Shown here piece by piece: positions 1 through 64,000 of a stretch of 64,000 bases of DNA (its first letter is position 1; every line of letters starts with the position of its first letter). The stretch covers positions 1 to 64,000 of the forward strand of contig CANCJV010000002.1 in NCBI GenBank assembly GCA_947378425.1. Direction: 5' to 3'. A program made the position numbers and the translations under genes. Below the pieces are notes generated by a model. That model ran no database searches and was not told the origin of the DNA. It saw only the letters and a list, made by a program, of their open reading frames with translations. Origin of the DNA: Synechococcaceae cyanobacterium (GTDB lineage: Bacteria > Cyanobacteriota > Cyanobacteriia > PCC-6307 > Cyanobiaceae).

Positions 1-106
1 GCACACCGAACCAGCCCACATAGAGGCGGTTGTTGGTGGAGGTGACCCACTCGCAGAACTGATTCCACGCCGAGGCGCCGGAGCGCTGTTGGATTGTGGC
101 GGTCAT
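1..106 (-). CDS. psbA: Photosystem II D1 protein, N-terminal fragment
   Basis: The gene runs off the left edge, so only the first 35 codons are visible. Reading leftward from the ATG at 104-106 the protein starts [12 protein letters not shown] and continues [23 protein letters not shown], the conserved stromal N-terminus of D1 leading into the first membrane helix. D1 is the reaction-centre subunit that carries P680, pheophytin and QB ligands and is constantly replaced under light. No gene lies between it and the divergent radical SAM gene at 624; the intergenic region holds its promoter and leader. Which psbA copy of the genome this is cannot be told from the fragment. Confidence 0.95.
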
Positions 107-190
107 GAGGTCGAGAGGTGATGTCCGCGATGGCAGGTCGAGTGGCCTGAATCGGGGACGGGATGGAAGGGCGGAATCCCGCCAAAACAA

Positions 191-219
191 ATGTAACGGA
201 AGATTGCGCGCTCTGTAAA
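191..219 (-). promoter_or_regulatory. Candidate psbA promoter
   Basis: On the minus strand a TTTACA hexamer (214-219) is followed after exactly 17 bases by TTACAT (191-196), upstream of psbA. TTTACA is a good -35 element; TTACAT is a poor match to TATAAT, so the -10 assignment is tentative. It would give a leader of about 80 bases. Confidence 0.35.
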
Positions 220-623
220 GCGGGCTTCATGAAGAAAATCTGAGGGCCGGCTCGGCCGCCCGGAAGGGCCTGGGGAGCAGGGTTACGGGCAGGCGCAGCC
301 GGGGCCTGCGGCCGGGGTCAGCGATGGGAGTCGATGGCTCCGGGGCGAATAAGGGCTGGGCTGCCGGTGGCTGGCGCGGGTGCTGGACTCCGTGGCCGCT
401 CGGGCGGGTTACCGCTCCGCAGACCTTCGCTCCTGGCCGCCCCGGCAAGGGCCGCCGCCGAGGGGGCAGCGCTGCTCAACAGAGGTGGTGTCAGGAGTCG
501 GTCGCAGTGACTGGTGGCAGGGGTGGGCAGGGGTTGGTGGCCGCGTCGCCAGGGCCCTGGTCGCCGGCCCCTTGGCCGCCCGGCTGAGGTTGTTAGCGTC
601 CCGGCACTCCGATCCGGCCCACC
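220..623. other. psbA upstream intergenic region
   Basis: About 400 GC-rich bases between the psbA promoter and the divergent radical SAM gene. Open frames on both strands show only Pro/Arg/Gly-rich chance translations without recognisable domains. I see no RNA gene or repeat. Confidence 0.5.
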
Positions 624-2195
624 GTGAGCGACCACCGGGTGCTGCTGGTGCGCCTCCCCTGCAACCCCATCTTCCCGATCGGCCCGATCTACCTGGCCGA
701 TCACCTGCACAAGCAGTTCCCGGCCATGGCCCAGCGGATCCTCGATCTGGCGGCCCTGCCCCTGCTGGATGTGGAGAGCGTCCTGCTGGCCACGGTGGCG
801 ACCTTCCAGCCCACCCTGCTGGTCTTCTCCTGGCGCGACATCCAGATCTATGCGCCGGTGGACGGCCGCGGCGGTAATCCGCTGCAGAACTCGTTTGAAG
901 TCTTCTACGCTCGCAATCCGCTGCTGCGGCTGCGCGGTGCCCTCGGCGGCCTGAAGCTGATGGGGGCCTATTACGGCGAGCTCTGGCGCAACCTGGCCCT
1001 GGTGCGCCGCGGGCTCAGGCGGGCGCGGCGCTTCTGTCCCGAGGCGCGGGCCCTGATCGGCGGCGGCGCCGTCAGCGTCTTCTACGAACAGTTGGGCAGC
1101 CGGCTGCCCGCCGGCACCGTCATCTCCGTGGGGGAGGGGGAAGTGCTGCTGGAGAAGCTGATCCGGGGAGAGTCGCTAGCGGCCGAGCGCTGTTATCTGG
1201 CTGGTGAGGCGCCGCGGCCCGGCCTGATCCACGAGCAGCCCGCCTCGATCGAGAAGACCGCTTGCAACTACGACTACATCGCTTCGATCTGGCCCCAGCT
1301 GGACTGGTATCTCGATGGTGGTGACTTCTACGTGGGGGTCCAGACCAAGCGGGGCTGCCCCCACAACTGTTGCTACTGCGTCTACACCGTGATCGAGGGC
1401 AAGGCGGTGCGCCTCAACCCGGTGGAGGAGGTGGTGAAGGAGATGCGCCAGCTCTATGACCGCGGCGTGCGCGGCTTCTGGTTCACCGACGCCCAGTTCA
1501 TCCCGGCCCGCCGCCAGATCGAGGACGCCAAGGAGCTGCTGCGGGCGATCGCGGCGGACGGCATGACCGACATCCGCTGGGCGGCCTACATCCGGGCCGA
1601 CAACCTCGATGCCGAGCTGGCCGAGCTGATGGTGGCCACCGGCATGAGCTACTTCGAGATCGGCATCACCTCCGGCTCCCAGGAGCTGGTGCGCAAGATG
1701 CGCATGGGCTACAACCTGCGCACCGTGCTCGAGAGCTGCCGGCTGCTGGCGCGGGCCGGCTTCCGCGAGCACGTGTCGGTCAACTACTCGTTCAACGTCA
1801 TCGACGAACGGCCCGAGACGATCCGTCAGACCGTCGCCTATCACCGCGAGCTCGAGCGGATCTTCGGTGCCGACAAGGTGGAGCCGGCGATCTTCTTCAT
1901 CGGCCTGCAGCCCCACACCCACCTGGAGCAGTACGCCTTCGAGCAGGGTTCACTGAGGCCCGGCTATAACCCGATGAGCATGATGCCCTGGACTGCCCGT
2001 CAGCTGCTCTGGAACCCCGAGCCGATGGGCAGCACCTTCGGCCGCATCTGCCTGGAGGCCTTCCGTCAGAATCCCTCCGACTTCGGCCGCACCGTGATGG
2101 CCCTGCTGGAGCGGGACTACGGCTGCGCACCGCTGGATGAGGCTCTGCACGCACCGGTGCAGGGCCGGCGGGCCCTGGCCCAGGCCGTGCGCTGA
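624..2195 (+). CDS. B12-binding-type radical SAM protein next to psbA
   Basis: A 523-residue protein beginning with GTG (ACCGTGAGCGAC). It has an N-terminal cobalamin-binding-like region (about 1-200), then a radical SAM core with the CxxxCxxC cluster motif in RGCPHNCCYC (Cys245, Cys249, Cys252) and a downstream FEIGITSGSQ strand typical of the family. The motif binds a 4Fe-4S cluster that cleaves S-adenosylmethionine. I recall related proteins in picocyanobacteria labelled photosystem II high light acclimation radical SAM protein, and the divergent position beside psbA fits that, but the substrate is unknown. The methyltransferase gene starts 11 bases downstream, suggesting one operon. Confidence 0.85.
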   Translation: MSDHRVLLVRLPCNPIFPIGPIYLADHLHKQFPAMAQRILDLAALPLLDVESVLLATVATFQPTLLVFSWRDIQIYAPVDGRGGNPLQNSFEVFYARNPLLRLRGALGGLKLMGAYYGELWRNLALVRRGLRRARRFCPEARALIGGGAVSVFYEQLGSRLPAGTVISVGEGEVLLEKLIRGESLAAERCYLAGEAPRPGLIHEQPASIEKTACNYDYIASIWPQLDWYLDGGDFYVGVQTKRGCPHNCCYCVYTVIEGKAVRLNPVEEVVKEMRQLYDRGVRGFWFTDAQFIPARRQIEDAKELLRAIAADGMTDIRWAAYIRADNLDAELAELMVATGMSYFEIGITSGSQELVRKMRMGYNLRTVLESCRLLARAGFREHVSVNYSFNVIDERPETIRQTVAYHRELERIFGADKVEPAIFFIGLQPHTHLEQYAFEQGSLRPGYNPMSMMPWTARQLLWNPEPMGSTFGRICLEAFRQNPSDFGRTVMALLERDYGCAPLDEALHAPVQGRRALAQAVR

Positions 2196-2206
2196 GGGGG
2201 CGGGCG

Positions 2207-2977
2207 ATGGCGATTCGCAATGTGGCTGGCGACGACAGCCTGAGCATCTTCGAGCGCAGCTGGCAGACGTATCACCTGCTGGTGGCCCATGATCTGATGC
2301 AGCACCACGCCCTAGGACAGGCGTTGGAGCAGCGCCTGAGGGCCTGGTTGCCGGAGCGAGCGGTTGCGGGGCTGTCGAGCACTCTGGCCATGGCGGATCT
2401 GGCCTGCGGCGATCTCACGACCCTGGCACCGCTGCTGCGGCGACTGCCGCTGCGACAGCTGGAGGCGGTGGATGCGGCGGTGGGTGTGCTGCCGCAGGCG
2501 GAGGCGCGGCTGGGAGCTGTTCCCTATCCCTGCCACTGGCGGGCGATGGATCTGCTGCACTGGGCCGAGAGCGGAGCCAACCAGCCCTCAGGGCCCTGGG
2601 ATCTGATCACCTGCCTCTTCGGCCTCCACCATCTGGCCGATGCCGACAAGTGGTGCTTCCTGGAGCTGGTGCCCCGCCAGCTGGCCCCCGGCGGGCGGCT
2701 GTTGATCGGCGATCTCTTCCGCCAGCCTTTGGAGACCCGTCAGGCATTTCTGGAGCGCTACTGGGCCCGGGTGAACAGCTGGACCGTCCTGAAGCCGCCC
2801 AGCCGGCGGCTGGTGATCGATCACATGGCCAGCAGCGACTATCCCGCCGAGGGTGAGCAGTTCGTGGCCACGGCCGAGTCCCTGGGCTGGCAGGTCCGCT
2901 GGCTCTGGCACGGGCCCGATCAGGCCGAGGGGCTCCTCGAGCTGGGGCGCCCGGGCGAACAGCTCGAGGAGGCCTGA
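2207..2977 (+). CDS. Class I SAM-dependent methyltransferase
   Basis: A 256-residue protein with a Rossmann-type methyltransferase fold: motif I ADLACGDLT near residue 65, a Trp-Asp-Leu-Ile-Thr-Cys-Leu-Phe segment with GLHHL near 130, and LAPGGRLLIGD near 160. The ATG at 2207 is preceded by a G-rich stretch (GAGGGGGCGGG) that can act as ribosome-binding site and overlaps the end of the radical SAM gene region. Tight spacing suggests co-transcription and perhaps a shared pathway. The substrate is not indicated. Confidence 0.8.
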   Translation: MAIRNVAGDDSLSIFERSWQTYHLLVAHDLMQHHALGQALEQRLRAWLPERAVAGLSSTLAMADLACGDLTTLAPLLRRLPLRQLEAVDAAVGVLPQAEARLGAVPYPCHWRAMDLLHWAESGANQPSGPWDLITCLFGLHHLADADKWCFLELVPRQLAPGGRLLIGDLFRQPLETRQAFLERYWARVNSWTVLKPPSRRLVIDHMASSDYPAEGEQFVATAESLGWQVRWLWHGPDQAEGLLELGRPGEQLEEA

Positions 2978-3082
2978 TTCTTCTGCTGCGCCGGCACCCT
3001 GTTGAGGCGCCGGCAGCCTGGAAGCTCCTCCCTGCGGCTGGTCAGAGGCGCAGCCGGGCCTGTCGATCGGCAGGGGCCGGCT

Positions 3083-3952
3083 TCAGGGGGTGAGGCTCTG
3101 GATCTGGGGAGGCCACCAGCGCCGCCGCGCCATCAGCAGCAGCGCCAGCCCCAGCCAGCCGACGACGCCACCGAGGGGGTTGGCGAAGGCGCCACCGGGG
3201 CCCTGCAGCCAGAGCGGGGTGTCCGGAGCGATGGTCAGCAGTCCGTGCTGCAACAGAAACCAGCCCCCCACCAGGCCGCCGTGCAGGCCGATGGCCCCGT
3301 GCAGCGCCCCGGCATCGGCGCGGCGCTGCAGGGCCAGGGCCAGCCCCAGCATCAACAGGCCACCGAGCAGCCCCAGGCTGGCGAGCGGCCCGAGGTTGAA
3401 GCGGGTGTGCACAAGGCTGAACAGCACGGCCTGGAGGACCATGGCGCGTTGATCGCCTCTGGCACCGCCTCCGAGCTGCAGGGCCAGTTCGCCCCAGAGC
3501 CAGCCGCGGAACAGCAGTTCTTCGGCCAGCCCCACCCCCAGGATCAGAGCCAGGGCATTCCATAGGTCGCCGCTGTGCAGGTGGCCCTGCCAGTGGCCAT
3601 GGCCGCTGGCCAGCAGCACCAGGGCGATCAACAGCAGCAGCAGCAGGGCTTTCAACAGTCCCCGCAGCAGGGCGCGCCCGGCGATCCGCCAGGGCCGGGC
3701 CAGTCCGAGCGTCCGCCAGGGATGGGAGGCGCCCCAGACGCGCCGCAGCCGCAGGGGCAGGCTGCCCAACAACAAGGCGAAGGCGAGGAGAGTGCCGATC
3801 AGGGAGCGCTGCTCGGCGCCCCAGCCCGGCAGCAGGCCGGCCAGCGGCAGCACCAGCAGCCAGCCAGCGACGTAGAGGAGCGGGATGTAGAGAAGGGTGC
3901 CTATCCAGCGGGGGCCCCGGGCGCCAGGGGGAAGGTCGCTGGCGGTCGCCAT
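3083..3952 (-). CDS. CPBP-family intramembrane metalloprotease
   Basis: A 289-residue, strongly hydrophobic protein with six or more membrane segments. The family signature is present: EELLFRGW (motif 1, Glu-Glu plus Arg) around residue 142, HTRFN (motif 2) near 181 and a further His in ALHGAIGLHGG near 220. CPBP proteases (the Abi/CAAX-like group) cleave substrates in the membrane; targets in cyanobacteria are mostly unknown. It starts directly after the stop of clpS (TGAATG), so the two genes are coupled on the minus strand. Confidence 0.85.
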   Translation of the reverse strand: MATASDLPPGARGPRWIGTLLYIPLLYVAGWLLVLPLAGLLPGWGAEQRSLIGTLLAFALLLGSLPLRLRRVWGASHPWRTLGLARPWRIAGRALLRGLLKALLLLLLIALVLLASGHGHWQGHLHSGDLWNALALILGVGLAEELLFRGWLWGELALQLGGGARGDQRAMVLQAVLFSLVHTRFNLGPLASLGLLGGLLMLGLALALQRRADAGALHGAIGLHGGLVGGWFLLQHGLLTIAPDTPLWLQGPGGAFANPLGGVVGWLGLALLLMARRRWWPPQIQSLTP

Positions 3953-4285
3953 TCAGCTCTCCGGTTCGATCGTGCTGGTGAGCCCCTTGGCTTTGAGGGT
4001 TTCGCAGTAGAACTCCGCCGGCTCGATGTCGCAGACGATCACCAGCCCCACGCCGGTGTTGTGGGCCTCCAGCATCACGGCAATGGCGTCCTGCTCGCTC
4101 AGCGAGGGCACCACCTGGCGCAGGGTGCCGACCACGTACTCCATCGAGTTGACCGGGTCGTTGTGGAGCAGCACCTTGTAGCGGGGCGAGGGCTTGCGCA
4201 CCCGCTGCTGTTCCTTCTCGATGACGGCGGCACCGCCGGTTTCCCGGCCTGGGGTCTGGGTGGCAACAACCGTGCTGGGCATCAA
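3953..4285 (-). CDS. clpS: ATP-dependent Clp protease adaptor ClpS
   Basis: A 110-residue protein with the ClpS core: PRYKVLLHNDPVNSMEYVVGTLRQV, the conserved acid pocket of the adaptor, then a MLEAHNTGVGLV helix with the usual His. ClpS delivers N-degron substrates to ClpC/ClpA-type unfoldases in the cytoplasm. The first 30 residues are a variable extension; the alternative Met at residue 2 makes little difference. It is the first gene of a two-gene unit with the CPBP protease. Confidence 0.93.
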   Translation of the reverse strand: MMPSTVVATQTPGRETGGAAVIEKEQQRVRKPSPRYKVLLHNDPVNSMEYVVGTLRQVVPSLSEQDAIAVMLEAHNTGVGLVIVCDIEPAEFYCETLKAKGLTSTIEPES

Positions 4286-4376
4286 CGCAAAACCGCTTCC
4301 TGGACCGCCACTTTACGGAGGAGCTCATGGAGTTGGGTGGGACTAAATTCACGTCTCCCTATGGCCGGGATGCGGC

Positions 4377-5630
4377 TTGGTGCCTGAGGCGTCCCTGATC
4401 CCCACTACGGGATGCCGGCGTTCCCAGGCTCCAGCCAGAAGCACTTTGGGAATCCGTCGGTCCCCAGGTCGTGCTCCCTGGGTCAGGTGGCCAGCGGCGT
4501 TGCTGGGGCTGGCTGCCCTGGGGGTTGCGGCGGCCAACGCCAGCCAGGCCTGGTCGCGGCTGGCGGATCGCCAGGCAGATCGCGCTGGCCATTGCGTCGT
4601 TATCGATAACGACTACGACATTGATGACATGATGGCCATGCCGATGGTGATCGCCAATCGGCATGTAACGGCGATTGTGCAGACCGAGGGCTACACGCTT
4701 CCAGCTCAGGCAGCACCTGCCGCTGATGCCCTGGTCAATCCCAAGGGGGAGATCCTTCGGGTTAAACCCATCCCCATCATTGTCGGGGGAAAGCAGGCTG
4801 CACCGCCGGATGGGCGGGCATGGCCATGGTTGCCGTTCTTCAGGGCCATGATGCATCGCTCCAACGGCCTGCTCGCCGTCCCTGGGACCCCCTGGCGAGA
4901 GGAGGCCGACTATCCAGGGGCGATTGCGAGGGCCGTTGCCGATTGCACACGGGTCTCAGTGCTGCTGACAGCACCCTTCACCTCGTTCATCCATTACGCA
5001 CCCTTGATCCGGGAGAAGCTGGATCAGGTTGTGATCACTGGCAGGAGATTCGCCGATCGCTCCAGGGCACCAGGTGATGCTTCCTTCAACTGCCGGTACG
5101 ACATTGCGGCCTGTCAAGCTGCCATGGCTCAGCTGGCGACCCTGAAAGCGTTCTTTGTGGATCTGCCCCATTCCCCCGATTGCCAACCTGCGGCAGTGCA
5201 GCCAGGCCACTGCTACTCCCCCAGCTTTGCCATGGTTGCCGGCGTTGCCGATGTTGGGAGGGGTCGGTCTGGGGGGCTGGTGGGCCAGGGACTGACCGGG
5301 CGGCTCAGGCGGGCTCTGATCAACGGGATTCGTTGTTCCTCGTTGTACACAACCCCGGCCACGATCGGCAGGCCCTGCACTTCCCTGTCCACATGGGAGC
5401 CCGCGGCTGTCGCCAGGGGACCGGGTGGCCGGATGTTGCTTTGGGATCAGGCGACGGCGATCTTTCTCCTCGATCCACGTCGCTTTGCTGAAGGCGACCC
5501 TCTGGGCCAACTGTTGTTGGCTGGTCAACAGCGGCAGCCCAGGCTGCTCCATGGCTCTCACCTGGCTACGGCGAACACCCTTCGCGCTCTCTGGACCGAC
5601 TGGACGAATCGTGCCGCCAAGTTTCCATAG
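4377..5630 (+). CDS. Nucleoside hydrolase-like protein, probably exported
   Basis: The longest frame is 417 residues. The mature part begins HCVVIDNDYDIDDMMAM, the Asp-rich calcium/ribose-binding motif of inosine-uridine nucleoside hydrolases (classically DTDPGxDD), and further on has LLTAPFTSF and PSFAMVAG segments of that fold. A hydrophobic segment WPAALLGLAALGVAAANASQ precedes it, so the protein is probably secreted to the periplasm. The start is uncertain: TTG at 4377, GTG at 4380, or the TTG at 4446, which gives a neat signal peptide. The following transporter overlaps its end. A role in scavenging nucleosides is an inference from the fold. Confidence 0.7.
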   Translation: MVPEASLIPTTGCRRSQAPARSTLGIRRSPGRAPWVRWPAALLGLAALGVAAANASQAWSRLADRQADRAGHCVVIDNDYDIDDMMAMPMVIANRHVTAIVQTEGYTLPAQAAPAADALVNPKGEILRVKPIPIIVGGKQAAPPDGRAWPWLPFFRAMMHRSNGLLAVPGTPWREEADYPGAIARAVADCTRVSVLLTAPFTSFIHYAPLIREKLDQVVITGRRFADRSRAPGDASFNCRYDIAACQAAMAQLATLKAFFVDLPHSPDCQPAAVQPGHCYSPSFAMVAGVADVGRGRSGGLVGQGLTGRLRRALINGIRCSSLYTTPATIGRPCTSLSTWEPAAVARGPGGRMLLWDQATAIFLLDPRRFAEGDPLGQLLLAGQQRQPRLLHGSHLATANTLRALWTDWTNRAAKFP

Positions 5631-6939
5631 CCCGTCCACGTTGCGGGGACTCTGGGGCACCAGATCCTTTCGTGTCTTCTGGATCGCCAGCACGTTGTCG
5701 GCTCTGGGGACGAGTGCCTATGTGATGGCGTTGACCTGGCTCACGGCCCGGTTCTACGGGGCCCATGGCATCGCCCTTCTGGCGTTGGGATATGGCATTC
5801 CCCAGATCTTGCTCGAGCTGTTCGGTGGTGCCGCTGCCGATCACATGCGCCGGCGAAAGTCCTATGCCCTGACCGAGAGCAGCCTGTTGCTGGTCGCGCT
5901 ATTGCTGTGGCTTGTGTCAACACGAGGGGTCGTCCCCCTCTGGTTGCTGGTGGTTGTCAGTGCCGGCAATGGCATCATCTCGTCGTTGGACACGCCGGCG
6001 CGCTCCGCCTTGATCGGTGAAATGGTGCGCCGGAAAGACCTGGTCACGGCTCAGCAGTTCTTCAGTGTGTCATCCCAGCTTGCCAACATTTTCGGCCCCG
6101 CCCTTGGTGGTGTTCTGCTGAGTGTCGGCGGGGGTGGTCAGGCTAATGAACAGGCAGCCTTTCTGTTCAATGTTTTCAGCTATGTGCCTGTTCTTCTGAG
6201 TTTGCCCCTGTTGCCAGGCGTCGCCTCTTCTGCTCCAGTGAGGCGTGAAAAACCGCATGTTCTGGATGTGGTGCGGGGTGTCCAGGAGGGCTTGAATTTC
6301 GTGCGCACGCATCGGAGCTTGGTGATTCTGATGCAGTTGCTGGCTGTTGTGATGGTGCTGGGTGGACCGTTCCAGCAACTCTTGCCCATCTTTGTACGTG
6401 ACTCTTCAATCCTTGAATCGTCCCATGTTGCCTATGCCGTGCTGCTCACTGCCGTTGGTTTGGGCGGCTTGGTTGGTTCGCTTCTGGGCGTGGCCCTGGC
6501 GGCGTCCAGGCAGCGGTTTCTTGCCCTGTCGATCGGGGCCCTGGGACTGGGCGGCGCAATCCTGCTCTTCACCACCAGTCAGATGATCCACTGGGCGAGC
6601 CTGTCTGCCTTTCTGGCGGGAGCCTGCAGCATCTTCACCGTCAATCTCGACACGGCGCTCCTCCAGGGGATGACACCCCTGGAGGTGCAGGGCCGGGTAT
6701 CCTCCATCGCCAGCCTTGGCAAAGGGCTCCAATCCCTCAGTGCAGCAGCGGCCAGCGCAGCGATTGAGCTCCTCCATGGAGTGCTGGGCCTGAGTCATTC
6801 CTGCGGGCTGATTCTGGCCCTGCTTGGTGGAGGGTTGATGGCCTGCACCCTGGGGTTGTGGCGTCCCCTGACGTCCCTGGCGACGGGTGCCGTCACCCCA
6901 GCTCTTCGGTTGCGGACGACGGATCAGGTCGACGGATGA
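5551..6939 (+). CDS. MFS transporter (EntS/MFS_3-like exporter)
   Basis: The open frame extends left to 5425, but the conserved part begins near LRGLWGTRSFRVFWIASTLSALG, so I place the start at the ATG at 5551; the GTG at 5611 is equally possible. About 12 hydrophobic helices follow, with the loop DHMRRRKSYALTESSLL between helices 2 and 3 and SLDTPARSALIGEMV after helix 4, typical of EntS-like major facilitator exporters. It overlaps the end of the nucleoside hydrolase gene, suggesting coupled expression. Substrate unknown. Confidence 0.82.
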   Translation: MALTWLRRTPFALSGPTGRIVPPSFHSPSTLRGLWGTRSFRVFWIASTLSALGTSAYVMALTWLTARFYGAHGIALLALGYGIPQILLELFGGAAADHMRRRKSYALTESSLLLVALLLWLVSTRGVVPLWLLVVVSAGNGIISSLDTPARSALIGEMVRRKDLVTAQQFFSVSSQLANIFGPALGGVLLSVGGGGQANEQAAFLFNVFSYVPVLLSLPLLPGVASSAPVRREKPHVLDVVRGVQEGLNFVRTHRSLVILMQLLAVVMVLGGPFQQLLPIFVRDSSILESSHVAYAVLLTAVGLGGLVGSLLGVALAASRQRFLALSIGALGLGGAILLFTTSQMIHWASLSAFLAGACSIFTVNLDTALLQGMTPLEVQGRVSSIASLGKGLQSLSAAAASAAIELLHGVLGLSHSCGLILALLGGGLMACTLGLWRPLTSLATGAVTPALRLRTTDQVDG

Positions 6940-6991
6940 GGTGGGATGGGGCGATCTCTGGGTTGCCTGACCTCCCCAGCGGGGGTGCCGG

Positions 6992-8227
6992 TCAGCCGGC
7001 CAGGGCGTTGGTGATGCGGCCCATCGCCTCCTCCACGTTCGCCCGGCTGTTGAAGGCCGAGAGGCGGAAGTAGCCCTCGCCGGCGGCACCGAAGCCACTG
7101 CCGGGGGTGCCGACCACATGGGCCTGGTTCAGCAACTTGTCGAAGAAGCTCCAGGAATCAAGGCCGTCAGGGGTTTTCAGCCACACATAGGGGGCCTGTT
7201 CGCCGCCATGAACGGTGATCCCGGCGGCGCTGAGTTCGCGGCGGATGATCGCGGCATTCTCCATGTAGAAGGCGACGAGGGCCTGCACCTGGGTCTGACC
7301 CTCAGGGGAGTAGACCGCCTCGGCACCCCGCTGCACGATGTAGCTGACGCCATTGAACTTGGTGCACTGGCGCCGGTTCCAGAGGGCCCAGAGCTCCACC
7401 TTCTCGCCGTTGGCGGCGGTGCCCATCAGCCCCCGGGGCACCACGGTGAGGGCGCAGCGGGTGCCGGTGAAGCCGGCGTTCTTGGAGAAGGAGCGGAACT
7501 CGATCGCGCAGTCGCGGGCGCCCTCGATCTCATAGATGGAATGGGGCAGCGCCGGATCCTGGATGAAGGCCTCATAGGCGGCGTCAAACAGGATCAGGGC
7601 GTCGTGGCGGCGGGCGTAGTCCACCCAGGCCTGCAGCTGCTCCCGGCTGGCGACGGCGCCGGTGGGGTTGTTGGGGAAGCAGAGGTAGATCAGGTCCACC
7701 GGATGCTCGGGGATTTCGGCGCTGAAGCCGTTGGCGGCGGTGATCGGCAGGTAGGTCAGTCCGCCGTAGCGGCCGGCGTCATCGGCCTCGCCGGTGCGGC
7801 CCGCCATCACGTTGCTGTCGACATACACCGGATAGACCGGATCGGTGACGGCGATGCGGTTGTCGGGGCCGAGGATGTCGAGGATGTTGCTGCTGTCGCA
7901 CTTGGAGCCGTCGGAGATGAAGATCTCCTCGGCGCTCACCTGGCAGCCGCGGGCCTGGAAATCGTGGCTGGCAATCGCCTCGCGCAGCCACAGGTAGCCC
8001 TGCTCGGGGCCGTAGCCATGGAAGCCGGCATGGGTTCCCATGTCATCGATGGCGGCCTTCATGGCGTTGCGGCAGGCCTCCGGCAGGGGCTCGGTGACAT
8101 CGCCGATGCCGAGGCGGATGATCGGTGCCGCCGGGTTGGCTTCGCTGAAGGCCTTGACGCGTCGCGCGATTTCCGGGAAGAGATAGCCCGCTTTGAGCTT
8201 GAGGTAGTTGCCGTTGACCTGGACCAT
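6992..8227 (-). CDS. dapL: LL-diaminopimelate aminotransferase
   Basis: A 411-residue fold-type I PLP enzyme, the usual DapL length. It opens [20 protein letters not shown] and has [27 protein letters not shown] and the PLP-lysine segment [14 protein letters not shown] (Lys249). DapL converts tetrahydrodipicolinate directly to LL-diaminopimelate using glutamate, the lysine/peptidoglycan route used by cyanobacteria, plants and Chlamydiae. It is divergent from the radical SAM gene at 8275, with only 47 bases between the starts. Confidence 0.95.
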
Positions 8228-8274
8228 GGGGATTTCGGACGCTGTCGCGCGGGGTCTGATGGCGGGATTGTCCT

Positions 8275-11043
8275 ATGGCGAGCCGCCGGCCTGCATACGA
8301 TCGAGGTCCCGTCCAGCCCATCGCCGTGCCCGTTGTCTCGCCTGCCGCTGCTCTGGTGGACGCTCCGGTGGACTTCGAGGCCCTGATCGGCCCGGACATT
8401 CTCAAGCCCGCCCGCTACCTGGGCAATGAACGGGGCGTGGAGGTGCGGGACTGGAGCCGGGCCTGGGGCGCCGCCGGAGTGCGCTGGGCCCTCACTTACC
8501 CCGAGGTTTACGAGGTGGGCTCCAGCAATCTGGGCCACATCATTCTCTATTCGATTCTCAACGCCGTTCCCGGTCAGCTCTGCGATCGCTCCTATCTGCC
8601 GGCGGCTGATCTCTCCGCCCGGCTGCGGCAGCGGGGGGTTCCCCTGTTCGCCGTCGAGAGCCGCCGGCCGTTGCACGCCTTCGACATCCTCGGCTTCAGC
8701 CTCAGCTACGAGCTGGGGGCCAGCAACATCCTCGAGATGCTCGATCTGGCCGGCATCCCGCTGCGCGCCGCCGATCGCGGCGACCTGCCCCTGGCCGATC
8801 CCGCAGCCCCGCCACTGATCTTTGCCGGCGGGCCCACCGCCACCAGCAATCCCGAACCCTTCGCCGCCTTCTTCGATTTCATCGCCCTCGGCGATGGCGA
8901 GGAGCTGTTGCCCGAGATCGGCCTGGTGGTGGCCGAGGCCCGCGCCGCCGGCCTGAGCCGCTCGGACACCCTGCGGGATCTGGCCCAGGTGCCCGGCGTC
9001 TACGTGCCCTCGCTCTACGGCCCCGGCGCCGATGGGGTGACGATCGAACCGCTGGAGCCCGGCCTGCCGACGCGCATCCAGAGGCGCACCGCCACGCCGA
9101 TGCCCCACTACGCCATGGGGCTGGTGCCCCACATCGAAACCGTCCACGATCGCCTCACCGTCGAGATCCGCCGCGGCTGCACCCGCGGTTGCCGCTTCTG
9201 CCAGCCCGGCATGCTCACCCGCCCCGCCCGCGATGTGGAGCCCGAGGCGGTGATCGAGGCGGTGGAGGAGGGCATGCGCCGCACCGGCTACTCGGATTTC
9301 TCGTTGCTGTCGCTGAGCTGCAGCGACTACCTCTCGCTGCCGGCGGTGGGGGTGGAGCTGCGCAACCGGCTCGCCGATCAGAACGTCTCCCTCACCCTGC
9401 CGAGCCAGAGGGTCGATCGCTTCGACGCCAACATCGCCCACATCCTCGGAGGCACCCGCAAGGCGGGACTCACCTTCGCCCCCGAAGCCGGCACGCAGCG
9501 CCTGCGGGACATCGTCAACAAGGGACTCAGCGACGAGGAGTTGCTGCGGGGCATCCGCACGGCGATGGAAACCGGGTACCGCAAGATCAAGCTCTATTTC
9601 ATGATCGGCCTGCCCGGCGAGGGCGACGACGACGTGCTCGGCATCGCCGACACCTGCCGCTCCCTGCAGGAGCGCTGCCGCGATCTGGGCCGGCTGGAGC
9701 TGAACCTGACGATCAGCAACTTCACGCCCAAGCCCCACACCCCCTTCCAGTGGCACAGCGTCAGCACGGCCGAATTCCAGCGGCGCCAGGAGCTGCTGCG
9801 CCGGGCGCTGCGTCAGCTGCGGGGCCTCAAGGTCAACTTCACCGATGTGCGCCTGTCGGCGGTCGAAGATTTCGTCGGCCGCAGCGATCGGCGCCTGGCG
9901 CCGGTGCTGGAGGCGGCCTGGCGGGCCGGAGCCGGGCTCGATGCCTGGTTTGAGTCCGCCGAGCGCACCTACACCGCCTGGACCGGCGCCATTGAGGCGG
10001 CGGGGCTGGGGGGCCGTTACCGCCAACTGGAGATGGGGGGCTGGGGTAGCGCCGAGGCCCTCAGCGGTGGCGATCTGGCCGCCTTCTGCCGCCAGCCCCT
10101 GCCCTGGGACCACATCGATTCCGGCGTCGACAAGGTCTGGCTGGCGGAGGATCTGCAGCGGGCCCTGGCGGCGGTCGTGGTCGAGGACTGCTCCTTCGCC
10201 GGCTGCAGCAGTTGCGGCGTCTGCGGGCCCGAGCTGGGCCACAACGTGGTGATCCCGGCGCCACCGCCGCCGCCGCCGATCCCGCCGCGGGCCCCGGCCA
10301 GTGAGCGGGTGAGCCGGCTGCGCTTCGGCTTCGCCAAGACCGGCTCCCTGGCCCTGATCAGCCATCTCGACACCGTGCGCTTGCTGGAGCGGGCCCTGCG
10401 CCGCAGTGGCCTGCCGGTGAGCTTCACCGGTGGCTTCCATCCGCTGCCGCGCCTGCAGCTGGCCCTGTCCCTGCCCCTGGGGGTGGTGGGGCTCGGCGAG
10501 TGGTTCGATCTGGAGTTCACCGTTCCACTGGAGCGGCTGGAGCTGGAGGCGGTGCGGCGCCAGCTCCAGGCCCAGCTGCCCGCCGAGTTGCCGCTGCTCT
10601 CGGTGGCGGCGGTGCCGGTGTTCGGTCCCAGCCTGTCCCAGGAATTGCTCAAGGCCCACTGGCGCTTTGATCTGTGGCCGCTGCCGGATGCTGCGTCAGC
10701 GGCCGGGGCGCAGGGCGCGCCGGCGCTGGACTGGGATGGGGCCGTGGCCGATCTGCTGGCGGCCGAGACCCTGATCTGGAGCGATACGGACAAGAAGGGG
10801 CGACCGCGCCAGAGGGACTGTCGTCCCTGTCTGCTGCAGCTGGAGCGGCTGGACGTCCCCGGAGATTCCGGTGCTGACGCGCCGGCCGAGCCCCGCATCC
10901 GCCTTGAACTCGAGGCCGCCATCGATCTGCAGGGTCGCAGCATCAGGCCCGAGCAGCTGCAGCACTGGCTGGCCGAGCGTCTGGCCAGCCCCCTGCAGCT
11001 GGGGCAGGTGGAGCGCCGCTCCCTGATCTTGCGCCCGTGCTAA
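8275..11043 (+). CDS. TIGR03960-type B12-binding radical SAM protein with C-terminal DUF2344
   Basis: A 922-residue protein. The N-terminal half contains a B12-binding-like domain (VRWALTYPEVYEVGSSNLGH) and a radical SAM core with RRGCTRGCRFCQPG (Cys302, Cys306, Cys309) and LSCSDY. A linker with ten prolines (near 660-675) joins it to a C-terminal domain RLRFGFAKTGSLALISHLD, the DUF2344/TIGR03936 unit. In many bacteria the two parts are separate genes; the fused form is common in cyanobacteria. It commonly sits directly upstream of rne, as here. Function unknown; a role in RNA or translation-related modification has been suggested from gene context only. Confidence 0.88.
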   Translation: MASRRPAYDRGPVQPIAVPVVSPAAALVDAPVDFEALIGPDILKPARYLGNERGVEVRDWSRAWGAAGVRWALTYPEVYEVGSSNLGHIILYSILNAVPGQLCDRSYLPAADLSARLRQRGVPLFAVESRRPLHAFDILGFSLSYELGASNILEMLDLAGIPLRAADRGDLPLADPAAPPLIFAGGPTATSNPEPFAAFFDFIALGDGEELLPEIGLVVAEARAAGLSRSDTLRDLAQVPGVYVPSLYGPGADGVTIEPLEPGLPTRIQRRTATPMPHYAMGLVPHIETVHDRLTVEIRRGCTRGCRFCQPGMLTRPARDVEPEAVIEAVEEGMRRTGYSDFSLLSLSCSDYLSLPAVGVELRNRLADQNVSLTLPSQRVDRFDANIAHILGGTRKAGLTFAPEAGTQRLRDIVNKGLSDEELLRGIRTAMETGYRKIKLYFMIGLPGEGDDDVLGIADTCRSLQERCRDLGRLELNLTISNFTPKPHTPFQWHSVSTAEFQRRQELLRRALRQLRGLKVNFTDVRLSAVEDFVGRSDRRLAPVLEAAWRAGAGLDAWFESAERTYTAWTGAIEAAGLGGRYRQLEMGGWGSAEALSGGDLAAFCRQPLPWDHIDSGVDKVWLAEDLQRALAAVVVEDCSFAGCSSCGVCGPELGHNVVIPAPPPPPPIPPRAPASERVSRLRFGFAKTGSLALISHLDTVRLLERALRRSGLPVSFTGGFHPLPRLQLALSLPLGVVGLGEWFDLEFTVPLERLELEAVRRQLQAQLPAELPLLSVAAVPVFGPSLSQELLKAHWRFDLWPLPDAASAAGAQGAPALDWDGAVADLLAAETLIWSDTDKKGRPRQRDCRPCLLQLERLDVPGDSGADAPAEPRIRLELEAAIDLQGRSIRPEQLQHWLAERLASPLQLGQVERRSLILRPC

Positions 11044-11479
11044 CTTTCCTCTAAGACGGATGACCTGAACGAGGGGACCTCCCCTGATCGGTCACCGGCC
11101 AGACGCTTCTTCAACAAGGTTGCTTTTCTAGAGCTCCTTACCGGAAGCGCTTCCTTTCACACCGATGTTCCGTTCGGTCATCCCTGCATTGACCCGGGTC
11201 CGGGTGATTCCCGCTCCGCCCAATCGCTGACCGTACGCGTCGGATTCTGATAGCCCCGATCCCCCGAGGGGATCGACGGTCGGCCGGTCTTCCGCAACCG
11301 TCTTCCCCTGTCCGAGCAGGGTGTCCAGTCGCTGTGACTCCCGTTCCCCGGGCCCCGTTCATCGGGTGCTTCCGCCGAACGAGTCTTGTCCCGTCCATCG
11401 GGCCGGTTCAGCGACGCTCTCCGCGGCCATTCCTCCTGCCTCCCGAGGCAGGGCTCACCGAGCCGAACAAGCTTTCTCC
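11044..11479 (+). promoter_or_regulatory. Long leader region of rne
   Basis: Some 436 bases separate the radical SAM stop from the rne ATG. I see no convincing gene. Two structured elements stand out: a perfect 12-bp palindrome GGAAGCGCTTCC (11143-11154) and a perfect 7-bp hairpin GATCCCC-CGA-GGGGATC (11258-11274). RNase E messages in bacteria, including cyanobacteria, are often autoregulated by cleavage in a long 5' UTR; a similar role here is an inference. Confidence 0.45.
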
Positions 11480-13612
11480 ATGCCCCAGCAGATCGTCATC
11501 GCCGAGCAGTTGCGCATCGCCGCAGTGCTCACCGACGAGCGTGTCGATGAGCTGGTGGTGGCCCAGGGCCGCTACCAGATCGGCGACGTCTACCTCGGCA
11601 CCGTCGAAAATGTGCTCCCCGGCATCGACGCCGCCTTCGTCAACATCGGCGAAAGTGAAAAGAACGGGTTCATCCACATCACCGATCTCGGCCCCCTGCG
11701 CCTGAAAAAAGGTGGCGCCGGCATCACCGAGTTGCTCGAGCCCCGTCAGAAGGTGCTCGTTCAGGTGATGAAGGAGCCCACCGGCAGCAAGGGGCCACGG
11801 CTCACCGGCAACCTCTCCCTGCCCGGTCGCTTCCTGGTGCTGCAGCCCCATGGCCAGGGGGTCAACATCTCGCGCCGCATCAACGGCGAGAACGAGCGCA
11901 ACCGGCTGCGGGCCCTGGGGGTGCTGATCAAGCCCCCCGGCGCCGGCCTGCTGATCCGCACCGAAGCGGAGGCGGTGAGTGAAGACCTGCTGATCGATGA
12001 TCTCGAGTCGCTGCTGCGCCAGTGGGAGTCCATCCAGCAGGCGGCTGAAACCGCCAGCCCGCCGGTGCTGCTCAATCGCGATGAGGACTTCATCCATCGC
12101 GTGCTGCGCGATTTCTACAGCCCCGAGCTGGTCAAGGTGGTGGTCGATGCCGCCGATGCCGTCGCCCGGGTCAAGGCCTACCTGGCGGCCGATCAGGTCA
12201 ATGTGCAGGTGGAGGCCCACAGTGAGCCCACCGAGATCCTTGATCACTACAAGGTCAACGCCGCCATCCGCGAAGCGCTCAAGCCCAGGGTGGAGCTCCC
12301 CTCCGGCGGCTACGTGATCATCGAGCCCACCGAGGCGCTCACCGTCATCGACGTCAACTCGGGCTCCTTCACCCGCTCCGCCAACGCCCGGGAAACCGTG
12401 CTCTGGACGAACTGCGAGGCGGCGGTCGAAATTGCCCGTCAGCTGAAGCTGCGCAACATCGGCGGCGTGGTGGTGATCGATTTCATCGACATGGAGTCGC
12501 GCCGCGATCAGCTGCAGCTGCTGGAGCACTTCACCCAGGCGGTGCGCCACGATTCGGCGCGCCCCCAGATCGCCCAGCTCACGGAACTGGGCCTGGTGGA
12601 ACTCACCCGCAAGCGCCAGGGTCAGAACATCTATGAACTGTTCGGCCGCGCCTGCCCCAGCTGTGGAGGCCTCGGCCATGTCGCCGTGCTGCCCGGCCGC
12701 GACACACTCCAACCCCTCGCCACCGTCTCAGGGCTGGTGCGTTCGGTCCCCTCGGCCCGGGCTGAGGTCTTCACTCCGGCCCCGGCAGCGGCTGCCGCCG
12801 AGGGTTCCGGCCGTCGCCGCCGGGGAGGCCGCGGTGGTCGTGGATCCGAAACCACTGAAACCGTGAGTTACGGCGAGGTGAGTGTCGTTCCCGTGTTCGA
12901 CACCGCCATGGCGGAGCGGGGCGAGCGGGCGGAGCGGGGAGAGCGCAGCGAGCGCGGATCCGACACGGCCCTGCGCCGCACGGAGCACGATCTGGTGGCC
13001 GTGCCGATGGAACCCCAGCAGGAGCTGGTCTACGGCTGGCTCGGTCTGAGTCCGGCCCTGTTGCTCGATCCGCCGCCCACGGGCGACAACGTCCTGGTGC
13101 GGGTGGTCCGGCCCGGGGCCGATGCGGAGGCCGTGCTGGAGGAGGCGCGGCAGCAACTGGCCGCCGCCGGCTCCCGCCGCCGCCGCCGTGGTCGTGGCGG
13201 CAGTGAGGGGCGCACGGACACCAGTGCTGAAGACAGCGGCGACCGTCCTGGCGACAACGGTGCTGAGCGAGCCGGCGACCGAGGTGCAGACCGAGGTGGT
13301 TACGGCAGCGCGCCGGTCGTCCATGGATGGGGAGTCAGTGGCGGGGTCGAGGGGCGTGACAGCCTGCCGACCGTCGAAATCACACCGTTGCCGATCGAGT
13401 TCCCCGGCAGCGGTGTGGCCGCCGAGGTGGTCACGGTGGAGGTGCCGGCACGCCGCCGTCGCGGTTCCAGCCGTGGCGCCGCTACCGCCGTTGCCGAGGC
13501 ACCGCCGTTGGAAGCCGCGGCAGCGGCTCCGGTGGCCGCCAGCTCTCAGGAGGAGGTCGACGACTCGGGTGAACCCCGCCGCCGCCGCCGCCGTTCCTCC
13601 GCCAGCGACTGA
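11480..13612 (+). CDS. rne: Ribonuclease E/G
   Basis: Start chosen at ATG 11480 ([17 protein letters not shown]), giving 710 residues; the open frame goes further left without conserved sequence. An S1 domain lies at about 30-115, the DNase I-like catalytic domain carries [10 protein letters not shown] (Asp291, Asn293) and VVIDFIDM (Asp334), and CPSCGG (Cys392, Cys395) is the Zn-link used for tetramerisation. After about residue 430 the protein is low-complexity and Arg/Gly-rich. It ends [11 protein letters not shown], matching the conserved C-terminal basic nonapeptide reported to bind PNPase in cyanobacterial RNase E. It initiates mRNA decay and rRNA processing. rnhB follows 8 bases later. 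Confidence 0.95.
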
Positions 13613-13620
13613 ACGCGCCC

Positions 13621-14268
13621 GTGGCCCGAGCCAGGTCGACCCGCCCGGAGGATGGCGCCGCTGATCCATGGGCTGGTCGCCCCCCGCACCATTGCGCCGG
13701 GGTGGATGAGGTCGGCCGGGGCTCTCTGTTCGGGCCGGTGCTGGCTGCAGCGGTGGTGCTCACGGCTGAGGCTGCCGCTGGCCTTGCCGCCGCTGGTCTC
13801 ACCGACAGCAAGAAGCTCTCCCCGAGGCGCCGAGCGGCCCTGGTGCCCCTGATCCGTCAGCAGGCGACGGCCTGGGGAATCGGTCAGGCCAGTGCGGCGG
13901 AGATCGATCGTTTTGGCATCCGCACGGCGACGGAGTCGGCGATGGTGCGGGCCCTGCAGCGGCTGCCAGCTGCGCCGGGTCTGTTGATTGTCGATGGGGT
14001 GCTGCCGCTGCGGGGCTGGCCCGGTGAGCAGGTCACCCTGATTGGCGGTGACAGTCGCTGTGGGGCGATTGCTGCGGCCAGTGTGCTGGCCAAGGAGGAG
14101 CGCGATGCCCTGATCCGCCGGCTGGCATTGCGATTTCCCGGCTACGGCCTGGAACGTCACGCCGGTTACGGCACGGCGCTGCATCGCCAGGGCCTGTTGC
14201 GGCTCGGCGCTTCGCCCCTGCATCGCCTCAGTTTCCTGCGCGCCATTCTTGCGTCCCCCGGTGGCTAG
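13621..14268 (+). CDS. rnhB: Ribonuclease HII
   Basis: A 215-residue protein starting at GTG 13621. The core motif [16 protein letters not shown] supplies the first two acidic residues, [12 protein letters not shown] follows, VDG gives the third Asp and [21 protein letters not shown] the fourth. It cleaves the RNA strand of RNA-DNA hybrids and removes single ribonucleotides from DNA. The gene follows rne by 8 bases, the usual cyanobacterial pair, so they are probably co-transcribed. The first 20 residues are non-conserved. Confidence 0.94.
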
Positions 14269-14493
14269 GAGCCTGTTGCACTTCGGCCGTTGCGTGCAAA
14301 ACGAGCCAAGGTGCTCCATGCCCCAACGCCCAATGTGCTCTCAGCACGGTCTCCCAAGCCATCTCGATTCAGTGCGCCCGGTGCTTGTGATCGATGGCGG
14401 TACGTACGATTTCGGCGACCCAGCGCGCCAGGATCCATGCACTGCTGTCTCAGCTTGTTTCCGGCCTGAGGTCCCCAGGCGGCGGAATCGCCC
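14269..14493. other. Spacer between rnhB and the DUF1997 gene
   Basis: These 225 bases between two convergent genes show no supported gene. The segment begins CTAGGAGCCTGTTGCAC right at the rnhB stop; CTAG next to GAGCCTGTT is reminiscent of an insertion-sequence end, but no partner end or transposase is visible. No clear terminator with a T-run is seen. Confidence 0.3.
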
Positions 14494-15042
14494 TCAATCT
14501 CTGTCCGGCGATCGATGCGCGACAGAATCCTCGTCATCGCCGCACCAGGCCTGAAAGTCGGCGATCAGCTGCTGGCCCACTCTGTTGCGAATGCCGAGCA
14601 GGATCCCTGCCAGGACCGAGCGGCCCGTGGCCTCCAGAACCTTGGCGGGAATCAGTTTCAACAGCGGCGGCTGGCTGACGCTGACCGACAGGCAGGCTTC
14701 GCCGGCCAGGCCGGTCGGGGAGGGTTGCAGCCAGGAATGGAGCTGCAGCTGGAAGTCGTCCACGAGCCCGAGGCCCTCCAGCTGGCAGTCGAGGGCTTCG
14801 AGCTCCAGGCGATCCTCCTGGTGACAGGCCCGCAGTTCCACGATCGGCTGGATCTGGAGCTGAAACACCTGCACCCGGGTCACCGTGTAGCGGTAGTGCC
14901 CCGCGCCCAGGGTCACCAGTTGCTGGGGATCGAGCAGGGCCGTCACCACCCGGTCCTCCTGGCTGAGATAGGCGGCCAGGCGATCGCTTGAATCGGCGAT
15001 CGGCAAGGTCAGCTGCTGACTTGCTCGAAAGGCCAGGGGCAT
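14494..15042 (-). CDS. DUF1997 family protein
   Basis: A 182-residue protein, mostly predicted beta strands (LTLPIADSSDRLAAYLSQEDRVVTALLDPQQLVTLGAGHYRYTV), matching the DUF1997 family of cyanobacteria and plastids, whose fold resembles polyketide-cyclase/lipid-binding (START-like) proteins. Function unknown. It is divergent from pheA, with 56 bases between the starts, and the start codon ATG at 15042 is clear. Confidence 0.75.
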   Translation of the reverse strand: MPLAFRASQQLTLPIADSSDRLAAYLSQEDRVVTALLDPQQLVTLGAGHYRYTVTRVQVFQLQIQPIVELRACHQEDRLELEALDCQLEGLGLVDDFQLQLHSWLQPSPTGLAGEACLSVSVSQPPLLKLIPAKVLEATGRSVLAGILLGIRNRVGQQLIADFQAWCGDDEDSVAHRSPDRD

Positions 15043-15098
15043 GGCCAGCTGGCCGGCAGGCCATGATCTTATCGGCCCACTTTCCCCTCGCTCTCGCC

Positions 15099-15944
15099 AT
15101 GCGTCTTGCCTTCCTCGGTCCCGTCGGCACCTACGGCGAGCAGGCGGCCCGGAAGCTGGCCGAGCTAGAGCACCTCGACGATGTGCTCTATGTGCCTCAG
15201 CAGGGCATCCGTGCCGTGATCCAGGCCCTGGCAGCGGGCCAGTGCGAGGCCGCGGTGGTGCCGGTGGAGAACTCGGTGGAAGGGGGCGTGACCGCGTGCC
15301 TCGATGCCCTCTGGGAGCATGGGGAGCTGGCGGTGGCCCATGCCCTGGTGTTGCCGATCCGTCATGCCCTGGTCGGCTCTGGCCCGGTGGAGGGGGTCAG
15401 CGAGGTGCTCTCCCATCCCCAGGCCCTGGCCCAGTGCAGTCAGTGGTTGGCGGATCATCTTCCCAGTGCTCTGCAGCTGCCCACCAGTTCCACCGCCGAG
15501 GCGGCCCGGATGGTGCGCGGCAGCCGCTTCCGCGCCGCCATCGCCTCACGGGAGGCGGCGGCGGAGCATGGCCTGGAGGTGCTGGATTATCCGATCAACG
15601 ATGTGGCCGGTAACTGCACCCGTTTCCTGTTGCTGCGTCGAGGCCCCCGTTCTCAGCAGGGCCCCCTGGCCAGCCTGGCCTTCTCGCTGCATTCCAACCA
15701 GCCCGGAGCGTTGCTGCAGGCGCTGGGGTGCTTTGCCCAGCTGGGGCTGAACATGAGCCGCATTGAATCGCGGCCCTCCAAGCGCGAGATGGGGGAATAC
15801 ATCTTTTTCGTCGATCTCGAGCTGGCCCAGGGGGCCGAGCCGCTGGAGCAGGCCCTGGCCGAGCTTCAGCCCCTCTGCGAGCATCTGGCCCTGTTCGGCG
15901 CCTATCCGCTCACGAACCTGGCGCTTGAGGAGCCGGCGGCGTGA
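15099..15944 (+). CDS. pheA: Prephenate dehydratase
   Basis: 281 residues from ATG 15099 (MRLAFLGPVGTYGEQAA); an earlier in-frame ATG at 15063 adds a non-conserved extension. The catalytic domain has VVPVENSVEGGVTACLD and the TSSTAEAARMV segment, where the catalytic Thr lies. A C-terminal ACT domain begins about residue 190 (LASLAFSLHSNQPGALLQAL) with the ESRPSKREMGEYIFFVDLE phenylalanine-binding ESRP motif. It makes phenylpyruvate for phenylalanine and is expected to be feedback-inhibited by phenylalanine. Confidence 0.94.
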   Translation: MRLAFLGPVGTYGEQAARKLAELEHLDDVLYVPQQGIRAVIQALAAGQCEAAVVPVENSVEGGVTACLDALWEHGELAVAHALVLPIRHALVGSGPVEGVSEVLSHPQALAQCSQWLADHLPSALQLPTSSTAEAARMVRGSRFRAAIASREAAAEHGLEVLDYPINDVAGNCTRFLLLRRGPRSQQGPLASLAFSLHSNQPGALLQALGCFAQLGLNMSRIESRPSKREMGEYIFFVDLELAQGAEPLEQALAELQPLCEHLALFGAYPLTNLALEEPAA

Positions 15945-15966
15945 GCCCCCCGGGCTGGCCTTGCCC

Positions 15967-16944
15967 TCAGGCCTCCGGTTTGCGGCCTCGGAATACGCCG
16001 AACTGCATCAGGCCACTGCGAAAGGCCCAGTCCATCAGCAGCAGGGTGGGCGTTTCCCTCAGTCCCTGCAGCACTGCAGCTGGGCCCAGCCCCAGAACGG
16101 CGGCAGGGCGGCGCAGCCCCTCGAGGATGGAATCAACCCAGGAGGGCTGGGTGGCACGGGTCCAGTCGCCTGTCTCAACGGTCATGCCGCCGGCCCAGGG
16201 ACTCTGCTCCAGGTTCTGCCGGAGGGAGTGAATACTGGCGAACTCGGGGTGGGCCCATTGGTCGAGCAATTGGCGCATCACCCAGCGCTCACGCCGGCTC
16301 ATCGCCCCATCGGCCGGATCGCGGCGGTTCCAGTCGGCCACCGCCAGCAGACCGCCCGGCCTGAGCACCCGCAACAGTTCATCGGCATAGCGCTGCTTGT
16401 CCGGCATGTGAGGCCCGGCCTCCACACTCCAGACGGCATCGAAGCCATCGGCGGCGCTGCCAGCCGGCAGCTCCAGGGCCAGGGCATCCATCACGGCGAA
16501 GCGGCAGTGAGGCAAGGTGCCGGGGGTGAGCTCGCGGGCCCTGGCGATCTGGCCGGGGCTGATGCTGATGGCCAGCATGTCAAAGCCGTAGTCGCGGGCG
16601 AGGATGCGGGCACTGCCGCCGATGCCGCAGCCCACATCCAGCACTCTGGAACCCGGCGGCAACCGGTCCAGGCCGCTCCAGCGGACCAGTTCATGCACGA
16701 ACGCCACCTTGGCGGCGCGGAAGTCGCGGGGACCGGAGGGATCGCCGTAGTGCCCCAGGTGCACATGGTCGCCCCAGAGATTCTCCAGCAGCCTGTCGGC
16801 GGTCCAGCGGTCATAGGCATCAGCAACGGTGGCCGTACCGACGAAACGACGGTTGCGGCGCAGCCAGATCGCCAGGGTCACCAAGGTCAGCCCGAGCAGC
16901 AGGACCAGCAGCAACCAGGTCTGCGGGTTGGCGCCGAGCCTCAC
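15967..16944 (-). CDS. MPBQ/MSBQ methyltransferase (tocopherol and plastoquinone synthesis)
   Basis: A 325-residue methyltransferase with an N-terminal membrane anchor (WLLLVLLLGLTLVTLAIWL). It closely follows the Synechocystis sll0418 protein as I recall it: VADAYDRWT, WGDHVHLGHYGDP, LDVGCGIGGSARILARDYGFD, VWSVEAGPHMPDKQRYADELLRVLRPGG and WNRRD. That enzyme methylates 2-methyl-6-phytyl- and 2-methyl-6-solanyl-benzoquinol at the membrane. Its start overlaps the stop of the upstream LON-domain gene by 4 bases. A generic gamma-tocopherol methyltransferase is a less likely alternative. Confidence 0.88.
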   Translation of the reverse strand: MRLGANPQTWLLLVLLLGLTLVTLAIWLRRNRRFVGTATVADAYDRWTADRLLENLWGDHVHLGHYGDPSGPRDFRAAKVAFVHELVRWSGLDRLPPGSRVLDVGCGIGGSARILARDYGFDMLAISISPGQIARARELTPGTLPHCRFAVMDALALELPAGSAADGFDAVWSVEAGPHMPDKQRYADELLRVLRPGGLLAVADWNRRDPADGAMSRRERWVMRQLLDQWAHPEFASIHSLRQNLEQSPWAGGMTVETGDWTRATQPSWVDSILEGLRRPAAVLGLGPAAVLQGLRETPTLLLMDWAFRSGLMQFGVFRGRKPEA

Positions 16945-17615
16945 TCCCGCCCCCCTGCGTTGCCTTCATCCAGGGAGGTGAAGGTGTCCTTGAGCACGGT
17001 GCGCGCCGCCAGCTGGCGGCGCGTCTGGTCGAGCAGTTCGTATTCCTGGCGCAGCCGTTGCCCCGTGTCGGTGATTTCCAGCAGGGCCTGCTGATGGTCG
17101 GCCACCGGACCCCCCAGATGGGCACCGATCCAGAAGGACAGCTCCCTGGGCAGATCGGGCAGATCCGCCGGCAGGGAGGAGGGTTTGCCGATCAGCTTGC
17201 CGGTGAGTTCCACCACATCCCGCAGGGCCTGGGAGACGTCGGTGGTCAGGGTTTCCAGCTCGTCATGGCTGTCACTGATTTCGTCTTCGATCCAGCTGAC
17301 CAGGCCGACCCGGAATGGGGCATCACGCACGATGTCGAGCACGCGGAAACGCTGCTGCCCCATCGTGACGATGTTGCTGCGATCGTCCTCCTGGTTCTGA
17401 CAGTGCAGGATTTCGGCGCAGCAACCCACCCCGGCCATCTGCTTCTCCTGGGGATCCCAGCGCACCACGCCGAAGCGACGATCTTCGGCCATCACCGTGC
17501 GCAGCATCATGCGATACCTGGGCTCAAAGATGTGCAGCGGCAACACCTCCTGGGGGAACAGCACCACATCCGGCAAGGGGAACAGGGGCAGTTCCCGCAC
17601 TGCAAGGTCGCTCAC
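16941..17615 (-). CDS. LON peptidase substrate-binding domain protein
   Basis: A 224-residue protein with the Lon N-terminal domain only: ELPLFPLPDVVLFPQEVLPLHIFEPRYRMMLRTVM, then GCCAEI, GQQRFRVL. There is no AAA+ or protease domain. Such stand-alone proteins are conserved in cyanobacteria; in plants a related protein affects chloroplast function, but the molecular role is unclear. It is upstream of and overlaps (ATGA) the quinol methyltransferase, so the two are co-expressed. Confidence 0.88.
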   Translation of the reverse strand: MSDLAVRELPLFPLPDVVLFPQEVLPLHIFEPRYRMMLRTVMAEDRRFGVVRWDPQEKQMAGVGCCAEILHCQNQEDDRSNIVTMGQQRFRVLDIVRDAPFRVGLVSWIEDEISDSHDELETLTTDVSQALRDVVELTGKLIGKPSSLPADLPDLPRELSFWIGAHLGGPVADHQQALLEITDTGQRLRQEYELLDQTRRQLAARTVLKDTFTSLDEGNAGGRE

Positions 17616-18180
17616 GCCAGCAGGATGCCGACTGGGGCACCGGTGCAGGAATCTGGATGGCCCCAGCGATGGGGAGAGTGGATCAGGGAACCCAACGAGT
17701 CGGCGCAGGAGTTGGCCCGAATCCTAGAAAGAACAATCCGGCCCCGGCAGATCCAGCACAGGTGAGGGGCCCCTGCCAAGCCCCTCGCAAGTGGCAATGG
17801 CACGGCTTCGGACCATCCGGTTGCTGAGGTTGGATCCGGGCGCTCAAAGCTGGGGGAGCCGGCGCAGACGCAAGGAAGCCCTGCCTGTAGCGCAGGAGTG
17901 ACCGCCGCGGCGCAGAGCGGCAGGGACCGATCCCTGGGACGGAAAGTCATGCCGCGATTGGATGACCCAGAAAGCTCCTCATCACAGGCATGGCTCTGCT
18001 TCCGCAGAGAATCCCCAGGTCCCGTCGAGGGAGATCCCTGATCCACCAGTCAGGACGGAGCTGGCTGGTGGATCAGGGACCCGGAGCCGAAACGCAGCAC
18101 CGCACGACTCGAGAGCTCGGCCTCACTGTGCCAGTAGCTCAGGACGGATTGTGGCGGTTGGCAGTTAAGGGGCCCCGGCC
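17616..18180. other. Gene-free region downstream of the str/rpsJ operon
   Basis: About 565 bases between the divergently positioned LON-domain start and the rpsJ stop. Open frames here are Pro/Arg/Ser-rich chance products. Its main feature is the large inverted repeat at 18035-18079; the 11-bp word TGGATCAGGGA of that repeat recurs at 17680-17690. Confidence 0.45.
18035..18079 (-). terminator. Large inverted repeat downstream of rpsJ, probable operon terminator
   Basis: TCCCTGATCCACCAG (18035-18049) and its exact reverse complement CTGGTGGATCAGGGA (18065-18079) form a perfect 15-bp stem with a 15-base loop, about 100 bases after the rpsJ stop. There is no T-run on either side, so it may act as an mRNA 3'-end stabiliser or processing site rather than a classical terminator. 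Confidence 0.5.
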
Positions 18181-18501
18181 TCAGAGCTTGACTTCGATGT
18201 CGACACCACTGGGCAGATCCAGTTTCATCAGAGCGTCGATCGTCTTGGCGGTGGGGCTGTAGATGTCGATGATGCGGCGATGGGTGCGGGTCTCGAAGTG
18301 CTCGCGGGAATCCTTGTCGACGTGGGGCGAGCGCAGCACGCAGTAGATCTTGCGCTTCGTCGGCAGAGGAATCGGACCGATCGCTGTGGCGGCCGTGTGG
18401 TCGGCGGTTTCAATGATCTTGTCGCAGGACAGATCCAGCATGCGGCGATCAAACGCCTTCAGGCGGATGCGGATCTTCTGCTGAGCGATGGCGGTGGACA
18501 T
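18181..18501 (-). CDS. rpsJ: 30S ribosomal protein S10
   Basis: A 106-residue protein of normal S10 length with [23 protein letters not shown], the T-rich [35 protein letters not shown] loop and the C-terminal VDIEVKL. S10 is a small-subunit head protein and NusE transcription antitermination factor. As usual in cyanobacteria it is the last gene of the rpsL-rpsG-fusA-tuf-rpsJ operon. Confidence 0.97.
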
Positions 18502-18643
18502 GGCGAAATGCGGAAAGGGGCGCAGGGGTCACCGCGCAGGGTGAGGAAGCCTGGGGCATGGCGCCCTGGCTTCTCAAGGTGGACATCGAACCGGGTCGTT
18601 CCGGTTGTCGAGGTGCTCAAGGCAGGATCGGCCTTGGGAAAGT

Positions 18644-18670
18644 GGGTGGGAAACCAACGGAATCCCACCC
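18644..18670 (-). terminator. Hairpin between tuf and rpsJ
   Basis: GGGTGGGA (18644-18651) pairs perfectly with TCCCACCC (18663-18670), an 8-bp stem with an 11-base loop, 37 bases after the tuf stop. It lacks a strong T-run and could be a partial terminator or processing point in the 205-base tuf-rpsJ spacer. Confidence 0.45.
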
Positions 18671-18706
18671 TTTGAACTTAGATCAGCGAGCTGCTGAAAA
18701 GGCTGA

Positions 18707-19936
<1,230 letters not shown>

Positions 19937-19978
19937 GGAAGGAAAGAATCGGGGTGGTGGGTTGGGTGGATGGGAAGA

Positions 19979-22054
19979 TCAGGAATTGCCCTGATTCTTG
20001 GAGATGATGGCTTCAGCGACGTTGCGAGGAACCTCCTCGTAGTGGCTGAACTCCATGGAGAAAATACCCCGACCCTGGGTCATGGATCGGAGTTGGGTGG
20101 CGTAGCCGAACATCTCGGCCAGAGGCACCTTGGCCTGGACCTTGGACTGCCCGTTGTCGACGGACTGGCCCTCAACCTGGCCGCGGCGGGAGGAGAGATC
20201 GCCGATGACGGAACCGAGATAATCCTCGGGCACCTCGACCTCCACCTTCATCATTGGTTCAAGCAGTACAGGATTGCACTTTTTGACGCCATCTTTGAAG
20301 GCCAGGGAACCGGCGATCTTGAACGCCATTTCCGATGAGTCGACGTCGTGGTAGGAACCATCGACCATGGTGACCCTGACATCGATCATCGGGAAACCAG
20401 CAATCACGCCGGATTGGCAGGTTTCCTTCATGCCGGCTTCCGCCGGTCCGATGTACTCCTTGGGAACGATGCCGCCAACAATCTTGTTGACGAATACGAA
20501 CCCTGTACCCGGCTCGCCGGGCTGCATTTCGATCACAACATGGCCGTATTGGCCTTTGCCACCGGTCTGACGGGCGAACTTGCCTTCACCCTTGGCGCTG
20601 GCGCGGATGGTTTCGCGATAGGAAACCTGCGGAGCACCGATGTTGGCCTCCACCTTGAACTCGCGCAGCATGCGATCGACCAGGATTTCCAGGTGCAGTT
20701 CGCCCATGCCGGCGATCACGGTCTGGCTGGTTTCGGGATCGGTGGAGACCCGGAAGGTCGGATCTTCTTCGGACAGTGATTGCAGGGCCTTGGAGAGTTT
20801 CTCCATATCGCCTTTGGTCTTCGGCTCGACCGCCACCGATATCACCGGCTCTGGGATGAACAGGGACTCGAGGATGATCGGATCACTGTCGACGCAGAGG
20901 GTGTCACCGGTGGTGGTGTCCTTGAGTCCCAGCACCGCGCCGAGATCGCCGGCCCTCAGCTCGTCCACTTCCTCGCGGTCGTCGGCCTTGAGCAGGATCA
21001 GTCGTGAAATGCGCTCCTTTTTGTCCTTGGTGGAGTTCATGACGTAGCTGCCTTTCTGCAGCACGCCGCTATACATCCGAATGAAGGTGAGCTTGCCATA
21101 GGGATCGGCCATCACCTTGAACGCCAGGGCGCTGAAGGGAGCGTTGTCGTCGCAGGCACGGGTGGATTCGGTGCCGTCAGGCAGCAGGCCGGTGATCGGC
21201 GGCACGTCAACGGGGGCAGGCAGGTAGTCGACCACCGCATCCAGCACTAGCTGGACCCCTTTGTTCTTGAAGGCGGAGCCGCAGAGGATCGGCACGAGGC
21301 CGTGCCTGACCACACCTTCACGGATGCCCTTGATCAACTGAGCTTCGGTCAGCTCGCCGTTTTCGAGATAGGCATCGAGCAGGACTTCGTCATTCTCGGC
21401 GACGGTTTCCATCAGTTTGTCGCGCCAGAGGTCAACCTCGTCCCTCATGGCGTCGGGGACTTCTTCCTCAATGATGTCGGTGCCGAGATCATTGGTGTAG
21501 ATGATCGCTTTGTTGCGAACCAGGTCGATGATCCCCTTGAGGTCGCCTTCAGCGCCGATCGGCAGCTGGATGGGGGCTGCGTTGGCCTTGAGACGATCCT
21601 TGATCTGCTCGTAGACCTTGAGGAAATTCGCGCCCGTGCGGTCCATCTTGTTGACGAACACGATGCGGGGCACGTTGTAGCGGTCGGCCTGGCGCCAGAC
21701 CGTTTCCGATTGGGGTTGGACCCCACCCACGGCGCAGAACACGGCCACCACGCCATCAAGGACGCGCATGGAGCGCTCCACCTCAATGGTGAAGTCGACG
21801 TGACCGGGGGTATCGATGATGTTGATGCGGTTGTCTTTCCAGCTGGTGGAAATGGCGGCCGCGGTGATCGTGATGCCTCGCTCTCGCTCCTGCTCCATCC
21901 AGTCGGTGACGGCGGCTCCGTCGTGCACCTCACCCATCTTGTGGACCACACCGGAATAAAAGAGAATCCGTTCGGTGGTGGTGGTTTTGCCTGCGTCAAT
22001 ATGGGCGGCGATCCCGATATTTCTGACGCGGTCGAGGGGGTAGGCGCGTGCCAC
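19979..22054 (-). CDS. fusA: Elongation factor G
   Basis: 691 residues beginning at GTG 22054 (translated [15 protein letters not shown]). GTPase motifs [22 protein letters not shown] and [10 protein letters not shown] are intact, followed by the domain II-V arrangement and the C-terminal [21 protein letters not shown]. It drives translocation. It sits between rpsG and tuf. Confidence 0.97.
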
Positions 22055-22166
22055 TGACGAGTTCTCCGGGTGGGGTCAACAAAAGGCGGACATTACTTTA
22101 CAGACCAGCCTTCGCTCTGGTCTGAGGGGGAATCGGGGCCGCCCTGGCAGCCGCTTCCCGCCGGGC

Positions 22167-22637
22167 TCAATAGCGGTAGTGGGCGAAGGCCTTGTTGGCC
22201 TCGGCCATCTTGTGGGTTTCTTCCCGTTTGCGAACGGCGCTGCCGGCTTCGTTGGCCGCGTCCATCAGTTCACCGGCCAGCTTCTGGGCCATGGAGCGGC
22301 CGTTGCGGGCGCGTGAGAAGTTGACCAGCCAGCGCAGGGCCATGGCTGTGCCGCGGTCCTGGCGGACTTCCATCGGCACCTGATAGGTGGCACCGCCGAC
22401 CCGGCGAGCCCGCACTTCCACCAGGGGGGTGGCATTGCGGACGGCCGTTTCGAACAGTTCGAGCGGATCGCCGCCGGTGCGGTCGTTGATCAGGCTGAAG
22501 GCGTCTGAAAGGATCCGCTGGGCCGTGGATTTTTTGCCGTGCTTCATCAGCCGGGCGACGATCATCGAGGCCAGGCGGCTGTTGAACTGGGGATCCGGCA
22601 GGACCGGGCGCTTCTCGGCGGCGTTGCGGCGGGACAT
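22167..22637 (-). CDS. rpsG: 30S ribosomal protein S7
   Basis: A 156-residue S7 starting [22 protein letters not shown], with [23 protein letters not shown] and a C-terminal [15 protein letters not shown]. Normal length. It binds the 3' major domain of 16S rRNA. Located 72 bases after rpsL in the same operon. Confidence 0.97.
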
Positions 22638-22709
22638 GGAACGGGAAGGGAAAAGGCGGGGGAGTTCAGAGCGAAACGGCGGGGGACCCCGGAGTCGGGA
22701 TCCGTCCCA

Positions 22710-23084
22710 TCAGGACTTGGGTGTCTTGGCGCCGTACTTGGAGCGGGACTGGCGGCGATCCTTGACACCGGCGGTGTCCAGGGTGCCCCGGATGATGTGG
22801 TAGCGCACCCCAGGGAGATCCTTGACCCGGCCGCCCCGGATCAGCACCACGGAGTGCTCCTGGAGGTTGTGGCCGATGCCCGGGATGTAGGCGGTGACCT
22901 CAAACCCTGAGGTGAGCCGCACCCGGGCAACCTTGCGCAGGGCCGAGTTGGGTTTCTTCGGGGTGGAGGTGTACACACGGGTGCACACGCCACGCCGCTC
23001 CGGACAGGAGCGCAGGGCTGGCGATTTCGTCTTGCGGGTGAGACGCTGCCGCTCGGTGCGGATCAGCTGCTGGATAGTGGGCAT
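22710..23084 (-). CDS. rpsL: 30S ribosomal protein S12
   Basis: A 124-residue S12 starting [24 protein letters not shown] with [37 protein letters not shown] and the [29 protein letters not shown] loop. The decoding-centre lysines of PKKPNS and the GVRYH loop are normal. First gene of the str operon. Confidence 0.97.
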
Positions 23085-23151
23085 CGAGGGCCGTCAGGGC
23101 TGGTCGGTGCGAACAGGTCGGGCAACCGACCGATTTCGACAATCCGTCACC

Positions 23152-23508
23152 TTACTGCCCCGCCGTCCCCCTGCCAGGGTCGCGGCTGAAGGCGGCTCCG
23201 CAGGCACAGCTGCGCACGTCGTCGCCGGGGCGCACGAGGAAGCCGCCGCCGCTGAGGTCGCCCTTGTAGTCGAGCTGCAGGCCGGTGAGCAGCGCCAGCT
23301 GGGGAGCCGGGGCATAGAGGGTGACGCCATCGGCGCGGGCCACGGGGGTGCCGGCGAGATGGCCTGGGCGCAGGCGGATGGTCCAGCGTTCGCAGCTGCC
23401 ATCGAGCAGGTCGATGTGCATCAGCCCCGGCGTGCCGGCCACCGCGGCCTGACGGCACAGCTCGGCGGCGGCGGCGGCGGTGAGGCGCAGGCTGTGGCCC
23501 CTGGGCAC
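23152..23508 (-). CDS. HesB/IscA-family iron-sulfur protein
   Basis: A 118-residue protein from GTG 23508. The region GLQLDYKGDLSGGGFLVRPGDDVRSCACGAAFS matches the second half of A-type carriers, including the CxCG near the C-terminus. The first conserved Cys of canonical IscA (in the N-terminal strand) is not obvious; the N-terminal half has Cys only in ELCRQ and GSCERW. It could be an A-type carrier with altered cluster ligation. It lies upstream in the same direction as the phosphodiester glycosidase gene stop but 29 bases from it, and 67 bases downstream of the rpsL start region. Confidence 0.72.
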   Translation of the reverse strand: MPRGHSLRLTAAAAAELCRQAAVAGTPGLMHIDLLDGSCERWTIRLRPGHLAGTPVARADGVTLYAPAPQLALLTGLQLDYKGDLSGGGFLVRPGDDVRSCACGAAFSRDPGRGTAGQ

Positions 23509-23537
23509 GGTGGATGCTGCGGCAGCTCGACAGTCTG

Positions 23538-25448
23538 TCAGTTACCGGCCAGTCGGCTCGCTCGGGCAGCTGTCCCGGCGCCGTAGCCCTGGCCGCTGCT
23601 CGGCACCAACCCCAGACCGTTGTGCACGGCGCCGGCCACACCGCGGCCCTTGACGGTATGGGCGCCCCCCATCACCAGGCCGGTGGAACTGCCGCCATCG
23701 AGGTTGAGGGCGTCCCTCAGGCCCAGTCCCTGCAGCAGCGCGGCTGTCTCGGCGAGGGTCGGGCCCTCCTGACCCACCCCTTCGAGGGTGATCAGCTCGA
23801 TTCTGGTGCCGTCGCTGCCGATCACGGTGCGGGGGGCGCCCTGGCTCAGGAAAGCGGCGCCGAACCCTTCGGCTGTCCCGTTCAACACCAGCTGGCCATT
23901 CAGCAGCAGCAGCGGGCCACCCCCCAGCACGTTGGAGGCCAGGCCCACCGGATCACTCGGGCGCGACTCCAGGCTCAGGGGTTCGCCTTCCTGCCAGGGC
24001 AGCTCGGTGCCCGCTCGGCCCACCAGCACCATGTCGCCGGGGGCCAGGGCCACTCCGGCCGCCAGACGGGCTGGGTCGAAGCGCTGCACCACCACGCCAT
24101 TGCGCAGCAGCAGGCCGCTTTCGCCGTTGCTCAGGGCGCGATACCAGGGCCCCCACTCGCTTGTGTAACGGCTGATGCCGCGCTGCACGTAGCCGCTGTT
24201 GACGACCTGGACCGGCCAGCGCTGGCCGCTGCGATCGAGCAGCCATTCCTGGAGTTGCAGCCTGCCGAATCGGGGCAGCCTGCGGCTCTCCCAGCCCACG
24301 GCTCCCCGGTTCAGGATCGGCCCGGACAGCCAGTGTCCCTGTTGGCGCAGGGCGCCCAGGGGCAGGCGCCGAATCCGGTTGAAGAAACCGCCGTTGATGG
24401 CCACCAGGGCATCGGAGCGCTGGGCCAGGTCGGTGAGGGAACTCAGCCCTTCCATGCTGCCGCCGCGGCTCAGGGGCTGGAGTTCCAGGGGCGCTGAGCG
24501 GGGGTCGAGGCTGACCCGATTCAGCTTGAAGCTGAGGCTGCCCAGGCGCAGGACCTGGCGGTCCCAGCGAAGGTCTTTGCCGAGCAGGGCCAGCAGTCTC
24601 GGATCGAAGCGCGGCGGGGCCAGGTCGGCGCTGGGCTGGGGGCCTTCTCCAGGCAGGTCGATCACCACCCGGCTGGGATTGGCCAGGGTGAGGATGCGGC
24701 TGGCCCTGGATCCGGATGGGGTGGTCAGCACCAGCGCCTCGGCCCCCTGGCGTACCCCGAGGCCCCGCTGGCTCAGCTCCGCCTGCTGGCCGCTGTTGCT
24801 CCATAGGCCCAGTTCCAGGCCTTCCTCACTGCTGCGCACGATGGCGGGGCCGTCGAGATCCAGCACGATCCGCCGCTGGCCAGGCTGACGGGCCGCCCGC
24901 ACCTGCAGCAGGTGCGCCGGCGGAAGCTGCAGTTCCAGGGTGTCGCCGGCGCTGCTGCGGCTGACGCCCACCGCCTCCAGCAGCCACGCCACCTCGACCG
25001 CCACCTCATCGCCCAGGCTGCGCTGGCCGGTCGCCGGCACGATCAGCTCCTGGCCGTACCAATCCAGAGCCAGGCTGCCATCGGCCCGGCTGCTGCTGTT
25101 GAACCCCAGTTGGGCCTGAAGCACCTCCAGGGGCAGCCAGAGCTGCTCGCTCCGCTCCGCTCCGGAAGGCTGTCGCAGCCAGGCGGCCTGCTGGGTGCGT
25201 CCATTGATCCGCAGTCGGTGGCCCTGCTGGAGCCCCGCTCCGCTGGGCAGGACCGGCTGGATTGCCGAGGGCTGGTGACGGGGAGTGGGGCCCGGGCTCT
25301 CCAGCACGGGCGGTGGCGGTGGTGGTGTCGCCCAGGCGGGCGTCGCGAGCGGAGCCGCGCTCGAGGCTGCCGCGAGCATGGGAGCGGCGAACAGCGGTGC
25401 GGCATTGACAAGGGTCGTGGCAAGAACCTTCCAGGTGGCCATGGCCAT
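23538..25448 (-). CDS. Secreted phosphodiester glycosidase (NAGPA) family protein
   Basis: A 636-residue protein with a signal peptide (WKVLATTLVNAAPLFAAPMLAAASSAAPLATPAWA) after a start at 25448 or the second Met at 25442. Residues about 85-180 look like a copper-amine-oxidase-N/stalk-type domain, and 180-300 like an AMIN-type beta domain. The C-terminal half is the phosphodiester glycosidase domain: VAINGGFFNRIRRLPLGAL, VLGGGPLLLLNGQ and the terminal LNLDGGSSTGLVMGG. The family includes the human uncovering enzyme; bacterial members act on envelope polysaccharides. Likely periplasmic. It is divergent from gltB. Confidence 0.82.
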   Translation of the reverse strand: MAMATWKVLATTLVNAAPLFAAPMLAAASSAAPLATPAWATPPPPPPVLESPGPTPRHQPSAIQPVLPSGAGLQQGHRLRINGRTQQAAWLRQPSGAERSEQLWLPLEVLQAQLGFNSSSRADGSLALDWYGQELIVPATGQRSLGDEVAVEVAWLLEAVGVSRSSAGDTLELQLPPAHLLQVRAARQPGQRRIVLDLDGPAIVRSSEEGLELGLWSNSGQQAELSQRGLGVRQGAEALVLTTPSGSRASRILTLANPSRVVIDLPGEGPQPSADLAPPRFDPRLLALLGKDLRWDRQVLRLGSLSFKLNRVSLDPRSAPLELQPLSRGGSMEGLSSLTDLAQRSDALVAINGGFFNRIRRLPLGALRQQGHWLSGPILNRGAVGWESRRLPRFGRLQLQEWLLDRSGQRWPVQVVNSGYVQRGISRYTSEWGPWYRALSNGESGLLLRNGVVVQRFDPARLAAGVALAPGDMVLVGRAGTELPWQEGEPLSLESRPSDPVGLASNVLGGGPLLLLNGQLVLNGTAEGFGAAFLSQGAPRTVIGSDGTRIELITLEGVGQEGPTLAETAALLQGLGLRDALNLDGGSSTGLVMGGAHTVKGRGVAGAVHNGLGLVPSSGQGYGAGTAARASRLAGN

Positions 25449-25717
25449 GGCGGATGTTGCCGGGTTCCGAAAGGTAGCCCCTGCGAACCTTCCCAGGAAT
25501 ACGGCTGCCTAGGATCTCCCTCCCGCCAGGACAATGGCTTCCCGCCATCGTTCCGTGCCTGTCCCTTGGGCTGGTCCCCTGGGCTGGTTCACAGTCGGCA
25601 CGCCAGCCCGGGCTTTCCGGGCGGTGATCTCGAAGCTGCCGATCCCCAGCTGCCATGCTGCCGGGCCTCACAGCTGCAACCACGGCCCCCTTTCATTCGC
25701 CGCTCGCGTCCTGGTCC

Positions 25718-30346
<4,629 letters not shown>

Positions 30347-30353
30347 TGGCAGG

Positions 30354-30379
30354 CCCCACCTCAGGTTGTGGGGGTGGGG
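30354..30379. terminator. GC-rich hairpin between gltB and the small secreted gene
   Basis: CCCCACC (30354-30360) and GGTGGGG (30373-30379) form a 7-bp stem just after the gltB stop, between two convergent genes. No T-run follows, so its strength as a terminator is uncertain. Confidence 0.4.
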
Positions 30380-30406
30380 ATCACACGCGCTGCTGGAGAA
30401 AGAAGG

Positions 30407-30766
30407 TCAGAAATCATTGCAAACTTTCCTGATCATCGCGAAGGTGTCGTCCTTGTTCATACCTGCAACGGCAATGGCGGCTCCGCCCAGTTTGGTGCTG
30501 CAACTCAACGTGATGGACAGCGATTTGTCGTTGTGATCGGCGCGGAAATCTTGCATTGAGCCACTGCCTGCAACCTCAATGTTGTCGGTAAAATCATTTT
30601 TTAGCGATTTTTCTGCTTGCTTGAGGGATGCTTCCATGCTGTTGACGCCCAGCACCAGGCCGGCGTAGACGTATGGGATTGCCTGGGCTGGCTGACTCCA
30701 GAAGGGTGCCAGAGCAGCCGAGACGAAGAGGGACGCAAGCGCTTGCCGCGTGATTGTTGATTGTAT
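30407..30766 (-). CDS. Small exported protein of unknown function, start unclear
   Basis: The conserved-looking part, beginning at GTG 30655 (MLGVNSMEASLKQAEKSL) and ending CNDF, is 82 residues. Reading upstream in the same frame there is a clear signal peptide, LASLFVSAALAPFWSQPAQA, before IPYVYAG, but no ATG, GTG or TTG: the first in-frame stop is at about 30775-30777 and the only candidate is an ATA at 30764-30766. A GTG in another frame (30772-30774) would read MNKYNQQ, so a one-base frameshift near the start is possible. I do not recognise the family. The DNA is more AT-rich than its neighbours. Confidence 0.5.
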   Translation of the reverse strand: MQSTITRQALASLFVSAALAPFWSQPAQAIPYVYAGLVLGVNSMEASLKQAEKSLKNDFTDNIEVAGSGSMQDFRADHNDKSLSITLSCSTKLGGAAIAVAGMNKDDTFAMIRKVCNDF

Positions 30767-30803
30767 TTGTTCACTTTAATCTACTCTCCAAAGCTTATTT
30801 TGT

Positions 30804-31736
30804 TCAGCGCGGATGCTCGTTCATCAGCCGCTGCACTTCGCCGGCGTGGTAACTGCTGCGGGTGAGCGGTGAGCTGACCACCTGCAGGAAGCCCAGCTCC
30901 TGCTCACCGTGCTGGCGGAAGGACTCGAACTGCTCCGGGGTCACGAAGCGATCCACCGGCAGGTGCCTGGGTCCCGGCGAGAGGTACTGGCCGATGGTCA
31001 CGATGTCGACGGCATGGGCCCGCAGGTCGGCCAGCACCGCGTGCACTTCGGTGTCGGTTTCACCCAGGCCGGTCATCAGACCCGATTTGGTGTAGGTGCG
31101 CGGCCAACCCTGTCGCACCCGCTGCAGCAGCTCCAGCGAGCGGCTGTAGATCCCTTGAGGCCTGGCTTTTTTGTAGAGGCGCGGCACGGTCTCAATGTTG
31201 TGGTTGAGCACCTCCGGGGCGCCGGCCATCACCGCCGCCAGGGCCTCCCAGTTGCCGCAGAAATCCGGGATCAACAGCTCGATCGTCGTCAGGGGCGAGC
31301 GCCGGCGCACCTGGGCGATGCAGGCCACGAACTGGCTGGCACCGCCATCGGCGAGGTCGTCGCGATTGACCGAGGTGATCACCACATGGCTGAGGCCCAG
31401 TCGGGCCACGGCTTCCCCCAGCCGCTCCGGCTCGCTGGGATCAAGAGCCCGCACGCTCTTGTCGAAGTCGATGTCGCAGTAGGGGCAGGCCCGGGTGCAG
31501 CCCGGCCCCATGATCAAGAACGTGGCGGTGCCGCTGGCGAAGCACTCGCCGATGTTGGGGCAGCTGGCCTCCTGACAGACGGTGTTCAGGTTCAGGTCGA
31601 CCAGCAGATCGGCCACGGCGCCGATGCGCTGACGCTGGGGCGCCTTCACCCGCAGCCACGGGGGTTTGAGGCCCGCCTGGCCTTCCCCTGCGGGACGTGA
31701 CGTCTGGAGGTTGCCGGCCGTCCCCGGATTCGTCAT
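30804..31736 (-). CDS. lipA: Lipoyl synthase
   Basis: 310 residues from ATG 31736 ([15 protein letters not shown]); the frame extends to 31838 with non-conserved sequence. The auxiliary-cluster motif [12 protein letters not shown] and the radical SAM motif CTRACPYC are intact, with [10 protein letters not shown] and [12 protein letters not shown]. The last residues include [10 protein letters not shown], the conserved Arg-Ser-Ser-Tyr segment. It inserts two sulfurs into octanoyl groups on lipoyl-dependent enzymes. Confidence 0.95.
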
Positions 31737-31896
31737 GGCGCGCTGCGGCGGCTCGTGGCCCAGGACTTTAGGCAGGGACAGCCTGGCCGCTGTCCGGCCT
31801 GGCTCGATCCCGAAGCCACTGGCGATGCCGATGCTCAAGCCGTCCGAGGCGGTTGGCTTCCTGCCTCAGCAGGGCCATCCCTTAAAGTCCAGCTAT

Positions 31897-31970
31897 CGGG
31901 ATGTGGCGCAGCTTGGTAGCGCACTTCGTTCGGGACGAAGGGGCCGCAGGTTCGAATCCTGTCATCCCGA
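31897..31970 (+). tRNA. tRNA-Pro (anticodon CGG)
   Basis: A complete 74-base cloverleaf: acceptor CGGGATG (31897-31903) pairs with CATCCCG (31963-31969), D arm GCGC...GCGC, anticodon stem CTTCG/CGAAG with loop TTCGGGA (anticodon CGG), T arm GCAGG-TTCGAAT-CCTGT, discriminator A. CCA is not encoded. Its 3' end is the integration site of the downstream island. Confidence 0.95.
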
Positions 31971-31977
31971 TTCAACT
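31955..31977 (+). repeat. attL direct repeat (tRNA-Pro 3' end)
   Basis: The 23-bp core begins AATCCTGTCATCCCG and ends ATTCAACT. It is identical to 48819-48841; the flanks differ on both sides (TTCG before versus ATCC; ACC after versus CCA). The first 16 bases are the end of tRNA-Pro. Confidence 0.9.
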
Positions 31978-32032
31978 ACCCCCTGCACCGCTAGCGAACA
32001 GCTAGCGGGAATGGTAAAGCCCAGTCGGGATG

Positions 32033-32085
32033 GCTATAGCGGGTCAGTATACTGGTCCTATAGCTCAGGCGCCTAGCTCAGGCGC
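32033..32085 (+). promoter_or_regulatory. Dyad and direct repeats ahead of the integrase gene
   Basis: GCTATAG (32033-32039) and CTATAGC (32058-32064) form an inverted repeat enclosing the perfect palindrome CAGTATACTG (32045-32054). Directly after come two copies of TAGCTCAGGCGC (32061-32072, 32074-32085). This lies between attL and the integrase ATG and could hold the int promoter/operator and recombinase arm sites. Confidence 0.5.
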
Positions 32086-32095
32086 GAATCCCGAC

Positions 32096-33289
32096 ATGGT
32101 CTCGACCCCCTCCACCGAACTCGGCTGGCTCACCCACGAGCTGCGCCAGTCTGTCTCCCCTTGCCAATTCCGCTACGAGTGGTCAAACGCCCGTCAGGGC
32201 CTCAAGCTGCTGCTCAGCGGCGACTGGGGCAGGCGCCGGACCCACACCACCCGCACCATCCCCGGGGCGGAGGGTCTGCCGATCCGTAAGGGGGCCAGGC
32301 CTCTGAGCACCACCGAGCGGCAACTGGCACTGGCAGCAGGGCTGCGGCTGGTGCGCTCCTGGCTGGATGGTGGCGACACCCGCCAGCGCCGTCGTCCTGC
32401 CGGTCAGCCCTGCGATGCCCTGCTGGACCGGCAACGGCGGATTCTTTTCGATCACATCCGCGCTCGCTCCTGTGGGTTCGCTCGAAAGCGCAAGCTCCTG
32501 CGACATGGTCAGGGGCTCTTTGCCTGGCTGGACCTGCGTGGCTTGGCCCTCGACAGCCCCAATGCGATCGCCTGGACGGGGGACGGAGTCCGACGTGACA
32601 CGGCCAACTACGCCGATCGGCTCTTCGTGGCTCAGTGGGCGATCGAGCTGAACGGGCAGGCATGGGTCCTGCCGAAGCGCCGGCGCGCCCAGGCTCCAAA
32701 GGTGAAGCGCGCCTTCACTGAGGCAGCCACCGACGCCGACATCGAGGCGATCTTCTCGCTGATCAGCGACCCCGTGGCCGAGGCGTTCTGCCGGGCGGTG
32801 GCGGCTACCGGTTGTCGGCCCAGCGAGGTGGCTTACCTCGATTGGAAGGGCTGGGACAGGGATGGGCGGCCGATGGGGCTGCAGGGGTTCTCGCCGAAGG
32901 TCAAGAAGGAGTTCGTCGCCGTCGCGCACCCCAGTCGGTGGCTGGCGGATCTCGATCCTGCGCTGTTGCTGGTTCCCGGCATTGACCCATCCGATCGCTC
33001 GCCAAGCGAAGAGGTGGCGGAGCTGAACACCCGCCATTCCTCCCGCCTGCTGAAGCTGGTTCAGAAGGATCTGGCCGCGGCCGGGTTCACCTGTCTGCCT
33101 ACCTGGACGGATCTGCGGCACCTATGGACGATCAGAGCCCAGGCCGACGGTATGGACCGCAAGACAGCCGCCTTGGCTCAGGCACACAGTGAGCGGATGG
33201 CCGCGGCGGTCTACCTGCGACATGGCGAAAAGCGCCAGACCCTTGCAGGCATCGAGCGCTTTGCTAGTCTTCTGCTAGCGGCCTCTTAG
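32096..33289 (+). CDS. int: Tyrosine recombinase (integrase) of the tRNA-Pro island
   Basis: 397 residues from ATG 32096 (MVSTPSTELGWL). The catalytic domain shows ATGCRPSEV (box I, Arg241), TDLRHLW (box II Arg; the usual first His is Thr here) and AHSERMAAAVYLRHG with the likely nucleophile Tyr373, 24 residues from the end. The N-terminal two-thirds has an Arg-rich core-binding region. It would catalyse integration at tRNA-Pro. A decayed homologous copy of its first part is present at 48957. The next gene starts 2 bases after the stop. Confidence 0.88.
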   Translation: MVSTPSTELGWLTHELRQSVSPCQFRYEWSNARQGLKLLLSGDWGRRRTHTTRTIPGAEGLPIRKGARPLSTTERQLALAAGLRLVRSWLDGGDTRQRRRPAGQPCDALLDRQRRILFDHIRARSCGFARKRKLLRHGQGLFAWLDLRGLALDSPNAIAWTGDGVRRDTANYADRLFVAQWAIELNGQAWVLPKRRRAQAPKVKRAFTEAATDADIEAIFSLISDPVAEAFCRAVAATGCRPSEVAYLDWKGWDRDGRPMGLQGFSPKVKKEFVAVAHPSRWLADLDPALLLVPGIDPSDRSPSEEVAELNTRHSSRLLKLVQKDLAAAGFTCLPTWTDLRHLWTIRAQADGMDRKTAALAQAHSERMAAAVYLRHGEKRQTLAGIERFASLLLAAS

Positions 33290-33291
33290 CC

Positions 33292-33831
33292 ATGGTTTCC
33301 AAGAGCATCCTCCTCAAGGTTTCTCCTGAGGTCCATGCCGGGATCCAGGAGGCAGCAGGCCGGCATCAACGCTCGATGCAGGTCGTGTTGGTGGCCTTGA
33401 TCGAGCGCTGGCTCGCGGCAGGCGGGCCGGACCCCCTGCAGTTCGACATTGGCCAACCTGCGGCGACGCCCTCCTCAGGTGAGGCTGTCGATCGAGAAGC
33501 TCGCCGGGCGATCAAGGCCCTTGTCGAGCGAGTGGGTGATCTCCAGGACCAGGTGGTGGCTCTGAAGGCCAGTAAGGACCAGGATGGGCCAGGCTGGGCG
33601 GAAAGAGTGGTGTCGGGTCTCCTCGGAGGAGCGGAGCACCGTGGGGGACAGAGGACATCAGCGGCCCACCTGTCGTTGGCAGAGCAGCAGTTGCTGGACG
33701 GGGTGTTCGGCCAATCCCCCCGGGCGAAGACGCCAGCACCGGAGTCTGGGGAGTCGATGTTCTCCTCCTACCTGGCAGAGCAGCATGGGAGGGGTAACGA
33801 CTCTGCGGTGGCTCTCGACAGAAGCAGTTGA
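33292..33831 (+). CDS. Ribbon-helix-helix-like small protein downstream of integrase
   Basis: 179 residues. The N-terminus MVSKSILLKVSPEVHAGIQEAAGRHQRSMQVVLVALIERWLA has the beta-strand plus two-helix pattern of Arc/MetJ DNA-binding proteins; a short coiled coil (EARRAIKALVERVGDLQDQVVALKA, about 66-90) follows and the tail is polar. The gene starts 2 bases after integrase, so it is probably co-transcribed and may regulate integration or excision. No specific family recognised. Confidence 0.65.
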   Translation: MVSKSILLKVSPEVHAGIQEAAGRHQRSMQVVLVALIERWLAAGGPDPLQFDIGQPAATPSSGEAVDREARRAIKALVERVGDLQDQVVALKASKDQDGPGWAERVVSGLLGGAEHRGGQRTSAAHLSLAEQQLLDGVFGQSPRAKTPAPESGESMFSSYLAEQHGRGNDSAVALDRSS

Positions 33832-34006
33832 TCATGTGGAGCTGGCGCTATCAGGTATCCCCCCTTCCTGAGTTGGAGGACAGCGAGCAGGCACATGTCC
33901 CCGATCTGTTCCGGAGATGTCAGATGAATGCAAATATTCTGCTTTTCCCGACATAGCTACCTCTCTGGAATCCACTATTCTCCGTCTATAGTGGCTGGAT
34001 TCGGTT
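33832..34006 (+). promoter_or_regulatory. AT-richer spacer with an operator-like inverted repeat
   Basis: This stretch is clearly more AT-rich than its surroundings. It contains CCACTAT...ATAGTGG (33972-33994), a 7-bp inverted repeat with a 9-base spacer; TATAGT in its right half (33987-33992) could be a -10 element, with no good -35. It probably starts the transcript for the small genes that follow. Confidence 0.4.
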
Positions 34007-34132
34007 ATGACAAATCTCGTCAGCATCACAAGTGATGCATTGGAGGCTCTCGGTTTCGGAATCGATAGAGCCAACGATCGTCTCGCCACCGCCTCATTCC
34101 GACCGATCCTTGTCGCCACCCGGGCCGTCTGA
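34007..34132 (+). CDS. Small hypothetical protein (41 residues)
   Basis: ATG at 34007 opens a 41-codon frame reading MTNLVSITSDALEALGFGIDRA and ending ILVATRAV, with the stop 9 bases before the next start. It follows the operator-like repeat by about 10 bases. No family recognised; coding status is inferred from position and balanced composition. Confidence 0.4.
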   Translation: MTNLVSITSDALEALGFGIDRANDRLATASFRPILVATRAV

Positions 34133-34141
34133 GCCACTCCC

Positions 34142-34384
34142 ATGTCCCTAGACCTCACCGACCCATTCACTCGATCGAGCTTCGACGCGATGCTCAGCGT
34201 CGCTGGCCGCCGCCTCTCGCCCGAGATGCTGGTCGAGTGGCATCACCGCATCACCGCCGCCGCCGACCTCGACCAGGCCTCCGACATCACATGCGAGATG
34301 GTCGGACTGCCCCTCACCGATGAGGACCGCCGTATCGCCCGCGAGGTCCGCGCCTCTCTCGCCCTCCTAGGAGATCAGCTCTGA
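34142..34384 (+). CDS. Small acidic hypothetical protein of the island
   Basis: 80 residues, mostly helical and acidic (DQASDITCEMVGLPLTDEDRRIAREVRASLALL). Its stop TGA overlaps the next ATG (TGATGA), indicating translational coupling. No conserved domain recognised. Confidence 0.6.
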   Translation: MSLDLTDPFTRSSFDAMLSVAGRRLSPEMLVEWHHRITAAADLDQASDITCEMVGLPLTDEDRRIAREVRASLALLGDQL

Positions 34385-34728
34385 TGACCACCTACACCGC
34401 CAGCATCAGGTCCGCAAGCAGCGATGGTGATGTCGTCGTCATCGGCCGATCCGACGGGGCCAGCGCTCCGTCTTATGAGTGGATCGACGACCAGTTCGGG
34501 ACGTCCGAGCTAATCATGAGCAGCTACCTAGAGGAGGCCTACCAGCAGGGGCTCTACTCCACCGGTTCCGTCGGCGAGGTCCGGGACATGCTCCACGCCA
34601 TGGGGCGAACGGCTCACCTCTGCATGTCCGGCGACCTGACCCTGGAGATCCCGGACGAGACCGCCGCGAAGGCCGAGGCTGAGGCGGAGAAGTTCTGGGC
34701 CGACCTGCCCGAGGGGGCCGTCCCCTGA
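34384..34728 (+). CDS. Hypothetical protein coupled to the preceding gene
   Basis: 114 residues, acidic, with VVVIGRSDGASAPSYEWIDDQF and a C-terminal Ala/Glu helix (ETAAKAEAEAEKFWADL). Start overlaps the upstream stop. Not recognised; likely a small accessory protein of the element. Confidence 0.6.
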   Translation: MTTYTASIRSASSDGDVVVIGRSDGASAPSYEWIDDQFGTSELIMSSYLEEAYQQGLYSTGSVGEVRDMLHAMGRTAHLCMSGDLTLEIPDETAAKAEAEAEKFWADLPEGAVP

Positions 34729-34800
34729 GCCTGGCCCGGGAGCGGATCGGGTCGCCCTAGGGCAGGCCATGAGCTTTTCCGCTAGGGACGCCGGGTAGGT

Positions 34801-34810
34801 TGTATATACA
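34801..34810 (+). promoter_or_regulatory. Perfect palindrome TGTATATACA
   Basis: A 10-bp perfect AT-rich palindrome 16 bases ahead of the ATG at 34827, in GC-rich surroundings. It resembles a small operator or -10 region. Confidence 0.35.
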
Positions 34811-34826
34811 CCATGGAGCCGTCGCC

Positions 34827-35384
34827 ATGACTCAGCCTGTCCCCGACACCTGCAGCGCCCCCCATCCCCAGGCCGCCCGGAACGCTCGCCTCAATGCCCG
34901 CCGCCGGCAGGAGACCATCGCCCGGCGCGAGAGGGATATGGGGGTTGCCGGGCCAAGGTCGTCCCGGGCTCTGCCAATCACGTCAGAGATCCGGGAGGAG
35001 GTCCGACGCATCGTCAGGGACTTTTACGGCGGCCCCTACGACCTCGACCTGATCCGAATGGCGATCGGACAGCTCCACAGAGATTCAACCGGGCCCTATT
35101 ACGGGGATCCTCGGCTGGGTTCGAGCCGCCGGCGGACGCTTGCCCGGAACTTCTCCCAGAGTTGGAAGGAGTCGACGGGGCTGTCTTGGCGTATTCGCTC
35201 CACGAAGAAACTTCAACGGATCGAACCGAACATCCGCCGGGTCGAGGTGTTTTCGACCATCTACAACGAATCCCCGCCGAGGGTTTCCTTCGAGGCCCGC
35301 GCCCGATTCGGGCGGGTCGGGTTGGTCTCCCGGTCGTTTTGGTCGCTGGATGCAGCTCGGGGATGGCTCCGGGCCGCCCGCTAG
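34827..35384 (+). CDS. Basic hypothetical protein of the island
   Basis: 185 residues from ATG 34827 (MTQPVPDTCSAPHP); a possible earlier start at 34800 lies in the palindrome. It is Arg-rich (NARLNARRRQETIARRERDM; RSTKKLQRIEPNIRRVEVF), consistent with nucleic-acid binding. No known domain recognised. It precedes the replication gene by 178 bases. Confidence 0.55.
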   Translation: MTQPVPDTCSAPHPQAARNARLNARRRQETIARRERDMGVAGPRSSRALPITSEIREEVRRIVRDFYGGPYDLDLIRMAIGQLHRDSTGPYYGDPRLGSSRRRTLARNFSQSWKESTGLSWRIRSTKKLQRIEPNIRRVEVFSTIYNESPPRVSFEARARFGRVGLVSRSFWSLDAARGWLRAAR

Positions 35385-35562
35385 GCCCATGCAGAAGGGA
35401 AAGACCCCAGAGAGGTCGTGACCATGTTTTACAAGTGGGGAGAACTTGAGGCCCTCGGTCGAGCGCCAGCAGCCTGACTCGGGAACGACGGCATCACGCC
35501 CCGGTTTCGCTTTGTCGATAGCGATTCGAAGATGCCTTTTAAAGTTGTAGATACCTGCGGGT

Positions 35563-38535
35563 ATGCCTCCGGGATTGATCCCTCGGAGCCAGGAATCTGA
35601 GGTGGCTTTGCGGGGCCCCTCCGAGGCCCTGGGGCTCCTCCGCAATAGCGCCGTGCCCCCTCTCAGCAGCCTTCAGGTCTCAGCCCTCGCGGCAGCAGTC
35701 GAGACCATTCCGCTATTCCTGGAGTCAGTCGGCCTGATAGACGAGCCCACCGTCTTCACCTGGTACGGCGGAGAGCGCGGTTCGATTCACTTCGAGCGCA
35801 CCGAGGCCGGCGCAACCCCGATCCCCTGGTCTGACGCCGTCCGGGATCGGATCCTGAGGGAGACCGAGCAGATGCACAGCACCGGCCGGCAGCTCGGGTT
35901 CGTCTCCGTCCGAGGGGGAAGCAAGAACGTTCAGCTCACGAGCGGCTCAGCCCTCCGGGCCGAATCCGACACCATGTCGATCGACGATCAGTTCCGCATC
36001 GTCGAGGCCTTCGCGGCCCGCCATGGGGTCGAGCCGACGGTCCTCCGCACCGGGGGGAAGAGCCTCCATATCTGGCTGAGAATCGCCGAACCGATCGCTG
36101 CCGAGAACTACACCATCGCGAGCCGGGCCTTCTTCCGACTCCTGCAGGAGGCCGCCAGCTCGATCGGCCTAGGGGCTGTCGAGTTCGACGATGCCATGAG
36201 TCGCCCGCACCAGCCCGCCCGGCTCCCTGGGGCTGTTCATGCCAAGACAGGAGCGGTTGCCGAGGTGGCCATCTGGGGAGGGGCTGCCGCGGTCTCCCTG
36301 GCTGCTCTGGGGATCGACCTCGAACGGGAACGGGCGACTCAGACTCCGCCCCCATCCGCAAGGGCCCGGGCCCTCGCTGAGGTCTCCTCGGCCGGCTTCC
36401 TGGGGTACGTCGGCAATGCCGAGATCGACCATCTGATCCGCCTTGCCGTGTGCTTCCCGATCCGGCAGCCGGGAGCCGGGACCTACGCCGTCGTCGAGCC
36501 CCTGGTCGGCGCCCTGTCCCGCGCCTATGGGGCCGAGATCGCCGCGACGGTGCTCCATCAAGCCGGGCACGTCGGCAAGCATGGCCAGGCCGGGATCGAG
36601 GGGCTGCGGGCCTGGGCTGAGTCCTACGCCTTCGATCGGGAGGGCGGGATGCGAGGCCTCGCCTACCTGGCCGGCGTCGCCTCCCGTGAGTACGGCTACA
36701 GCCGCCCCCTGGTTCGATTCGAGGAGACCCCGGGAGAGGTCCAGGCCGTCGACCCGGCCATGATGCTGCCCCTGATGCTCGAAGGCGGCGGGACGTTCCG
36801 GGCCGCGACCGGAGCAGGGAAGACAGAAGCCGCAGCACAAGCTGTCCGGGTGATGGCAGAGCAGTGGGCCGACGGGCCCCTGGCCGTGACGGTCGTCACC
36901 CCGCGCCGGGCTCTGAACCTGGCCGCTGCTCATGCCTTCGGGGCCGCCAACGTCTCAGGCTCCAGAGGTCCGACCGCACTGATGCCCCTGTTGCTGTCTG
37001 GCGTCACCCTGCCAGGCCGTCACGCCTGCTGTATCCAGAGCCTAGGGCGGGCCTCGAAATCGAACGGCATCCCGATCAACGGGCGAGGAGGTAGCAACTG
37101 GGTCGACTGGGGGGACGTCAGAGGGGCCCATTCCGGGGTCCTCGCCCTCGATGAGTTCCGCCAGGTGGTCGAGTCCGTGACCCTGGCCCGGGCGGAAGAG
37201 GGTGGGATGTGGACCCCCCAGAGCAGGATCCAATCCTTCCAGGCCCTGCTCCTGACGATGCGTCATGCCGGGGTGATCTGGGCCCTCGATGCACAGGCAG
37301 GGGAGCCCGAGAGGCAGCTCCTCCTAGCCGCTGGCCGGGCCCAGGAGGCGAACAACATCATCACCACCCCAGGCCGTCCCCGGGAGGGCGTCTACCGCTG
37401 GACGGGGTCGATTCCCACGTTCCGCCGGGCCCTGGTCGACGTTGTCACCGGGCCACGTGAGAAGCCCGTCCTGGCGATCGTGGGCGGCAAGGGGGTCGAC
37501 GGGGATGAGGGGCAGGGGATCAATGCTCGGGACCTCCGGGCAGCGGTCCTAGGGGCCTGTCCCGGGGCACGGGTCAAGATCCTCGACGCGGAGTCGGTGG
37601 TAGGGGAGGAGGCCCGGGCGATCCTGCGGGGGATCGGGACAGAGGCCTGGGATCTGGTAATCGGCACGGGGGTGATCCAGTCCGGGGTGTCCTGGGTTGG
37701 CCTGTTCCACCCGACCGTGTTCGTCGCCGGAGGTCCGACCTTGCCCCCACCGATCGCCGGCTCGCAGGCCGTCAACCGGGAGCGGACGGCATCGGATGCC
37801 ATCGCCTACTTGCCGGAGGTGGTCCCCCTGCGAGGACTGGAGGAGGGCACGGCGGAGGAGATCGAGGCCCGGTTCCGGGAGGAACGCCTATCGGGAGCAG
37901 GGGCGGAGGTGGCCGGAGCCGGCCCGGTCGTCGAGGTGTTCGAGAGGATCGCCGCCCTCTATCACGCCCGGGCCTACCGGGAGGCCGTGCTGTACCGGGA
38001 CCACGCGATCGAATACGCCCGCCGCGATGGTTGGGAGGTCCTCCCCCTGGAGGAGGGCGCCAGCAAGGGCACCCGAAAGCAGCAACGCCGCCGCGCAGAG
38101 GCCCTTGGGGTCGAGGCCCTGGGGGACTGGGCCCGCTGGTTGCATGAACGGCTTCAGGGCCTGGAGGGGACCTACTACCGCGAGAGGTGGGAGGCCCACG
38201 TCCGGGGCGCCGTGGGGCTGGATCTGCTGGGGAATCCAGAGGCCGTATGGGCCCATCTGGTCGCCTCAGGCCTGCCTGCCCTATGTGACGGGGAATGGCA
38301 CCCGGCGGAGGAAGTCGCGGCCGTGGGGGCGCTGCTGGGCACCGCTGACGGTCGCCGGCTGCTGGGTCAGGCGGAGCCCTGGCTCGGGACCACACTGAGG
38401 CCCGGGAAGGGGGGCACGGCTCAGCCGGCCAGAGCGGTCGGGAGTGTCCTGAAGGCAGTGGGGTTCAGCCTCAGTAGGAAGTCGATCAAGGCAGCGGGGA
38501 AGGTGGTCAAGGTGTACCGGGCGGAGCCGTCGTGA
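35563..38535 (+). CDS. Primase/helicase-like replication protein (CyRepA1-like)
   Basis: A 990-residue protein. Residues about 40-280 look like an archaeo-eukaryotic-type primase region (FVSVRGGSKNVQL, GGKSLHIWLRI with the S-x-H motif, EFDDAMSRPHQPARLPG). The second part is an ATPase: Walker A in AATGAGKTEAA (Lys420) and an acidic DEF box LALDEFRQV (Asp530, Glu531), followed by motifs near GTGVIQSGVSW, as in origin-binding-protein type helicases. This architecture is that of cyanobacterial plasmid replication proteins of the CyRepA1 family. It probably lets the element replicate after excision. A truncated homologue lies at 49228-49511. Confidence 0.72.
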   Translation: MPPGLIPRSQESEVALRGPSEALGLLRNSAVPPLSSLQVSALAAAVETIPLFLESVGLIDEPTVFTWYGGERGSIHFERTEAGATPIPWSDAVRDRILRETEQMHSTGRQLGFVSVRGGSKNVQLTSGSALRAESDTMSIDDQFRIVEAFAARHGVEPTVLRTGGKSLHIWLRIAEPIAAENYTIASRAFFRLLQEAASSIGLGAVEFDDAMSRPHQPARLPGAVHAKTGAVAEVAIWGGAAAVSLAALGIDLERERATQTPPPSARARALAEVSSAGFLGYVGNAEIDHLIRLAVCFPIRQPGAGTYAVVEPLVGALSRAYGAEIAATVLHQAGHVGKHGQAGIEGLRAWAESYAFDREGGMRGLAYLAGVASREYGYSRPLVRFEETPGEVQAVDPAMMLPLMLEGGGTFRAATGAGKTEAAAQAVRVMAEQWADGPLAVTVVTPRRALNLAAAHAFGAANVSGSRGPTALMPLLLSGVTLPGRHACCIQSLGRASKSNGIPINGRGGSNWVDWGDVRGAHSGVLALDEFRQVVESVTLARAEEGGMWTPQSRIQSFQALLLTMRHAGVIWALDAQAGEPERQLLLAAGRAQEANNIITTPGRPREGVYRWTGSIPTFRRALVDVVTGPREKPVLAIVGGKGVDGDEGQGINARDLRAAVLGACPGARVKILDAESVVGEEARAILRGIGTEAWDLVIGTGVIQSGVSWVGLFHPTVFVAGGPTLPPPIAGSQAVNRERTASDAIAYLPEVVPLRGLEEGTAEEIEARFREERLSGAGAEVAGAGPVVEVFERIAALYHARAYREAVLYRDHAIEYARRDGWEVLPLEEGASKGTRKQQRRRAEALGVEALGDWARWLHERLQGLEGTYYRERWEAHVRGAVGLDLLGNPEAVWAHLVASGLPALCDGEWHPAEEVAAVGALLGTADGRRLLGQAEPWLGTTLRPGKGGTAQPARAVGSVLKAVGFSLSRKSIKAAGKVVKVYRAEPS

Positions 38536-38594
38536 GGTAGACGCTTGTTCCCACACCTTTAGGATCCTTATAGGGCCTGGAACATGCGTCTACC
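38536..38594 (+). promoter_or_regulatory. Inverted repeat flanking a possible promoter
   Basis: GGTAGACGC (38536-38544) immediately follows the replication gene stop and its exact reverse complement GCGTCTACC is at 38586-38594. The 41 bases between contain TTGTTC and TATAGG at roughly promoter spacing. It may be a regulated promoter for the small membrane protein or a processing hairpin. Confidence 0.4.
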
Positions 38595-38621
38595 GCCCAA
38601 ACCCCAGTCCGCCACTGCATC

Positions 38622-38915
38622 ATGGCCCGCTCCGTTCCCTCCCTGTTCACCCAAGGTGTCGCCGTCGGAGGGGTCTCCTCCCTACTGGTCGCCTCCGGCC
38701 CGCTGCTGCCGCTGGCGGCTGTGGCGGTGGTCGTTGCCGGTGCCGTCCTGACTGGTCCACGGGACCGCCAGGAAGGGCCCTCGGCCTCACCTCTGGCGCC
38801 GATGTTCACCCCGCAGGAGGAGGCTGCCCTGAAGGCCTTCGCAGCCCGCCTGGATGCCGCCCCGGATGATGCAGCACGGCGAGCTTTGGGGGAGGAATGG
38901 CTCCCAGGCCATTGA
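38622..38915 (+). CDS. Small membrane protein of the island
   Basis: 97 residues with one long hydrophobic stretch (GVAVGGVSSLLVASGPLLPLAAVAVVVAGAVL, about 12-43) followed by a polar, helical tail (TPQEEAALKAFAARLDAAPDDAARRALGEEW). Possibly an inner-membrane accessory protein. Not recognised. Confidence 0.55.
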   Translation: MARSVPSLFTQGVAVGGVSSLLVASGPLLPLAAVAVVVAGAVLTGPRDRQEGPSASPLAPMFTPQEEAALKAFAARLDAAPDDAARRALGEEWLPGH

Positions 38916-39267
38916 CCACCAGCCCCGGCAGCTTCCTCTCCACTTACGGCGGTGCCCTCCGCCTCTGTGCTGTCCGAGCCGGGTCCCCGTTGGAAGCCCC
39001 GCAAAGTGCCCAGCTGCTGTAGGCCGTAGCCCCGGCGGCTGGCTGACAATCGCGACACCTTTGACTCTGAGCCCCTCGAATCTGGCGCGCGACGGCCCAG
39101 CTTCCGCTGGTTTCTCCCAGAGGTAGCCGCTCGCTCATTCTCCGTTGCGGTGAGCCTCTCAGCGTCGGGGCCTGCCCTCTCCTTGAGCCCCTGCCAAAGC
39201 CCCGCATGGTTCAGCCGGATGTCCTTCAGCCCCCTTCGGCCCCTCTGGCCGAACGAACATTCGACTC
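38916..39267. other. Spacer between the replication and RM modules
   Basis: About 350 bases between convergent genes with no supported gene. It separates the plus-strand replication module from the minus-strand RM operon, a likely junction between element backbone and cargo. Confidence 0.4.
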
Positions 39268-39891
39268 TCAGGTTTGATCCCCGACCTGCATTCCGGCAGC
39301 TCCCTTCACCGCGTCAGCGATCCCCCCGAACCTCAAAGGCTCCCCATGTAGGACCTTCAGCGAGGGAAGCGTGATCGAGTGCTGGCTCCGCTTTCTGGCA
39401 TCAAGTACAGCCGTCGGCACGACGTAGAACTCCCACTGGTCTAGATCCAGCGGGTCCAGGGTGGCCTGCTCCTGATGGGCAAGGAGGGCGAAGACGTAGA
39501 CCTCAGCCTGCCGACGGGGTTCATCCTCGTAGGAGCCGGTCTGAGGCTCCCAGGCCCTGGTCTTGGCGCAGGAGAAGACGACGGGCGAGAGCCGCTCCTG
39601 ATGCCAGGTCTGGATGTAGGCCGCCGACTTGACCTCAATGGTGATGCCCTCTGGGGTCCGGAGGTCGTAAGGGGCCCATTCCTCCCGGACGCCCTGGGCC
39701 GCGGCCACCGCCTGGGCGACCAGGTATTCGGCCAAAATGCCTCGCAATGTGTTGCTAACCAGGTCGGACGCGCTCCACTGCCAGAACGAGAGCACGTTGA
39801 AGTTCAGAGCCGCTCCACCCTGACGGAAGGACTCCTCTCCAGAGCGACGCAGGCGCTCGATGGGACCTAGCTCGCTCACGCCGCCGCCCAC
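39268..39891 (-). CDS. PD-(D/E)XK nuclease-like protein at the end of the RM operon
   Basis: 207 residues. [19 protein letters not shown], then [27 protein letters not shown] gives the Asp plus E-V-K pattern of the restriction-endonuclease fold, and CAKTRAW follows. I have seen this family as unnamed genes beside type I RM systems. Its start overlaps the hsdR stop by 16 bases, so it is translated with it. Whether it cuts DNA or helps the RM complex is unknown. Confidence 0.6.
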
Positions 39892-42800
39892 CCCTCGGTG
39901 AGGGTCTCTGCCTGCTCGATCACTGTGTCGGTGGCCTTGGCCTGGAGATCCGGTGGGTAGCCGTATTTCCGCAGGATCCGCTTGACGGCCACGCGCAGCT
40001 CGGCTCGCACGTTCTCCCGCAGGGTCCAGTCGATCGTCACCTTCCCCTTGACGGTGGCCACCAGCTCGCGGGCGATGGTTCGGAGCTGTTCGTCGCCCAG
40101 CACGGCCACAGCGCTGTCGTTGGTGCCCAGGGCGTCGTAGAAGGCCACCTCGTCATCGTTGAGGCCCAGAGCCTCGCCACGGCTGGCCGCGGCCTGCAGG
40201 TCCTTGGCGAGCTGGATCAGCTCCTCGATCACCTGGGCCGTCTCGATCGCCCGGTTGCGGTACCGCTGCAGGGCTTTCTCCAGCAGCTCCCGGAACGAGC
40301 GGGCTTGCACCACGTTGCGCTTGGCGCGGGTCTTGATCTCGCCCTTCAGCAGCTTTTGGAGCAGCTCCACGGCCAGGTTGCGCTGGGGCATCCCCCGCAC
40401 CTCGGCGAGGAACTCGTCCGAGAGGATCGAGATGTCGGGCTTCTTGAGGCCGGCAGCCTCGAACACGTCGAGCACCCCATCGGAGACGACGGCTTTGGAG
40501 ATGATCTGGCGGATGGCCAGGTTTACCTCCTCGTTGGTCTTGCCCTCACCAGGCGTGCCCTTGGCCAGCACGGCGCGCACGGCCTGGAAGAAGCCCACGT
40601 CGTCGCGGATCCGGATGGCTTCCTCGTCGGGCACCGAGAGGGCGAAGGCCTGCGACAGCTCGGTGACGCTCTGCAGCAGCCGCTCCTTGCCCTTCTCCTT
40701 GGCAAGGATGTGCTCCTGGGCGGCTGGGAGAAGCGAGAGACGCTGCTGGGGTGTGCCGCTGACCCAGGGGCTCCAGTCGAGGCCGTGAAAGAGGCCGCAG
40801 CAGACCTCGTACTTCTCCAGCATCACGGCCACCGCCTCGGCCTGATCCAGGGCCGTGTTGCCCTTGCCGCCCGCCTCGGTATAGGTGGCCAGGGCCGCCT
40901 TGAGCTGGTCGCCCAGGCCGAGGTAATCCACGATCAGACCACCTGGCTTGCCCCTGAACACCCGGTTCACCCGGGCGATGGCCTGCATCAGGCCGTGGCC
41001 CCGCATCGGTTTGTCGGCGTACATCGTGTGCAGGCAGGGGGCGTCGAAGCCCGTGAGCCACATGTCCCGCACGATCACGATCCGCAGGGGATCGGCGGGA
41101 TCCCGGAAGCGCTGGGCGAGGGCCTCGCGGCGGGCCTTGTTCCGGATGTGGGTCTGCCAGTCGAGGGGGTCGGAGGCTGAGCCCGTCATCACCACCTTGA
41201 GGCCCCCGGCCTCGTCGGAATCAGAGTGCCAGTCGGGCCGCAGGGCGATCAGGGCCGCATACAGCGCCACGGCGATGCGGCGGCTCATCACCACCACCAT
41301 CGCCTTGCCGTCGAGAGCCTCGCTGCGCTGCTCGTAGTGGGTGACCAGATCGCGGGCGATCAGCTCGATTCGGTGGGGTGCCCCCACCAGGGCCTCCTGC
41401 TGGGCCCACTTGCCCTTGAGCTTCTCCTTGCGCTCGACCTCTTCACCTTCGGTGGCCTCCTCGAAGTTCTGATCGATGTGGGGCTTCTCGGCCTCCACCA
41501 GATCGATCTGAGCAAGGCGGCTCTCGTAGTAGATCGGCACGGTGGCGCCATCCACCACCGCCTGCTGGATGTCGTAGACGCTGATGTACTCCCCGAAGAC
41601 GGCCTTGGTGTTGGCGTCGGCCTTCTCGATCGGCGTCCCCGTGAAGCCGATGAAGGAGGCGTTGGGGAGGGCGTCGCGCATGTGCCGGGCGAAGCCGTCG
41701 ATGAAGTCGTACTGGCTGCGGTGGGCCTCATCGGCGATCACCACGATGTTGCGCCGCTCTGAGACCACCGGGTGCCGGTCGCCCTTCTCCTGGGGCAGGA
41801 ACTTCTGGATCGTGGTGAAGACCACCCCACCAGAGGCCACCTTGAGCTTCTCCCGCAGGTCGGCTCGATCAGCGGCCTGCACCGGTGGCTGGCGCAGCAG
41901 TTCGCGGCAGCGGGCGAAGGTGCCGAAGAGTTGGTCGTCGAGGTCATTCCGGTCGGTGAGCACCACCACGGTGGGGTTGGCCATGGCGGGTTCGAGGATC
42001 ACCCGCCCGGCGTAGAAGGCCATCGAGAGGCTCTTGCCGGAGCCCTGGGTATGCCAGACCACCCCGATGCGTCGATCACCTTCAGCGGCCCGCAGGGTCT
42101 GCGCCAGGGCCTCGTTGACGGCGTGGAACTGGTGGTAGCCCGCCAGCTTCTTGATCAGACGGCTGTCGCCCTCTTCGAAGACGATGAAGTAGCGGAGTAG
42201 GTCGAGGAAGCGCCGCTGCTCGAACACCCCCTCCAGCAGCACCTGGAGTTCGCTGAGGTAGCCGGGGGCGTCGCCTTCCCCCTCCACGGTGCGCCAGGGC
42301 TTGAACCACTCGCGGCCGGCACCGATCGCGCCGATGCGGGCCTGGATGCCGTCGGAAGTGATCAGCAGGGCGTTGGTGGTGAACAGGGCCGGGATCTGGG
42401 CCTGGTAGGTCTGAAGCTGTTGGAAGGCGCTCCAGATCGTGGCGTTCTCATCGGCCGGGTTCTTCAGCTCGATCACGGCCAGGGGCAGGCCGTTGAGGAA
42501 CACCACCAGATCGGGCCGGCGCTGGTGCTGGCCCTCCACCACCGTGAACTGGTTCACCGCCAGCCAGTCGTTGGCCCTGGGAGCGTCGAAGTCGATCAGC
42601 CTGGCCTGGGCGCCACCGATCGAGCCGTCAGGGCGGCGGAACTCCACGGGGATGCCATCCACCAGGAAGCGGTGGGCGGCCCGGTTGCGCTCGATCAGCG
42701 AGGGCGCATCGAGGCGGATCAGCTTGCGGTAGGCGTCCTCGATCGCCTCAGCTGGCAGGTTCGGATTCAGGCGGGCCAGGGCGGAGCGGAGGCGGCCTTC

Positions 42801-42947
42801 CAGCAGCACATCGCGGCAGTTGGGGTCGCTGCGCTCGGCGGCGGGCTGCCCAACTGCCAGCACAGGGCCGTAGCGGCACTCGTAGCCCAGCTCGGCGAGC
42901 CAACCCAGGGCGGCCTCTTCCACGACCGACTCGCTGAACGGGGTCAT
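39876..42947 (-). CDS. hsdR: Type I restriction enzyme, R (motor and nuclease) subunit
   Basis: 1023 residues, full length. The N-terminal nuclease domain has [22 protein letters not shown] (Asp, then E-x-K). The SF2 motor follows with [14 protein letters not shown] (Walker A), [11 protein letters not shown] (DEAH box) and [13 protein letters not shown] / [34 protein letters not shown] (later motifs). The C-terminus is helical and would contact the HsdM-HsdS core. It translocates DNA and cuts unmodified DNA. Its start overlaps the RhuM-Fic stop by 4 bases. Confidence 0.93.
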
Positions 42948-43954
42948 GGCGGCGCTCCTGCGAGCATGTTCATCACCAATCGGATCATCACCTCCTTGTC
43001 CTTCGCTGCCGACTCGGCCACCAGCAGCGCGAGTGCCGCGAGGCCCATATCGTTGATCACGACTTCGCCATTGCGGAATAAGCGGCCGTTGCGATTCAGG
43101 AAGTCCACGAACAGGAACGAGCCGATGCGTTTATTGCCGTCGGTAAACGGATGATTCTTGACAACAAAATAGAGGAGGTGTGCCGCTTTCGACTCGACCG
43201 TTGGGTAGGCCGGCTCACCGAAAACGCTCTGGTCGAGATTGCCGAGCAGGGCGGCCAATCCATCCTTTGGCTCAAGTCCGAACAGGTCGGTGGCCTCGCC
43301 CCTTGCGATCAGATCGGCTTTCAGCCGAGCGACAGCGGACCTCGCCTCGCTCGGGGCTAGCAGCTCACCGCCAGGGGAACCCTCGGGCTCGGTAAGCAGA
43401 CCCTCGTCATAGCTCTGGAGCAGGAGGAAGGTCTGCGTGTAACGGGCGATGACGTCGACGAGCCCGCGCCCCTGGTCCGTCGTCAGTGCCTCGCCGGCAG
43501 CGACCCTGCGTATCAGGACAAGGGCGGCCTCCAGTTCTGCGGCATTGCGCGCAAAGCGCTGTTGGCTGAGCGTGTAGCCACGCACCAGGTGCTCGCGGAG
43601 CGTGCGGGTGGCCCAAATGCGGAACTGGGTGCCCCGCTTTGAATTCACCCGGTAGCCGACCGAAAGAATGGCGTCCAGGTTGAAGAATTCGATGTCGCGG
43701 ACGACTTCCCGGTCACCCTCCGTTTGAACCGTTGCATTTTTTGCAACGGTTCCCTCTCGCTCCAACTCCCCGGATGTGAAGACGTTGCGCAGGTGCCTGG
43801 AAATGACGGACTTGTCGCGGCCGAACAGCTCAGCGATCTGGCTCAAGGAAAGCCAGACCGTCTCCTGATCGAGGCGAACGTCCACCTGAGCACTGCCGTC
43901 GGGAGCCTCATAAACGAGGATCTCGCTGCCAGTGGGCTCGGGGAAGCTCGTCAT
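42944..43954 (-). CDS. RhuM-Fic/Doc fusion protein
   Basis: 336 residues. The N-terminal RhuM-type domain ([25 protein letters not shown], then [27 protein letters not shown]) is a DNA-binding-like module; the C-terminal Fic fold has [15 protein letters not shown] (His268). The NKR in place of NGR is the Doc-like form; Doc phosphorylates EF-Tu, whereas most Fic proteins transfer AMP. Such fusions are often found inside type I RM operons. It overlaps hsdR (ATGA). Confidence 0.82.
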
Positions 43955-44017
43955 GGTGAGCCCGTCCGGTCTTGGGCCGCCCTGCGCAGCAGGAGGCGAG
44001 CCTGGTCAGCCGGCGAC

Positions 44018-44326
44018 CTAGAGCACACGGCCGTGGGTGCGATCTGCGAACTCCACGGTTCCCTGCACCTGGGCGCGGTCGTCGTCGCTCTCCTGGCTGG
44101 TCACGATCAGGTCGATCGGCCTCAGCCAGCCCCGCAGCGCATGGCGGAGGTGAATCTTCTCTTGGTAGCGATCGCCCGTCGCTGCCGATCCGTAGCCGCA
44201 ATCTTCCGCGCAGCGGTGGGCGATCAGCCGCTCGGGGGAGGCCGCGGCCATCAGCCGGGACACGGCCTCGTCGATCGGCTCGGGTGTCACCGCCCAGGGC
44301 TTGAAGGTGGCGGGATCAACGGCCAT
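44018..44326 (-). pseudogene. Degenerate nucleotidyltransferase-like gene
   Basis: 102 residues. The ends match small MNT-type nucleotidyltransferases: EAVSRLMAAASPERLI at the start and HALRGWLRPIDLIVTSQE near the end. The core that should contain GSRARG and the D-x-D metal ligands is missing; the middle reads AHRCAEDCGYGSAATGDRY, and neither other frame restores it. So it is either a remnant or a catalytically dead small protein. It sits between the GIY-YIG and RhuM-Fic genes. Confidence 0.5.
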
Positions 44327-44404
44327 CGGCCTGGCCTCAGGGCCTGTCCAGTGATCAAAGGCTAGGCGGCGTCTCAGAAGTTGGCAGAACCAGAGGGGTG
44401 CTGG

Positions 44405-45289
44405 TCATGGCTCAACCTCTGCCGAGGCTGCCGCTGCCACTCTCTCCTGGTGTTCCTTGAGGGTGACGCCCTGGGCGTCCTTCCATTCGAGCCGGCCGTT
44501 GGCACTACGGGCGAGCAGGAGGGCTGCCGCCAGAGACGGGGACTGGAACTCGAAGTCCTGGAGGAGCAGCACCTCATCGCCTTGCCGGGCGAAGACGCCT
44601 TGCTTGGTGAGCTGCTCCCGGGTTCGGATCAAGCCCTCCGGTGAGCCGGCTGTGAAGTCGCGGCGCCCCCTGGCCCCCTTCTGAACGGTGAAGCCGTTGG
44701 GTGACTCGTATCCGTTGCCTGCGGCGTCGAGCCCCTTCAGCGAGAACACGTTGCTGGGGTTGAGAGTCGGGAGGTTGGCAGGTTGCTCGAAGATCCTCAG
44801 CCCGAGCACCGGATAGCAGAGCAGCATCTCTTCCAGGAAGCCCTCCGCCTCGGCTTGGTCCATCTCCGCCAGGTTCACGGCGTGCCCCTGCACAACGTTG
44901 TCCAGCCGGCAGCGCTTGGCCTCCTGGGCCAGGCGGATGAGCCGGGCCTCCAAGTGCTGGGCGTGGGCCTTGTTGAGGTAGCCATCCTTGGAGGTGAAGG
45001 CGTAGGCCGTGGTCCAGAACTCCTTGGCCTGGTGCTGCTCCAGGCGGCGGCCCAGGGGATCGGCTTCGCCGATGTAGACGAGATCGATTCCTCCTTCCTC
45101 AGGGTCAGGCCCGGTGAGCACGTAGACCCCTGGGCGTGCGGACTCATCCCGCTGGGTGAACTCCTTGAGCTGGGAACGGGGAATCACGAAGCCAATGCCA
45201 GTCCAGCTCGTCTTCTCGACGATGCGCATCCCCTCAGGAAGCCCGGAGGGCACGAACAGGCGTAGGGAGAAGGGGCGAGAGGGAGTCAT
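44405..45289 (-). CDS. GIY-YIG nuclease-family protein with DUF4357
   Basis: 294 residues. GVYVLTGP...LVYIGEAD around residues 53-75 is the GIY-YIG strand pair, followed by an Arg-rich helix (LGRRLEQHQAKEFW) and EARLIRLA. The C-terminal SPSLAAALLLARSANGRLEWKDAQGVTLKEH is the DUF4357 domain. Proteins of this layout are common beside type I RM systems. It overlaps hsdS by 4 bases. Confidence 0.82.
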   Translation of the reverse strand: MTPSRPFSLRLFVPSGLPEGMRIVEKTSWTGIGFVIPRSQLKEFTQRDESARPGVYVLTGPDPEEGGIDLVYIGEADPLGRRLEQHQAKEFWTTAYAFTSKDGYLNKAHAQHLEARLIRLAQEAKRCRLDNVVQGHAVNLAEMDQAEAEGFLEEMLLCYPVLGLRIFEQPANLPTLNPSNVFSLKGLDAAGNGYESPNGFTVQKGARGRRDFTAGSPEGLIRTREQLTKQGVFARQGDEVLLLQDFEFQSPSLAAALLLARSANGRLEWKDAQGVTLKEHQERVAAAASAEVEP

Positions 45290-46609
45290 GCGGCCGCCTG
45301 CTCCAGGAATCGTTCGGCGTCAGGCACCCGCAGCTCACCGGAGATGAGCTTGGGGAGGAGGGTGTCGCGGAGGGTGGCAAGGTTGCGGGATTCGCGTCGA
45401 CAGACAAGCGTCCTGGCAAGCAAATCTTCTGAGATGCGACCGAACTCAGCAGCAACAGGAGTAGGGGGTAAGACGACTGCGAGGTTCAGGATTGCATCTA
45501 CTGGTGCACGTTGATGGCTCTTCGAGGTCCCAGTGACGAGGCTTTCGATCTGTTGGCGAAACAGCATTGATCGAGCGAAGCTGTAGACAAAGCTCCGATC
45601 GAATGGAGGACGTGCACGCAACACCAGGAACTCTGTCGAGCACACAGCTCTCTCTATTGGCCGTATATCAACGAGCCACACCCGTTCGATCTCAGGATTG
45701 AGCTTCGAGAGAAGGATTGCCCCTGGCGGAACGCGAGACTTAAGACTCTTGATGTTCTCCCCGTTCTCGGCCTTTGGATATTGCCCGTCGTCGAAGGCTG
45801 GAAGGCTGTAGTGATGGAACAGTGCTTCGGGTGATGAGAGTGGGTTCTCCTGGTCGCGGAGTAGTTCGACAACCTCCTTGAATCGTCCAACCTTCCACCC
45901 CCTCGGAATCTCCCCCAGCTCCGAGTCCTCGAAGGAATCCGGGAACAGATCGGCGAAGTGCAGGGGCAACCCGGGGTCCCGTCCTTCGGCCTTGGCGCAG
46001 ACGGGGTCGAAGTCCACGAACCACGACTGGAACAGTGCTCGGGCCATCGCCTCCAGCGTCTCGTTCATCCGCCGGTTCAGCTCGATCCTGTCGTCCAGCG
46101 TGCCGAGGATGTTGGCGATGGCGCGTTGTTCAGAGAGGGGCGGTCGGGAGAACTTGAACCGCCTTATCCGTTCCGGCGATGTGTGCTTGACGGTCGTTCC
46201 GGTGGCGCCGGCGAGGACTTCATGCCGATAAGGGGCACTGCACAAGAGGTAATGGAGGTATCGAGTATCGATCGACTGGCTATCCGTTACTACGACCCTG
46301 CCGAGACGCTGGTTGTGCAGGTATCTCCTGCCATCAGAACGAGCAGGGACAAAGGCAGGCAGGCCGAGTGTATCTGACTGCTTACTGAGATCAGTCATGG
46401 TCACGAGCAGATCGCCCTCGGCAAGAATGAAGCCATCGGGGACTAGCCCGTCGAAGTACTTGAACTTGTCCCCCTTGAACCCGCCGCCGATCGCGAAGTT
46501 GCCTGGCGTTAGCAAGATGTCGCCGCGTGGCTCGTCATAGATGAACTCGCCTTGGAACGCGAACCCGTGCTTCACGTCGATCAAGTCACCGAGTGAAGCG
46601 TCGAGCCAC

Positions 46610-46626
<17 letters not shown>
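45286..46626 (-). CDS. hsdS: Type I restriction-modification specificity subunit
   Basis: 446 residues with two target-recognition domains: the first starts [21 protein letters not shown] and ends in the conserved spacer helix [46 protein letters not shown]; the second starts [15 protein letters not shown] and ends [39 protein letters not shown]. It reads the bipartite DNA target. The gene is more AT-rich in the second domain, suggesting domain exchange. It overlaps hsdM by 17 bases. Confidence 0.92.
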
Positions 46627-48390
<1,764 letters not shown>

Positions 48391-48818
48391 CAACTGGATC
48401 AGACCGGCGCCAATAGGGGCAGTATGACCACCACTACAAGAATCTGGGGCGTCAGGGCTCCTGGATGATGCAGCGCGTGTTGGTAGCGGAGAGGCCCACC
48501 ACGGCGAGCAGCTTGCGGTGGGGCAGCCCCTGGTCCGCCTGTCCCTCTGCGTGGTCGGCCTGAGCCGGCTTGCAGGAGTGCTTCCGCCCGAACTTGACCC
48601 CAGCCGCCAGGGCTCGCTGCCGGCCATCCTCGGTCGCTGAGGCAGGGCTGATCGGCCTGACTCTGCCGCCAGGATGCCCACCACTAAGGATGGGGTAGGA
48701 GACCTCACAGGGTTGACTGATCGCTCGCTTGGCTTATGCTGCAACAAGAGCCCTTCTGCGATCTCAGGTATCACCCTCAGGTGCTACCTCTGGATCCGGC
48801 TCTATGACAAGGCGATCC
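48391..48818. other. Right-end region of the island
   Basis: About 430 bases between hsdM and attR. Apart from the resolvase remnant I see nothing coding; a short plus-strand frame at 48674 has no recognisable sequence. Confidence 0.4.
48452..48695 (-). pseudogene. Serine recombinase (resolvase/invertase) remnant
   Basis: Minus-strand pieces in two frames: [10 protein letters not shown] (near 48690-48660) and then, one frame over, [20 protein letters not shown], matching the end of the catalytic domain and the AAGVKFGRK hinge of serine resolvases. The C-terminus ends at the stop at 48452. No catalytic N-terminal part remains. It lies between hsdM and attR. Confidence 0.5.
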
Positions 48819-48841
48819 AATCCTGTCATCCCGATTCAACT
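48819..48841 (+). repeat. attR direct repeat
   Basis: Identical over 23 bp to the tRNA-Pro end at 31955-31977. The sequence beyond it (48842-49230) is homologous to the sequence just inside attL of the island, so this site is also the left end of a second element. Confidence 0.85.
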
Positions 48842-48956
48842 CCACCTGTGTCGCCAGCGATCTGCTAGCGGACCCGGCAACTGCTCACTCGGGACGGCCT
48901 AGCAGGTCGTTGTCTCGCCATGGCTCAGGTGCCTGTCTCAGGCGCGGATCGCGACA

Positions 48957-49230
48957 TGGTCTCGACCTATGCGCCGATCTGGGCTGGCTCACGCAGGAGT
49001 GGCGTCAGTCGATCTCCCCTTTCGCTTTGAGCGGACCCACATCACCCGTGCACCATCCCCGGAGCTGATGGCCAGCCCATCCGCAAGGGGGCAAGGCCTC
49101 TCAGCACCTCCGAGCGGCAACTGGCCCCGGCTGCCGGTCAGCGGTTGGTGCGCACGTGGCCGAACGCTGGCGATAACGGTCAGCCCTGCAGTGTGCTGTC
49201 CTGGGCCGGCAAAGCCGGGTTCTGCTCGAC
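48957..49230 (+). pseudogene. Integrase remnant
   Basis: From ATG 48957 the DNA follows the island integrase start (ATGGTCTCGACC..., then ADLGWLTQEWRQSISP in place of TELGWLTHELRQSVSP) and matches on to GGTCAGCCCTGC, corresponding to about residue 105, with several frameshifts. No catalytic domain remains. Confidence 0.7.
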
Positions 49231-49511
49231 TCCCCGGGGCCGTTCACTGCCGGACGGGAGCCGTTGCCCACGTCGCCCAGTGGGGAGGAGTCGAGGCTGA
49301 CACCCTGGAGTCCCTGGGCAAGGACATCGAAGCCGAGCGAGCCCGCACCACCCGGCTCCGCGGACGGACCGCGTCCATCGCCATCGCATCGACGCGCGGA
49401 TTCCTCGGCTACGTCGGTGACCCTGAGATCGACTCCCTGGTCGGGGCCCTCAGCAGGGCCTATGGGGCCGAGTTGGCCGCCGTGATCTTGTCCGCGGTGG
49501 CATATCGGTAA
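49228..49511 (+). pseudogene. Replication-protein (primase-region) remnant
   Basis: The open frame reads SARLPGAVHCRTGAVAHVAQWGGVEAD and RGFLGYVGDPEIDSLVGALSRAYGAELAAVIL, clearly homologous to PARLPGAVHAKTGAVAEVAIWGG and AGFLGYVGNAEID...LVGALSRAYGAEIAATVL of the island replication protein. An internal stretch of about 24 codons present in the intact gene is missing, and the match stops near 49500. Confidence 0.75.
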
Positions 49512-49745
49512 GCGAGGGGAGGCCGGTTTGGAGGGGCCCCCGGCCGCCTTCGCCGACCCCCCCTGCCGATGCATTCGGTCGCCATGTCGGTTCTGGCCTC
49601 TGCAGGGCGCCGCAGCGCGATGCTCTCGGATGCGCTGGATACCCAGGTGGACCAGATCGGGCAGAACCTGACCCTGGAGCCAATCGCTGCTGATGGCCGC
49701 CTGGTCGACCGAAGGGCCACATCTTTCCTGGCCCCCTGTACCGCA
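49512..49745. other. Junction region after the relic element
   Basis: No gene recognised. It joins the relic element to the chromosomal minus-strand genes and should contain the true right end, which I could not identify. Confidence 0.35.
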
Positions 49746-49910
49746 TCAGCCGAACACAGCAAGAAGAGGCCTGCACCTGGCGCTGGCCCAGGGGATTCCG
49801 ATCAACAGGTCGATGACCACGCCGCTGAGGCCGATGTTGCGGCCGAGCCGGCCGCCCTGCTGGCGGCTCTGGATCGCCTCGGGTACAGGGGGGTGGGGCA
49901 GCGCGCTCAT
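49746..49910 (-). CDS. Short protein coupled to the glycosyltransferase, probably truncated
   Basis: 54 codons from an ATG that overlaps the glycosyltransferase stop (ATGA). It reads MSALPHPPVPEAIQSRQQGG, then RLGRNIGLSGVVIDLLIGIPWA and ends LLAVFG. The hydrophobic end stops abruptly near the relic element, as if a longer membrane protein had been cut. Family not recognised. Confidence 0.4.
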   Translation of the reverse strand: MSALPHPPVPEAIQSRQQGGRLGRNIGLSGVVIDLLIGIPWASARCRPLLAVFG

Positions 49911-50707
49911 GGTGTCGGTTCAGGATCCGGGGTCTCGCTCCACTGCGCCAACCAGAGGCGCCGCCAGCTGCCGCGGTAATCCCCGCGGATCCGGCGCTGG
50001 CTGAAGTACCACAGCCGGTTGAGGGCGAAGCTGGCGCGGTTCTGTTCCTCGAGCCAAGGGTCGCTGCCAATCGTGGCGCTGTGGGTTGCATTGAGGGCGG
50101 CCATGGCGCTGTGGGCCTCGCCGCCCGGGAGCCACTCCACGTCTGGTGTGGCGCGGAGCCGGTCGCGATAGTCGAGGTCTTCGCCGTAGGCCGGGTGGAA
50201 GCCCGGGTCGAACAGGCCGATGCGGTCCCAGCAGAGGGCTGTGAGCAGGAAGGCCGAGAAGCCGTTGGGTTCCGGCAGCAAGGTCAGGAACTGGGGGTGG
50301 GCCGTATCGATGCGGCGGAGGGCAGCTGCGATCACCCCTGGTGCGAAGCGCACATCGTTGTTCGCCAGCAGTGCCACGGTGGCTTCGGGAAAGCTGGAGA
50401 GGATGAGGTTCCAGCTGGCGGCCACACCGAGGTTGCGAAAGGGCCGGGCGATGCGGATGGTGTCGATCAGGGGATGCCCCAGCTGTCGCAGGGCTTCCAG
50501 CTGGCTGGCCACCGTTGCGCCAGGGCCGATGTCGGCGGCGCTGCTGTTATCCACGCTGGCCAGGGTGCCCACCGGGTGATCGAGACTGTCCAGCAGATCC
50601 AACAACAGGTCAGCCCGATTGAGAATCGGGATGCCAAGTAGGGGCAGGGCGCTGCTGGCCGGGGGTGGCCGGCTGCACCTGTTCGAGGAGTTGCCACAGG
50701 CGTTCAA
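49907..50707 (-). CDS. Glycosyltransferase family 2-like protein
   Basis: The frame begins at a TTG (50707), but the recognisable part starts LPLLGIPILNRADLLLDLLDSLD, the first strand of a GT-A fold, with VDNSS, NLGVAASWNLIL, LLANNDVRFAPG (the DxD-like site) and FHPAYGEDLDYRDRLRA (the acceptor/catalytic acid region). It lacks a sensible own start; the upstream frame 50610-50912 probably supplies its N-terminus through a frameshift. Likely transfers a sugar in surface polysaccharide synthesis. Confidence 0.68.
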   Translation of the reverse strand: MNACGNSSNRCSRPPPASSALPLLGIPILNRADLLLDLLDSLDHPVGTLASVDNSSAADIGPGATVASQLEALRQLGHPLIDTIRIARPFRNLGVAASWNLILSSFPEATVALLANNDVRFAPGVIAAALRRIDTAHPQFLTLLPEPNGFSAFLLTALCWDRIGLFDPGFHPAYGEDLDYRDRLRATPDVEWLPGGEAHSAMAALNATHSATIGSDPWLEEQNRASFALNRLWYFSQRRIRGDYRGSWRRLWLAQWSETPDPEPTP

Positions 50708-50912
50708 TCAGGTAGTGATCGCTGGTGCGTTCCACTACATCCGCCAGGCAACTCCAGAGCTTTGGTTGGCGCAGTTCTGCCCGCTCGGGGTGGGCCGACA
50801 GGGAGGAGGCCCAGTCATGCAGCCAGTTAAAGACATAACCTCGGGCCGCCTGCAGGTCTGCCGATGCGAGGGCCTGTTGAACCTGAGCCTGGCGATGCTC
50901 TGATTCGTCCAC
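50610..50912 (-). CDS. Helical N-terminal domain, probably part of the glycosyltransferase
   Basis: 100 residues from ATG 50912 (MDESEHRQAQVQQALASADLQAARGYVFNWLHDW), all helical, ending LIERLWQLLEQVQPATP before running into non-conserved sequence. It overlaps the start of the glycosyltransferase frame by about 98 bases in a different register. The run CCCCC at about 50661-50665 (minus strand CCACCCCCGGCC) is a plausible site for an indel joining the two. Confidence 0.5.
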   Translation of the reverse strand: MDESEHRQAQVQQALASADLQAARGYVFNWLHDWASSLSAHPERAELRQPKLWSCLADVVERTSDHYLIERLWQLLEQVQPATPGQQRPAPTWHPDSQSG

Positions 50913-51172
50913 TGCCTGATAACGCTGCGGTATGCCGACTTTGGCATGGGGTGCCGATGATCCGATCCGGAGATGTAGCGGTGCTCTGCTGATCGATCAG
51001 GCGTTGAGAGGGATTCTGGATGGGAATCCGGTCTTTGGTATTGAAGCAAGCACCAATGGTCGCAAGACCTTGATGGACGCTGCATCCTTTCCCCACCAGC
51101 AGGACTCCGGCGGTTGGGGTACAGCGATCGTGATGGCGCGTCAGTCAGCGAGTGCGGAAATGCCTGAAGGGA

Positions 51173-51775
51173 TCAGAAGGTCAGCCTTGTGGTGCCGTTG
51201 ACCCACCTGTTGGTGGCGCTGCTGTAGGTGAACTGGGTGCTGCCGATGACGAGAAGATCGCCATTGCTCGCACCAGTGATCTTGACACCGGAGAGGTCGG
51301 CAACACTGGCTCCAGATTTATTGAAGGTGATTCTGTCGATGGCGGCGTCAGAGCCGCCGAGGTTGATGGCGACGCTGGTCTTGGCTGTGCCACCAAAACA
51401 CGAGAACGTCGGCGCCTGTGCTAGCGTTGAACGTGGAATTGGTGACATTGCCAGCGACTCTGATGGTGTCGTTGCCGGCAGCTGTGTCGATCTTGGTATT
51501 AGTGGCGGTGCCACCAGTAGTGACGGTGTCGTTAGCGGCACCCGTCTGAATATTGACGCCGCAGCTCAGGACGTTGCCCTGAATCGCAATGTTGTCGACA
51601 CCATTTCCGGATAGAATGGAGAGGTTGCTTACGCCGCCTTTCGCTTGAAGGGTGTTAGTGCCGTCTCCAAGACTGAAGGCGGAGTTGCTGGCAATGGCTG
51701 TATTGTTGTTGGTTGTTGTACTCGTCTTGCTCGCTACTGCAAGAATATCGTCTTTGCCGGAGAAGCTGAGGATAC
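51173..51775 (-). pseudogene. Calcium-binding-repeat-like surface protein fragment, frameshifted
   Basis: Two overlapping frames form one protein: SFSGKDDILAVASKTS, NLSILSGNGVDNIAIQGN, NIQTGAANDTVTTGG, KIDTAAGNDTIRVAGN, NSTFNASTGADVLVF, then, one frame over near 51390, GGTAKTSVAINLGGSDAAIDRITF and ending WVNGTTRLTF. The repeating GxGxDxI/V pattern is like RTX or related surface proteins, without the strict GGxGxDxUx nonapeptide. It lacks an N-terminus and a start. Confidence 0.6.
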
Positions 51776-51895
51776 AGCACCTCATTGGCGGCCAGCTGTT
51801 CCCAGTAGTGAATGGCCTGCTGGTGATGGGTGTGGTCGGGGCAGGCCAACGCCAGCCAGACATTCAGATCCGGCAGGTCGGCGGGTGATGGTCAT
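51775..51895 (-). pseudogene. VapC-like PIN toxin, N-terminal fragment
   Basis: The frame reads ADLPDLNVWLALACPDHTHHQ and on to WEQLAANEVL, the start of a PIN ribonuclease with its first acidic residue. It is out of frame with the ATG at 51895 that overlaps the antitoxin stop, and it ends where the calcium-binding-repeat sequence begins, so most of the toxin is gone. Confidence 0.55.
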
Positions 51896-52144
51896 GCGTT
51901 GAGCAGCTCGAACACGCTGGCGTTACTGAGCTGGTGGCCCTCGATGGCGAGCAACCCGTCCAACTGCGGCGGCACGGCCGCGGAGCGTTTGAGCTCGGTC
52001 CGGGCGGGTACGTCGCTGAGCCCTTGCTCCACGTCGCTGCGCAGCAGCTGCTTGAGGGTGTCCCTTTCGCTGGCCGCCCTGGTCTTCAGCCGTGCGAACA
52101 GCGGATCAGGCAGCTCCAGGGTGGTGCGCTTGCTCCACGGCCAT
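51892..52144 (-). pseudogene. VapB-like ribbon-helix-helix antitoxin, probably frameshifted at its start
   Basis: The frame KRTTLELPDPLFARLKTRAASERDTLKQLLRSDVEQGL has the Arc/CopG fold, with a C-terminal tail ending FELLNA at the stop 51892. An ATG at 52142-52144 would give MAVEKRTTLEL if one base near 52132 were removed; as it stands the start is out of frame, although the open frame continues left to 52221. Confidence 0.55.
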
Positions 52145-52571
52145 CGATGTGCGGATTGTTGTGCGCATCTTTTGGGGACGGGGCCCTTCGTTGATGGGGC
52201 TTGCACCTCGGGTGCTGGCAAGCTTCACCACCACCAGATCGGCGCAGAGGGGCGCTAAGTCACACGGCTACTCGGGGCTGAGCTGTTCGATGTCAACTAC
52301 GTCAAGGCGGCCGCGTATCTAATCGTTGCCGAACAGTATCCCCTCTCTGAGCAATCCAGCAGCGGGGAGCCGCAGGGCTTTTGTGCCGGGGTGCGGGACT
52401 CCGCCGTGGTGATCGGCTTCACCTGGGCCATTTGCTCCAGCAACCCCGCCGACGAAATCTCACTGGTGGTGCCGGCGATCAGCCTCGTTGAGGTGTTCCA
52501 GTGGGTCCTGCGCGAACACCGGAAGGCTCAGGGCGACGGTCAGGGCTCACGAGGCCCGTCATGCCCGCAGC
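52145..52571 (+). other. Remnant region upstream of the VapB-like gene
   Basis: A plus-strand frame from about 52256 reads GAELFDVNYVKAAAYLIVAEQYP and, after 52391, AVVIGFTWAI...ISLVVPAISLVEVFQWVLREH. The start and end pieces recall a PIN-domain protein, but there is no start codon and the function cannot be assigned. The rest is featureless. Confidence 0.3.
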
Positions 52572-54461
52572 TCAGGCCAGGGCCGCTCCCGGGTAGCCCC
52601 GTGGTGTCACCATCCGGCCGTCCTGCACGCGGCTGCTGCTGTTGCCGATCAGCACCAGGGTGAGCATGTCCACCTGGTCGATCGGCAGTTCCCCGAGGGT
52701 GTGCAGGCTCACCTGCTCTTCGCGGCGGCCGAGCTGGCGGGCCAGCACCACCGGCGTGCTCGCGGGTCTGCCCAGCAGCAGCAGCTCCCGGGCCCGCCCC
52801 AGCTGCCAGTCCCGGCCCAGCGAGCGCGGGTTGTAGAGGGCGACGACGAAATCGCCGTCAGCGGCGGAGCGCAGGCGCCGTTCAATCACCTCCCAGGGGG
52901 TGAGCCGATCGCTGAGGCTGATGGTGCAGAAGTCGTGCATCAGCGGCGCGCCGGCGCGGGCAGCGGCCAGCTGCAGGGCCGACAGGCCGGGATGGACCTC
53001 AAAGCAGGGGCGCTCCTGGGATGGCAGCTGCAGCCAGAGCTCGAGGGCCAGCCCGGCCATGCCGTAGATCCCGCTGTCCCCCGAGGAGATCAGGGCCACC
53101 TTCAGCCCCTGGCTCGCCAGATCGAGGGCTTCAGCGCAGCGGGCCCGCTCTTCGGTGAGTTTGCCGTCGCGGCGCAGTTGATCCGGCCGGCGCAGGGGTT
53201 CCAGCAGATCGAGATAGGGGCCGTAGCCCACCCAGATCGAAGCGGCGGCCAGGGTGCGGCGGCAATCGCCGCTGAGCAGATCGAGCCGACCCGGCCCGCT
53301 GCCCACCAGATGCAGTTCGCCCCGCTGCGGCGCCCATTGCCTCGCGGCCAGAACCACCGCCAGGGTGGCGGCCCCCCGTTCCCCGGCACCGGCCGGTTCG
53401 ATCGTCTTGGCCACCAGCTGTTCGGGCTGGGGGCCATCGCTGGTCGCTGTTGCTGGCGCGACCGCCGCCAGAGAGGCCGCCGCCTCGGAGACGCTGGCCG
53501 TGCCCATTTCCCTGGCCACGGCTTCTGAGGGGTTCGGCACCGCCACCGCTGCCAGTTGGGCGGCTGTGAACAGCTTCAGCGGCCAGCCCCGCGCCTCGGC
53601 CAGGGCCAGCAGTGCCGGCTCATCGCCCTTCCGATCGATGCTGGCCAGGCCTGCCACCGCGTCTTCGGCCAGGCCCGCTTGGCTGAGAACCCTTTGAACC
53701 AGCCGCTCCAGCACGGCCAGGCTGGTGTTGCGTTCGCAGCCGATCCCGAGCCACAGGCAGGGCGGATGCCAGCGGCAGCCTGCCCCCAGCCAGGGACCGA
53801 TCACCAGCGAAGTGGCGGGAGCGGCATCGGCTGGGCTGACAGCGAGAGGGTCGACCATCCCGGCGGCGGCCTCCAGGCCTTGCCAGAGGGTCAGGCCGCC
53901 CTGCTGGAGCAGTGGTGCCTGGCGACCGGCGGCGGCGGCGAGCATCAGCCCCCGCCAGTCGCCGCCGCCCCGCCGCCAGCCCCACGCAACACCGAAGGCA
54001 TCGAGGGGAAGCCGGCCCTGGGCGCCACTGCTGCCGCCGATCACGGCCTGCCCCCCGAGCAGGGCGGCGATCTCTCGGCTGAGCTGCTCGGCGCCGGCTA
54101 GGTGACCCCCCAGCAGGGGCACGGCGAACTGTCCCTGCGGATCCACCACCACGACGGCTGGATCCTGTTCTTTGCCGCCCAGCAGCGGCGCGATCAGCCG
54201 GGTGACCAGACCGCAGGCTCCCACCGCCACCACCGCTGAGGCACTGCTCCATTGCTGAGTCAGCCAGGCAGCGCTGCCTGGGTCGCCAGCGCTGTCAACA
54301 CTGCTCCCATCGGCTTGTGCCTCACTATCCGCCTGGGCGTTGCTGCCGGCGCTCGGCCAGCGCACGGCGGCCAGAAGCCCGGCCTGCTCCAGTTGCTGCA
54401 GCACCGACAGGGCCGCCGGGCTGAAGCCGAGGGCCACGATCCGGGGTTTGGGGGAATTCAT
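52572..54461 (-). CDS. cobJ: CbiG-CobJ fusion, precorrin-3B C17-methyltransferase
   Basis: 629 residues. The first 320 are CbiG-like (RIVALGFSPAAL, GLVTRLIAPLLG, VPLLGGHLAGAEQLSREIAALLGGQAVIGG, then WLGIGCERNTSLAVLERLV). From about 385 the CobJ domain begins GELHLVGSGPGRLDLLSGDCRRTL, with ALISSGDSGIYGMAGLALEL and VALYNPRSLGRDWQLGRARELL. It methylates C17 during corrin ring contraction; the fusion with CbiG is usual in cyanobacteria. Coupled (ATGA) to the gene upstream. Confidence 0.92.
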   Translation of the reverse strand: MNSPKPRIVALGFSPAALSVLQQLEQAGLLAAVRWPSAGSNAQADSEAQADGSSVDSAGDPGSAAWLTQQWSSASAVVAVGACGLVTRLIAPLLGGKEQDPAVVVVDPQGQFAVPLLGGHLAGAEQLSREIAALLGGQAVIGGSSGAQGRLPLDAFGVAWGWRRGGGDWRGLMLAAAAGRQAPLLQQGGLTLWQGLEAAAGMVDPLAVSPADAAPATSLVIGPWLGAGCRWHPPCLWLGIGCERNTSLAVLERLVQRVLSQAGLAEDAVAGLASIDRKGDEPALLALAEARGWPLKLFTAAQLAAVAVPNPSEAVAREMGTASVSEAAASLAAVAPATATSDGPQPEQLVAKTIEPAGAGERGAATLAVVLAARQWAPQRGELHLVGSGPGRLDLLSGDCRRTLAAASIWVGYGPYLDLLEPLRRPDQLRRDGKLTEERARCAEALDLASQGLKVALISSGDSGIYGMAGLALELWLQLPSQERPCFEVHPGLSALQLAAARAGAPLMHDFCTISLSDRLTPWEVIERRLRSAADGDFVVALYNPRSLGRDWQLGRARELLLLGRPASTPVVLARQLGRREEQVSLHTLGELPIDQVDMLTLVLIGNSSSRVQDGRMVTPRGYPGAALA

Positions 54462-56290
54462 GGCAGCAGTCGCTCCCTCAATCCGGCCAGTGGACCACGG
54501 CGTGGGGCCTGGACCATGGTGCCGGCGGGGTTGACCTGCTCCCGTGCCGGGCCCTCGATGGCGCTCGTGGGGCGCAGGCGCTGGCTCTCAGCTGGAATCG
54601 CTTCAGGCCAAGGCGTTGGCAGCGGTGATGAATCTGGGCTGGACGAGGGCGACGGCTGTCCAGCGGCCAGCGGTGTTGACAGGGAGGCTGCCCCTGGTTG
54701 TTGTGGGCTCACCGCGGTGGCCTGTCCGGTTCCTGGCAGGGGCTGGTCTGGGGCTGCAGGCTCGGCGGCCGCGAGGGCTGGCTGGTTGGCCAGCGAGGCT
54801 TGCGCCGACTTGGCCGGGGCCGGGGCCGGGGCCGGGAGCTGGGGCAGCGGGCCCGATGGGGGCGGTGGCAGGTCCGCGGCTTCCGATGGCCGGGATCCCT
54901 GCCGCGCAGAACCTGACTGCCTTGGTGAGGGGGGAGGGGATGGGCCGGCAGCCGTTTCTGGAATTGCTGGGGGTTCCAGCCTGTTCAGGCGCTCGGAACG
55001 GTTGGGGCTGCTGGGCTGGTCAGGCCCGGATGAGGCGTCTGGGCCACCTGGACGATTGGGCTCGTCGTGCCAGAGCTGAGCGGATGGGGGCTCCAGTGCC
55101 GCGGTCCGCTCCGGGTTGGGGAGCAGCGCGATCGGGGCGGGGCTGTTGGCCTGGTCGGCAACCCCGGCCGCCGGGATGGGTCCGGCCTCCGAGGTTGGTT
55201 GGTCTGAAGGGGCTGTGGCGGCCTGGGTTGGCCCCGCTGCCGAAGCCAGGCCCTCGGGCTCGCTGGCGACAGGCAGCTCCGGGCTGTTCGGAGGCGTTGT
55301 GTCTGGGGCGGAGCTCGGTGCCGGCGCCTCTGTCTCGGCTTCGCCGAGCAGGATGGCCAGCTCCCTGGTGCTGAGGGGACCCCGCTGCCAGCTGGCAGCG
55401 ACGCTGGTGGTACCGAGCTCCACCTCCCTCACCAGACTGTTGTATGGGGGGTTGAGCGGTTCCCCCCGGCCATCCAGCAGTTCGAGCCTGATCGCATTGC
55501 GGCCCAGCCTCCAGCCCTTCAGCCAGAGCGGGGTCTGGCGATCGACCACAAAGCCATCGCCGTTGATTGTGATGCGCAGCCGCCAGCGGGCGTCGTCGCT
55601 GCGCAGGTTCTGCAGCGGTGCATCGAGCAGCAACCAGTCCAGCAGCAGGGGTTCGGCTGCTGCTTGGGCTCCGGGGCTGACGGCGATCAGCTGCGCACGG
55701 CCTGGTTCGGGCAGCCCCAGCGGGTTGGCGGCCGTTCGATGCAGGCGGATCTGGCACCAGGCGCCCGGATTCTTGGCGGCTTCTCCCCAGGGGCGGGCAG
55801 CAAAGACGGTGAGCCGATGGCTGCCTGGTGCCAGGGCCGCCATGGTGATTTCCGTGCTGGTCACTTGCAGAGGTTCATCGTCATCGACCTGGACCACCAG
55901 ATGGGGACCGAGGCCCAGCTCGCCCCCGTCCACCAGGGGCCAGTCGTGCACCCGCAACCGCAGGGTCCAGGGGCCTGGAGGCAGGAGCGTCTCATCGGCA
56001 GGCGACAGAATCTCAACGTGGGGTTCCCGCCCCGCCAGGGCCTCCTGAAGTTGCTGCACAGCCTGTGGTGGGGCGACTTCCTGCAGGTGGGAAGGGGCGG
56101 AGGAGGCCAGGGTGGGCGGTGCGTCGCCGGACTGGCGCGGGCTGCGGCCTGGCAGTCCCAGGGCTTCGCTGCTGCCGGCGCTGCCCGGCGAAACCAGCAG
56201 GCCCAGCACCAACAACAGGCTCAACAGACGGCTCAGCCAGCTCGGCAGGGCAACTGCCGGATGCGTTCGGGGGTCCCTGCTGCCGTTCAC
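54458..56290 (-). CDS. Exported Pro/Ala-rich protein of unknown function
   Basis: 610 residues from GTG 56290 (translated MNGSRDPRTHP); the frame extends further right but only into the psaA leader. A signal peptide (LSRLLSLLLVLGLLVSPGSAGSS) is followed by a structured part, about 80-310 (VEILSPADETLLPPGPWTLRLRVHDWPLVDGG; ITINGDGFVVDRQTPLWLKGWRLGRNAIRLELLDGRG) with repeated beta-sandwich-like modules. The last 290 residues are a low-complexity Pro/Ala/Ser linker. Divergent from psaA and overlapping the cobJ start (ATGA). Confidence 0.65.
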   Translation of the reverse strand: MNGSRDPRTHPAVALPSWLSRLLSLLLVLGLLVSPGSAGSSEALGLPGRSPRQSGDAPPTLASSAPSHLQEVAPPQAVQQLQEALAGREPHVEILSPADETLLPPGPWTLRLRVHDWPLVDGGELGLGPHLVVQVDDDEPLQVTSTEITMAALAPGSHRLTVFAARPWGEAAKNPGAWCQIRLHRTAANPLGLPEPGRAQLIAVSPGAQAAAEPLLLDWLLLDAPLQNLRSDDARWRLRITINGDGFVVDRQTPLWLKGWRLGRNAIRLELLDGRGEPLNPPYNSLVREVELGTTSVAASWQRGPLSTRELAILLGEAETEAPAPSSAPDTTPPNSPELPVASEPEGLASAAGPTQAATAPSDQPTSEAGPIPAAGVADQANSPAPIALLPNPERTAALEPPSAQLWHDEPNRPGGPDASSGPDQPSSPNRSERLNRLEPPAIPETAAGPSPPPSPRQSGSARQGSRPSEAADLPPPPSGPLPQLPAPAPAPAKSAQASLANQPALAAAEPAAPDQPLPGTGQATAVSPQQPGAASLSTPLAAGQPSPSSSPDSSPLPTPWPEAIPAESQRLRPTSAIEGPAREQVNPAGTMVQAPRRGPLAGLRERLLP

Positions 56291-56735
56291 GCGGCTCCGC
56301 TGCCATGGAAGCGGCCATTCTGCGCCGACAGGGTGGCCGGGACTGACTGTTGGCAACCCATTCAAATCTGCAATTGATGGGTTAATGAATTGCCGAAACT
56401 TGCGCAATCCGGAATGATCGCAAGCCCGGGCCAGATCTGAGTCACAGCCTGGGGTGCACCGGGATTGAACCTTTGTAACTGGCGGCGTAATTCGCTTGTT
56501 TTCGGCCCCTATAGTTCCGCCAGCGGTCCCCTTTCGGGGCCCAATGCCCCAGTCGTGGCAAGGGCTTTGCCCAAGTCTGACTGGAGCCCGTGGTCCCGGG
56601 TCGGTCCTCCCGACTGGCCTGGCCATGGGGCCCATGGTGGCTCCGACTTCGCTTCCTGCTTTTGCGGGCGGCGAGCCTCGGCACCGCCGAAGGGGTGGAC
56701 CTCCACCTCGATTCCGTCCCTCGAGGAACCTCTCG
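56291..56735 (+). promoter_or_regulatory. psaA: psaA upstream region
   Basis: 445 bases between the divergent exported-protein gene and psaA. TATAGT at 56510-56515 with TAATTC at 56488-56493 (16-base spacer) is a candidate promoter, giving a leader of about 215 bases. A hairpin GGTCCCC-TTTC-GGGGCCC (with one mismatch) at about 56525-56542 lies just inside it. psaAB promoters are typically light-regulated; no specific box is identified. Confidence 0.45.
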
Positions 56736-59039
56736 ATGACCATCAGCCCACCAGAGCGTGGGAAAAAGGCCAAGGATCTGGTCGACCGGAACCCCGTTCC
56801 GGTGTCGTTCGAGCTTTTCGAAAAGCCCGGCCACTTCGACCGCACCCTGGCCAAAGGTCCCAAAACCACCACCTGGGTTTGGAACCTCCACGCCAACGCT
56901 CACGACTTCGATAGCCACACGAGTGACCTCGAAGAGGTCTCTCGCAAGATCTTCTCGGCTCACTTCGGCCATTTGGCCGTCATTTTCGTCTGGCTCAGCG
57001 GCGCCTTCTTCCATGGAGCCCGCTTCTCCAACTTCACTGGTTGGTTGGCCGATCCCCTGCACGTCAAGCCTTCCGCGCAGGTTGTCTGGCCAATTTTCGG
57101 CCAGGAAATCCTTAATGGCGATGTGGGTGCCGGCTTCCACGGCATTCAGATCACCTCCGGCCTCTTCCATGTCTGGAGGGCCTGGGGCATCACCAACGAA
57201 ACGCAGTTGATGGCTTTGGCCATCGGTGCTTTGGTGATGGCTGGCCTGATGCTCAATGCAGGCGTCTTCCATTACCACAAAGCAGCACCCAAGCTGGAGT
57301 GGTTCCAGAACGTTGAGTCGATGCTCAACCACCATCTGGCCGGTCTGCTGGGTCTGGGTTCTCTGTCCTGGACAGGTCACCTTCTGCATGTGTCCCTGCC
57401 CACCACCCAGTTGATGGATGCCATCGACGCCGGCAAGCCGCTGGTGCTCAACGGCAAGACCATCGCTTCGGTGGCGGACATTCCCCTGCCCCACGAGTTC
57501 CTCAACCAGGATCTGCTCACCCAGCTGTATCCAGGTTTTGGTGCAGGTATCTCCGCGTTCTTCACCGGCAACTGGGCGGCCTACAGCGATTTCCTCACCT
57601 TCAAAGGTGGGCTCAATCCTGTCACCGGCAGCCTCTGGATGACCGACATTGCCCATCACCATCTGGCGATTGCGGTGCTCTTCATCGTGGCCGGTCACAT
57701 GTACCGCACCAACTGGGGTATCGGCCACAGCATCAAGGAGATTCTCGAGGGCCAGAAGGGCGATCCCCTGCTGTTCCCTGCTCCCAAAGGTCATGACGGA
57801 CTCTTCGAGTTCATGACCACCTCGTGGCACGCCCAATTGGCCGTGAACCTGGCCCTGCTTGGTTCGCTGACGATCATCGTCGCTCACCACATGTATGCGA
57901 TGCCTCCGTATCCCTACATCGGTGTCGACTATGCAACCCAGCTGTCGTTGTTCACCCACCACACCTGGATCGGTGGCTTCCTGATCGTCGGTGCCGGCGC
58001 CCACGCCGCCATCGCCATGATCCGCGACTATGACCCTGCCAAGCACATCGATAACGTGCTGGATCGGGTGCTCAAAGCTCGCGACGCTCTGATCAGTCAC
58101 CTCAACTGGGTGTGCATCTGGCTGGGCTTCCACAGCTTCGGCCTTTACATCCACAACGACACGATGCGTGCCCTGGGCCGTCCCCAGGACATGTTCAGCG
58201 ACACCGCGATCCAGTTGAAGCCGATCTTCGCTCAATGGATCCAGGGTCTGCACGCCGCCGCTGCTGGCACCACAGCTCCCAATGCCCTTGCGGGTGTGAG
58301 CGAGGTGTTCAACGGTGCCGTCGTCGCTGTCGGTGGCAAGGTGGCTGCTGGTCCGATTCCCCTGGGAACGGCCGACTTCATGGTCCACCACATCCACGCC
58401 TTCACGATCCACGTTACCGTGCTGATCCTGCTGAAGGGTGTGCTCTACAGCCGCAGCTCCCGCCTCGTTCCTGACAAGGCGAATCTCGGTTTCCGCTTCC
58501 CCTGCGACGGCCCCGGCCGTGGCGGTACCTGTCAGGTGTCGGCCTGGGACCACGTGTTCCTTGGCCTGTTCTGGATGTACAACTCCCTGTCGATCGTCAT
58601 TTTCCACTTCAGCTGGAAGATGCAGAGCGACGTGTGGGGCACCGTCAACGCCGACGGCAGCGTCCAGCACATCACCAATGGCAACTTTGCGCAGAGCGCC
58701 ATCACCATCAATGGCTGGCTGCGCGACTTCCTCTGGGCTCAGGCCGCACAGGTGATCAACAGCTACGGCTCGAGCTCCAGTGCCTACGGTCTGATGTTCC
58801 TGGGTGCCCACTTTGTCTGGGCCTTCAGCCTCATGTTCCTCTTCAGTGGCCGCGGCTACTGGCAGGAACTGATCGAGTCCATCGTCTGGGCTCACAACAA
58901 GCTGAAGGTTGCTCCCGCTATTCAGCCGCGGGCGCTCTCCATCACCCAGGGCCGTGCCGTCGGTGTCGCCCACTATCTGCTGGGCGGTATCGCAACGACC
59001 TGGTCCTTCTTCCTGGCCCGCATGATTGCGGTCGGCTGA
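56736..59039 (+). CDS. psaA: Photosystem I P700 apoprotein A1
   Basis: 767 residues from ATG 56736 ([26 protein letters not shown]), the normal length; the longer frame to 56496 is not conserved. Eleven membrane helices with many His chlorophyll ligands. [10 protein letters not shown] (Cys590, Cys599) gives two ligands of the Fx 4Fe-4S cluster, shared with PsaB. Core of photosystem I in the thylakoid membrane. psaB follows 20 bases later. Confidence 0.98.
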
Positions 59040-59059
59040 CCTCCACCTGACCTTTCCCA

Positions 59060-61279
59060 ATGGCAACGAAATTTCCTTCGTTCAGCCAGGGTCTGGCACA
59101 GGACCCGACAACCCGCCGTATTTGGTACGGCATCGCCACGGCTCACGACTTCGAGAGCCATGACGGAATGACGGAGGAGCGGCTTTACCAAAAGCTGTTC
59201 TCCACCCACTTCGGTCATCTGGCGATCATCGGCCTCTGGGTTTCGGGCAACCTGTTCCATATCGCCTGGCAGGGCAACTTCGAGCAGTGGGTCGCCGATC
59301 CTCTGCATGTTCGTCCCATCGCTCACGCGATCTGGGATCCCCACTTCGGCCAGGGCGCCATCACCGCCTTCACCCAGGCGGGCGCCTCCTCTCCTGTCAA
59401 CATCGCCTATTCCGGTCTGTACCACTGGTGGTACACGATCGGCATGACGACCAACGCCGAGCTGTACCAGGGTTCCATCTTCATGATGATCCTGTCGGCC
59501 TGGGCTCTGTTCGCCGGTTGGCTCCACCTTCAGCCCAAGTTCCTGCCTTCCCTGGCCTGGTTCAAGAACGCTGAATCCCGCCTCAACCATCACCTTGCCG
59601 TTCTGTTCGGCTTCAGTTCCATTGCCTGGACCGGTCACCTGGTTCATGTGGCGATTCCTGAATCCCGTGGTGTTCACGTCGGTTGGGATAACTTCCTCTC
59701 GGTGGCTCCCCACCCCGCAGGTCTGGCTCCCTTCTTCACTGGTAACTGGGGCGTTTACGCCCAGAACCCCGACACGGCAAGTCAGCTGTTCGGCACCACA
59801 ACCGGTTCCGGTACAGCGATTCTCACCTTCCTCGGCGGTTTCCATCCTCAGACGGAATCCCTCTGGCTCACGGACATTGCCCATCACCACCTGGCGATCG
59901 GCTGCCTGTTTGTGATCGCTGGCCACATGTACCGGACCAACTTCGGTATCGGCCACTCGATCCGCGAGATTCTCGATGCCCATACCCCTCCCAAGGGGAC
60001 CCCGGGCAACATGGGTGCAGGCCACAGGAACCTGTACGACACGGTCAACAACTCCCTGCACTTCCAGCTGGGACTTGCCCTGGCCTCTCTGGGTGTAGTC
60101 ACGAGCCTGGTGGCTCAGCACATGTATGCGTTGCCGTCCTACGCGTTCATCGCCAAGGACTACACAACCCAGGCTGCGCTTTACACCCACCACCAGTACA
60201 TCGCCATCTTCCTGATGTGCGGTGCCTTCGCCCACGGTGCGATCTTCTTCATCCGCGACTACGACCCCGAGGCCAACAAGGACAACGTCCTGGCCCGGAT
60301 GCTTGAGCACAAGGAAGCCATCATCAGCCATCTCAGCTGGGTTTCCCTGTTCCTCGGCTTCCACACTCTCGGTCTGTATGTCCACAACGACGTCGTCGTT
60401 GCCTTCGGTACTCCCGAGAAGCAGATCTTGGTGGAGCCCGTGTTCGCCCAGTTCGTTCAGGCTGCCAGTGGCAAAGCCCTGTACGGCATGGACGTGCTGC
60501 TCTCCAATCCCAACAGCCTGGTCAGCAATGCACCGGGCCCCGGCGCCGTCTGGCTGCCGGGCTGGCTCGATTCACTCAACGCCGGCAACAATTCCCTGTT
60601 CCTCCAGATCGGTCCTGGTGACTTCCTGGTGCACCACGCCATCGCGCTGGGTCTCCACACCACCACCTTGATCCTGGTGAAAGGTGCCCTTGATGCCCGG
60701 GGTTCGAAGCTGATGCCCGATAAAAAGGACTTCGGCTATTCCTTCCCCTGCGACGGCCCCGGCCGTGGCGGCACCTGCGACATCTCCGCCTGGGACTCGT
60801 TCTATCTGGCTCTCTTCTGGGCCTTGAACACGGTGGCCTGGGTCACCTTCTACTGGCACTGGAAGCACCTCGCCATCTGGCAGGGCAACGTGGCCCAGTT
60901 CAACGAATCCAGCACCTATCTGATGGGCTGGTTCCGTGACTACCTCTGGCTGAACAGCTCCCAGCTGATCAACGGGTACAACCCGTTCGGCTCGAATAAC
61001 CTGGCCGTCTGGTCCTGGATGTTCCTGTTCGGTCACCTGGTCTGGGCAACCGGCTTCATGTTCCTGATCTCCTGGCGGGGTTACTGGCAGGAATTGATCG
61101 AGACCATCGTCTGGGCTCACCAGCGCACGCCGCTGGCCAACTTGGTCGGCTGGCGCGACAAGCCCGTCGCTCTCTCGATCGTTCAGGCTCGTGTGGTGGG
61201 TCTGGCCCACTTCACGATTGGCTTTATCCTCACCTATGCGGCCTTCCTGATCGCCTCCACCTCCGGCAAGTTCGGCTGA
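59060..61279 (+). CDS. psaB: Photosystem I P700 apoprotein A2
   Basis: 739 residues ([36 protein letters not shown]), homologous to PsaA throughout, with [10 protein letters not shown] (Cys564, Cys573) for the other two Fx ligands. Co-transcribed with psaA; the operon ends at the hairpin at 61318. Confidence 0.98.
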
Positions 61280-61317
61280 TTTTCAGCTCTTGCTTGTCCT
61301 CTCGAGGGACACTTCTG

Positions 61318-61342
61318 CCCCCGGCCTTGGCTGGGGGTTTTT
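61318..61342 (+). terminator. Rho-independent terminator of psaAB
   Basis: CCCCCGGCC and GGCTGGGGG pair through a small loop (one G-T wobble), followed by TTTTT, 39 bases after the psaB stop. Confidence 0.85.
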
Positions 61343-62574
61343 CATGTCGGCTCTGGCGCAGCAGGGCCGGTGGGGTGTCGTCACGCCTTGGGGGGAGGGG
61401 GTTCTCGGCGGCTCCGTGGCAGGCCTTGAAGGTGGGCGGCCGTTTTTGGCTTGCCGATCGGCGTCAGGGCGACGCCATGGTCTGGCTTTCTGTGCCTCTC
61501 CTGTCCGTTTCGCTCCTTTTCCCTGCAGTGCCGGGGGGATCAGCTGACCTTCGGTTCGGATATGTCGCAGCACTGCCTGCCTTCTTGGCTGGCTGGCTGT
61601 AGAGGCTGTTGGCGTCCGGGGCCTGAGCAATGATGCTGATGGCTCTGGTGCATGGCTCCGGTGGATGGTGCTGGTCATGATGGCCACGAGGGGAGGATGC
61701 GGCGATGCCTGTTGGCTTTGCTTGCCAGGCTTTGTGACACGTCGCAGTTGGTTGCATTCGTCAGGATCTGCCACCAACGCGAGGCTGGAACTTCTGAAAC
61801 CAACGGAGTCCGAAACTGTTCCTGGGTCTGACCTCTGGAGTCTGCGGCGCGGCGGGCCGGTGTCATCGACGCAAGGGGTGCGTCCGCCAGAAATCTGAGC
61901 GCTTTTTCGTGTCATGGCAAATCAGGGTCTGGCCCGAATCGAACAGGCAGACGCCTCGAATGGATCTGGAATGTGGCTGGTTTGCTGAAATCATCAGTGC
62001 ACGCAATCGAACTCCAATGCTTGGCATCCTGGAGCGTCCGATCAACAACAGCCTTCTGGAGCTCCTTAGTCCCTGGATGTGTGCGGTCTAGCCTGACGCC
62101 CTGACCTTGAGGATCCAGATCAAGCGCCCGATGACTGACTGAATCCCTGTCCCTGGACCGAGCTCATCGGCGAGTCCAGCGCCGATCTGACAGGCGACCT
62201 TGCCTGCTCCGTTGACATCTGACATGGCAGGCCTTTACCCAGACTCTTGTGTCTGAGGTTGAGGCGGCGGTTGTGTTTGTTGGGGCTGTTTGCTGTCGTG
62301 CTTGTAACCGGGCCCCCCGCAACGGCGGTTCAGGTTCGCCCAGGCCCGGATTCTGCGCCACTGGGATCTGTTCCTGCTGATGAAGTCTTTGTAGATCACG
62401 TTTTCGACGGTCAGTGCTGCCCAATGAGGCTGCGCTTTCATGCTGGCGCTTTGCGCCCCCGCGTCTGACCTGCATGCCGGATTCAATGACAGTGTCCGCT
62501 TACTTTCTCTGACTCAGCGGCACTGCCCGATTGGCCTTGCCAGGGCCCATGGCCAGCCCTCCCGCGCCTCCATG
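61343..62574. other. Gene-poor region between psaB and psaL
   Basis: About 1.2 kb with no gene I can support. Two short frames deserve mention: plus 62247-62468, with a signal-peptide-like start (LRRRLCLLGLFAVVLVTGPPATA), and minus 62235-62486, containing VENVIYKDFISRNRSQWRRIRAWANLNRRCGGPGYKHD and a Pro/Gln tail. They overlap each other, so at most one is real. The segment 61600-62100 is more AT-rich. It may hold an unrecognised RNA or decayed genes. Confidence 0.35.
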
Positions 62575-62606
62575 AAAAAAGCCCCGCCTTGGCAGGGCGG
62601 GGCTTT
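62575..62606 (-). terminator. Terminator of psaL
   Basis: AAAGCCCCGCC (62578-62588) and GGCGGGGCTTT (62596-62606) form a perfect 11-bp stem; on the minus strand it is followed by a T-run (AAAAAA at 62575-62580 on plus). It lies 41 bases beyond the psaL stop. Confidence 0.9.
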
Positions 62607-62647
62607 GGGATCCGATCAGGGAGTCAATCCCTGAAAGCGATTGGATT

Positions 62648-63139
62648 TCAGTTGACGCTCCAGACACCACCGGCGATGTTCACCAGAGGGGAGACCAGGG
62701 CCGTGCTGCAGAGGAACCAGGCGAAGGCTGCACCACCGCATCCGCCGAGCCAGAAACCACTGGCGAACTCAGCCCAGCCGGCCTTGGTGAACAGGTCGGC
62801 GGGGGGATTGTCGATCGTGGCGTCGGGCGGTTGGACGTTGGGGCCGTTGCCGGCCGTGCCATAGATCGACAGGCAGACCGTGAGGATCGAAACCAGGCCG
62901 ATGGTGGCCAGCAGGCCGGCGGTGCTGGAGTACTCACTGGCTCGCAGCGGACCGGTGATGGCGAAGGGGCCGTAGAGGAAGAAGCCATGGGCCATACCCA
63001 CTTCCAGCCCCCGGCGGTTGGGCGAGAGGGAGGGCCGGTAGGCGGGTAGAGCGTTCAGGAACGCCCGGGTGAAATAGCTGCTGTTGACGGGGGTCGCCAG
63101 GTTGCCGACGCAGGGATCGGCCACGGGGGTGACGGTCAT
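62648..63139 (-). CDS. psaL: Photosystem I subunit XI
   Basis: 163 residues: [54 protein letters not shown], then two or three membrane helices ([42 protein letters not shown]). PsaL lies at the trimerisation interface of photosystem I. The order psaI-psaL on the minus strand is usual in Synechococcus. Confidence 0.96.
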
Positions 63140-63194
63140 GGGGCGCTCTTGGGCTCGGTAGGGGGCTCGGTGAGGGGTCTGGGCGGCGGACAGA

Positions 63195-63311
63195 TCAGTC
63201 GCGCGCTTCGATCACGTTGAACAGCAGGGCCATGGCCACGGCAGGGCCGAGGATTCCCACCAGGGGAACAAGCATGGACGGAAGCCAGGCGGCCGCAAAT
63301 TCTCCAGTCAT
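63195..63311 (-). CDS. psaI: Photosystem I subunit VIII
   Basis: A 38-residue single-helix protein from ATG 63311: [20 protein letters not shown], then [18 protein letters not shown], the PsaI pattern with the conserved Pro near the helix start and the I-E motif at the end. It helps bind PsaL. 55 bases upstream of psaL, so probably the same transcript. Confidence 0.92.
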
Positions 63312-63433
63312 GGCAGTGGCCACGTACAACCGCCGGTACTGTAAGGAGCCCTCTCTGCTCCACTCTTGCCGCTTGGATTGGGTGACATAAAAGTTCAGCA
63401 GAATCCACCCGGCTTTCCACGCACTTCCAGCTG

Positions 63434-64000
63434 ATGAATCCCTCCCTGTTCGGTGCCATTGCTGCCGCTCTGCTGGCGGGCCTGTGGCTGAGTGCCCGGC
63501 GCCGTCCCAGGCCCTTGCTGCGTTCCGGTGACACCAGCGCTGTGGCAGCTCTCAACAGGGCCCAGATTGCTCTGGTTTCTGTTCAGGCATCGGCCTCGTC
63601 CCCCGGTCCGGCTGTCGCGCTCCCTGAGGCCTCCAGCTTTTCTCCCGCGTCCGGCACAACACCGTTGACGGCACGGCCCGAGATCCCTCCGGCGGGGGCG
63701 GTGCGCCAGCGGCTGGATCTGTTGCTCCAGCTTGAGCGTTGGTTCCGTGGCAGCGCCGTCGATCGCCGTCAGGCCCTGGCCGTGGCCCGTCTCTGGAGCC
63801 ATCCCTGTGTGTTGCCCCTGGTCCGTCGCGGCCTCAGGGACCCCGATCCCCAGGTGATGGCCGAGGCCGCTGCGGCGATTCAGGTTTTCCGCGGCCGACG
63901 CCAGGGCGTGCCTCCCCAGGACCCGTTCTCCCCGACCAGGGCTCAGGCCTCCAGGCCGGATCCCAATTCCCGACCCCGCAAGGTGCTGCGCACGCGATAG
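63434..64000 (+). CDS. Membrane-anchored protein with a HEAT-like segment
   Basis: 188 residues ending exactly at the window edge with TAG. A hydrophobic N-terminus (LFGAIAAALLAGLWLSA) is followed by a low-complexity Ala/Pro/Ser linker and a helical pair at about 95-155 (RLDLLLQLERWFRGSAVDRRQALAVARLW; LVRRGLRDPDPQVMAEAAAAIQVF) that looks like one HEAT repeat. The tail is basic. It is divergent from psaI. Function unknown. Confidence 0.6.
   Translation: MNPSLFGAIAAALLAGLWLSARRRPRPLLRSGDTSAVAALNRAQIALVSVQASASSPGPAVALPEASSFSPASGTTPLTARPEIPPAGAVRQRLDLLLQLERWFRGSAVDRRQALAVARLWSHPCVLPLVRRGLRDPDPQVMAEAAAAIQVFRGRRQGVPPQDPFSPTRAQASRPDPNSRPRKVLRTR

Follow-up and report, generated by a model that had tools for sequence, protein, structure and literature searches.

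Remnant of a probable tandem array of integrative elements at a tRNA-Pro gene of a picocyanobacterium

The window, which is the whole 64,000-nucleotide stretch of DNA that was analysed, belongs to a picocyanobacterium of the same genus as Cyanobium sp. N.Huapi 1H5 (G175). It contains a mobile element, hereafter the resident element, at the 3' end of a tRNA-Pro (CGG) gene, followed by a degraded stretch and a cobJ-like gene (Table 1). The left chromosomal neighbour is presumably lipA, a name that we assigned from the sequence. An intact tyrosine-recombinase integrase gene lies beside the tRNA, as expected of a tRNA island of this type. The integrase gave a PHROG integrase match (E 9.5e-7) and is 84-85% identical to its homologues at the same tRNA in G175 and in Synechococcus sp. 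1G10 (G124), while no relatives of it were found in viral contigs.

Table 1. Features of the tRNA-Pro locus, with positions in the window.
Feature	Position	Strand	Remark
lipA (lipoyl synthase, presumed), conserved left chromosomal neighbour	30804..31838	-	adjoins tRNA-Pro in relatives examined
tRNA-Pro (CGG), integration target	31896..31971	+	ARAGORN
attL core AATCCTGTCATCCCGA, 3' end of tRNA-Pro	31955..31970	+	exact repeat with 48819
Resident integrase gene, tyrosine recombinase	32030..33289	+	homologous start 32099
Candidate left-arm pair CTCAGG-N7-CTCAGG, resident element	32064..32082	+	same place in two relatives
Small gene directly 3' of resident integrase, kept in family	33292..33831	+	two relatives at 57-64%, another at 50%
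Resident replication-type protein (990 aa) with a CyRepA1-like helicase region	35563..38535	+	NCBIfam profile match (weak)
Resident cargo: type I restriction-modification genes with Fic/RhuM and DUF4357 genes	39876..47983	-	
Candidate right-arm pair, resident element	48763..48781	+	72 bp from core end, as in G175 and G124
Resident right end and shared att core	48804..48834	+	31-bp sequence in 3/300 family genomes
Relic left leader, arm pair at 48924-48942	48842..48956	+	
Frameshifted relic of the integrase 5' part (codons 1 to ~116)	48957..49219	+	indels -1, -7, -57, +2, -19
Relic of replication gene, without 23 codons	49220..49545	+	corresponds to resident 36217-36612
Remainder of inserted zone between relic and chromosome	49546..52552	.	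missing from 45 empty sites
Glycosyltransferase-like gene split over two frames	49907..50912	-	homologues in genus relatives
Repeat-protein gene remnant; intact form neighbours glycosyltransferase in relatives	51200..51767	-	matched in two broken pieces (E 1e-7, 1e-6)
cobJ-like gene, native right neighbour; chromosome resumes	52553..54461	-	alignment to empty site L075 starts at 52553

The replication-type protein of the resident element matched the NCBIfam model CyRepA1 (NF042913) with E 9.2e-9 and 34.7 bits, far short of the family cut-off of 200, and this weak match suggests that it is distantly CyRepA1-like. CyRepA1 is a family of cyanobacterial plasmid replication proteins (PMC10899382), whereas the gene described here, which weakly matches the helicase part, lies on an integrated element. 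Full-length homologues with 31-41% identity occur in six other genomes of the host's family, and a search of solved structures gave no meaningful match. Five of these six genomes have no tRNA-Pro(CGG) in the stretch examined. Within the restriction-modification cargo, where the name HsdR rests on sequence only, a single gene of 336 aa (42944-43954) fuses a RhuM-like part to a Fic domain. No conjugation genes were recognised in the resident element. With its integrase frame intact and both ends present, it can probably still excise, a mobility that we infer from these features.

The two ends of the resident element are linked by an exact 23-bp repeat (31955-31977 and 48819-48841). Comparison of the left end with those of relatives divided this repeat into a 16-bp att core (48819-48834 at attR), which occurs in the window at 31955 and 48819 only, and seven further identical bases, TTCAACT, that form the left end of the element. 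Since TTCAACT stands to the right of each core, the DNA that follows attR is an element left end and not chromosome. The motif CTCAGG-N7-CTCAGG has three matches in the 64-kb window (32064, 48763 and 48924) against 0.06 expected, a chance figure that serves as a guide only, as the motif was picked after inspecting these ends. The pairs are located 109 bp inward of the left core, 72 bp ahead of the right core's end and, in the relic, 105 bp in from the left end; in both intact relatives described below, they are found at 110 and 72 bp. For such candidate sites, recurrence at matching places in relatives is a stronger argument than the chance figure, and their placement would fit arm-type integrase sites flanking it. 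The junction at 48763-48942 reads resident right arm, core, and relic left arm and leader. Because a candidate arm pair lies to either side of the core and is kept in the relic, the shared junction has the arm-core-arm order expected of a tandem, with one att core common to two elements. Between 48842 and 52600, the best matches to a third att core or right-end copy were no better than those of shuffled sequences, and no right arm pair of a second element was found. As its outer att was not found, the locus is at most the remnant of a tandem array.

The first-pass annotation had claimed that the DNA to the right of attR repeats the left leader and integrase start of the island. BLASTN of 48700-50000 against the island bore this out, giving four colinear blocks on the same strand: 48816-49021 with 31952-32162 (76%, E 2e-34), 49032-49184 with 32237-32387 (80%, E 5e-35), 49224-49331 with 36217-36324 (72%, E 2e-8) and 49429-49545 with 36494-36612 (70%, E 2e-8). 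The blocks, with E values from 5e-35 to 2e-8, are not low-complexity sequence, and the objection that the similarity might be confined to short low-complexity segments fails. No further match that might be another source of this region was present in the host draft genome. Overall, the leader and the first ~116 integrase codons of the relic are 77% identical to the resident, and the replication piece is ~70% identical. The similarity reaches about 49545; position 49511, at which the relic had been taken to end, is only a stop codon within it. The jump from integrase to replication gene, put at about 3.8 kb, agrees with the resident as reference (~3.77 kb) but amounts to ~1.9 kb on the compact G124 element, so the apparent size of the deletion in the relic depends on the element used as reference. 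The reported loss of about 24 codons from the replication piece is real, although the number is 23: the block HLIRLAVCFPIRQPGAGTYAVVE is missing from the relic, while the resident and six other homologues contain it.

Within about 250 bp, the integrase part of the relic differs from the resident by indels of -1, -7, -57, +2 and -19, four of which shift the frame, the other being a 57-bp deletion; as read from this sequence, the relic integrase is dead. An ORF of 180 aa (48969-49511) was rejected as a genuine fusion gene, the integrase part being out of frame and the replication part alone in frame. The 34 coding substitutions unique to the relic are spread evenly over the codon positions (10/12/12; P = 0.89), whereas the unique changes of three intact copies (6, 9 and 17), when pooled, depart from evenness (9/5/18; P = 0.016). 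Compared directly, the patterns of the relic and the intact copies did not differ significantly (P = 0.14), and the even spread in the relic is only suggestive of pseudogene change. It is the indels, the joining of the integrase to the replication gene and the loss of 23 codons that make the case for decay.

One intact element of the family occupies the same tRNA-Pro in each of two relatives, G124 (10.3 kb) and G175 (20.6 kb), with cobJ directly after attR in both. The right ends of these elements and of the resident share an identical stretch of 31 bp, which, with up to 3 mismatches allowed, was found in 3 of 300 genomes of the host's family, namely the host, G124 and G175. The resident shares 85% identity with an element of another species and 82% with one of another genus. 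Synechococcus contig AG-670-F04 carries a 69% relative beside its tRNA-Pro. In a further genome (G280), a more distant integrase of the family, with 40-49% identity in separate pieces, lies beside the same tRNA-Pro (L069, 1276-2589), and the contig stops before cobJ. The lipA-tRNA-Pro-cobJ site was empty, the tRNA-cobJ distance being 15-310 bp, in 45 of the 49 genomes examined (37 relatives within the genus and 8 members of the genus of G124), and occupied in the remaining four (the window's genome, G175, G280 and G124). In seven relatives whose tRNA-cobJ gap is longer, a search for scars left by an element returned short chance matches only. The proposed survey for arrays at tRNA-Pro yielded the array of the host and no second one among the genomes surveyed.

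From 52553 onwards, the sequence again resembles the closest empty site (L075; cobJ 91%). Because the alignment starts only there, 48842-52552 is foreign to the site, and the non-native zone to the right of attR extends over 3.7 kb rather than the 0.67 kb that had been implied. Its portion at 49546-49906 matched the resident element no better than shuffled sequence did (score 32; shuffle maximum 35). Genus relatives have homologues (~350 aa, mostly 51-57% identical) of the glycosyltransferase-like gene that follows, at other positions; in relatives, it and the repeat-protein gene stand intact side by side at a different site on the chromosome. In the host genome, the pair (49907-51767) was found here only, and broken; it may be either cargo of the second element or a separate arrival. 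A VapC-like start that visual inspection had suggested near 51770-51890 had no Pfam support and was discarded.

We consider it highly probable (about 90%) that a single tRNA-Pro gene received, at its 3' end, two elements of the same integrase family, which came to lie head to tail, and that the second then decayed. Repeated insertion at this tRNA, as the first-pass annotation had proposed, is supported by the arm-core-arm junction, the 45 empty sites and the two intact single copies. The layout would be tRNA, core, resident element, core, second element and chromosome. An internal deletion would have joined the integrase start of the second element to the middle of its replication gene, and small indels and even substitution would have killed its remaining genes. 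Loss of its right end and of the third att would have deprived it of independent excision, and excision of the resident would leave the left end of the relic beside the tRNA. That the second element was once complete, and where it ended, we infer, since no third att or right-end copy was found. The same annotation held that the older copy decayed in place. Decay is upheld by the pseudogene-type change, but greater age follows from the decay alone: insertion of the resident into the attL of the relic, or of the relic into the attR of the resident, gives the same map, so the layout gives no order. From its decay, the relic is the likelier first comer, and its deletion and decay probably occurred in place.

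The second element may alternatively have come already deleted, or the tandem may have entered as one composite unit. This would be compatible with the layout, and composite tandem transfer is discussed in the IME literature (PMC5704250), but the relic junction was present in no other genome searched, and we regard such an arrival as unlikely. A partial duplication of the resident, by unequal exchange or aberrant excision followed by divergence, would account for the matching gene order and direct orientation, and the relic is slightly nearer to the resident (77.3% identity) than to the two relatives (74.6% and 72.0%), with 13 sites supporting kinship to the resident and 7 and 7 to the relatives. 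However, at 77% the relic is further from the resident than the relatives are (85% and 82%), a gap that fast decay could widen, and the site-specific core stands exactly at the junction, with the copy beginning exactly at the element left end. Duplication appears very improbable. It is hardly credible that the relic and its tail are a CIME still moved by the resident integrase: the relic still has the core and arm pair at its left end and the further tail content is foreign to the site, but no right att or right arm rises above shuffle level in 48842-52600, and the weak CCCGTCATgCCCG at 52555 is equally explained as native DNA, by comparison with the closest empty site. A CIME has lost its integration genes and kept attL and attR; the relic has kept its left att and lacks the right one, and is not a CIME because the outer att is gone.

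Insertion of two family members followed by decay of one has precedents. Decay of one element in a tandem at a shared site is established for ICE/IME accretion and CIMEs (reviewed in PMC5704250; Pavlovic 2004, cited there). The present locus resembles these systems in having a decayed element joined to a tandem partner through a shared att; it differs in that the resident has no recognised conjugation gene and the decayed partner no outer att. At the ssrA gene of Dehalococcoides, tandem islands lie behind one RNA gene with short direct repeats between them, and some have no integration genes (PMC3146451). The likeness is in tandem islands at one RNA gene, whereas Dehalococcoides has a serine recombinase and a tmRNA target, and here the recombinase is of the tyrosine type, the target is tRNA-Pro and only one array was found. 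The tycheposons of Prochlorococcus, as described second-hand in PMC10872708, are likewise picocyanobacterial cargo islands at tRNA genes (a set of seven) with a tyrosine recombinase, a likeness by description only. A limited literature search found no published name for the family of the resident element, which is apparently unnamed. Tandem accretion with decay is a known process, and the present case is clear but ordinary. It indicates that, within a single lineage, one element family has inserted at least two times at one picocyanobacterial tRNA-Pro site. The ends of the family are now defined by the core, the candidate arm motifs and the right-end sequence, so intact, single and decayed copies should be easily found in other genomes.

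We also considered whether the arm-core-arm junction is a complete attP-like chromosomal site that the resident integrase or incoming relatives still use, which seems quite improbable. If true, the relic would be a landing or capture site, and the displaced glycosyltransferase/repeat-protein pair would be DNA so captured. The G175 element (L068 and L124) carries cargo resembling metal-transport and copper-handling genes, and encodes a different helicase-like protein where the resident has its replication gene.
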